A DNA stretch of 36,336 bases. It comes from Myxococcales bacterium. GTDB taxonomy: Bacteria; Myxococcota_A; UBA9042. The DNA is taken from positions 1 through 36,336 of the forward strand of contig SHZF01000045.1 of NCBI GenBank assembly GCA_009692425.1, written 5' to 3'. Below the pieces are notes generated by a model. That model ran no database searches. It was not told the origin of the DNA and worked only from the letters and a program-made list of their open reading frames with translations. Both the position numbers and the translations under genes were made by a program. Position 1 is the first letter of the stretch. Each line of letters opens with the position of its first letter. This document shows, one piece after another, positions 1 to 36,336 of the stretch.

Positions 1-639
1 CTCCCCGCCGATCTCCTGCAAGCAGGTAGATCACCACCTTTGCGGGTCCAGCCGGCTTCCGCCGGTCCCGCCCTTCCTTCCGCGCGGAGGCCTCTCGACC
101 CCCGCGCGCGGCAGCAACCCGACCACCTCCGGAGCGCGCGTCCGCTGGCGGTCACCGCGCATCGGTCCGCGCGGCGCCTCAACCCACAGCAACTTCCGTG
201 CCAATACCCAACTACATGGATTTACGCCCATGTGCTCCACGGCGCCCCGTCTCGGTCTCACCCCGCGGCCCGTCTCGGTCTCGGTCGCGCGGCAGGGGTG
301 AGACGCCCAACGCGAGCGGCAAGCCCAGTCCCCAGCGCCGCGGCGGAAGCTCACCATGTCAAGCGCCGCACTAGGGGCCAGCGCGCGCTGGCCAGCGGAA
401 CCGCCTCGACGCCCGCAGGCGGCCTGGTCGGTGCATTTGCCGGCGGGTTCGGCCACCAACAGCCGCGCGCGAACCGCCCCCGATCTTGCGCGCGATTCTT
501 GACAACTCAGGCGACGACCCCTATCCTCCCCGCGCTCGTCTTGGGCAGTACCCATGTGCGACGCCGGATCGGGCGGGCCGAGCGCGCACCGGGCAAAATC
601 GCATTCCCACCTGAGCCCGCCCCGCGACTGGAGAACCTC
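1..639. other. Gene-poor leader region before the first lipoprotein gene
   Basis: I see no convincing coding sequence here. The long open frames across it give Arg/Pro/Ala/Ser-rich translations typical of GC-rich shadow frames, and the plus-strand frame runs into the lipoprotein at 640 only because stops are rare. A short stretch at 243-289 repeats CCCGTCTCGGTCTC twice. The one clear signal is the promoter at 499-527. The first 40 bases could be the end of a gene outside the window, but I could not identify it. Confidence 0.6.
499..527 (+). promoter_or_regulatory. Sigma-70-type promoter of the cupredoxin lipoprotein gene
   Basis: A perfect -35 hexamer TTGACA (499-504), a 17-nt spacer and a -10 hexamer TATCCT (522-527) lie about 110 bases upstream of the lipoprotein start at 640. 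This is the best consensus match in the window. It implies a 5' leader of roughly 105 bases, long enough for post-transcriptional control, although I see no specific element in it. Confidence 0.7.
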
Positions 640-2190
640 ATGAAGCACTGGATGACCCGCGGCCTCGTGCCGTTGGCGGCGACGTTGGCCTTGGTGGCCT
701 GCGGCGAAGACGCGAAGCCTGCGACTACGGCCGACACGGCCTCGGCTGGCGAGACATCGGGCGGCGAAACGGCGGGCACCGACGCTGCGGCCCCGGGCGA
801 CACGAAGGCCCCGGGCGACACGGCGGCTCCGGGCGACACGGCGGCTCCGGGCGACACGGCGGCTCCTGGCGACACGGCGGCTCCTGGCGATGCCGCCGCG
901 GTGGACCCCACGTGCGCCGACTACTGCAAGCTGGTCACGACGAACTGCACCGGCGACGACCTGCAGTACAAGGACGAGGCGACCTGCCTCGGCGGCTGCA
1001 ACTTCGCCAAGCTGCCGGCCGGCAAGAAGGACGACACCGACAAGAACACGATCGGCTGCCGTCTTTACCACGCTGGTGCCGCGGCCAAGGACGCCAAGGT
1101 TCACTGCCCCCATGCGGGCGGTTCGGGCGGCGATATCTGCGGCAAGTACTGCGACAACTTCTGCGGCCTCGTCAAGGTCGCGTGCGCCGGCCCGCTGAAC
1201 CCCTACGCCGACGACGCCGCCTGCCAGGCCGCGTGTGCCAAGGCACCCAAGACGGGCAAGGGCAGCGATGCCAGCGGCGATTCGTTGCAGTGCATCTTCT
1301 ACCACGCCGGCGTCGCCTCCGTGTCGCCGGACCTCGCCAAGGTCCACTGCGCCCACTCGGTCTACCCGGCCAAGGCGGGCGACCCGTGCGCTGCCGCTGC
1401 AGCCCCGGCCCCGACCTGCGCCGACTACTGCGCTGAGAATGCGAAGAACTGCACCGGCGACAACCTGCAGTACAAGGACACGGCCGCGTGCGTGAAATTC
1501 TGCACAGATGCCAAGCTGGCCGCCGGCACGAAGGACGATACCGACAAAAACACGATCGGCTGCCGCCTGTACCACTCCGGTGCGGCCTCCAAGGACGCCA
1601 AGGTCCACTGCCCCCACGCCGGGCCGACCGGTGGCGATATCTGCGGCAAGCACTGCGACAACTTCTGCGATCTCGTGGGTCTGGCCTGCACGGGCACCTT
1701 GGCGCCGTACAAGGACGCCGCGGAGTGCAAGGCGGCGTGCGCCAAGGCGCCGACTACGGGCAAGTCGACCGACACGGCGGGTGACACGCTGCAGTGCCTG
1801 ACCTACCACGTCGGCGTCGCGGCGGCTTCTCCGGAGAACGCCAAGACGCATTGCCCGCACGGCGTGTACCCGGCCAAGGACGGCGACCCGTGCGCGAAGG
1901 CCGCAGCGGCCAGCAAGGAGCATGTCGTCACGACGAATGGCTTTGCGTTCGATCCGCCGGAGCTCCAGGTCGCAGTCGGCGATACGGTGAAGTTCACGCC
2001 CAAGGCGACGCACAATGTCATCGAGGTGACCGAAGCGGGCTACACTGGCGGCACGTTCGAGGCGGTTGCCAATGGCTTTGCGACCGGCTTCGCCGAGACC
2101 AAGGTGTACAAGGCCGACAAGGCCGGCACCCTGTTTTACATGTGCAAGCCGCACGCGCCCAGCATGAAGGGCAAGGTTATCATCAAGTAG
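640..2190 (+). CDS. Lipoprotein with repeated Cys/His modules and a C-terminal cupredoxin domain
   Basis: 516 residues. The ATG at 640 was chosen because it follows GGAGA and begins a lipoprotein signal peptide with lipobox LVAC (Cys21); the open frame upstream is not protein-like. After Cys21 comes an Ala/Asp/Gly/Thr/Pro stalk with a six-residue repeat (GDTAAP). From Cys92 there are two copies, offset by 168 residues (second from Cys260), of a pair of Cys/His modules carrying CxxxC, a G-C-x-L-Y-H or L-Q-C-x-x-Y-H element and an H-C-x-H element. The last ~95 residues form a plastocyanin/azurin-like domain with type 1 copper ligand candidates His458, Cys502, His505 and Met509. It is probably an outer-membrane or periplasmic electron-transfer or copper-handling protein. 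I do not recognise the Cys/His modules; they could bind metal or be disulfide-stabilised. The gene stands alone, with its own promoter and terminator. Confidence 0.85.
   Translation: MKHWMTRGLVPLAATLALVACGEDAKPATTADTASAGETSGGETAGTDAAAPGDTKAPGDTAAPGDTAAPGDTAAPGDTAAPGDAAAVDPTCADYCKLVTTNCTGDDLQYKDEATCLGGCNFAKLPAGKKDDTDKNTIGCRLYHAGAAAKDAKVHCPHAGGSGGDICGKYCDNFCGLVKVACAGPLNPYADDAACQAACAKAPKTGKGSDASGDSLQCIFYHAGVASVSPDLAKVHCAHSVYPAKAGDPCAAAAAPAPTCADYCAENAKNCTGDNLQYKDTAACVKFCTDAKLAAGTKDDTDKNTIGCRLYHSGAASKDAKVHCPHAGPTGGDICGKHCDNFCDLVGLACTGTLAPYKDAAECKAACAKAPTTGKSTDTAGDTLQCLTYHVGVAAASPENAKTHCPHGVYPAKDGDPCAKAAAASKEHVVTTNGFAFDPPELQVAVGDTVKFTPKATHNVIEVTEAGYTGGTFEAVANGFATGFAETKVYKADKAGTLFYMCKPHAPSMKGKVIIK
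796..903 (+). repeat. 18-bp in-frame tandem repeat (six units) in the lipoprotein stalk
   Basis: Six consecutive 18-base units beginning GGCGAC encode the hexapeptide GDTAAP and variants (the second residue triplet varies: DTK, DTA, DAA). Several middle units are nearly identical at the DNA level, differing only at a wobble base, which suggests recent slippage or unequal exchange. Because the unit is a multiple of three, changes in copy number would alter stalk length without breaking the frame. Confidence 0.85.
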
Positions 2191-2206
2191 GCGAGCAATC
2201 GCTGTG

Positions 2207-2250
2207 CGCGGGGGTGTCGGCTGCAAGGCTGGCGCCCCCGCGGCGCTTTT
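2207..2250 (+). terminator. Strong intrinsic terminator after the cupredoxin lipoprotein
   Basis: A 15-bp stem with three G-T wobbles (2207-2221 with 2228-2242) closes a six-base loop TGCAAG. It is followed by GGCGC and TTTT at 2247-2250. It lies 16 bases after the TAG at 2188-2190, between convergent genes (glmU ends at 2314), so it may also limit readthrough from the other side. Confidence 0.7.
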
Positions 2251-2313
2251 GGGTGAGCCGTCGCGCGTTCAATCAGGGGCCAGCGGCGGCTGCGAGGCGC
2301 CCATCGGCGCAGG

Positions 2314-3756
2314 CTATTTGGTGGCGGCACTGCGGGCCCGCTTGGCCTGCTGGCGCGCCACCCAGCCTTCGACGTTCAGTTGACCCGTACGGCTCACAGC
2401 GAGCGCGCCGGGCGGCACGTCTTGCGTCACCGTCGTTCCCGCGCCGACATAGGCGCCGTCGCCGAGCGTGACCGGCGCCACGAGTTGCGTGTCCGAGCCG
2501 ATGAACACGCCCTCGCCGAGCACCGTGCGGAACTTGTTCACGCCGTCGTAGTTGCACGTGATCGTGCCGGCACCGATGTTGGAGCGCGCCCCGATGTCGC
2601 AGTCGCCGAGGTAGCTTAGGTGGCCGGCCTTGGCGCCGGGACCGAAGCGCGCCTTCTTGGTTTCGACGAAGTTGCCCACCTTGACGTCAGCGCCGAGGTC
2701 GGTGCCAGGGCGCAGGTGGGCGAAGGGTCCGACGTGGGCGCCAGGGCCGATGCGCGCGCCCGTCGCCACGCTGTACGGCAACAACTCCGCGCCGGCCGCG
2801 ACCGTCGTGTCGGTCAACACACAGCCGCGACCGATGCGGGCGCCCGCGGCGATCGCGGTGCGGCCGCGCAATTCGACGTCGGCGCCGATGGACGCGTCGG
2901 GTTCCAGCACGACGGTCGTCTCCACCCAGGCGCTGTCGGGGGCGTCGAAGCTCACGCCGGCCCGCAGCCATTGCCGCACGATGCGCCGGCGCAGGTGGTC
3001 GCTGCACTCCGCGAGGTCGAGGCGGTTATTCACACCCTGCACCTCGGCAGCCTCACTCGCCCACACGGGCACCGGCGCGCGCCCGGCCGCAGCGGCGAGC
3101 GCGGCGACGTCGGTCAGGTAGAGTTCGCCTTGGGCGTTGTCGGCCCGCAACTGCGGCAGCGCACCGGCAAGAAACGCGGCGTCGAATGCGTACAAGCCGG
3201 CGTTGGTCGCGCGGATCGCGCGCTCTGCCGCGGTCGCGTCCTTCTGCTCCACGATGCGCTCCACGCGGCCATCGGGACCGACGACGAGGCGGCCATAGCC
3301 CGTCGGGTCCGCGAGATCCACCGCCACCAACGCGCACGCGGCGTCGCCACGGGCCGCGCTTACGGCCAGCAAGGTCTCGGGACGCAAAAGCGGCACGTCG
3401 CCACACAGCACGATGACTTCGGTCGTGCCCTGCCAGGCGACCTGCGCACAGAGGACGGCATGCCCGGTGCCCCGTTGTTCCGGTTGCACCGCGCACACCG
3501 GCACGACGGAACCGGCGGGCACCGGTTGGGCTGCCACGAACGCCTCGACTTCGGCGCGGCCCACGCCGGTTACGACCACGATGCGGTCGGGCTTCAGCGT
3601 GTGGGCGGTGCGCAGTACGTGCGAGAGCATGGCCTCGCCCAGCACGGGGTGCAGCACCTTGGGGCGGGCGCTGTGCATGCGCTTGCCCTGACCGGCCGCC
3701 AGGATCACGACCGCGCGGCTGTGCGCTGCTCCCCCGGTTGCATCGCCTTGCGTCAT
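2314..3756 (-). CDS. glmU: Bifunctional GlmU (GlcNAc-1-P uridyltransferase / GlcN-1-P acetyltransferase)
   Basis: 480 residues. It makes UDP-N-acetylglucosamine for peptidoglycan and lipopolysaccharide in two steps: acetylation of glucosamine-1-P by the C-terminal domain, then uridylyl transfer by the N-terminal domain. The N-terminal domain has the nucleotidyltransferase signature LAAGQGKRM (residues 19-27) and LCGDVPLL. The C-terminal half is a left-handed beta-helix of hexapeptide repeats containing KVGNFVETKKA, KAGHLSYLGD (catalytic His region) and GAGTITCNYDG. The ATG at 3756 follows GGGAGGGGAACG on the minus strand, an unusually strong ribosome-binding site. A longer frame upstream has no family similarity. 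It is about 20-30 residues longer than typical GlmU, through a short N-terminal extension and a basic C-terminal tail. It is divergent from ilvE. Confidence 0.97.
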   Translation of the reverse strand: MTQGDATGGAAHSRAVVILAAGQGKRMHSARPKVLHPVLGEAMLSHVLRTAHTLKPDRIVVVTGVGRAEVEAFVAAQPVPAGSVVPVCAVQPEQRGTGHAVLCAQVAWQGTTEVIVLCGDVPLLRPETLLAVSAARGDAACALVAVDLADPTGYGRLVVGPDGRVERIVEQKDATAAERAIRATNAGLYAFDAAFLAGALPQLRADNAQGELYLTDVAALAAAAGRAPVPVWASEAAEVQGVNNRLDLAECSDHLRRRIVRQWLRAGVSFDAPDSAWVETTVVLEPDASIGADVELRGRTAIAAGARIGRGCVLTDTTVAAGAELLPYSVATGARIGPGAHVGPFAHLRPGTDLGADVKVGNFVETKKARFGPGAKAGHLSYLGDCDIGARSNIGAGTITCNYDGVNKFRTVLGEGVFIGSDTQLVAPVTLGDGAYVGAGTTVTQDVPPGALAVSRTGQLNVEGWVARQQAKRARSAATK

Positions 3757-3794
3757 CGTTCCCCTCCCCTTCCTGACCCTGCCCACGGCGCGCG

Positions 3795-3823
3795 TTGCTG
3801 CCGGGGCAGCGGGAGCGTACACT
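3795..3823 (+). promoter_or_regulatory. Candidate ilvE promoter overlapping a possible reverse -10
   Basis: TTGCTG (3795-3800), a 17-nt spacer and TACACT (3818-3823) lie 74 bases upstream of the ilvE start. The -10 is embedded in AGCGTACACT, whose complement contains TACGCT facing glmU, so divergent transcripts could share one melted region. I found no convincing -35 for the glmU direction. Confidence 0.45.
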
Positions 3824-3858
3824 GAACGCCCTTCGGCGCGCGACCGGAGGGCGCCCAC

Positions 3859-3893
3859 AAGGTTGCAAGGAGCCCCTGAAGGTTCCAAGGAGC
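3859..3893 (+). repeat. Duplicated ribosome-binding-site repeat before ilvE
   Basis: Two 15-base copies, AAGGTTGCAAGGAGC (3859-3873) and AAGGTTCCAAGGAGC (3879-3893), differ at one base and are offset by 20 bases. Each contains AAGGAG. The second copy lies five bases before the ilvE ATG at 3898 and should be the functional site; the first may be a standby site. Confidence 0.8.
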
Positions 3894-3897
3894 GGCC

Positions 3898-4860
3898 ATG
3901 TCTGAAGTCCGCGTCTGGCTCAATGGCCGCATCGTCGATTCCGAAGGTGCCCGCCTGCACCACCTAACCCACTCGTTCCACTACGGGCTAGGCGCGTTCG
4001 AGGGCGTGCGCGCCTATGAGGTCGGTGCGGGCTGTGGCGCCGTCTTCCGCCTGCGCGAGCACATGACCCGGCTCATGAACTCGTGCCACCTCGTCACGCT
4101 CGACAAGGGCTTGCAGTGGAGCGGCGACCAACTCGGTGCAGCGTGCGTCGAGGCGCTGCGCGCGAACCACCTCGCATCGGGCTATCTGCGCCCGGTCGTC
4201 TACCTCGCCCACGGCGCGATGGGGGTCGGCGCGGCCGGCAATCCCGTTCACGCGATGATCGCGGCGTGGAAATGGGGCGCGTACCTCGGCGAAGACGGGC
4301 TGCAACACGGCATTCGCGCCTGCATCTCGTCGTTTCAACGGCCGGGCCACGCGACAACGCTGACCAAGGGCAAGGTGACCGGCCAGTACGTCAACTCGAT
4401 CCTCGCCAAGCGCGAGGCGCTGATGAACGGCTACGACGAGGCGATCCTGCTGAACGAGCAGGGGTACATCACCGAGGCGTCGGGAGAGAACCTGTTCATG
4501 GTGCAGGATGGCCTGCTTGTGACGCCGCCGCTCGGCATGAACATCCTCGGCGGCATCACCCGGGCGACCATCATCGAGGTCGCCTCCGACCTCGGCTTTA
4601 CCGTTGTCGAGCGGCCGTTTGCGCGCGACGAGCTGTATTGTGCCGACGAGGTGTTCCTGACGGGCACCGCGGCCGAGGTGACGCCTGTGCGCGAGGTCGA
4701 TGGCCGCAAGATCGGCAGCGGCACGCGTGGGGCCATCACGGCGGAACTGCAGGCGGTGTATTTCGACATCGTGTACGGCCGCAACCCGAAATACGAACGC
4801 TGGCTGACCCGCTACGAACTCGCCGCGAGCCAAGGCGCCGGCGTGGTGGCGGTGGGCTGA
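3898..4860 (+). CDS. ilvE: Branched-chain amino acid aminotransferase (fold-type IV PLP enzyme)
   Basis: 320 residues, the usual IlvE length. It interconverts leucine, isoleucine and valine with their 2-oxo acids using 2-oxoglutarate/glutamate, the last step of branched-chain amino acid synthesis. The N-terminus has the family pattern WLNGRIVD and FHYGLGAFEGVRAY. The PLP lysine is Lys159 in KGKVTGQYVNSILAK, matching E. coli Lys160 by alignment of the surrounding residues. ITEASGENLF (Glu193) and FLTGTAAEVTPVREVDG are further class IV hallmarks. The ATG follows AAGGAGCGGCC within a duplicated Shine-Dalgarno repeat. The gene is probably cotranscribed with the KOW protein 60 bases downstream. 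D-amino acid transaminase or aminodeoxychorismate lyase are less likely, given the length and the FLTGTAAE motif. Confidence 0.95.
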   Translation: MSEVRVWLNGRIVDSEGARLHHLTHSFHYGLGAFEGVRAYEVGAGCGAVFRLREHMTRLMNSCHLVTLDKGLQWSGDQLGAACVEALRANHLASGYLRPVVYLAHGAMGVGAAGNPVHAMIAAWKWGAYLGEDGLQHGIRACISSFQRPGHATTLTKGKVTGQYVNSILAKREALMNGYDEAILLNEQGYITEASGENLFMVQDGLLVTPPLGMNILGGITRATIIEVASDLGFTVVERPFARDELYCADEVFLTGTAAEVTPVREVDGRKIGSGTRGAITAELQAVYFDIVYGRNPKYERWLTRYELAASQGAGVVAVG

Positions 4861-4920
4861 GACGGCCCGCGCTTCGCTTCCCGTTGTTCCATTCCATACA
4901 CGCGAAGATCCGGGGCCGCC

Positions 4921-5943
4921 ATGGCGCTTTTCGAGCCGTTCGAGGCGTGGGCCGCCGCGGATTTCGACGCCTTCTCCGAAGGCAAGCGGCGCTCCAACCG
5001 CTTCAACCTGGAGCGGGCCCGCGTGCGCCACCGGGTGGCCAGCCTGGTCGAACAGGCTTGCGACCGAGCGGGCATCGATCGCAGCGGTCTCGAACTGTGG
5101 ACGAGTCTTGACCATCCCCACCTGCACAACGGCCACGTCGTCGCACATCAGTTGGCGGTCCTGTGCCGCGATCCGACGGGCCGCGGCGTCATCGAAGCCA
5201 GCCGCCCCGCAATCGAAGCGCACGATGTCGCCCGCGGCCACGCCCATGCCGGGGTGCGGGTCCACGCCGACGGTGTCGATCTTGTGTTCGCGGTGCCGGA
5301 ACTCTCCCGCGAGCGCGGCGACCTGATCGATGTGCTCGGCGATCTCGGCGCGCTCTCCGAGGCGGGCCTGGTTGCGCACGTCGACGGCATCGCGGCCGAC
5401 CAGGAAACCCTCGACGTCGCGCTGCTCGAACCCGGCGCGCTGGGCTTCGCCTGGCTGTGCAAGATTGCGCGGGCCGATGCGTTGGCAGGGGCGGGCAGCA
5501 GCGACGACGTCACCGCCTTTCTCACCGCCGCCGGGCCGGTGTTGCTGCGTGTACTCGGGCTGGCCCCGCACCTCAGCAGTGAAGGCGATGATGCAGACGG
5601 GCGGGACGGCGCCAGCCCAGCGCCCCCGGCCGAGGTCCCCGTGGCTGCCGCTGGGGCGTCGGGCACGCGCACGACTGGTCCCGTCCGAACCGATTCCGCG
5701 GGAGCCGCCGCCGCCTACCGGCCGTTCGGCAAGGCCCCACCGCCCACCCGCGTCGCGCCGCCGCCACCGCCCAAGGCCCCGCCGAAGCCCAAGCCCATCG
5801 AAAACGGGGCGCGCGTGCGACTCGTGACGGGGCCGTTTGCCGGCAAGGTCGGTACGGTCACAGCCATGCACGGCGGGCAGGTGCAGGTGCATCTGGGGTT
5901 GATGGCGGTCAAGGTGGAGGCGGCTGACGTGCGGGTGGTGTGA
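4921..5943 (+). CDS. Uncharacterised protein with a C-terminal KOW domain
   Basis: 340 residues. The first ~220 residues are a mixed acidic globular region that I do not recognise. It includes SLDHPHLHNGHVVAHQLAVL and a hydrophobic segment around LLEPGALGFAWLCKIARADAL. A low-complexity linker rich in Ala, Pro and Lys follows (about residues 230-295). The last ~45 residues form a KOW motif (GARVRLVTGPFAGKVGTVTAM), the small beta-barrel seen in NusG, Spt5 and ribosomal proteins L24 and L26, which usually binds RNA, RNA polymerase or ribosomal partners. There is no signal peptide, so it is cytoplasmic. It lies 60 bases after ilvE and is probably in the same operon. A role in transcription or translation is only an inference from the KOW domain. 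Confidence 0.75.
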   Translation: MALFEPFEAWAAADFDAFSEGKRRSNRFNLERARVRHRVASLVEQACDRAGIDRSGLELWTSLDHPHLHNGHVVAHQLAVLCRDPTGRGVIEASRPAIEAHDVARGHAHAGVRVHADGVDLVFAVPELSRERGDLIDVLGDLGALSEAGLVAHVDGIAADQETLDVALLEPGALGFAWLCKIARADALAGAGSSDDVTAFLTAAGPVLLRVLGLAPHLSSEGDDADGRDGASPAPPAEVPVAAAGASGTRTTGPVRTDSAGAAAAYRPFGKAPPPTRVAPPPPPKAPPKPKPIENGARVRLVTGPFAGKVGTVTAMHGGQVQVHLGLMAVKVEAADVRVV

Positions 5944-6315
5944 CGGCCTACGCCGGAGCTACCGTCACATCGCCATCGTCAGCCAGCCCGATGGCGCTCG
6001 CGGGCCTGGGCTCATCTGCAACTTCGCAACTCGTGCCGGTGTCTGGCCTGGTCTTGCCGGGCGGGGGTGAATGGTTTTTTTGGGCTTGCACTCCAGTCCT
6101 ACGATTCCCTCGCCTTCGCGCAGCCGGCACCCCGGCGCGGCCGGCAGGCGTGAGCTTTGGACTCTTGCCAGCAAACTACACAAAAATAGTGAGTTCGGGG
6201 CGAATCAACGCCGGCACGGCCTCCGCAAGCCGAGTCAGGTTTGGCCGTCACGGTGATGGCGATTTTCTTGCGATGGCCCTGGCCCGCCCGATGCCGCGTT
6301 GGCTCTTGCATTCAC
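5944..6315. other. Intergenic region between convergent KOW-protein and galU genes
   Basis: 372 bases without a credible gene. It includes unusually AT-rich patches: a run of seven T at 6075-6081 and a patch around 6174-6192. A weak promoter-like pair, TTGCCA (6165-6170) and TAGTGA (6187-6192) with a 16-nt spacer, lies about 50 bases before a hairpin with a T-rich tail at 6244-6269. This could be a readthrough terminator or a very short RNA gene; I cannot tell which. Confidence 0.5.
6244..6269 (+). terminator. Possible intrinsic terminator on the plus strand
   Basis: A six-base-pair stem (GCCGTC at 6244-6249 with GATGGC at 6255-6260, one wobble), loop ACGGT, followed by GATTTTCTT. The stem is short but the tail is T-rich, so it could end the ilvE/KOW transcript before the convergent galU gene, or end a short transcript starting near 6195. 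Confidence 0.4.
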
Positions 6316-7185
6316 CTACGAACGCGCCGCCACCCAGGCCTGCACCGTACGCCACAACCGCGGCTGCTTGCGCGCCCAGTTCAGGTTCGCCAGCAGGTAC
6401 CCGGCCACGTCGCCGGCGTCGAAGCGTTCGCCCTCGAATAGCCAGCCGAGCAGCCCCTCGTGGCCGAGCATCCGCGCCAACGCGTCGGTCAGCTGGATTT
6501 CGTCGCCGCGCCCGGGATTCGTGTGCCGCAGGTGCTGGAAGATCGCCGGATCGAGCACATAGCGCCCCACCACCGCGAGCGTCGAGGGCGCCTCGTCGAT
6601 GCGTGGCTTTTCGATGAGCGTCTCGATGGTGACGATGCGATCGTCGTCCGCGGCGCGCGGACCGGCCGCGATGCCGTAGTTCGCCACGTCTTCACGCGGC
6701 ACCTCCATCAGCGCCACCACTGACTTGCCGGTGCGCTCCCACACATCCATGAGTTGGCGCGCGCAGGGGCGGGGCGCATCCACAAGATCGTCGGGCAGGA
6801 ACACGGCGAACGGCTCGTCGCCGATGAGGTGCTGCGCGCACAGGATCGCATGACCAAGCCCCAGCGGACGTTGCTGGCGCACGCACGAGATGCGCACCAG
6901 CTTCGACGGCCGCACGACCTCTTGCAGCAACGCCTCCTTGCCGGCACGGCGCAGGGAGTCTTCAAGACTCGGGTGAGCGTCGAAGTGATCGACGATGTCC
7001 GTCTTGCCGCGCCCGGTGACCAAGATGACGTCTTCGATGCCGGAAGCGGCCGCTTCTTCGACGATCAACTGAATCGAGGGCTTGTTGACGATCGGCAGCA
7101 TCTCCTTCGGGATGGCCTTGGTCGCCGGCAGGAAGCGGGTGCCCATGCCTGCGGCGGGGACGATGGCCTTGCGTACGGGTTTCAC
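6316..7185 (-). CDS. galU: UTP-glucose-1-phosphate uridylyltransferase
   Basis: 289 residues, normal for GalU. It makes UDP-glucose from UTP and glucose-1-phosphate for polysaccharide and lipopolysaccharide synthesis. The signatures are KAIVPAAGMGTRFLPATKAIPKEMLPIV near the N-terminus in two overlapping blocks (PAAGMGTRFLP and PKEMLPIVNKP), VEEAAASGIEDVILVTGRGK, FAVFLPDDL and ALMEVPREDVANYG. The GTG at 7185 was chosen because translation from it begins MKPVRKAIVPAAG, just as family members do, with GGAG nine bases upstream. The frame extends far upstream only as Arg-rich noise. It is divergent from the DUF2225-like gene. Confidence 0.96.
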   Translation of the reverse strand: MKPVRKAIVPAAGMGTRFLPATKAIPKEMLPIVNKPSIQLIVEEAAASGIEDVILVTGRGKTDIVDHFDAHPSLEDSLRRAGKEALLQEVVRPSKLVRISCVRQQRPLGLGHAILCAQHLIGDEPFAVFLPDDLVDAPRPCARQLMDVWERTGKSVVALMEVPREDVANYGIAAGPRAADDDRIVTIETLIEKPRIDEAPSTLAVVGRYVLDPAIFQHLRHTNPGRGDEIQLTDALARMLGHEGLLGWLFEGERFDAGDVAGYLLANLNWARKQPRLWRTVQAWVAARS

Positions 7186-7225
7186 GGGCTGCTCCAGGGT
7201 CGCGACGTGCAGGCGCGGGCGCCGC

Positions 7226-7254
7226 AGCGTTCCGCGCCGGCGCGCGGGCGTCAA
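7226..7254 (-). promoter_or_regulatory. Weak candidate galU promoter
   Basis: On the minus strand TTGACG (7249-7254), a 17-nt spacer and AACGCT (7226-7231) lie about 40 bases upstream of the GTG. The -35 is good and the -10 is poor. Confidence 0.3.
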
Positions 7255-7334
7255 GCGCGGGGGTCGTGTGTTCGTGTCGGGGTCCTTGCGGTTCGCCGCC
7301 TGCGACGTACAGTGCCTGCGCTGTGGAGGCTGAC

Positions 7335-8288
7335 GTGAAGTTCCCGCTCTCTCCTTGGTCGGCGACCGCGCTGGCGCTGGCCATGGCCTGCGCTGCGACC
7401 GCGCTCGCGCGTGATGCCGGGGCCCAGCCCATGCAGCGCTTTGCGTGCCCTCTCGACGGGACCGTCGTGCAATCGACCGGCACCGACGGCAAACCTTCGC
7501 CGCGGCGTTACTCCGACCTCGAAATCCCGACGCGCGCCTACACGAACCTCGTCGCCGTTTGTGGCAAGTGCGGTTGGGCCACCTGGACGCAGGAATTCGA
7601 GCGCGCCCCGTCCGATGAGGTCGCGGCGTTCGTGCGCAACCAACTCGGGCTCTCCGCGCGCCGGGCAACGACGGACCCTGCGCTCGCGTGGCAGCATCAC
7701 CTGCGCATCCTCAGCATTCGCCGGGCGCCGCTGGACGAGCGGATCGGCGCGACGCTGTTCGCGACCTACGTGATGAAGCGCGCCCGCCCCCCGGGTGGCC
7801 AGGACCACGAACTCGAGCGCCGCATCAAGGCCGTGCGACTCGACACCGTGGCGCTGCTCGAGAAGGTGCTCGCCGACGACCCGCCGCGCTCGGAGCGCGC
7901 CCGCCTGGAGTGGAAGTACCTCGTCGGCGAACTCGGGCGCCTGACCGGCCAGACTGCGAAGGCGGCTCCGGTCCTGCAGGGCGTTTGCGACCAGAAGGAC
8001 GTTGTGGGCTACACCGTCGGCAAGCTGGCGTGCGAGATGGCCGGACGCGCCGCCATGGGCGAGACATTCGAAGACTATCGCGAGGGCGTGTTCGACATCG
8101 CCGTCGTGCCGCCACCGTCCGCCGCGCCGCCCATCGCACCGCCCGCGAGCCCCGGCGCACCGACGCCGCCAGCACCGTCCCCTGCACGGCCGCGGGCCCC
8201 AATGCCCGGCATGGAGCGGCCCAATGCCCCGCGCCCCGGACCGGGCAGTGTCGATGCGCCCGCGCCCCCGACCATCACGTCTCCGTAG
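7335..8288 (+). CDS. Secreted DUF2225-like protein with a partial zinc-ribbon signature
   Basis: 317 residues. The GTG at 7335 has GGAGG five bases upstream and begins a signal peptide (hydrophobic run ALALAMACAATALA, residues 12-25), pointing to the periplasm. The N-terminal part FACPLDG followed by YTNLVAVCGKCGWA resembles the Cys pairs of DUF2225 proteins, but the first pair has Cys38 and Asp41 in place of the second Cys, so only Cys38, Cys76 and Cys79 remain. A helical, TPR-like central region follows, and the last ~60 residues are Pro/Ala-rich. Its 3' end overlaps the 3' end of tsaE by 14 bases. Function unknown; DUF2225 is my reading of the pattern, not a confirmed match. Confidence 0.75.
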   Translation: MKFPLSPWSATALALAMACAATALARDAGAQPMQRFACPLDGTVVQSTGTDGKPSPRRYSDLEIPTRAYTNLVAVCGKCGWATWTQEFERAPSDEVAAFVRNQLGLSARRATTDPALAWQHHLRILSIRRAPLDERIGATLFATYVMKRARPPGGQDHELERRIKAVRLDTVALLEKVLADDPPRSERARLEWKYLVGELGRLTGQTAKAAPVLQGVCDQKDVVGYTVGKLACEMAGRAAMGETFEDYREGVFDIAVVPPPSAAPPIAPPASPGAPTPPAPSPARPRAPMPGMERPNAPRPGPGSVDAPAPPTITSP

Positions 8289-8760
8289 GCGGCGCCGACT
8301 CGCTCTCGACGCGCCGTCCACCGTCCGCTGTCACGCGCAACAGCAGGCGCACCGCGTCGGCCGGCAGCCAGGGTCCGGCGACGTCCGGCCACTCCACCAG
8401 CGCAAGCGCGTCGGGGTCGTCCAGCAACTCCGCCAGCCCTGCAGCCACGAACTCCGCCGCGTCGGCCACGCGGTACAGGTCCAGGTGGTGCACGGCAAAT
8501 GCCGCGCCATCATAGGTGTGCGCCAGCGCGAATGTCGGGCTCTGCACGGCCTCCGCAGCGACGCCGAGCTGCCGGCAGATTCCGCGCACGAGCGTCGTCT
8601 TGCCCGCGCCCAGGTCGCCCCGAAGCAGCACAACGTCGCCAGGCCCCAACCAGGCGGCGAGCCCTGCGCCCAAGGCTTCAAGGGCATCAGCGTCGCGCGC
8701 CAGCGCCGGCAGTTCCGCGAGCTTGAGCCGCAGCCCATGCGGCGCCACGGTCAGCCCCAT
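8275..8760 (-). CDS. tsaE: tRNA t6A synthesis ATPase TsaE
   Basis: 161 residues. TsaE is the ATPase partner of TsaB and TsaD in forming threonylcarbamoyladenosine at position 37 of tRNAs that read ANN codons. The Walker A motif GDLGAGKTTLVRG spans residues 48-60 (Lys54), followed by the family's QSPTFALAHTY, HHLDLYR and VEWPD segments. The ATG at 8760 lies inside the last codons of greA (10-base overlap, sharing ATGGGGCTGA), so translation is probably coupled. It is the last gene of the HEAT protein, greA, tsaE unit. Its 3' end overlaps the convergent DUF2225-like gene by 14 bases. Confidence 0.95.
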   Translation of the reverse strand: MGLTVAPHGLRLKLAELPALARDADALEALGAGLAAWLGPGDVVLLRGDLGAGKTTLVRGICRQLGVAAEAVQSPTFALAHTYDGAAFAVHHLDLYRVADAAEFVAAGLAELLDDPDALALVEWPDVAGPWLPADAVRLLLRVTADGGRRVESESAPPTET

Positions 8761-9233
8761 TCGACCTTTTCGATCAGCACGAGGCGGCGTCCCCTGGGCG
8801 TCGCGACGGCCACCTCGTCACCCTCCTCCTTGCCGATGAGCGCGCGTGCCACGGGCGACGAAATCGTGATCAGCCCTGCGGCAAGGTCGCCCTCGGAATC
8901 GCCGACGATCTGGTAACGCGTCTTCGTCTCCTCGCCGCTGTCGAGATCGACCAACGTCACGGTCGCGCCGAACCGCACCTTCGGGCCACTGAGAGTCGCC
9001 GGATCGATCACGGTGACCGAGCCGATCAGCGACTCCACGTGCTGGATGTTGCCCACAATGTGACTCTGCCGTTCCTTCGCTGCGTGGTATTCGGCATTCT
9101 CCTTCAAATCCCCGTGGGCACGGGCCTCTTCGATGTCGCGTACATTCGTCGGCCGCTCGACCTCCTTCAGGTTCCGGAGCCGCTGGTGCAGCTTGGCCAG
9201 ACCGCGCGGCGTGATCGGCATCGTTGCAGACAT
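8751..9233 (-). CDS. greA: Transcript cleavage factor GreA
   Basis: 160 residues, the standard length. GreA inserts its N-terminal coiled coil into the secondary channel of RNA polymerase and triggers cleavage of backtracked RNA. The tip sequence GDLKENAEYHAAKE places acidic residues Asp42 and Glu45 where E. coli has Asp41 and Glu44. The C-terminal FKBP-like domain includes ISSPVARALIGKEEGDEV, which fits GreA better than GreB. Start ATG at 9233, with GAGGA upstream; Met5 (MPITPRG) is a possible alternative. Preceded 40 bases upstream by the HEAT protein and overlapping tsaE downstream. Confidence 0.96.
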   Translation of the reverse strand: MSATMPITPRGLAKLHQRLRNLKEVERPTNVRDIEEARAHGDLKENAEYHAAKERQSHIVGNIQHVESLIGSVTVIDPATLSGPKVRFGATVTLVDLDSGEETKTRYQIVGDSEGDLAAGLITISSPVARALIGKEEGDEVAVATPRGRRLVLIEKVEWG

Positions 9234-9273
9234 CGGGGTTCCTCAGCCGGGTGGTCGATCGATACGGGACAGG

Positions 9274-10002
9274 TCAGCTCAGTACACGCACCAGCACGCC
9301 GCGATCGTCAAGGCGGTAGGTCGGCGGCAGCGCGGACTGTAGTGCGGCGGCCCAGGCTGTCAGCGGCAGTTCGCGATCCACTGCCAATTCGTAGGAGATG
9401 GCCTTGACGCGCGCCGACTCCGCCGGGTCAAGCATGCGCGCCGCAAAATGCTCCGCAACCTGCTCGGCGGGGTACGCGGCCAGGCCGTCAAGGGCGTAGA
9501 AGCGGATTTCGTTGTTGCGGCTCTGGAGCAGGCCGACGAGCGCGTCGCGGACGCGATCATGCTGAAAATCCCGAAGGTTCGAGACGATCTCGCGCAGCCT
9601 CTCCAACCCTTCGTGGTAGCCGGGGTCCGCACTCTCGATCGCCTTCATCAGGGCGCCGACCGCCGCATCGTCGCCTGCGACATCGCGCAGCGCCCGCAGC
9701 GGAAAGTAGACCGCATCGTGGGTGGCGACGAAGTGTTCGAGCGACGGCACAGCGGCGTCGCCCCATTTCTCAATCTGTTCATAGCAGTACTGCTTCTCCT
9801 CTTCGTCGACGGTGGGCCCGTTCACCCGCAGGGTGAAGCGCTGCAGCATCGCGTCGAGCGCCTCGGCCGTCGCGAGCTTGGTCAATTCGTCCATCGCCTC
9901 GTAGCGCTCATGGGTCTGGCGGTATGGGTCCATCAGCCGCCGCTTGATGCGATCGATCTTGGACTGCGGCGTGCTGCCGGTGAAAAAATCTAAAAATCCC
10001 AT
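9274..10002 (-). CDS. HEAT-repeat-like protein
   Basis: 242 residues, from the ATG at 10002 (MGFLDFFTGSTPQSKIDRIKRR, split here for position only: basic helix at residues 12-24). The sequence is almost wholly alpha-helical, with repeated segments such as EALDAMLQRFTL, AAVPSLEHFVA, PLRALRDVAGDDAAVGALM and RVRDALVGLLQSRNNEIRF that fit HEAT or Armadillo repeats, so it is probably a cytoplasmic protein-binding scaffold. The Shine-Dalgarno is weak (AAGAA). It heads the unit with greA and tsaE, 40 bases upstream of greA. The partner is unknown. Confidence 0.8.
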   Translation of the reverse strand: MGFLDFFTGSTPQSKIDRIKRRLMDPYRQTHERYEAMDELTKLATAEALDAMLQRFTLRVNGPTVDEEEKQYCYEQIEKWGDAAVPSLEHFVATHDAVYFPLRALRDVAGDDAAVGALMKAIESADPGYHEGLERLREIVSNLRDFQHDRVRDALVGLLQSRNNEIRFYALDGLAAYPAEQVAEHFAARMLDPAESARVKAISYELAVDRELPLTAWAAALQSALPPTYRLDDRGVLVRVLS

Positions 10003-10363
10003 GATGTTCTTGCGCAGATCGCGCTGCCGCTTCGGCGTGCGGCGCCGCGAAGGTAGCAGAGCAACAGGACCCGGTCCATCCGGCGTGTGTCCCGGAGTGT
10101 CCCGGACCCGCCGATACGGGCCCACCTCCGTGGTTGTCGTCGCGGGCTTGGTGCTCAATGAACCTGACGTCCTATCGAGCCCCAAGTCCTCACTCCGCCT
10201 AGGATCTGCACCCGTCGCGACGGCCCGGAGAGGTTTCAGGGTGGTGGATCCTGGTGCGTTGCGACGGCCGGTTCGGGACACGGCTGTGCATTCTGTTGGC
10301 GATCTGTGGACAATACTTTCCATATTCTTCAAACTGTGACAGTTTTGTGGTCCAAGTGGGCGC
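10003..10363. other. Divergent intergenic region between the HEAT protein and lytic transglycosylase genes
   Basis: 361 bases with no credible gene. It holds a candidate minus-strand promoter (10050-10078), a local direct repeat of TGTCCCGGA around 10088-10106, and an AT-rich patch at 10307-10347. A weak plus-strand pair TGGACA (10307-10312) and CAAACT (10330-10335), 17 nt apart, could serve the transglycosylase gene. Confidence 0.5.
10050..10078 (-). promoter_or_regulatory. Candidate promoter of the HEAT/greA/tsaE unit
   Basis: On the minus strand TGGACC (10073-10078), a 17-nt spacer and TACCTT (10050-10055) lie about 50 bases before the HEAT protein start. Four of six bases match at -35. 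Confidence 0.4.
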
Positions 10364-11116
10364 GTGCCCGCGAGGCAACCTGCGCTGACCGACACCCTCC
10401 TGCTGCCCGCTCCACGCCGAACGGCCGCCGAGGTCGCCACTTGGCTCGGCGTGGCATGCGCAAGTGTTGGCGCGGGGGCGTGTGGAGCGGCACCGGCCTC
10501 GACGGTCGTGCGGCCCGGCGGCCCCCTCGCCGAAGCGGACGGAGAAGCCATGCCGCAACCGCGCCGCGCCGCGCTCCGGACGACGCGCTGGCTGCCGCGG
10601 GAGGCCAGCACCGTCACCGATTCCGCCCTCGACGAACCAACCGGCGACGCGACGATGGAACTGTCGGCGCCGAACCGCCGGGCGTCGATCGACGACCGTA
10701 TGCGTGAGCGCTGCCGTCGCCACGCGCCAATCCTCGAGGAGGCCGCGCGGGCCGCCGAAGTCGACCCTGCGCTGCTTCTGGCGCTCGCGTGGATCGAAAG
10801 CGGCTTCAATCCGGGGGCCGTTTCGCGCGCAGGCGCTGTGGGCATTCTGCAGATGATGCGCTCGACCGCCGCGACGTTCGGCTGCAGCGACCCCGAAGAC
10901 GTGGCATGTGCCGCCGCCGCTGCGGCCGCGTACGTCGCGCGCCTGCTGCGCCAGTTCGAGGGCGAAATCGTCTATGCGCTGTGCGCCTACAACGCCGGCC
11001 CCGTACAGCCCCGCCGCGCCTTTCGCGAGGGCATCCTGCCGGCGAACTACGGCTTCGCCGCCAAGGTCATCGAGGCGCGGGCACGGATGGAGAATGCGGG
11101 GTGCGCGGCGCGGTAG
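10364..11116 (+). CDS. Lytic transglycosylase (SLT domain), probably a lipoprotein
   Basis: 250 residues from a GTG at 10364; this start is uncertain because no good ribosome-binding site is visible. It would cleave the MurNAc-GlcNAc bond of peptidoglycan, forming 1,6-anhydro-MurNAc. The SLT core is ALAWIESGFNPGAVSRAGA with catalytic Glu145, GAVGILQMM, and ALCAYNAGP near the end, the standard motif order. The N-terminal part contains a hydrophobic stretch ending AGAC, an imperfect lipobox, so periplasmic or outer-membrane anchoring is likely. Residues ~50-115 are a low-complexity linker. The miniature element at 11175 follows 58 bases after the stop. Confidence 0.88.
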   Translation: MPARQPALTDTLLLPAPRRTAAEVATWLGVACASVGAGACGAAPASTVVRPGGPLAEADGEAMPQPRRAALRTTRWLPREASTVTDSALDEPTGDATMELSAPNRRASIDDRMRERCRRHAPILEEAARAAEVDPALLLALAWIESGFNPGAVSRAGAVGILQMMRSTAATFGCSDPEDVACAAAAAAAYVARLLRQFEGEIVYALCAYNAGPVQPRRAFREGILPANYGFAAKVIEARARMENAGCAAR

Positions 11117-11174
11117 GGGCCCGTGCATCTCGGTGCGGACGGAGTCGCGCGACTCGGCGGCGCTGGGCCCTGTC

Positions 11175-11336
11175 ATACCAAAGCCCGCCGAATCGGATCG
11201 AGGGCTCGAGACGAACGCGGCGAGCGAGGCAAGGCGCGAAGGCCAATGAATAGTAGGACTATTTCGAGCCTGAGCAACGCAGCCGCAGCCGGCGCGGGCG
11301 AGTGAGCACCGAGCCGAAATTCAAGGGATTTGGTAT
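11175..11336. mobile_element. 162-bp miniature element with terminal inverted repeats (MITE or REP-like)
   Basis: The element starts ATACCAAA (11175-11182) and ends TTTGGTAT (11329-11336). The inverted similarity extends about 22 bases inward with gaps (left ...CCCGCCGAATCGG, right complement ...CCCTTGAATTTCGG). In the middle is a hairpin, AATAGT AGG ACTATT (11249-11263), nested in GGC/GCC. The left 27 bases (11176-11202) recur exactly at 36034-36060. It contains no transposase gene, so any movement would need enzymes in trans. It sits between convergent genes, 58 bases after the transglycosylase stop and 16 bases before the rpoZ stop, and could act as a bidirectional transcription boundary. 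Confidence 0.7.
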
Positions 11337-11352
11337 AAACTGAGCCGGCCGA

Positions 11353-11577
11353 CTACTCGTGGCGCAGGTGGCGCTCGATCAGCGGGAGCACGGCCTTCGT
11401 AAAGCGGATGCGCCCGTCTGCCGCCTCGCGCAGTGAAGTCACGCATTCCTTGTTCTTCGACTCGATCGACGGCTGTGCGCCACTCTGCAGTTGGCGCGCG
11501 CGCTTCGATGCCATGATCACGAGCGCGAACCGGTTCGGGACGATGTCCAGACAGTCTTCGATGGTGATACGTGCCAT
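11353..11577 (-). CDS. rpoZ: RNA polymerase omega subunit
   Basis: 74 residues. Omega supports assembly of RNA polymerase by chaperoning the beta' subunit and forms part of the ppGpp site in proteobacteria. The sequence [20 protein letters not shown] followed by [14 protein letters not shown] and the conserved LREAADGRI is the standard omega pattern. ATG at 11577 with GAGG eight bases upstream. A longer open frame exists but is unrelated to the family. Transcribed away from the kinase gene, probably from the promoter at 11691-11720, with a ~108-base leader. I see no spoT or gmk next to it, unlike the enteric arrangement. Confidence 0.95.
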
Positions 11578-11690
11578 GGGCGAACCTCGTCGGGCGGAGC
11601 AGTTCTCGTCTTTCGGGGAGACTTCGAGGAGCCTTCGAAGGCCGAAGCTCAGGCGCCGCGCCGTCCGAGTGGAGCGCTGGCGGGCCGCGA

Positions 11691-11720
11691 AGGGTACGCG
11701 TTCGATCCATGCTTTGTCAA
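11691..11720 (-). promoter_or_regulatory. Sigma-70-type promoter of rpoZ
   Basis: On the minus strand a perfect TTGACA (11715-11720), an 18-nt spacer and TACCCT (11691-11696). Its -35 is 23 bases from the -35 of the divergent kinase promoter. Confidence 0.6.
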
Positions 11721-11743
11721 TCGGCAATGGTCGGCGCGGCGCG

Positions 11744-11772
11744 TTGCGCCCCTCTGCGCTTTCCCGTAGGCT
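11744..11772 (+). promoter_or_regulatory. Candidate promoter of the Ser/Thr kinase gene
   Basis: TTGCGC (11744-11749), a 17-nt spacer and TAGGCT (11767-11772), 21 bases before the ATG at 11794. The implied leader is about 14 bases, just long enough for the GGAGG site. Confidence 0.4.
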
Positions 11773-11793
11773 CGCGACCCTCGGAGGGTGCCG

Positions 11794-13728
11794 ATGTCGA
11801 GTGCGGAGGGCCGTGATGCAGACAAGCTGATCGGAACCGTATTCGCGGACCGCTACGTCGTCCAGTCCAAGCTGGGCAAGGGCGGGATGGCGGTCGTGTA
11901 CAAGTGTCTCGACAAGAACCTCGGCCGCGACGTGGCGCTGAAGGTGTTGCGGACCGACGTCGCCCCGGACCCGATTGCGGCCAAGAGACTGATGCGCGAG
12001 GCCCGCGCGGCGGCGGCACTCCACCATCCCAACATCATTACGATTCACGACGTCGGCGAGCGCGATGGGATCGTGTTCCTGGTGATGGAGGTGCTGATCG
12101 GCAAGGCCATGTCAGACCTCATGGAACACGACGGCGCGGTGACCGTGGAGCGCGCGCTCAACATGGCCGAGCAAGTCGCTTCTGCCCTCGTCGTGGCGCA
12201 CGCCAACGGGATCGTCCACCGCGACATCAAGCCGGAGAACCTGTTCCTGATCGATTCGGCCGGCGGCGGCGACTTCATCAAGATGCTCGATTTCAGCATC
12301 GCAAAGCTGCCGACGCAGATGGTCACTGCCGCGTTGACCCGCGCCGGCAGCGTGTTCGGCACTCCCCACTACATGGCGCCGGAGCAGGTCGAGGGCAAGC
12401 CGGCCGCGCCCCAGACCGACCTGTATGCGCTGGGGGCCGTGCTGTACGAATTGATCATGGGCGAGCCACCGTTCGACGGCTCGAGCGTGATCGACATCCT
12501 GCTCAAGCACGTCAAGCAACCGCCGCCGCGCATCGAGAAGCCGGGCGTTCGCCTGCCGCACGGCCTGGCCGATTTCGTGCAGCAACTGCTGGCCAAGAAG
12601 GTGTCCGATCGCCCCCCAACGGCTGCTGCGGCGCGCGATCGCCTGTCCGCCCTGTTGTCTGAGGCGCGCGGCATGAACAGCGGCGACTATGAGCCGATGA
12701 CCATGGCGATGTCGATGATTCCGGCGGACTACCTGCCGGGCGGGCCCGCGGCACCCCCCAGCTTGCCGACCCCGGCGAACTCCGCGGTGCCGCCGATCCA
12801 TTTCGTGCCGCCCGCCCTCGGAGTCGCAGCGCATTCTACGGGTCGGCCCGCCACGGCCGCACGCCCGAAGCCTGCGGCGCCCGCCCACCAGACGCTCTCC
12901 AATGACGCCGTGCACTCGCCCGTCGGCGGCTGGCCAGCACCTGCGGCCCCGCCGACGCCGGCTGCAGCGGCCGGTGCCGGTGCGGATCCATTCGTGCTGC
13001 CCTCCGCACCCCCTCCGCGCAAGTTCGCCGCGTTCGGAGGTGACGACGACGACGCGCGCACGATGGTCGGAGTCGGCGTCGCAAGTGCGCTGAACGAAGC
13101 CGCGAACCGCGCCAAGGCCGGTTCCGCTGGCGCCGCACACCCGCACGCTCCGGGCGCAAGCTCTGCACCGCCGCTCGCCTCCGGTGGCACGCCGGCGCAC
13201 CGCCCCGCAGCGCCCGGCACGCCGCCTGTCGTTGCCCAGCCTCTGCGCCGCACCACCAGCGGTGTCTTGGATGCGCCGAGCGGGGGCCCACGGCCGTCGT
13301 TGGCCGCCCGTCCGAGTCGCGCCCTGACATCCGTTGCGACCCGTGCCGCGGGAGCACTGCCGCCGGGCCCGCCGCCGATGCAGGCAGCGCATTCCGCGCA
13401 GGTTGCGCCAGCTGCTGCGCTGGACGGCGCCTCGCAGCGTCGGCCTCCTGTCCGCCAACCGACGCGCGCGCCAAGCAACAAGTATCCCGCCGCCCAGGTT
13501 GAAGGTGACGATCGTGCGGCGACGCAGCCCGAAGTGCAGGCGGACCCGTCGTTGTTGCAACGGCGTGCCTCAGAACACGAGACGATGCCGCCGGCCGCAG
13601 TCGATGCATCCGCTCCGCCCCATGCCGCCGCCCCGCGCCGGACGCTGCTCTGGATCGCGGTCCCGGTGGCCGTGATCGGTATCGTCGGGCTCGGCGTCGC
13701 GATCTGGCTGCTGCGTGGTGGGATGTAG
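11794..13728 (+). CDS. Membrane-anchored Ser/Thr protein kinase (PknB-like) with a DFS activation motif
   Basis: 644 residues. The ATG at 11794 has GGAGG six bases upstream; a GTG two codons earlier is less likely. The kinase domain spans about residues 20-285: glycine loop [10 protein letters not shown] (27-36), VALK with Lys50, catalytic HRDIKPEN (142-149), and LDFSIAK with Asp166, Phe167, Ser168 in place of the usual [14 protein letters not shown] segment and [12 protein letters not shown] follow, so the fold is complete. Residues ~315-610 are an Ala/Pro-rich disordered region, and the last ~28 residues are a single transmembrane helix with almost nothing beyond it, leaving the kinase in the cytoplasm. 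There is no extracellular sensor domain. The 3' end is the first unit of a 17-bp tandem repeat. Substrate unknown. Confidence 0.95.
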
Positions 13729-13829
13729 TGCGTGGTGGGATGTAGTGCGTGGTGGGATGTAGTGCGCGGTGGGATGTAGTGCGTGGTGGGATGTAGTGCG
13801 TGGTGGGATGTAGTGCGCGGTGGGATGGA
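13711..13829 (+). repeat. 17-bp minisatellite (seven units) from the kinase stop into the next gene start
   Basis: Seven head-to-tail 17-base units, consensus GTGCGTGGTGGGATGTA. They start at 13711 inside the last codons of the kinase gene and end at 13829. Unit 1 begins with C, units 4 and 7 read GCGC, and unit 7 ends ATGGA instead of ATGTA. Each of units 1-6 contains GGTGGG then ATGTAG across the unit junction, that is, a ribosome-binding-like stretch and a start codon directly followed by a stop. The kinase's own last codon and stop are the first such ATGTAG. The metzincin-like gene starts just after the last unit. Confidence 0.93.
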
Positions 13830-13834
13830 CGACG

Positions 13835-15361
13835 ATGCCGACTGCCGCGCTGCCTCCCCGACTTGGTTTGCGGCACGCGTTGCGGTTATGGGCAGCGGCA
13901 GCGTCAGCGCTTGCGGCTTGTGGCGCGGACCCAAGTCCAACCCAGGTGCTCCCCGAGGCGCATCCGGACATCGCGCTGGTGTTGCCCGATGCAAACGGGG
14001 ACGCCCCAGACTCTGACCTCGGCCAGCGGCCGCGCCTGATTGCGATCGACCGTGTCTGGCTCGGCGTCAACGACCTGCCGGAGAATGTCATCGGCAATCC
14101 ACCGGCGAGCGGTTCGGTCGCGTTCCATTGGGCGCTGCCCGAGACGGACTGGACGCTGGACGTGCACGTGCTCCACACCGGCCCGGGCCAGCCCGCCGCC
14201 CCGCCCGACCTGCAGGCCGAAGGAGCGGACGGCCAGTGGATCGACCTGGACCGCAAGAATGTGGCTGTAGCACCGTGGATACCTGCGCCGGGCGGGTCGC
14301 GTTGGACAGCTGCGGTCGTCGGCAGCCTCGTGTCACCCGGTACGCTGCGGTTGCGGGCGCGCGTCGGTGTCGTCGCCAGCCTTCCGCTGCGGGTCCAGAT
14401 CGCGGTGCGCACCGCGGCGTTGCACCCGTTCGACCAGGACGATCACTGGCTGCTGACCTTCGATCGTGACAGCGGCAAGCTCATGGTGGCGGGGTCGGTC
14501 GATACCGGGCTGCAAGTCACGGCCACGGCGGCACCCGATGGCACCGCCGACTGGATCGAGGCGCTTGAGGCCATTGGTCTCCAGGGCGGCGACGCCAAGT
14601 TCAACGCCGCGCTGCGGACCCGCCTGCTCGAACGGATGCGCCAGCACTTGCGGACGTTCTATCACCAGGACCCGACGACGGGTGTTTTCGGCCCCAACTC
14701 GGTGCGCGTCCACCTGCATTTCCAAGGGGATGACCCCGTTGCCTGGCAGGGCAAGCCCCTGTCGTCCATGGCGATCGGCGGCGACTCCCCGCCGCTGGCC
14801 GGCAAGCCGACGCTGTTTGGTCGCGCCAGCTTCGACGCGCGCAACAGCGGCCCCAACGACGATACGAAGCCCGGCTACGGTGTCTTCACGACCGCGATGC
14901 TGCGCGCAATCCTGTCCAATGCCCTCAGCGTGGCGTTGGTCAGCGATTTTGCGCCCGCGGCAGGCGGCAAGGCATTCGGCTCGGTGGCGGGCGACGCAGC
15001 TTTCGTGGAGCCGAAGTTCGACCCGGACGCGCTGCCTGCCGGGCCCGTGCGTGATCGCGGCAAGGTCTTTGCATTTGCAATGAAATATCTAGGGCTCGGT
15101 CTCGCCGCCGTCACCGCGCACGAGATCGGGCATTCCCTTGGCTTGGTCCAAGCGGGTTGGCCGCCGCACGGCATGCTGGCCGGCGAGGCGGGACCGTGGG
15201 CGGTGAAGGTGACCGATGGCTATCACCTGGATACGGAAGGGCCGAACCTGATGCAGACCGGTGCCAGCTTCAACGCGCTCGATGCGCTGAAGGACCCGCC
15301 GTTTTTCGGGCCGATCGAGATTGGCTACCTGCGCGGTCGGCTGTTGGTGCTGCCCAAGTAG
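13835..15361 (+). CDS. Lipoprotein with a metzincin-like zinc protease motif
   Basis: 508 residues from the ATG at 13835, chosen because it gives a compact lipoprotein signal with lipobox LAAC; a GTG at 13820 in the same frame is possible. The middle of the protein is beta-rich and unrecognised. Near the C-terminus is HEIGHSLGL with His429, Glu430 and His433, the metzincin pattern HExxHxxG, followed by PNLMQTG with Met473 placed like a Met-turn. At the third ligand position (expected His or Asp) is Gln439; His445 in WPPHG may take its place. It is probably a surface or periplasmic metallopeptidase, or an inactive relative. It follows the minisatellite directly, with only a weak ribosome-binding site. 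Confidence 0.8.
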   Translation: MPTAALPPRLGLRHALRLWAAAASALAACGADPSPTQVLPEAHPDIALVLPDANGDAPDSDLGQRPRLIAIDRVWLGVNDLPENVIGNPPASGSVAFHWALPETDWTLDVHVLHTGPGQPAAPPDLQAEGADGQWIDLDRKNVAVAPWIPAPGGSRWTAAVVGSLVSPGTLRLRARVGVVASLPLRVQIAVRTAALHPFDQDDHWLLTFDRDSGKLMVAGSVDTGLQVTATAAPDGTADWIEALEAIGLQGGDAKFNAALRTRLLERMRQHLRTFYHQDPTTGVFGPNSVRVHLHFQGDDPVAWQGKPLSSMAIGGDSPPLAGKPTLFGRASFDARNSGPNDDTKPGYGVFTTAMLRAILSNALSVALVSDFAPAAGGKAFGSVAGDAAFVEPKFDPDALPAGPVRDRGKVFAFAMKYLGLGLAAVTAHEIGHSLGLVQAGWPPHGMLAGEAGPWAVKVTDGYHLDTEGPNLMQTGASFNALDALKDPPFFGPIEIGYLRGRLLVLPK

Positions 15362-15367
15362 GCTCGA

Positions 15368-16054
15368 TCAGGTCGCTTCGTTCCTGCCGAAGTGCGCCGC
15401 CGGTGTGAAACCCAAGGTCCGCGCTGCAGCCCGCAGCCACGTGCGCGCGTCGGGCTCGCTGCCCAGGTGGTCGCGCGCCAGGCGCCAGGCGGTCGTCGTC
15501 GGCGCCACAGGGGGCGTGCGGCGGCGATCGGCTCCGGCATGGACCGGGACGTGGTTCGCTTCAAAGGCTTCTGCCAATGGTACCCGCACGGTCCGAATGC
15601 GGCCGATCGCGAGCCCACTGCGCCGGACCAACTCCACGCGCCGCACATCGACCCACAGCCGCGCCGATTGCAGCGACCGCGTCAGCCACCACACGGCCAG
15701 GCAGCCGCCCGCGAGCACGTACAGCCCCGGAGCGTACGTGCCGTCGAGGTAGATGCCGACGAGCACGACCCAGGGCAGGGCGATGGCGGCGAAACCCGTC
15801 GCGACACGCAGCAGGCCGAAGATGCCGCTGCCGGGTTCGGAGTGGCGCCGGCCCGCGAGCACGCTGAACGTGCCGCCGAGCACCGCCAACGCCGTGCGCA
15901 CCGCGAACGAAATGAGAAACGTCGCAATGGCCATGGCGATGGCCCTGCGCAGATCGCGTTCGTCGACCACCCCCGCCGGATCGACGGCGCGCAGCAGCGG
16001 CTCTGGCAGGGCGTTGGCGAATGTGGCAAACCCGGACATGGTGCGTCGCAGCAT
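15368..16054 (-). CDS. Hypothetical inner-membrane protein
   Basis: 228 residues from the ATG at 16054 (a second ATG at 16039 is equally possible; neither has a clear ribosome-binding site). Three hydrophobic segments are visible: AIAMAIATFLISFAVRTALAVL, split as AIAMAIATFLIS and the following residues; then FAAIALPWVVLVGIYL; and GLYVLAGGCLAVWWL. A soluble C-terminal part of ~95 residues starts with VDVRRVELVRRSGL and could be a small beta domain. I do not recognise the family. It ends six bases from the stop of the convergent metzincin-like gene and diverges from the prenyltransferase operon. Confidence 0.65.
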   Translation of the reverse strand: MLRRTMSGFATFANALPEPLLRAVDPAGVVDERDLRRAIAMAIATFLISFAVRTALAVLGGTFSVLAGRRHSEPGSGIFGLLRVATGFAAIALPWVVLVGIYLDGTYAPGLYVLAGGCLAVWWLTRSLQSARLWVDVRRVELVRRSGLAIGRIRTVRVPLAEAFEANHVPVHAGADRRRTPPVAPTTTAWRLARDHLGSEPDARTWLRAAARTLGFTPAAHFGRNEAT

Positions 16055-16139
16055 ACGGCCAACCGTGCTTCCACGCCATGTCGCGCGCGGCCGAGACGCC
16101 CGCTATGCTCTGCGCCGCGGGAGAGGCCGCAACCCGTCC

Positions 16140-17027
16140 ATGGCCCCGTCGCTGCGTACAGCCCCACATTCAGCGCTCTGGGCGTCCGGTCGCGCGGGCC
16201 CGGCGCCGTGGCGAGTCTGGCGCGTGCGGCAGTGGTTGCACTTTCTCGCGCTCCCCCTGGCGGCGATCGGGCCGGAGGCTTGGCTCCATGACACCGCCCG
16301 GGCCGCCGCGACCGTGGCACCTGGGCTGGCATTGGCGGCCTTGCTGCTCGGGGCCGCGTACGGCTGGAATGCCTGTGCCGACGCGGCGACGGACGCCTGC
16401 ACACAGAAGAATCCGTTGGCTGGAAACGCAGTTCCCTACTCGGCGTGGGCCTGGTCCACGGGGGCCGCAGCTGCCGCCCTGGTGTTGGCACTCGGTCGGG
16501 GACCTTGGGTCGCTGCGGCGACCGCTACAAGCCTGGGCGCCAGTTGGGGCTACAGCCTGGGACCGCGTTGGAAGGCGCGACCCGGTGTCGGTCTTCTGGC
16601 AAACTGCATGATTTTTATTCCGATCTTGTTCGTGGCAGGCACCTGGTCGCCGGCGCGCATGGGCATGTTTGCGTTCCTGCTCGGCGCGTTGTTGCTGCAG
16701 AACCAGTTGCTGCATGAGTGCGAAGACCGCAGGGAAGACGCCGCGGCCGGAGACCATACGACGGCGCAGTGGCTCGGGGGCCGCGCGGCGCGAGCAGCCG
16801 TCGGTGCCCTCGGGGTGGCGGCGGCTCTTGGCGTCGTCGGGATGGCAGGCGTTGGCGGGGCGGCACGCGGTGCGGGGTTGGCGGGCGGGTCGAGTGCCAT
16901 CGTCGCAGTGGCACTGCTCGGGTGCACCGCCTGGAGCCTGTGCACACCGACGGCCTCCATCGCGCGGGCGCGCCACCGCCGAGTCGCGTTCCTGTGCGGG
17001 GTGCTGGCGTACGGGCTGGGCGCATGA
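16140..17027 (+). CDS. UbiA-family prenyltransferase
   Basis: 295 residues. UbiA enzymes are integral membrane proteins that transfer a polyprenyl or other isoprenoid chain to an acceptor, using two Asp-rich motifs that bind Mg-diphosphate. The first is N77-x3-D81-x3-D85 followed by QKNPLAG. The second is D196-x3-D200 in HECEDRREDAAAGD. About eight hydrophobic helices can be drawn. The start is uncertain: ATG at 16140 has GGAGAGG some 14 bases upstream, and a -10-like TATGCT lies at 16104-16109. Its TGA overlaps the ATG of the radical SAM gene (ATGA). No quinone-ring or heme O genes are nearby, so the acceptor is not predictable from context. Confidence 0.87.
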   Translation: MAPSLRTAPHSALWASGRAGPAPWRVWRVRQWLHFLALPLAAIGPEAWLHDTARAAATVAPGLALAALLLGAAYGWNACADAATDACTQKNPLAGNAVPYSAWAWSTGAAAAALVLALGRGPWVAAATATSLGASWGYSLGPRWKARPGVGLLANCMIFIPILFVAGTWSPARMGMFAFLLGALLLQNQLLHECEDRREDAAAGDHTTAQWLGGRAARAAVGALGVAAALGVVGMAGVGGAARGAGLAGGSSAIVAVALLGCTAWSLCTPTASIARARHRRVAFLCGVLAYGLGA

Positions 17028-18076
17028 AGCTGTCGCGACCCGCAGCCGCCTGGGTGCGCTCCGCGCGCACGTTGCGCATTGGCGCACGGGTGCTCGCCGC
17101 GCGCGTGGGACGGCAGGCTGTGCCGCCCTCGGTCACGTTCATTCTGACGCACCGCTGCAATTTTCGCTGTGCGTACTGCGACATCCCGGCTGCGGCCGCG
17201 GCCGAATTGACCGCCGCTGAGTGGTGCCAGGTCCTCGATGAACTGGCCGCGCACGGCCTGGCCCGCGCCAGCTTTTCCGGCGGCGAAGCGCTGCTGCGCG
17301 ACGATGCCATCGATGTCATCGCGCACGCCCACGGCCTCGGGTTGCAGACCTCGCTCAACACGAACGGTTGGTTCACGGCACCGACGCTCGACCGGCTGGC
17401 CCGGCATCTCGACCTGCTCGTGCTTTCCGTCGATGGGCCGCGCGCTGTGCACGACGATCTGCGGCGCCGCCCCGGCTCGTTCGACCGGGTCGTAGAAGCC
17501 ATCGAACAAGCGCGCGGACTCGGGCTGGCGGTGGCGACCATCACCGTCCTGACGCCGCACAACCTCGAGGTCGTCGAACCCGTCCTCGAACTGGCGGCGC
17601 GTCTGGGCTTTTTCGCCTACTTTCAACCCGCCCATGCAGACTGTTTCGACCGCGCCCCCGGTCTCGCTGCTGGCCTCGATGCCCGCGTGCTGCGCGACGT
17701 CGCCACGCGCCTGCGGGCCGCGCGCAGGACGGGATTGCCGGTCGGCGCGTCGCCGGGCTACCTCGACCGGCTCGAGCGCGCCCCCCACTTCTCGCGCTGC
17801 GAAGACTGCGCCGCAGGTCGCTGGTTCGCGACCGTCATGCCCGACGGCACGTGCGTGCCCTGCCACCTCACATCGCAGCAACGCGCCTGGCCCAACGGCC
17901 GCGCGTTGGGGTTCGCACACGCGTTGGCGACCTTGCCCCGTCCATTGGTCGGCGCGGGCTGCGCGATCAGCCCGTATGTCGAGAGCGACCTGCTGTTCGG
18001 GCTGGACCCGCGCGCAATTGCGTCGGCGGTCCTGCGTCTCCGCGGCGCCCCTGTGCCCATGCCGCCGCATGGCTGA
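17024..18076 (+). CDS. Radical SAM enzyme with SPASM-like C-terminal cysteines
   Basis: 350 residues; the ATG at 17024 overlaps the upstream TGA by four bases. The radical SAM cluster motif CxxxCxxC is Cys45, Cys49 and Cys52 (HRCNFRCAYC), with the SAM-binding SGGEALLRDD and TSLNTNGW downstream. Near the C-terminus Cys259-x2-Cys262 and Cys277-x2-Cys280 (GTCVPCH) suggest an auxiliary iron-sulfur cluster of the SPASM or twitch kind, common in enzymes acting on peptides or large substrates. No small precursor peptide is evident in the operon, and the neighbours are a prenyltransferase and a polytopic glycosyltransferase-like protein, so a lipid or lipid-linked substrate is the better guess. The next gene overlaps its last codons by eight bases. 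Confidence 0.9.
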   Translation: MKLSRPAAAWVRSARTLRIGARVLAARVGRQAVPPSVTFILTHRCNFRCAYCDIPAAAAAELTAAEWCQVLDELAAHGLARASFSGGEALLRDDAIDVIAHAHGLGLQTSLNTNGWFTAPTLDRLARHLDLLVLSVDGPRAVHDDLRRRPGSFDRVVEAIEQARGLGLAVATITVLTPHNLEVVEPVLELAARLGFFAYFQPAHADCFDRAPGLAAGLDARVLRDVATRLRAARRTGLPVGASPGYLDRLERAPHFSRCEDCAAGRWFATVMPDGTCVPCHLTSQQRAWPNGRALGFAHALATLPRPLVGAGCAISPYVESDLLFGLDPRAIASAVLRLRGAPVPMPPHG

Positions 18077-19754
18077 CGTCACACTCGCTGTCGTCGTCGT
18101 GGGCGTTGTCGGTGCGGTGGCGGCCCTCGCCTGGTCGGCGGCAGACCGTTGGCAAGCGCTGCCGGTGCCCGAGCGACGCGCGGTACTCGCGACGGGAGCA
18201 CTCATCGCGCTCGCCGTGACCGCGCGGTTGTGGCTCGTCACGCCGGGGTACCTGCACGCGAACCTGCATGGGCCGGCGCTGGCCGACGCCGCGCTCGCGT
18301 GGCCCCGGCTCGATGCGCACCGGGCGACCTATGGGCCTGTGGGCTTCTTCCTGCTGGGTGGCATCGCGCATTCGTTCGGTGGCGGATGGGAGGGGCTGGT
18401 GCGCGCCAACGCCCTGGCTGGCGGCGCCCTGCTGGCGACGATCGCCTGGGTGGCCACGCGCTGGGCCGGGACGGTGCAGGCGGCGCCTATTGCCGTAGCG
18501 TTGGGCGCGCTGCTGCCGGGCCTGGCGCTGGTGTCGGCCTCGGAAGACGTGCATCCGGTGGCGACGGCGCTGGCGCTGGCGAGCGTGGCGCTTTTCGACA
18601 CGTACGGCCGCGACCGGCGCGCGGTCCACCTCGTTGCCGGATGCCTGCTGGCCAGCCTCGCGGCCCACAGCCGGCAGACCTTGGTGCCGCTGGCGCTGTT
18701 GGCTCCCCTGTGGGCCGCAATGCGCACCCATGATCTCGTTCGCGATTGGCGGTTTCAGGCAGCGGGCGCCGTCGTCGTTGCGGCCGTGACTGCGCGGGTT
18801 GCGGCGACGCTGGCAGACCGCGGCGATCAGGTCACGTTCGACCTCGTGCCGCTGCTGTTTGCCGACCCCGTGGCGCTGGCGCCCGTTTTCGCCCACCACC
18901 CCCTGACCGCGCCCGCGCACGCGGCCCTGTTGCTGCCGCTTGCGCTGTGGGGAGCGGTGCAACTCTGGCGGCACGACCGCGCAGGCTGGGCGATCGTTGG
19001 GGGGCTGTGCGGCCTCACTGCCTTGACCTTGCCGCTCGGCGTGCCCATTGCGGGAAACGAATTGGGCTTTCGCCTGCCGGTGACCGCGCTGGCCGTGGCC
19101 GTGGCGGCCCTCGCGTTGGTGCCCTGGACCCGTCGGCAGGGGCTCGCCGGGCGCAGCCTGGGCATTGCGGCGTTGGCGGCACACGGATTGCTGTTGCCTG
19201 CCCTGTACGCCCCGCGCCGGGTCGCGCCGATGGATTCGGAACGAGAACACCTGCAACACTCCGCCGCGTGGTTGGGTCCGGCGCCTACGTTTGCGGTCCT
19301 GCCCGTGCGCGAACCTGCGCCGTCCTACTGGCTGCCACGTCATGCGCTCCCCGCGGGGGCGCGGACCGTCGTGGCGACGCCGGACGCCATCGCCGCCGCG
19401 CGGAGACCCGTACACTTCCTCTCCGGGCTCCGCTGCCGGGCGTGGTCGGGCCGGGAACTCGCAGCCCACGCCGGCGTCCCCACGACGGCGCTCGCGCTGG
19501 TATGGTCCTCCTACGCAGGCCAATTGCCGCCCGGTGTCGTGCCGAGCGACGCTGTGCGGCCGGAATGCCTGGAACTGTTGCGCGGTGCGATCGCCGTGGG
19601 TCCGGCAACCCGGATCGCGCGGCCGTACTCGGAGCTTCCGTTTGCCGTGTTCGGTTCGGCTCCCCTCGTGGTCCAAGTGTATCGGTTGGCTGCAACGGGC
19701 AGCACGGGACTGCCTACTGCCCCGCGCCAAGACATTGCCGGAGAGCGACCGTGA
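18069..19754 (+). CDS. Polytopic membrane protein resembling GT-C glycosyltransferases
   Basis: 561 residues; the ATG at 18069 overlaps the radical SAM gene by eight bases. It opens with a hydrophobic helix, then a short loop (TPGYLHANLHGPALAD) followed by about a dozen hydrophobic segments. A soluble C-terminal part of ~150 residues begins near LYAPRRVAPMDSEREHL. This topology is that of GT-C enzymes, which use polyprenyl-phosphate sugars at the periplasmic face. I do not see a clear Asp-Glu pair in the first loop, so the catalytic assignment is tentative. The end overlaps the convergent minus-strand gene by 41 bases. With UbiA upstream, synthesis and use of a polyprenyl-linked donor is one model. 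Confidence 0.75.
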   Translation: MADVTLAVVVVGVVGAVAALAWSAADRWQALPVPERRAVLATGALIALAVTARLWLVTPGYLHANLHGPALADAALAWPRLDAHRATYGPVGFFLLGGIAHSFGGGWEGLVRANALAGGALLATIAWVATRWAGTVQAAPIAVALGALLPGLALVSASEDVHPVATALALASVALFDTYGRDRRAVHLVAGCLLASLAAHSRQTLVPLALLAPLWAAMRTHDLVRDWRFQAAGAVVVAAVTARVAATLADRGDQVTFDLVPLLFADPVALAPVFAHHPLTAPAHAALLLPLALWGAVQLWRHDRAGWAIVGGLCGLTALTLPLGVPIAGNELGFRLPVTALAVAVAALALVPWTRRQGLAGRSLGIAALAAHGLLLPALYAPRRVAPMDSEREHLQHSAAWLGPAPTFAVLPVREPAPSYWLPRHALPAGARTVVATPDAIAAARRPVHFLSGLRCRAWSGRELAAHAGVPTTALALVWSSYAGQLPPGVVPSDAVRPECLELLRGAIAVGPATRIARPYSELPFAVFGSAPLVVQVYRLAATGSTGLPTAPRQDIAGERP

Positions 19755-20961
19755 CTGAGCGCACGGGGCCTGGCGGCAACGACGGGCCCAAGACCTGCGC
19801 GACCCAGCAGCCGGGTGTCAGGTCGAGCGCCCCGAGCGCTCGCTCAATGTCGGCCTCGGGCAAGACCTCAGTGCGCTTCACCGCACCCAGCGGCAGGACG
19901 CGCACATCGGCATCGGGCGCTGCCGCCACCGGAATGCGTGCGGCGACGCACTGGGTCCCGGTTGCGGAGCGCGCCAGTTCGATCTCGCCGGGCCCGACCG
20001 GTTGCAGGCCGCGGGCGCCCAGACCCGCTTCGATGGCGGCACCTGTCGCCGCGAGGCCCGCGGGCCGCCACGGCACGACGAAGCGCGGCCAGGAGGCTGC
20101 CGGCGCCAATGGCTCCTGCAACGGCCCACGCGGGGACCAATGCCACAGAGCGCGGCCTCCGACCCGCACTGGCAAGGCGAGTCCCGCAGCCTGGACCTGG
20201 GCGCTGCCGCACGTGGCGCCTCGCAGCGTGCCGTCGAGGGCCAGAGAGACGACGCAAGCGCCCGGCAGTGCCGGGTGGACCAGACGCAAGTCGAATTCCC
20301 CTGCGCCGGCACCACCATGCAGCGCCTCGATCTGCCACGCCCCGGCCGCATCGACGCCGGCCACCGCCCGCAGCGCCAAGGCCAGCCGCGCCGTATCCGC
20401 GAGCGCCGCATCGCACACCGCCTGCCCTTCACCCGCCGACAACACACACGTGCGCGCCGCGTCGCCTTGCCAGCGGACGCGCTCGCCGCCGGGTAGGCCG
20501 AGTCCCGGTCGATCTGCGGTCCACTCCACCCGCCACTGCACCCACACCGCGCCGGCCGCAGCCCTCAACGCCAGGTCGGGGCCCGCGAACCCATGCAGGT
20601 TCATCCACTTGCGCGCCCGCTGAACGAGTTCGGGAGCGTCGTCGAGGGAGAGCACTTCGAACCAGGGCACCGCCGTCGGCGAGGCGGTTCGCGGCGCATC
20701 GATGGAGGGACCCGCAGTTGCGGCTGCCGGCGAGGCGGCAGCGGGCGGCGGCACGGCCGCAATGAGCATCGACCGTACCGGCGCCCGCTCCGCTGCAGTC
20801 TGTGCAGATGGTGGCGGGGGGTCGGCACCCGCGCCGCAGCGGCAGCCGGGCAGGGCACCCAACAGCCACGCCACCAAGCCAACGACCGCGCCAAGCCTTC
20901 GACACGGTTCCGGTCGGTCGAAGGGGGGCGCGTGGCGCCAAGTGCACGGGTTGGCCGACAT
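19714..20961 (-). CDS. Hypothetical lipoprotein-like secreted protein
   Basis: 415 residues from the ATG at 20961; a GTG at 20991 in frame is an alternative, and neither has a strong ribosome-binding site. The N-terminus has a long charged leader, then the hydrophobic run [15 protein letters not shown], which ends in an imperfect lipobox. A Pro/Ala-rich linker follows and then ~300 residues of mainly beta-type sequence with scattered Cys ([36 protein letters not shown]), suggesting disulfides in the periplasm. No recognised domain. Convergent with the GT-like gene, overlapping it by 41 bases, and divergent from purE. Confidence 0.65.
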
Positions 20962-21005
20962 GGCGCGTAAGGTACGGCACGGCGTTGCCACATGGCCAGC
21001 ATCCG

Positions 21006-21034
21006 TTGCCGACCCCGCCGCCGGCGGCTACCCT
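21006..21034 (+). promoter_or_regulatory. Candidate promoter of the purE-purK-thpR operon
   Basis: TTGCCG (21006-21011), a 17-nt spacer and TACCCT (21029-21034), 31 bases before the purE ATG. I found no clear PurR-type operator. Confidence 0.5.
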
Positions 21035-21065
21035 GTGCCGCGCTCCCTTGCGCCCGAGGTCCCCG

Positions 21066-21566
21066 ATGAGCCTGCCCGACGATGCCCGCCCGCTGGTCGG
21101 CGTGATCATGGGCAGTCGGTCCGATTGGGAGACCCTGCGCCTCGCAGCCGACACCCTGGTCGAACTCGGTGTGCCCCACGAGTGCCGCGTGGTTTCCGCG
21201 CACCGCACGCCCGACCTGCTCGCCGCATACGCCCGTGCGGCCGAAGGGCGCGGCTTGCGGGTGCTGATCGCTGGCGCAGGGGGCGCCGCGCACCTGCCGG
21301 GCATGACCGCCGCACTGACCGGCCTGCCGGTGCTGGGCGTGCCGGTGGAATCCCGGGCGCTGCGCGGCATGGACTCGCTCCTCAGCATCGTGCAGATGCC
21401 GCGCGGCGTGCCGGTGGGGACGCTGGCCATCGGCGCAGCGGGCGCGGTCAACGCGGCGCTGCTGGCGGCCCGCATCCTCGCCCTGCACGACCCGCAACTG
21501 GCGGATCGGCTGCGGGCGCGCACGGCGGCAGAAAACGCACGCGTCCAAGCCGAAATCCTGCCGTGA
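21066..21566 (+). CDS. purE: N5-carboxyaminoimidazole ribonucleotide mutase PurE
   Basis: 166 residues, class I PurE length. It converts N5-CAIR, made by PurK, to CAIR in de novo purine synthesis. The signatures are [13 protein letters not shown] (residues 12-24), VVSAHRTPD with catalytic His46, [13 protein letters not shown], and [17 protein letters not shown], which are typical of the PurK-dependent class. ATG at 21066 with GAGG nearby. The GTG of purK overlaps its TGA (GTGA), so translation of the two is coupled. Confidence 0.97.
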
Positions 21567-22753
21567 CGACGCACCTGTTCCGACCTATTCCGGGCTCCCA
21601 GCCAGAAGGCTTGCGCATCGGGATCCTCGGCGGCGGCCAACTCGGCCAGATGCTCGGCACGGCGGCGCGCTCGCTCGGTCTGCGCGTGATTGTGCTCGAC
21701 CCGGACCCCGATTGCCCAGCTGCCGTCACCGCCCACGCCGTCGTGCCGGGCCGGTTGGACGACCCTGCCGCAGTGCGGCGCCTCGCGGCACAGTGCGACG
21801 TGCTGACACTGGAGACTGAGCACGTGCCGGTCGCCGTGCTCGAGGCGGCCGAAGCGATCGTTCCGGTGCGGCCCGGCAGCTCCGTGTTGCGGCTCGTGGC
21901 AGATCGGCTGGCGCAGAAGCGGTTCTTGGCCACGCACAAATTCCCCCAGCCTGCGTTCGCGTGGGCCCACGACTCCGAATCGCTGCTGGCGGCGGTCGAG
22001 CGCGTCGGCACGCCGTGCGTCCTGAAGAACCGCACAGGCGGCTACGATGGGCGCGGCCAGGCCCGCGTACGCTTGCCCGAAGATGCGCTGGCGGCGTGGC
22101 ATGGCACCGGGGCACAGCCCTGCATCGTCGAGCGTTTCGTTGCCTTCGAGCGCGAGGTATCGGTGCTGATCGCCTGCGCCCTCGACGGGACTCGCGCGTT
22201 CTGGCCGATCGCCGAAAACGATCACCTTGGCAGCGTGTTGCACACCACAGTCGTGCCCGCTGGCCTGACGCCCGCCCAAGCCGAAGCCGCGCGCACGCTG
22301 GGTGGGGCCGTGGCTGGCGCTCTGCGTCACGTGGGCGTGCTGGCGCTCGAATTGTTCGTGGAGCGCGACGGCAGCCTGCTCATCAACGAGATCGCTCCGC
22401 GCGTGCACAATAGCGGCCACTTCACCTGGGGTGCGAGCCCGACGTCGCAGTTCGAGCAGCACCTGCGCTGCGTCGCCGGCTTGCCGCTGGGTCCGACCCA
22501 ACCTACTGTGCCGGTCGCGATGCTCAACCTGCTCGGCGACTTGTGGCACGACGGTCAGCCGCCGCCGCTGCCTGCGTGGGCCGCCGATGTCGATGTCCAC
22601 CTCTACGGCAAGCGCGACGCGCGGCCGGGGCGCAAGATGGGCCATATCCTCGTGCGCGCCGCCACTGCGACGGATGCGCTTGACCGCGCACGCCGCCTTC
22701 ATGCCGAATGTGTCGGGCTGCAGCGCCCGACTGCGCCCGGCCCCGACCCCTGA
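21563..22753 (+). CDS. purK: N5-carboxyaminoimidazole ribonucleotide synthase PurK
   Basis: 396 residues, beginning with a GTG that overlaps the purE stop by four bases. An ATP-grasp enzyme that carboxylates AIR with bicarbonate. The N-terminal Rossmann-like part has [14 protein letters not shown], followed by TLETEHVP, the ATP-grasp lysine region [25 protein letters not shown], and the metal-binding segment [16 protein letters not shown], all standard. It is 12 bases upstream of thpR, so the three genes probably share a transcript. Confidence 0.97.
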
Positions 22754-22765
22754 AGGAGAGACCCG

Positions 22766-23311
22766 ATGCAACGCTTGTTCACCGCCCTGACCGTGTCCGA
22801 TGCGGCCGCCGACGCCCTGTCTTCCCTGTGCCACGGCATTCCGGGTGCGCGCTGGACGCTGCCCGGCGAGTTTCACCTCACCCTACGCTTCATCGGCGAT
22901 CTCGGACCCGAGGCGACGGAAGACCTCAAGGATGCGCTCGATGACGTGAACGGCCCGCCGTTCGATCTCGCCCTCGAGGGCACCGGCGTGTTCGAATCCC
23001 GCGGCGCCCCGCGCGTCCTGTGGGCCGGGATGGCCCGCAACGATTCCCTGTTCGAATTGCAGCGTGCCGTCGAGCGGGCGATCCTTGCCGCCGGCCTGCC
23101 ACCGGACCGCCGCAGGTTCCACGCCCACGTGACGCTGGCCCGGCTGCCCGATGCCGAGCACATCAGCGAACGCGTGGCGGAATTCTTGACGGCGAACGCA
23201 GAGTTCCGCACTGAGCCGTGGAAGGTCGATGCGTTCCGGCTCTATTCGAGCCGCCTGCGCGACGAGGGACCGCTCTACGAAATGGAAGTGGAGTGGCCGC
23301 TCGACATGTGA
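22766..23311 (+). CDS. thpR: RNA 2',3'-cyclic phosphodiesterase (2H family)
   Basis: 181 residues, family-typical. It opens 2',3'-cyclic phosphates at RNA ends (formerly called 2'-5' RNA ligase). The two catalytic HxT motifs are His37-Leu-Thr39 (FHLTLRF) and His121-Val-Thr123 (HAHVTLAR). The N-terminus RLFTALTVSD and the late Tyr-Ser-Ser-Arg (RLYSSRL) also fit. ATG at 22766 with AAGGAGAGA upstream, a good site. The association with purEK looks like operon convenience, with no obvious pathway link. It ends 17 bases before the convergent CHAP gene. Confidence 0.94.
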   Translation: MQRLFTALTVSDAAADALSSLCHGIPGARWTLPGEFHLTLRFIGDLGPEATEDLKDALDDVNGPPFDLALEGTGVFESRGAPRVLWAGMARNDSLFELQRAVERAILAAGLPPDRRRFHAHVTLARLPDAEHISERVAEFLTANAEFRTEPWKVDAFRLYSSRLRDEGPLYEMEVEWPLDM

Positions 23312-23328
23312 CGTGGGGCGATAGTCTG

Positions 23329-24381
23329 TTAGACGCTGCCGTAGCCGAGGATCGTGCCCTTGGTGCGGTTCTTCTGCCACACGCCCTCCTGGCCGTTCTT
23401 CGGGTTGGAGGAGTTGCCCTCGATCGTCGTGATCGAGCCGTCGCCGTTCACGTACTTCACGATGCCGACGTGGTCCGCCGCGCCATCGCCCTGCCAGTCG
23501 AAGAACACGAGGTCGCCCGGCTCCGGGTCCTTCATGCCCTTCCACTTGCCCTGCTTCTTCAACTGCGTCACGAACGTCGGGCAGTACGGGTTGTTCGTCG
23601 GCTTGCCCGCCATCGAATACACCCACGACACGAAGTCCGCGCACCACGGCTCGGGACCGCGCCCGAAGTGCTTCTGGTACTTCATCGCGCCGCCCTTGTT
23701 CTCCCCCTGCTCCGTGATGCCGAGTTGGGAGCCCGCGACGCGCAGGATCTTCTGGCGCAGCAGGGCCTCCTTCGTCAGGTCATTCTTGCCGCCCGACCCG
23801 GCTCCCTTCTTGCCGGCCTTGGCGCCGCCCACGTTCGCCGTCTTTTCCTTTTTCGGCTCCTGGTTCGACGCGGACTTCTTGTTGCCGCCACCAGCACCGT
23901 GACCCGCGCCGTGGTCCGCACTGCCCGGTTTCGCCTTCTTCGTGTCGGCCTGCTGCTGGTCGGAACTGTAGCCGGCACTCACCATCGACACGTCACCTTG
24001 CTCACGGAGCGCCGCCCACGTGTTCGGTCCCACGATGCCATCGACGTCGAGGCCTTTCTTCTGCTGGAACTGGATCACGGCGCGCTGCGTCTGCGGCCCG
24101 AATTGGCCATCGACGGGTCCGGTACGGAGGCCGTTTTTTTCCAGCAGCAACTGGAGCATCCGCACTTCAGGTCCCGCGTTGCCGTACGACACCATCGGCG
24201 GCACGAAGCCCGGTGTCTGTGGCCCTCCGCCCGATCCGAGCCGTTGTTGCGGCCCTGCCCGCCGCTGCCCGGCACCCTGCTGGCCACCGGCCGCGCCATT
24301 GTCGGCCTTTTGGGCGCCCGCCTGCGCCTTCTGGGCACCCGACGTTGGCTTGTGATCAGCTTGCTGGGCTTGGCGCGACAT
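23329..24381 (-). CDS. Peptidoglycan-binding and CHAP-domain hydrolase without an obvious signal peptide
   Basis: 350 residues from the ATG at 24381, which has GGGGGAACG directly upstream. Residues 1-60 are Gln/Ala/Gly-rich and hydrophilic. A PG_binding_1 domain follows (about 65-127: GPEVRMLQLLLEKNG and QFGPQTQRAVIQFQQ), then a basic Lys/Gly-rich linker (145-200). The C-terminal CHAP amidase/endopeptidase domain (205-350) has candidate catalytic Cys247 (PWCADFVSWVY), His304 (ADHVGIV) and Glu321 (TTIEGNSS). It should cleave peptidoglycan peptides. No signal peptide or lipobox is visible, which is odd for an enzyme acting outside the cytoplasm; export by a non-Sec route or release by lysis are possible. 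It lies downstream of the Cys-rich lipoprotein gene on the same strand. Confidence 0.9.
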   Translation of the reverse strand: MSRQAQQADHKPTSGAQKAQAGAQKADNGAAGGQQGAGQRRAGPQQRLGSGGGPQTPGFVPPMVSYGNAGPEVRMLQLLLEKNGLRTGPVDGQFGPQTQRAVIQFQQKKGLDVDGIVGPNTWAALREQGDVSMVSAGYSSDQQQADTKKAKPGSADHGAGHGAGGGNKKSASNQEPKKEKTANVGGAKAGKKGAGSGGKNDLTKEALLRQKILRVAGSQLGITEQGENKGGAMKYQKHFGRGPEPWCADFVSWVYSMAGKPTNNPYCPTFVTQLKKQGKWKGMKDPEPGDLVFFDWQGDGAADHVGIVKYVNGDGSITTIEGNSSNPKNGQEGVWQKNRTKGTILGYGSV

Positions 24382-24422
24382 CGTTCCCCCATCGCGCACG
24401 GCGGCGCGGCCGTCCAGCCGAT

Positions 24423-24452
24423 TCGATAGCGCGGCAAGGACGCAGTGGTCAA
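24423..24452 (-). promoter_or_regulatory. Candidate promoter of the CHAP hydrolase gene
   Basis: On the minus strand TTGACC (24447-24452), an 18-nt spacer and TATCGA (24423-24428), about 42 bases before the start at 24381. Confidence 0.45.
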
Positions 24453-24513
24453 CGGAATGCTGGGGATCCGTGCACCCAGCGGGGTCATCGCGCCCCTGCC
24501 GGGAGCGCGGCGC

Positions 24514-25410
24514 CTACGGGCAAGCGGACTGGCACGCCGCCTCGTCCTTGAACACGAACGCGCACTTGTCCTGGCAACCGCACCCGGACGCAGGCGTGCA
24601 CTTCTTGCCGTCGAACACCCAGCCGACGATCGCCTTGCACATGCCGAAGCTGGACGGGTCAATGGCCGTGCACCCGGACGCAACGATGGGCTCGCACGTG
24701 CCAGGCTTGTCGGCCATGAAGCACATCGCGCCGCACGGGCAGATGTTGGCCGCCTTGCAGAGTTCGCTTGCCATGCAGTGGGCGTCGAGCCAGCACTGGC
24801 CCGGCTTGAGGTCGAGGTTCGACTTGCACACCTTCTTCGAGACGACACACAGCGTCGGCTTGCCGCAGGTCGCGTCGGAATTGCAGCAACCCTTTGGCGG
24901 CGGCGGCTCCGCGATGTCGGGCTCCACGTCGGCAGCGACATCGGCGACAACGTCGATGGCCGCGTCGGCTGCTGCGTCGGGTCCCGCGTCGGCTTTGGCG
25001 GAGTCCACTGCAACGGCATCGGAGGCAGCATCGGTTGCGGCATCGGTTGTGACGGTGTCGGTCTGTCCGGCCTCGAGCGCTGCATCGGCGGCCGTGTCCG
25101 ACGTGGGAACGGGCGCGTCGCTCTTCGCATCGACGCCGGAGTCGGCCGGCGCCGGCCCCGTTTCGGGTGCGGTGTCGGGTGCGGCGTCCGGTCCAGCCTC
25201 CGGTGCGGAGTCCACGCCGGTGCCGACATCAGGTGCGGCGTCCCGTCCCGTTTCTGCAGTCGCCGTTGCATCCGGGCCTGCCGTTGCGTGGGCGTCTGAG
25301 ACGTCTGTGCCCGGCGCGGCGGCGCCCGCTGCCCCCGTTTGGGTGCCACACGCCGCGCACGCCAACACCGCCATCGCGACCACCGACCGCTTGAAACCAG
25401 CCATGCGCAT
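24514..25410 (-). CDS. Lipoprotein with Asp/Ala/Pro stalk and Cys-rich, Kunitz-like C-terminus
   Basis: 298 residues. ATG at 25410 (a second ATG two codons later is possible). The lipobox is CAAC after a short hydrophobic run, giving an N-terminal lipid anchor. Residues ~22-165 are Ala, Asp, Thr and Pro with no bulky residues, a flexible acidic stalk. The C-terminal ~130 residues contain about 20 Cys. The last ~45 residues (MCKAIVGWVFDGKKC, then SGCGCQDKC and FKDEAACQSAC) follow the spacing and Phe/Trp pattern of BPTI/Kunitz domains with an altered middle. It is probably exposed at the cell surface; protease inhibition is only a possibility. The likely promoter is at 25441-25469. Confidence 0.85.
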   Translation of the reverse strand: MRMAGFKRSVVAMAVLACAACGTQTGAAGAAAPGTDVSDAHATAGPDATATAETGRDAAPDVGTGVDSAPEAGPDAAPDTAPETGPAPADSGVDAKSDAPVPTSDTAADAALEAGQTDTVTTDAATDAASDAVAVDSAKADAGPDAAADAAIDVVADVAADVEPDIAEPPPPKGCCNSDATCGKPTLCVVSKKVCKSNLDLKPGQCWLDAHCMASELCKAANICPCGAMCFMADKPGTCEPIVASGCTAIDPSSFGMCKAIVGWVFDGKKCTPASGCGCQDKCAFVFKDEAACQSACP

Positions 25411-25440
25411 GTGACGTGTCCTCTCTCGCCGCCCGCGAAC

Positions 25441-25469
25441 ACGCTAGCCACCTCGCGCGGTGTGTGCAA
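25441..25469 (-). promoter_or_regulatory. Candidate promoter of the Cys-rich lipoprotein gene
   Basis: On the minus strand TTGCAC (25464-25469), a 17-nt spacer and TAGCGT (25441-25446), 30 bases before the ATG at 25410. Confidence 0.45.
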
Positions 25470-25540
25470 CTGCGGTTGCTCCGCTGCGGCGAGCGGGCCA
25501 CCCTCGCGGTGGCTGGCCATTGGCCGAACGGGACGGGCAG

Positions 25541-26779
25541 ATGTCGATCGCGTACCTTGCCATTGGTGACGAATTGCTGCGCGGCGAGACCCGCGAGGGC
25601 AACGGTGCCGTGCTGCTCGACCAGTTGCTCGCGCGCGGACTGCGACTGGCCGAGACGCGGACCTTGCCCGACGATCTGGAGGGGCTGGTGGCGGCGCTGC
25701 ACGACCTTGCACGTCGGCACGCGCTGATCGTGTGCAGTGGCGGCCTGGGACCGACCGAAGACGACCTGACGCGCGCAGCAGTGGCCCGCGCGCTCGGAGT
25801 GGGGCTCGTGCGCGATGTCGAGTTGTTGGCGGGGATCGCCGAGCGGTTTGCGCACCTGGGGCGCTCGATGCACCCAACGAATGCGCGCCAGGCCGACCGA
25901 CCGGCGGGAACCGCGCCCCTGCGCAACGACCATGGCTCGGCGCCGGGGTTCGCGGCCCGCCTCGGTGCGGGCGTCGTCGTGTGCCTGCCCGGCGTGCCGC
26001 GCGAATTCGAAGGGATGCTGCGCGACCACCTCGACGCCCTGCTCCGCGACACAGGCCTTGCCACGGTGGCGCGCCGCGAGGTGACCCTGCGCGTGTTCGG
26101 CATCGGAGAATCGGACCTCCAGGGCTTGCTTGACGAACTGCCAGGTTGGGGCGCAGCGACGATGCGCAGCTTGCCGACGTGGCCAGAACTGCGGTTGAAA
26201 TTGGCAGAGCGCGACGACCCGGCCGCGTTCGATGCATTGGTCACTGCGGTGCGCCGCGCGCTCGGCTGGCGTTGCTACGGCGACGGCGATGCCGACAGCC
26301 ATGCCGCGGCTGTGCTGCGGGCGCTGCGGGCCCGGAACGCGACCCTTGCCATTGCCGAATCGTGTACCGGCGGGCTCATCGGCCACCTGCTGACAGAGGT
26401 GCCCGGCGCGAGTGCCGCGCTGCTGGCCGATGCGGTCTGCTATGCCGACGCGGCCAAGGCGGCGCTGGCCGGTGTCGATGCGGACCTGATCGCCGACCAC
26501 GGTGCTGTCAGCGAAGCGGTCGCGCTTGCCATGGCGAAGGGCATCCGGGAGCGCACCGGGGCCGCCTATGGGCTGGCGACCACCGGCATCGCTGGCCCAA
26601 CCGGTGGCACGCCCGCCAAGCCGGTCGGAACGGTCTGGCTGGCGCTGGCCGGGCCGGACGGCGCGCGGGCGTGGCGCTATGGGTTCCCGGGCCTTGATCG
26701 CAGCAAATTCAAGTGTCTGGTCGCCCACATGGCGCTGGCGGCGGTCCTGCGGGCGGCGAGCGGACCCGACCCGGCCTGA
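25541..26779 (+). CDS. cinA: CinA-family protein (MoCF-like domain plus nicotinamide-nucleotide amidase)
   Basis: 412 residues, full-length CinA. The N-terminal MoCF-like domain has IGDELLRGE, VCSGGLGPTEDD and CLPGVPREFEGML, typical of the COG1058 domain (ADP-ribose or FAD pyrophosphatase in studied members). The C-terminal PncC domain has AESCTGGLIGHLLTEVPG with the predicted catalytic Ser, and TTGIAGPTGG with KPVGTVW, and would deamidate NMN to NaMN in pyridine nucleotide recycling. ATG at 25541 after GGGACGGGCAG. Not followed by recA here, unlike in many bacteria. It ends 18 bases from the convergent small lipoprotein gene. Confidence 0.95.
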   Translation: MSIAYLAIGDELLRGETREGNGAVLLDQLLARGLRLAETRTLPDDLEGLVAALHDLARRHALIVCSGGLGPTEDDLTRAAVARALGVGLVRDVELLAGIAERFAHLGRSMHPTNARQADRPAGTAPLRNDHGSAPGFAARLGAGVVVCLPGVPREFEGMLRDHLDALLRDTGLATVARREVTLRVFGIGESDLQGLLDELPGWGAATMRSLPTWPELRLKLAERDDPAAFDALVTAVRRALGWRCYGDGDADSHAAAVLRALRARNATLAIAESCTGGLIGHLLTEVPGASAALLADAVCYADAAKAALAGVDADLIADHGAVSEAVALAMAKGIRERTGAAYGLATTGIAGPTGGTPAKPVGTVWLALAGPDGARAWRYGFPGLDRSKFKCLVAHMALAAVLRAASGPDPA

Positions 26780-26797
26780 CCGGCTGACCGCGACCGC

Positions 26798-27217
26798 TCA
26801 GCCACTCGGAAGTGCGGCATCCACGCTGGAGGCCGCGCTCGCATCTGTCGGCAGGTCGGCGTCCGCGCTGGCCGGTGCGAGGTCCAAACCTACCAGTGCG
26901 GCGTCTGCCGCCCCAGGCCGGGCCGTCGCGCCGGCATCGAGGCCGTCGTCGAGGTTTCCCGCCGCGGCGGTGTCCTGCGCTGCCTTGCCCGCGCCGCCCG
27001 TGTAGGCGTCTGCGGGCACGCCGGTCGGAACCGGTCCTCCCACGCCCGTCGGCGCACCTGTGATGGCACGTTCGGGCGTAGGAACAGGGTTGACGACGCA
27101 CGCCACCACGCCCGCGGCGAGGATCCCAACCACCCAGGTGGGGCCGCCGCCGCCGCCCTCACGGCAGTTCGCCCGCACATGTTGCGGTTTTCGGCACGGT
27201 GTGGAACGTTCCTTCAT
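26798..27217 (-). CDS. Small low-complexity lipoprotein
   Basis: 139 residues from the ATG at 27217. After a basic, Gly-rich leader of ~26 residues comes a hydrophobic run WVVGILAAGVVAC that ends in lipobox VVAC. The rest is Ala, Gly, Pro, Asp and Thr (for example TGAPTGVGGPVPTGVPADAY) with no domain, so it is probably disordered and outside the cytoplasm. It could instead be a signal-anchor protein if the Cys is not lipidated. It diverges from the giant kinase/activator gene, 83 bases apart, and is convergent with cinA. Unrecognised; its reality rests on the coherent lipoprotein signal. Confidence 0.6.
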   Translation of the reverse strand: MKERSTPCRKPQHVRANCREGGGGGPTWVVGILAAGVVACVVNPVPTPERAITGAPTGVGGPVPTGVPADAYTGGAGKAAQDTAAAGNLDDGLDAGATARPGAADAALVGLDLAPASADADLPTDASAASSVDAALPSG

Positions 27218-27300
27218 GCCGTTGCCCGACTCCTCTCCTCGGTCGCGCTCGCCCCGGTGCGCGCGACGTGTGCGCAACCCTCGACACCGACGGGAGTACG

Positions 27301-30300
27301 ATGACGCAACCTACGAAACCTCCCCACGGTTGGCAACTCGAACGGCGCCTCGGCGAAGGCGGCGGCGGCACCGTTTGGCTGGCCCGGCGCACGGGCGGCG
27401 CGGGGCCTGTCGTGGTGCTGAAGATCGCTGCTGCCGGAGCCGAATCGGCGCTGTGGCGGGAGTGGCTCGCGATGCACGACATCCCGTCGCCCCTGCTGCC
27501 TTGGCCGGTGCAATGGCTGCCGGCAACCGAGTTCGAACCCGCGGCGCTCGCCATGACCTTCCGCCCCGGGGCGCGGCTCGACACTGCGCTCGCGGCGGCT
27601 GGACCGGAACGAGTCGCCGCCGTCGTGCGTGCCACCTTGCGCGGACTCGGGGCCTTGCATGGTGCGGGCTATGTTCACGGTGACCTGCATCCGGGCAACC
27701 TGCTCGTGCAAGCCGACGGGCAACTCGTCGTCGATGTGGCGCTGCTCGACCTTGGCCTGACGCAGAGCGTGGGCCAGCCCGTCGTGGCGCCGGGCCGACT
27801 GGACTGTGCCGCGCCGGACCGGCTGCGGGGCGGGCTGGCCGACGTGCGCGACGACCTCTTCTCGCTCGCCGTGGCGGTGTGGACGGCGTGGGGGCTCGGC
27901 GAGCCCTACCCGGGCTACCCAGCAGCCATGCCCGCAGCCGGCACTCGGCCCCACGTTCCCGGCCCGCGCGGGGCGCAGACCGGCCCGGCGGCAAGTGTGC
28001 GGCGGGCATTGATCGATGTGCTGTCGAACTGGATGGCCTTGGACCGTGAGCATCGCCCCGCGTCGGCGGAAACCGCCCTGCGCCAGTGGACCACGGCACA
28101 CGCAGCGCTGACCGACGGCCCCGCGGGAGCACACGCCGAGGCCGAGGCGATGGCGCAAGACTTCGATGCCGTCGCACCGCGGCCGTGGCGGTGGGGTCGT
28201 TGGCCCGATCAGGCGCTGCCGACGGGGCCCGCTGCGGGCGAATGCCTGTACGTCGCAGGCCCTCCGGGTGCCGGGCATGGCGCGGTCCTCCGGGGGCTGC
28301 AGACGGCGTCGGGGCCGAGCGGGCGCACCGTGGTCGTGCAGCCCAGCGCAGACCTACAGGCTCCGCTCGCCGACGCCAGCGCAGAAATCGAGCGGCGGGA
28401 CCTCGCCGCCGGAGTGCCGGCATCGATCACTGCGAGCCCGGAAGGAGCCGGGCGTGGTGTTGCGGCCGATGCAGGCTCCGCCGGAGCAGCGGCAGGCGCA
28501 CTCGACGATCGCAAGGGCTCCGCCGCAGCCCGGCGCGTGGCGCAGTGGGTCGCGTTGCTGCAGCGTGCTCGGGCGGATACGGTCTTGCTGGTCGATGGAT
28601 GCGACGCGTGGCCGCCCGGGTGGCTCGACGCGTTGGAGGCCGCGCAGCAGGACGCCGCGCCGGACCGCGCCGCAGTCGTCCTTGCCGGACGCCCCGCGCC
28701 GGGCGGCGCAGCACAGTGGACCATTCCGGAGCCGGGCGCGCCGGAACTGGGCGCCTGGTTGCAAGCCGTTGCGGGCGGCCGCGCTTGGGACGGCGCGTTG
28801 CTCGGGGCCCTTTTGGCATGGTCACGTGGCACGCGCAGCAGCATTGCGACCCTCGCGGCACGCCTGCTGCGCTCGCGAGCGGTGGTCGTGGCCTCGGATC
28901 GTGTCGATGCCGCGTCCGGGATGGACGTGGGTGCTGCCCTGCAGGCGGCGACGACCGCGCCCTTGACCCTGCCGGCCGAGACGTGGTGGCCAGTCCTTGC
29001 ACACGCCGCAGTCGTCGATGCGGTGCAGCCGGGCGACGCCGCCGACCCGCTGCCGGCTGTGCAGGCTGGCGCGTGGCGACACACGGCTTTGCTGCGACCG
29101 CTGGGAGGGCGCGGCCTGGCCGTTGCCGATCCCGCAGCGAGGGCGTTCCTGCTCGACCGGCTGCCGCCGACATTGGTCGGCGCGGCCGCGCGAACCCGTG
29201 CGGAGCTTGTCGCCGACCGCACCGAACGCCTTGCCCTGCTTGCGTTTGCGGCGGCACGCGACGCTGGACCCTTGCCAGAAATGGCCGACTTTGCAAACGC
29301 GGCCGAAGTCCTGCTGGCGCGCGATGCGCCTCGGCGGGCGCTGGACCTCGTGACCGCGTTGCGCAGCGCGCTGGATCGCCGCGCACAGGTCGCTGAACTG
29401 TCCATCCGGGGCCGACTGCACGCCGTCCACATGCTGGCTCTCGTAGCGGATGGCCAACTGCTCGAAGCGCACACGATCAGCGCCGCAGCGGAACCTGACG
29501 TGCGCGCGTCCGCTCCGGTACTCGCTGCGCGGGCCGAACTCGACTTTCGGCGCGGCGACTATCCCCAGAGCCGCGCTGCGGCCGACGCCCTGGCTCGCCT
29601 GGCAACCACGGCTCGCGAACGCGCGCAGGCCCACACGTGGGCGGCGTTTGCCGCAACCTGGCAGGGCGACCGGGCGACAGCGCGCAGCGCGCTCGGGGCC
29701 GCGCGCAACGCGGCGCAGGCCGACGCCAGCGGCGGAGCCGGGCTCGCTCCCACGTTGGGCTACCTCGGTGCGCTGAACGACTACTACGAAGGGCGTCTCG
29801 ACGCCGCCGAGACTGTGCTCTTGGCATTGGGGCCGGTGTCGGGCGGGACGCTGCGCGCCGCCGTGGCAGGCGCGCTTGGCCTCGTTTGCCACCGACGTGG
29901 CGACCTTGCGGGCGCGCGCACGCACTACGACGCGGCGCGCGCGCTGGCCGAGACGGCTGGCGACCTGGGCCGTGCGCTCAACATGGCGATGAATGCCGCC
30001 GTCGCGGACCAAGAAGCCGGCGACCTGGGCCGCGCCCTGCATGGCTACGACCGCATCGTCTCCCGCTCCAGCCAGTTGGGCAACGACGGCGCCCGCGTGC
30101 GCGCGCTGGCCAACCGAGGCAACCTGCTCGCCGCCATCGGCGGGCACGTGCGCGCCGCGCTGGACCTCGACGCGGCCCTGGCCGCCCTCGAACGCTCGGG
30201 CAGCGCGTACCTTGAGGGCAACGTTCGCTGCACGCTGGCCGAAATTGCACGCGGACGGGGGGAGCGCACTGCGGCCGCGATCCACCTCGACCGGGCCGAG

Positions 30301-32442
30301 GCCGCTCTCGATCAGGCCGCGGCAGAAAGCGAGAGGATGGAAATCGCGCTGGAACGCGGCACGCTGGCGCTCGCAGCCGGCGGCGGCGATGAGGCTCGCG
30401 AGATTGCCAACCGGGTGAGGGAGAGTGCGGTACGCCTCGGCAGCGCAGAACTGCAGGCGCGCGCGCTCGGCCTGGTGGGCCGCACGTGGCTCGACGCCGG
30501 ACCGGGCCTGCCCGACCGCGCAGCCGTAGCAGCCGCGTCGGACGCCCTGGCCGGCGCGGTCGCCCTGGCACCTGCGGCGAAGCCCCTGCTGCTCGTGGCG
30601 CTCACTGCGGACCGCGTGCGGGCGCTCCTCCTGGGCGGCCAGGTCGCGCGGGCACGCGAGGTCGCGTGCGATGGCCTCGGGCGACTTGAGCGCGTCGCGT
30701 CGACGCTGGCCCCCGCAGAGCGGGGGGAATTCGAGGGCGCTCCCACGTGGGCCCCCACCCGCACGCTGCTGCGGTTGGGTGCGGGACTGCCACCCCAGGC
30801 GTCGACGCCGGCCGCCCTCGGGACCACCGGGTCTGCGCTGCACGCCTTGGTCGGCATCAACCGCCGCCTGTCAGAAGTGCACGAGTTGCCGCCCTTGCTC
30901 GAAATGCTGATGGATGCGGCGGTACTGCTCACCGGCGCCGAGCGTGGCTTCTTGCTGCTCGACGACGGCGACCCGGAACGTGAGCCGGCGAAGGGCAAGC
31001 CGCGCACCGACCTGCGCATCGCGGTCGCCCGCAACCTCGACCGTGAGAACTTGAAGAAAGCCGCGCACAAGCTCAGCCACACCATTGCGATGCGTGTGTT
31101 CGAATCCGGCGAGCGCGTGCTGTCGATCGACGCGATGGTCGATGAGCGCTTTACGGCCCAGGCGAGCATCCACGCCGGATCGCTGCGCTCGATCCTGTGC
31201 GTGCCGCTCCAGAGCCAAGGGTTGTCGATTGGGGTGCTGTATGTGGACAACCGGTTTGCTTCCGGCGCTTTCGGTGGCGAGCAAGGTGCGCTGCTCGAGG
31301 CCTTGGCGGACCAGGCCGCGATCGCAATCCGCACAGCCCGCCTCATCGAGCGCCAGCGCCGCACCGCCGAAGAACTCGACCGCAAGCGCGCCGAGGTCGA
31401 AGCCCTGGCCGGGCGGCTGCGTGAACAGTTGACGGAAACGGAAGCCGCCCTGGAGCACGCGCGCGCCGACCTGCGCGACCAGCGGCTCGAAGTGGCCCGT
31501 CGCAGCGACTACTCGGCCATCAAGGGTGACAGCCCCAAGCTGCAGCGGCTTTTTGCCACCATGGACCGCGTGCGGGACCACGATTTTCCGCTCCTCGTGC
31601 GCGGCGAATCGGGCACCGGCAAGGAACTCGTCGCGCGCGCCGTCCACTTTACCGGTCGGCGCAAGCGTGGGCCGTTCATCGCGTTGAATTGCGGAGCGCT
31701 GCCGTCGAATCTGCTGGAGTCGGAGCTCTTCGGCCATACGCGCGGGTCCTTCACGGGCGCCCATGCCGACCGCCGTGGCCTTTTCGAGGCGGCATCGGGC
31801 GGCACGCTGCTGCTCGACGAAGTCGGCGACATGCCACTGGACATGCAGGTCAAGCTGCTGCGCGTGTTGCAGTCCGGCGAAATCCAGCGCGTCGGCGACC
31901 CTCACGCCCGCAGGGTCGATGTTCGCGTGGTCGCGGCGACACACCGCGACCTGGGCGAGATGGCGCGGTCGGGCACGTTTCGCGAAGACCTGTTGTACCG
32001 CCTGCGCGTCGTCGAGTTGATGGTCCCCGCGTTGCGCGAACGTGCCGATGACCTGCCGCTTTTGTGCGAGCATTTCCTCGCTGAGAATCGCCATGCGGGC
32101 GTGGGGCACGTCGAAAAGGTCGGGCGCGAGGCGATGGCCAAGTTGCGCCTGTTCCGCTGGCCGGGCAACGTGCGCCAGTTGGAGACCCTGCTCAAGTCCG
32201 CGTGCCTGTTCGCAGACGGCACCACGCTCGAATTGCGCGACGTCGACCCCTTGCTGGAGCGCGAGCGCACGATGGACGGTGCGCCGGGCAACTCCGACGG
32301 CACCCCGGCGGTGGGCACGCTCGACGACATCGTCACGCGGGCGGTGCGCCAGCGCCTGGCTGCGTGCGGTGGCAACAAGCGGCAGGCGGCGTTGAGCCTC
32401 GGCATCGACCGGGGGACACTCTATGCGAAGCTGCGCGAGTAG
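27301..32442 (+). CDS. Giant Ser/Thr kinase-TPR-GAF-sigma-54 activator fusion
   Basis: 1713 residues; ATG at 27301 after GGGAG. Domains in order: a kinase-like domain (about 10-265; LGEGGGGTVW, Lys41, catalytic HGDLHPGN 126-133, DLG at 150-152, which differ from the usual HRDxKxxN and DFG); an NTPase-like region with a degenerate P-loop GPPGAGHGA (320-328, no Lys) and LLVDG around Asp432; a long helical TPR-rich part (~690-1160); a GAF sensor (~1190-1350); a coiled coil; a sigma-54 AAA+ domain (~1409-1640) with intact Walker A GESGTGKE (Lys1441), GSFTGA (1482-1487) and Walker B LLLDE; and a C-terminal Fis-type helix-turn-helix (GGNKRQAALSLGIDRGTLY). It should bind DNA and open sigma-54 promoters in response to signals sensed upstream. 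A second kinase gene follows 81 bases later, probably in the same operon. Confidence 0.93.
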   Translation: MTQPTKPPHGWQLERRLGEGGGGTVWLARRTGGAGPVVVLKIAAAGAESALWREWLAMHDIPSPLLPWPVQWLPATEFEPAALAMTFRPGARLDTALAAAGPERVAAVVRATLRGLGALHGAGYVHGDLHPGNLLVQADGQLVVDVALLDLGLTQSVGQPVVAPGRLDCAAPDRLRGGLADVRDDLFSLAVAVWTAWGLGEPYPGYPAAMPAAGTRPHVPGPRGAQTGPAASVRRALIDVLSNWMALDREHRPASAETALRQWTTAHAALTDGPAGAHAEAEAMAQDFDAVAPRPWRWGRWPDQALPTGPAAGECLYVAGPPGAGHGAVLRGLQTASGPSGRTVVVQPSADLQAPLADASAEIERRDLAAGVPASITASPEGAGRGVAADAGSAGAAAGALDDRKGSAAARRVAQWVALLQRARADTVLLVDGCDAWPPGWLDALEAAQQDAAPDRAAVVLAGRPAPGGAAQWTIPEPGAPELGAWLQAVAGGRAWDGALLGALLAWSRGTRSSIATLAARLLRSRAVVVASDRVDAASGMDVGAALQAATTAPLTLPAETWWPVLAHAAVVDAVQPGDAADPLPAVQAGAWRHTALLRPLGGRGLAVADPAARAFLLDRLPPTLVGAAARTRAELVADRTERLALLAFAAARDAGPLPEMADFANAAEVLLARDAPRRALDLVTALRSALDRRAQVAELSIRGRLHAVHMLALVADGQLLEAHTISAAAEPDVRASAPVLAARAELDFRRGDYPQSRAAADALARLATTARERAQAHTWAAFAATWQGDRATARSALGAARNAAQADASGGAGLAPTLGYLGALNDYYEGRLDAAETVLLALGPVSGGTLRAAVAGALGLVCHRRGDLAGARTHYDAARALAETAGDLGRALNMAMNAAVADQEAGDLGRALHGYDRIVSRSSQLGNDGARVRALANRGNLLAAIGGHVRAALDLDAALAALERSGSAYLEGNVRCTLAEIARGRGERTAAAIHLDRAEAALDQAAAESERMEIALERGTLALAAGGGDEAREIANRVRESAVRLGSAELQARALGLVGRTWLDAGPGLPDRAAVAAASDALAGAVALAPAAKPLLLVALTADRVRALLLGGQVARAREVACDGLGRLERVASTLAPAERGEFEGAPTWAPTRTLLRLGAGLPPQASTPAALGTTGSALHALVGINRRLSEVHELPPLLEMLMDAAVLLTGAERGFLLLDDGDPEREPAKGKPRTDLRIAVARNLDRENLKKAAHKLSHTIAMRVFESGERVLSIDAMVDERFTAQASIHAGSLRSILCVPLQSQGLSIGVLYVDNRFASGAFGGEQGALLEALADQAAIAIRTARLIERQRRTAEELDRKRAEVEALAGRLREQLTETEAALEHARADLRDQRLEVARRSDYSAIKGDSPKLQRLFATMDRVRDHDFPLLVRGESGTGKELVARAVHFTGRRKRGPFIALNCGALPSNLLESELFGHTRGSFTGAHADRRGLFEAASGGTLLLDEVGDMPLDMQVKLLRVLQSGEIQRVGDPHARRVDVRVVAATHRDLGEMARSGTFREDLLYRLRVVELMVPALRERADDLPLLCEHFLAENRHAGVGHVEKVGREAMAKLRLFRWPGNVRQLETLLKSACLFADGTTLELRDVDPLLERERTMDGAPGNSDGTPAVGTLDDIVTRAVRQRLAACGGNKRQAALSLGIDRGTLYAKLRE

Positions 32443-32523
32443 TGCGTACGCGCTGGGGCTGGAGTCGGCGGCGCCCGCCAACTGCCGTGGGCATGGACCT
32501 GGAACGGGTGCGGGGAGGGTGTC

Positions 32524-33531
32524 GTGGCCGTGTCGAGCCCCATCTCCTTCGGTCCGTGGTTGCTGCTCGACCGCATCGGCATGGGCGGCACCGCGGAGGT
32601 GTTTCGGGCGGCGCGGCGGGGGCGGCGACCCGGCGAGCCCGACGTGGCGGTCAAGCGCCTGTTGCCCCATCTCGCCGCGGACCCTGCGGTTTCTGCACTA
32701 TTCCTGCGTGAAGTCGAGGCGTTGGAGCGGATAGACCACCACAATGTCGTTCAACTGTTGGCGCACGGCGATGACGGAGGGCTGCCGTGGCTGGCGATGC
32801 CCTTGCTCGATGGAGGCTCGCTCCGCGACGTGCTGCAGGCTCCGCTGCCGCCGGTCCTGGCCCTGCACGTGGCCGCGGAGGTGGCCGCAGGCCTCGGTGC
32901 CGCCCATCGTCTCGGCATCGTGCACCGCGACGTGAGTCCGACGAATGTACAGATCACGGCGGCCGGCGCCGTGCAGGTGCTTGATTTTGGCATCGCACGC
33001 GTCGCAGGTCTGGCGCAGACGACCCACGGCCGCGGTCTGCGCGGCAAGTGGCCGTACCTGAGCCCGGAGCAGATCGCCGGCCTGCCGCTCGACGGCCGCA
33101 GTGACCTGTTTGCCTTGGGCTCCGTGATCGTGGAGATGCTCGCGGGTGCGCCGCCATTCCTCGGAGCTGACCGCCACGAGACGCTGACGTTGACCCAAGC
33201 CGCCGCATTCGGAGGGGTATCGACGGCGCCGGCCTCGATCGCTGGAGACCTCAATGCGCTGCTGCACCAGTTGTTCGCCCGCACGCCGCAAGGTCGCCCC
33301 GCATCGGCCGAGATCGTGGTGCACGCCCTGGGCTCCCTGCGCGACACTGCGGGCGCGCCAGAGCTCGATGTCGGGGGCGCCTCTCGCATCGAACTGGGCC
33401 GGCGGGCGGTGGGATCGCGGTCCGCGAGCCACTCGCGTGTCGATGACGCCGCCGAATTGCGCGGTGAGGTCGTGACCGACCCGGCCGTCGACCCGGACAT
33501 CACCCTGGTTGCCGACGACGAACGGTCGTAA
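32524..33531 (+). CDS. Soluble Ser/Thr protein kinase
   Basis: 335 residues from a GTG at 32524 preceded by GGGGAGGG. Glycine loop IGMGGTAEVF (18-27), Lys44 in VAVKRLL, catalytic HRDVSPTN (134-141) and LDFGIAR with Asp154, so all key residues are intact. The activation segment leads to YLSPEQIAG, then DLFALGSVIVEML. HRDVSPxN is a common variant in myxobacterial kinases. The kinase domain fills most of the protein. The last ~60 residues are Ser/Arg and Asp-rich with no transmembrane helix, so it is cytoplasmic. It lies 81 bases after the kinase-sigma-54 gene and may phosphorylate it or act in the same circuit; that link is only inference from position. Confidence 0.93.
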   Translation: MAVSSPISFGPWLLLDRIGMGGTAEVFRAARRGRRPGEPDVAVKRLLPHLAADPAVSALFLREVEALERIDHHNVVQLLAHGDDGGLPWLAMPLLDGGSLRDVLQAPLPPVLALHVAAEVAAGLGAAHRLGIVHRDVSPTNVQITAAGAVQVLDFGIARVAGLAQTTHGRGLRGKWPYLSPEQIAGLPLDGRSDLFALGSVIVEMLAGAPPFLGADRHETLTLTQAAAFGGVSTAPASIAGDLNALLHQLFARTPQGRPASAEIVVHALGSLRDTAGAPELDVGGASRIELGRRAVGSRSASHSRVDDAAELRGEVVTDPAVDPDITLVADDERS

Positions 33532-33586
33532 CCCTGCTACCTTCGTGGGGCGAGCCGTCGGCAAGGCGCGGCGGGCGCCACGTTGG

Positions 33587-33628
33587 TGATTACGCACAGG
33601 TGACTACGCACAGGTGACTACGCACAGG
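33587..33628 (+). repeat. 14-bp tandem repeat (three units) at the radical SAM start codon
   Basis: Three units of TGACTACGCACAGG (the first is TGATTACGCACAGG) run from 33587 to 33628 and are followed by TGAGC and the ATG at 33634. Each unit carries CACAGG followed by TGA, so a weak ribosome-binding core and a stop codon recur every 14 bases. Confidence 0.9.
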
Positions 33629-33633
33629 TGAGC

Positions 33634-34608
33634 ATGCGCTGGCTTGAGATTTCTCCTGGATTCTCTTGCAATTGCCGTTGCATCGGCTGCCATTCGTGCA
33701 GCCCCGCCGCCAGCGATCAGATGCCAACCGAAGACGTGCTGCGCTGGCTCCAATCCGGCCGTCGCAGTGGTGCGCGGCACCTGTGGCTGTCGGGCGGCGA
33801 GCCGACCCTGCGCAAGGACTTCCTCCAGATGCTGCGCGCCGCGCGCCACCTCGGATACGAACGGATCAAGGTCCAGTCGAACGGGATGCTTTTCGCGTAT
33901 CCCGAATTCGCCGCGCGCGCCGTGCAGGCCGGCATGACCGAGGTGAACCTCCTGCTCAAGAGCCTCGATCCGAAGGTCCACGACGGCCTGAATCGCACAC
34001 CGGGGTCGCACGCCGCGCTGACCCGGGGCCTCGACGTGCTGCGCCCGCTGCCAGTGCGACTCGAGGGCGACTTCTTGATGACGACGCGCAACTGGCAGGA
34101 ATTGCCGGCCATCGTCGCTCACTATGCAGAACTCGGACTGGTGCACTTCAACATCTGGCTGTTTTCACTGGTGGATCAGGGAGACGCCGACCTGCGCCGC
34201 CTGGTGCCGCGCCTGTCGGAGTGTCGGCCCGCCATGCTCGAAGCGCTCGCCGTTGCGAAGGCCCACGGCGTCACGTTGTGCTCGCTCAACACGCCCCATT
34301 GCACCCTGCCACCCGAAGCCTGGGAGATGCAGTTCGATTCCGCCGGGATGGAGTTGCTTGTCGTCAATCCGGGCGGGCGTGCCTTCATGCTCGAGACATC
34401 GAGCATCGAGCAAGGGACATTCGTGGCGGCGTGCGAGGGGTGCGCGGTGCGGACGTTCTGCCATGGAATGCGCAGCGATTACATAGCTGTCTACGGCGAC
34501 GGGGAGTTGCGTGCGGTGCGACCGGACGAACTCGCGGGGTTCGAACCGCGCGGCTCGGTGCTCGACATCGGGCCCGTGGGGCGGGCGCCACCAGCCGGCG
34601 CGCGTTGA
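33634..34608 (+). CDS. Radical SAM protein with C-terminal Cys cluster
   Basis: 324 residues from the ATG at 33634; a GTG two codons upstream in frame is also possible. The cluster motif is Cys12-x3-Cys16-x2-Cys19 within FSCNCRCIGCHSC, so there are extra Cys at 14 and 22. The SAM-binding segment is LWLSGGEPTLRKDF, followed by KVQSNGML and NLLLKSLDPKVHDGLN. The C-terminal part has Cys267-x2-Cys270-x5-Cys276 (CEGCAVRTFCHG) followed by DYIAVYGDGEL, which suggests an auxiliary cluster or metal site. The substrate is unknown. The neighbours are a Ser/Thr kinase upstream and a Cys-rich lipoprotein downstream. A stem-loop (34600-34629) spans its stop codon. Confidence 0.9.
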   Translation: MRWLEISPGFSCNCRCIGCHSCSPAASDQMPTEDVLRWLQSGRRSGARHLWLSGGEPTLRKDFLQMLRAARHLGYERIKVQSNGMLFAYPEFAARAVQAGMTEVNLLLKSLDPKVHDGLNRTPGSHAALTRGLDVLRPLPVRLEGDFLMTTRNWQELPAIVAHYAELGLVHFNIWLFSLVDQGDADLRRLVPRLSECRPAMLEALAVAKAHGVTLCSLNTPHCTLPPEAWEMQFDSAGMELLVVNPGGRAFMLETSSIEQGTFVAACEGCAVRTFCHGMRSDYIAVYGDGELRAVRPDELAGFEPRGSVLDIGPVGRAPPAGAR

Positions 34609-34629
34609 TCAGCGGATCAGCTGACGCGC
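34600..34629 (+). terminator. Stem-loop spanning the radical SAM stop codon
   Basis: GCGCGT (34600-34605) pairs with ACGCGC (34624-34629), and TGATC (34606-34610) with GATCA (34615-34619), with loop AGCG and a four-base bulge. There is no T-run, so if it ends transcription it is not a standard intrinsic terminator. It abuts the next promoter. Confidence 0.4.
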
Positions 34630-34630
34630 A

Positions 34631-34659
34631 TTGAGCCCGCCACCGGGCAAGCGTATCCT
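34631..34659 (+). promoter_or_regulatory. Promoter of the CGDGxC-repeat lipoprotein gene
   Basis: TTGAGC (34631-34636), a 17-nt spacer and TATCCT (34654-34659), 47 bases before the ATG. The -10 is identical to that of the cupredoxin lipoprotein at 522-527. Confidence 0.55.
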
Positions 34660-34706
34660 CCGCGTTCGCGCGCGCCTCCGGGCAGGCCGCGCCGGCGGAG
34701 ATCTCG

Positions 34707-36026
34707 ATGAATCGTTTCGGCTGGCTGTTGGCGTGCGTCGTGGCGGCGGCGTGCAGTTCCGCCCCTCCCAGCGGCGGCGGATTCGCGCCGGGACCGAGCG
34801 GAGCCGATGGGACAGCCCCAGCGGATGGGGCATCGGCGGCCGACGGGGCGAAAGCCACCGCAGACGCTGCGGGCGTGCCGGCCGATGGCGACGTGGCAGG
34901 CCCGGCCGATGCGAGTACCTCCAACGACGGGGCCGAAGCCGGCGGGTCGGCGGACGCGATCGATGCGGCACCCTTGGCGGACGCGACTGCGGGCGACGGG
35001 ACCAGCGGCGTGGACGGCACCACCGATGCCGTCAAGGGCGGCGGCGGGCTGGACGCGACGAAAGTGGACATCGTTCCTTCCGACGCGAAGCCCGGCGACT
35101 CCGCGGTGGGCGACGCGAAGCCCGGCGACTCCGCGGTGGGCGACGCGAAGCCCGGCGACTCTGCGGTGGGCGACGCGAAGCCCGGCGACTCTGCGGTGGG
35201 CGACGCGAAGCCCGACACGGCGCCCGGCAAGTGGCCATTCAGTTGCGGCAACGGCAACTGCGATTGGGGTGAGAACGAGTTGAGTTGCCTGGCGGACTGC
35301 GTCGCCACGTGCGGCGACGGCGACTGCAACGTGACCGAAGACGGTAAATCGTGCCCGACAGACTGCGACCCCGACTGTGGCGACACGACCTGCGACGAAG
35401 CTAACGGCGAAGACTCGTGGAACTGCCCGAAAGACTGCCCGGACCCGTGCGGCGACCAGTTGTGCGACCTACTCGACGAGGACTCGTTCAGCTGCCCGGC
35501 CGACTGCCCCGACCCGTGCGGCGACGGAGTGTGCGACTACGACGACGGCGAGGACTTCGACTACTGCCCGGTCGACTGTCCCGACCTGTGCGGGAACGGC
35601 AACTGCGACGCGGACAAGAACGAAGACTTCAACGCGTGCCCCATGGACTGCCCCGATCCCTGCGGCGATGGCGTGTGCGATCCGGGCGATTTCGAGGACT
35701 TCGCCAATTGTCCGAAGGATTGCCCGGACCCGTGCGGAGACGGGCAGTGCGACCTCAGCGACGGGGAGGATTTCGCGACCTGCCCGAAGGATTGTCCGGG
35801 CGTGTGCGGCGACACGAAGTGCGAAGCGAAGTTCGGTGAGGACTGCGTCAGCTGCGACAAGGACTGCGGCGTGTGCCTGCCTGGCTGCACAAAATCGAAC
35901 GACCCCACATGCGGCGGCTGCGCCTGCGAGAAATGCGTGTGTGCCATGGACGACTACTGCTGCACGACCGCGTGGGACATCGTCTGCGTCGATGAATGCA
36001 AGGACAAATGCGGCAGCTGCAAGTAG
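34707..36026 (+). CDS. Lipoprotein with acidic stalk, 10-residue repeats and nine CGDGxC modules
   Basis: 439 residues; ATG at 34707 with GGAG seven bases upstream. The lipobox is AAAC (VVAAAC). The stalk (residues ~20-175) is Ala/Asp/Gly-rich and includes four copies of GDAKPGDSAV. From about residue 180 there are nine modules of 22-24 residues of the form CGDGxCDxxxxEDxxxCPxDCPDP (shown as pattern), each with four Cys and an acidic patch that could bind calcium. The end, CVCAMDDYCCTTAWDIVC and CKDKCGSC, is a further Cys-rich cap seen in exported proteins of related bacteria as I recall. It is probably surface-exposed and disulfide-stabilised; binding partner unknown. It has its own promoter and is followed by the repeat element at 36034. 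Confidence 0.88.
   Translation: MNRFGWLLACVVAAACSSAPPSGGGFAPGPSGADGTAPADGASAADGAKATADAAGVPADGDVAGPADASTSNDGAEAGGSADAIDAAPLADATAGDGTSGVDGTTDAVKGGGGLDATKVDIVPSDAKPGDSAVGDAKPGDSAVGDAKPGDSAVGDAKPGDSAVGDAKPDTAPGKWPFSCGNGNCDWGENELSCLADCVATCGDGDCNVTEDGKSCPTDCDPDCGDTTCDEANGEDSWNCPKDCPDPCGDQLCDLLDEDSFSCPADCPDPCGDGVCDYDDGEDFDYCPVDCPDLCGNGNCDADKNEDFNACPMDCPDPCGDGVCDPGDFEDFANCPKDCPDPCGDGQCDLSDGEDFATCPKDCPGVCGDTKCEAKFGEDCVSCDKDCGVCLPGCTKSNDPTCGGCACEKCVCAMDDYCCTTAWDIVCVDECKDKCGSCK
35082..35214 (+). repeat. 30-bp in-frame tandem repeat (four units plus a partial)
   Basis: Units begin GACGCGAAGCCCGGCGACTC and repeat every 30 bases at 35082, 35112, 35142 and 35172, with a partial unit from 35202. Units 1-2 and 3-4 differ by a single silent base, showing recent duplication. 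They encode DAKPGDSAVG. Confidence 0.93.
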
Positions 36027-36033
36027 TCGGTTG

Positions 36034-36125
36034 TACCAAAGCCCGCCGAATCGGATCGAGAGTTCGTGACTGACGCCGACTCGCGGCAACGGCAAAAGGA
36101 GCGACTTCTTTCAGTCGCCGTCCTT
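36034..36125. repeat. Diverged relative of the 162-bp miniature element
   Basis: The first 27 bases (36034-36060, beginning TACCAAAGCCCGCCGAATCG) are identical to 11176-11202. Beyond that the two copies still align with gaps (shared GGCAA and AAGG blocks) up to a central hairpin. Here the hairpin is GCGACT TCTTTC AGTCGC (36101-36118), unrelated in sequence to the one at 11249-11263 but in the same place. I see no matching right end before purB. It begins eight bases after the lipoprotein stop codon. The right boundary given is approximate. Confidence 0.65.
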
Positions 36126-36282
36126 ACTCGACGTCGGGCCGACCGAACACCGCACTCTCGTCCCATGTCCAGCCGGCACGCTCCGCCGCCGCCTGTTGCC
36201 AAACCGTCGCTTGCCGCCCGCGCGGCTCCTCGCCACACTCCGCGCCCTTCCGGCCGCCCCGTCGTCCGGCGCGCAGCCCCCG

Positions 36283-36336
36283 ATGCACCCGCGCTACAGC
36301 CGCCCCGAGATGACCGCCCTGTGGACCGACGCGGCT
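36283..36336 (+). CDS. purB: Adenylosuccinate lyase, N-terminal 18 codons (cut by window end)
   Basis: Only MHPRYSRPEMTALWTDAA is visible, running off the window edge. The pattern xxPRYSRPEMxALWxDxA is the conserved start of bacterial PurB, which cleaves SAICAR and adenylosuccinate in purine synthesis. ATG at 36283; the ribosome-binding site is poor. A weak promoter-like pair, TTGCCG then CACACT 17 nt later, lies upstream around 36210-36240. Confidence 0.82.
   Translation, partial: MHPRYSRPEMTALWTDAA

Follow-up and report, generated by a model that had tools for sequence, protein, structure and literature searches.

The window analysed here is the whole 36,336-nucleotide stretch of contig SHZF01000045.1 from a Myxococcales bacterium (assembly GCA_009692425.1). 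Three consecutive open reading frames on its plus strand encode a UbiA-superfamily intramembrane transferase, a radical SAM enzyme and a multi-pass membrane protein (Table 1). The ATG of the radical SAM gene overlaps the stop codon of the UbiA gene (ATGA, a 4-base overlap), and the membrane-protein gene overlaps the radical SAM gene by 8 bases. These junctions bear out an earlier note on this DNA, which had proposed that the three genes are transcribed together. Opposite-strand genes are found on either side, resulting in an isolated operon that is three genes long. Scanning the region for promoters and terminators turned up neither a sigma-70-like site nor a meaningful terminator, a scan that the GC-rich genome makes uninformative.

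Table 1. Genes and conserved motifs of the operon (window positions)
Feature	Position	Strand	Basis
UbiA-superfamily intramembrane transferase, 295 aa, orphan subfamily F1	16140..17027	+	Pfam PF01040 and family alignments
Asp-rich motif 1 and family signature N77-x3-D81-x3-D85-x4-K90-N91-P92	16368..16415	+	UbiA alignment
Acidic motif 2, H192-E193-xx-D196-xx-E199-D200	16713..16739	+	UbiA alignment
Radical SAM enzyme, 350 aa, twitch-like auxiliary domain, family F2	17024..18076	+	Pfam PF04055 and AlphaFold2 fold matches
Cluster motif CxxxCxxC (C45, C49, C52)	17156..17179	+	Invariant in 16/16
Auxiliary Cys set C259-x2-C262-x17-C280-x32-C313	17798..17962	+	Four Cys invariant in 16/16
GT-C-fold multi-pass membrane protein, 561 aa	18069..19754	+	AlphaFold2 fold matches
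First-loop motif H63-A-N65-L-H-G68	18255..18272	+	Alignment of GT-C family A3
Invariant S158-E159-D160, candidate second-loop acidic site	18540..18548	+	Alignment of GT-C family A3

Conserved features of the three proteins

The first protein belongs to the UbiA superfamily, with a PF01040 score of 43.9 bits against a gathering cut-off of 34.2. Its start at 16140 retains R28, invariant in the family, which the alternative GTG start at 16224 would drop. Both acidic Mg2+ motifs of the superfamily are present in the 16 sequences of the F1 subfamily. In motif 1, N77, D85 and K90 are identical in all 16 and position 81 is D or E; in motif 2 the same holds for H192, E193, D196 and D200, position 199 being E or D. 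Among solved structures, the UbiA profile has a single clear match, the archaeal prenyltransferase AfUbiA (4tq3; E 1.4e-11).

Rv3806c, the mycobacterial UbiA-like DPPR synthase, relies on K28, R90 and K208 for binding PRPP or decaprenyl-phosphate (PMC10994848). Alignment through a UbiA paralogue of the host genome and the 16 F1 sequences found no equivalents of these three residues in F1: H, Y or P stands in place of K28, and Q-L-(L/V/I/A)-H-E, with the acidic motif after it, in place of the GKR/KRK segment. Common to F1 and the Rv3806c-type enzymes are R28, Y74, N77, D81, Y138 and K145. Judged by its residues, the enzyme would more readily take a prenyl diphosphate as donor than carry out phosphoribosyl transfer of the DPPR type. 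We considered and rejected its identity as a DPPR-type polyprenyl-phosphate phosphoribosyltransferase because the Lys/Arg residues required (K28, R90, K208) are missing, which weakens the simplest version of a pathway built on a lipid-linked pentose donor. The paralogue used for the alignment, on contig C59, is DPPR-synthase-like and retains the K28/R90/K208-type residues.

The radical SAM protein scores 78.2 bits to PF04055 (cut-off 29.5), while its family falls far below every equivalog cut-off; one clade carries the signature GCAISPY(Q/V)E. The earlier note had seen a second, SPASM-like Cys cluster. The cluster is there, as four invariant cysteines with G275 preceding C280 in a GX4C motif, but it is twitch-like and not a full SPASM domain: Pfam PF13186 finds no match in this protein, whose conserved C-terminal cysteines number four instead of the set of seven. 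The AlphaFold2 model (pLDDT 79.5) matches the solved structures of SkfB (Z 24.0), BlsE (23.5), PqqE (21.8) and MoaA (21.2), with SkfB, BlsE and SuiB within 1 Z unit of each other. Taken together, C259, C262, C280 and C313 and the MoaA and SkfB fold matches correspond to a twitch-type domain, with the four cysteines as predicted ligands for one [4Fe-4S] cluster. A membrane-docking amphipathic helix at the N-terminus was considered and rejected: its hydrophobic moment is not above that of shuffles in 14 of 16 sequences.

The third protein has no Pfam match itself; two of its positional counterparts in other loci pass the PMT_2 cut-off, and among the proteins that pass it is the homologue at L105:8082-9758. 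Its AlphaFold2 model is of low confidence (pLDDT 64.7) and the best Foldseek E is 1.1e-3. Compared with the PDB, the model matches OST STT3A (Z 17.3), PglB (Z 15.6) and ArnT (Z 13.8) over 403 residues, and ranks 1-24 are all GT-C proteins, with Z from 17.3 to 13.4. The GT-C resemblance suspected earlier thus recurs in the predicted structure, at a pLDDT of only 64.7, and the protein is a predicted periplasm-facing glycosyltransferase. In its family, A3, H63, N65 and G68 are invariant and none of the six HANLHG positions is acidic. A second group, A4, has an invariant Glu (E33) shortly after an N-terminal hydrophobic stretch. What would be the first periplasmic loop, where a GT-C enzyme keeps a catalytic acidic residue, is placed with a low-confidence model. 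Profile comparison of A3 with A4 gives a probability of only 9.3 %, so we handle them as two families.

Distribution and linkage in other genomes

A profile search of 379 Myxococcota genomes, with UbiA-positive defined as E below 1e-30, found the F1 enzyme in 15. The radical SAM partner adjoins the UbiA gene or shares a small cluster with it in all 11 host genomes whose neighbourhood is visible on the contig. The two genes overlap or abut in 9 of 16 compared loci, and adjacent pairs range from overlap to a gap of at most 111 bases. L029, a contig binned as Elusimicrobia that is possibly misbinned, repeats the exact order UbiA, radical SAM, GT-C, its genes joined by 4-base overlaps. The linkage that the earlier note had expected outside this genome is therefore conserved, as a clustered pair in relatives and as the repeated three-gene order in L029, and the search it had proposed for genomes with all three genes adjacent returned this exact order and versions of the trio in scattered relatives.

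A GT-C gene adjoins the pair in the window, L029, L145 and L028, and A4-like proteins adjoin the pair in L141 and L143. Strong A3 matches are confined to the host genome (G000), G007, G019, G036 and G037, and strong A4 matches to G012, G093, G188, G290 and G374. All ten are UbiA-positive, the two sets are disjoint, and neither family has a strong match in any of the 364 UbiA-negative genomes. For five of 15 UbiA-positive genomes the Fisher value is 4.7e-8, a figure that ignores genome relatedness. The A4 profile was built without three of its five genomes; the A3 profile included sequences of all five A3-positive genomes, and a single-sequence search returned the same five. The co-occurrence of the three gene families is far more than expected by chance and is repeated across several bacterial families.

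A GT-C protein of family A3 or A4 accompanies the pair in most host genomes. The pair-bearing Nannocystis (5 genomes), G003 and G010 have no strong A3 homologue genome-wide and no recognised GT-C gene beside the pair, so the GT-C step is not universal. Cultured Nannocystis species are among the bearers of this core pair. Distance matrices of the UbiA and radical SAM proteins correlate (r 0.84); we do not count this as evidence because shared ancestry alone suffices to produce it.

The clusters of L105, L107 and L146 are larger: rich in radical SAM enzymes, they include one of the SPASM type together with a DegT-type aminotransferase. DegT-type aminotransferases are mostly nucleotide-sugar aminotransferases. 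The cassette of L105 has PapB-like radical SAM proteins at its flanks, and Cupin_8/JmjC proteins lie near the F1 UbiA gene in L142, L144, L145 and L146.

Candidate pathways

We propose, with a probability of a little under one half (about 0.45), that the trio forms one membrane-centred pathway making a modified, sugar-bearing prenyl lipid. Its product, substrates and reaction order are inferred, the UbiA step from family and motifs. At the inner membrane, the UbiA enzyme would attach an isoprenoid chain to a polar acceptor, the donor being a prenyl diphosphate held by Mg2+ at the two acidic motifs. The cytosolic radical SAM enzyme would then cleave SAM at its CxxxCxxC cluster and abstract a hydrogen, so that the head group of the lipid or of its precursor may be oxidised, epimerised or cross-linked with the help of a single auxiliary iron-sulfur cluster. 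Finally, the GT-C enzyme may glycosylate the product on the periplasmic side, or pass a finished lipid-linked unit to a surface glycan. The co-occurrence of GT-C proteins and the DegT-type enzymes of L105, L107 and L146 are in line with a modified polyprenyl lipid or a lipid-linked glycan as product. A more tentative proposal, less likely than not, is an undescribed class of membrane lipids or lipid-linked sugars in Myxococcota. The orphan UbiA subfamily would make its prenyl-linked intermediate, which the radical SAM enzyme would alter before the GT-C enzyme adds a sugar or transfers the molecule, so that radical chemistry would take place inside a polyprenyl-type glycan pathway.

Several other readings have to be weighed. 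Rather unlikely, in our estimate, is a divergent form of three-component periplasmic glycosylation, where the UbiA protein would be an Rv3806c-like synthase of a polyprenyl-phosphate sugar (or sugar-phosphate), the radical SAM enzyme would replace DprE1/E2-type epimerases and the GT-C enzyme would transfer the sugar to a surface glycan. The DegT-type aminotransferases fit a sugar, and among the best fold matches of the radical SAM protein is BlsE, a radical SAM enzyme whose substrate is a sugar nucleoside. The six residues common to F1 and the Rv3806c-type enzymes and a component logic equal to that of known pentofuranose systems (PMC11127046) point the same way. The missing K28, R90 and K208 argue against it, as do the host's own C59 paralogue, which keeps DPPR-type residues, and an operon with neither phosphatase nor flippase gene. 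More doubtful is a pathway in which the UbiA and radical SAM enzymes suffice to make a small prenylated compound, be it an aromatic or redox lipid or a specialised metabolite, and the GT-C protein is a frequent, separable tailoring or export step. Such a product would account for Nannocystis, G003 and G010, where no GT-C gene is recognised with the pair, and both the many radical SAM enzymes of L105, L107 and L146 and the Cupin_8/JmjC neighbours recall specialised-metabolite clusters; yet strong A3 and A4 matches are confined to UbiA-positive genomes, often adjoining the pair, and no aromatic-precursor or quinone-tailoring gene is recognised beside the cassette. A role of the radical SAM enzyme in peptide maturation, with the UbiA enzyme prenylating the peptide, is in our view very improbable. 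The best fold match of the radical SAM enzyme, SkfB, is a peptide maturase and PapB-like proteins surround the cassette in L105, but the Z scores of SkfB, BlsE and SuiB are tied, the close spacing of UbiA and radical SAM genes leaves little space for a precursor gene between them, and no precursor was noticed.

An ordinary housekeeping role, in which the UbiA protein is the host's menaquinone or heme O prenyltransferase and its neighbours are incidental, is disfavoured to the point of being barely credible. Searches for MenA found none in G000 or G037, and MqnC is absent from all 12 genomes searched, so no quinone prenyltransferase is assigned in the host, which speaks for this role. Against it, the sole NCBIfam match of the window protein, PRK12875, scores 18.5 bits where the cut-off is 205, and among 14 family members the best E values, to the models menA, ubiA_proteo and cyoE_ctaB, range from 4e-4 to 8e-4. 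F1 is sporadic, and it coexists with an above-cut-off MenA in G003, G007 and G036 while G025 has neither; a heme O synthase above cut-off already lies on contig C133 of the host. We reject a quinone or heme O role on the family cut-offs, on the presence of MenA and CtaB alongside F1 in relatives and on the sporadic distribution, in agreement with the earlier note, whose reading required an enzyme outside those clades. Equally hard to credit is an archaeal-type ether lipid pathway, with the UbiA protein as digeranylgeranylglyceryl phosphate synthase and radical SAM enzymes cross-linking the chains as tetraether synthase does. The archaeal 4tq3 match and a Tes/TrsS-like radical SAM protein in L105 and L107 are consistent with it; the L107 protein scores 119 bits with the Tes model, whose cut-off is 450. 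Against it, this Tes-like gene is recognised in those two loci only, and neither the window nor the other loci show it next to the pair. The GGGP-geranylgeranyltransferase models give weak matches. We reject the pathway because GGGP synthase (PF01884) was found in 0 of 16 genomes including the host, with positive controls.

Our preferred reading is still the modified, sugar-bearing prenyl lipid: versions of the trio in scattered relatives of predatory myxobacteria may well build an undescribed membrane lipid of this kind. If true, radical SAM chemistry would join the assembly of lipid-linked glycans or glycolipids, for which the known modifying steps that we found are epimerases, oxidases and reductases, and the trio would be a sign that predatory-type bacteria make a lipid or surface glycan not seen so far.

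Comparison with described systems

In the open-access literature we found no paper joining UbiA, radical SAM and GT-C proteins, as the earlier note had supposed for exactly this set. The closest described logic is three-component pentofuranose glycosylation (Citrobacter youngae O1/O2; GT136), which combines a UbiA-type polyprenyl phosphoribose synthase, a flippase, a GT-C enzyme and optional epimerases (PMC11127046). As in those systems, a GT-C gene accompanies that of a UbiA-type membrane transferase (in the window, L029, L145 and L028) and an accessory enzyme, here the radical SAM protein, would alter the lipid-linked sugar. Unlike them, the three-gene operon itself has no phosphoribose phosphatase and no MATE/SMR flippase, the UbiA protein is without key phosphoribosyltransferase-type residues, and the GT-C proteins match PMT_2 at threshold at best.

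The mycobacterial DPA pathway, with Rv3806c, DprE1/E2 and GT-C arabinosyltransferases (PMC10994848), shares the UbiA-like fold, the logic of a lipid-linked donor and a GT-C consumer. It differs in that the operon has no DprE1/E2-like gene, the DPPR-like paralogue lies elsewhere in the genome, and the UbiA protein has acidic motif 2 in place of equivalents of K28, R90 and K208. With UbiA prenyltransferases that use prenyl diphosphates, such as AfUbiA, our enzyme shares both Asp-rich motifs, Y138 and K145; its orphan subfamily, the K-N-P after motif 1 and scores below every NCBIfam cut-off set it apart.

The radical SAM enzyme resembles the twitch/SPASM enzymes SkfB, BlsE, PqqE and MoaA in CxxxCxxC, GGE, C-terminal cysteines for one auxiliary cluster and fold (Z 21-24), and differs from them in forming its own family with a UbiA protein as partner. 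Similarly, the third protein is like ArnT, PMT, OST and AftA/B in its predicted GT-C fold and multi-pass architecture, and unlike them in having no Pfam match, no acidic residue in HANLHG and, later in the sequence, the invariant SED of family A3.

Operon layout and conservation of the UbiA and radical SAM genes

The operon encodes a UbiA protein, a radical SAM enzyme and a membrane protein, and stands isolated because the genes on both sides run on the opposite strand. For UbiA we prefer the start at 16140, since beginning at 16224 would drop R28, which is invariant across the subfamily. The host genome is GC-rich (4.94 Mb, 96 % complete) and the window is one entire contig of it, C86.

Coordinates of the operon, its surroundings and features at related loci
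Feature	Location	Strand	Remarks
UbiA gene	window 16140-17027	same as other two operon genes	ORF read from sequence
Radical SAM gene	window 17024-18076	same	overlaps UbiA gene by 4 bases
Third gene, membrane protein	window 18069-19754	same	overlaps radical SAM gene by 8 bases
Flanking genes	window 15368-16039 and 19714-20769	opposite to operon	
Tandem array	window 13712-13827		17-base unit, 6.8 copies, 96% match; between protein kinase gene and next gene
Tandem array	window 35081-35214		30-base unit, 4.5 copies, 99% match; within ORF 34707-36026
Second radical SAM protein	window 33628-34608	+	~14 kb from operon; relatives near UbiA/radical SAM cassette in L145 (2991-3929, 39% identity) and L109 (12308-15070, 30%)
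DPPR-synthase-like UbiA	host contig C59 (locus L156) 3549-4469		
763-aa radical SAM protein	host contig C59 (locus L156) 5930-8221		~1.5 kb from the DPPR-synthase-like UbiA; similar to L145 protein 3926-6259
Unusually dense radical SAM proteins of several types, with DegT-type aminotransferase, round cassette	L105:4339-18000, L107:7280-16795, L146:1942-10269		

The radical SAM partner adjoins UbiA or shares a few-gene cluster with it in 11/11 UbiA-positive genomes whose neighbourhood is visible on the contig (the host G000, G003, G007, G010, G036, G037, G093, G188, G371, G372 and G374). In G006, G012, G019 and G290 the UbiA gene is at or close to the end of its contig, and these four stand outside this count; G012 has a radical SAM relative on a separate contig, with no UbiA adjacent. 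The relatives found belong to Myxococcota or lie near it, the named homologues coming from Nannocystis and one Polyangiaceae MAG. The pair is also present in five Nannocystis genomes, the Polyangiaceae MAG (L028) and locus L029, which has the order UbiA-radical SAM-GT-C exactly as in the window, with 4-base overlaps. The L029 contig is binned as Elusimicrobia, possibly through horizontal transfer or misbinning. The three-gene set on that contig (CAIRTQ010000130.1) has upstream of it genes that, judged by sequence and not typed, look like lipid A biosynthesis genes.

Some loci carry larger clusters. In L105, L107 and L146 the cassette is joined by a DegT-type aminotransferase and by a radical SAM protein of SPASM type. 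L105 and L107 also have a Tes/TrsS-like radical SAM protein in common, and a B12-binding-type one is found near the pair in L107 and L029. Cupin_8/JmjC proteins occur near the window-type UbiA in L142, L144, L145 and L146. DegT enzymes are mostly nucleotide-sugar aminotransferases, and we therefore lean towards a sugar-containing product.

The UbiA protein and its probable donor

The window UbiA scores above the Pfam UbiA cut-off and reaches no NCBIfam cut-off (sole match 18.5 bits versus 205); its aligned relatives likewise match known NCBIfam families weakly. Three further UbiA proteins are encoded in the host genome: a heme O synthase above cut-off (C133), a DPPR-synthase-like protein with 167 bits versus a cut-off of 207 (C59), and one with no family assigned (C74). 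The window type is found in only 15/379 Myxococcota genomes (E < 1e-30), which is ill-suited to a housekeeping role. MenA was detected in three relatives also carrying the window-type UbiA and was not detected in the host, G037 or G025, the last also without window-type UbiA; MqnC was found in 0/12 genomes searched. Given no MenA or MqnC detected, quinone prenylation in the host has no assigned enzyme.

The structure of Rv3806c, a UbiA-fold phosphoribosyltransferase, places K28, R90 and K208 among the important residues, while prenyl-diphosphate enzymes instead have a negatively charged pocket and a second Mg2+ (PMC10994848). The C59 paralogue is alignable with Rv3806c over these three positions and keeps the Lys/Arg segments. 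Across the window UbiA and 15 relatives, the K28 position is H, Y or P, the Lys/Arg cluster after motif 1 is absent save one Lys, and an acidic motif 2, HExxDxx(E/D)D, is present. Together these residues favour a prenyl-diphosphate donor.

The radical SAM enzyme and GT-C-type partners

All 16 radical SAM sequences compared share the CxxxCxxC motif and four C-terminal Cys, and Pfam gives no SPASM match in the window enzyme. Structure comparison of its AlphaFold2 model (pLDDT 79.5) ranks SkfB, BlsE, SuiB, PqqE, viperin-like enzymes and MoaA highest (Z about 21 to 24). This agrees with a radical SAM barrel carrying a single auxiliary cluster and does not point to a particular substrate.

The third protein has no match in Pfam or NCBIfam. 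Its model (pLDDT 64.7, built from six sequences) has GT-C enzymes as top structural matches (OST, Z 17.3; PglB, 15.6; ArnT, 13.8, 403 aligned residues), and Z falls to 7.8 at the first row unrelated to GT-C; Foldseek by itself is weak (best E 1.1e-3). A relative in L105 exceeds the Pfam PMT_2 cut-off (27.9 versus 26.1), as does a protein of a second GT-C-type family, A4, in L146 (26.8 versus 26.1). One caution is that the window's own family, A3, has H-x-N-x2-G where an acidic first-loop residue would be expected, and an invariant S-E-D further along.

Two GT-C-type families accompany the pair. Strong A3 matches are confined to G000, G007, G019, G036 and G037; a single-sequence search of 53 relatives returned the identical five, all within the nine having window-type UbiA (Fisher 4.4e-5). 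A search with A3 only did not find it in Nannocystis genomes. Strong A4 matches are confined to G012, G093, G188, G290 and G374, three of which did not contribute to the profile. The two genome sets are disjoint, and strong matches to either family are absent from UbiA-negative genomes. More A4-like proteins adjoin the pair in L141 (G371) and L143 (G372), with profile comparisons of 97.7% and a weak 65.7%, bringing up to 12/15 UbiA-positive genomes to an A3 or A4-like protein, the exceptions being G003, G006 and G010. Kinship among the genomes makes Fisher values over-optimistic, but the genomes span five families (f1, f5, f9, f18 and f22).

A candidate pathway and its relation to known systems

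Our best reading, with a probability of roughly 0.45, is that UbiA would make a prenyl-linked molecule whose head group the radical SAM enzyme would remodel and which the GT-C enzyme would glycosylate or pass on. The main alternative, which we consider unlikely, is a divergent three-component glycosylation system with the radical SAM enzyme replacing epimerases. Both would have the operon serve lipid-linked sugar or glycolipid chemistry, and they differ in what UbiA transfers. A metabolite pathway of UbiA and the radical SAM enzyme alone is retained because some genomes have no recognised GT-C gene, and seems more improbable still.

The nearest described system is a three-component pentofuranose pathway (PMC11127046) whose component logic is similar to that of the operon. 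The window UbiA differs from it in lacking the phosphoribosyltransferase residues, and the operon locus in lacking the phosphatase and flippase. Since both defining features tested are absent, we do not class the operon as a member. An open-access literature search found no paper describing the UbiA/radical SAM/GT-C set, and the operon is a real, conserved and apparently undescribed combination of known enzyme families.
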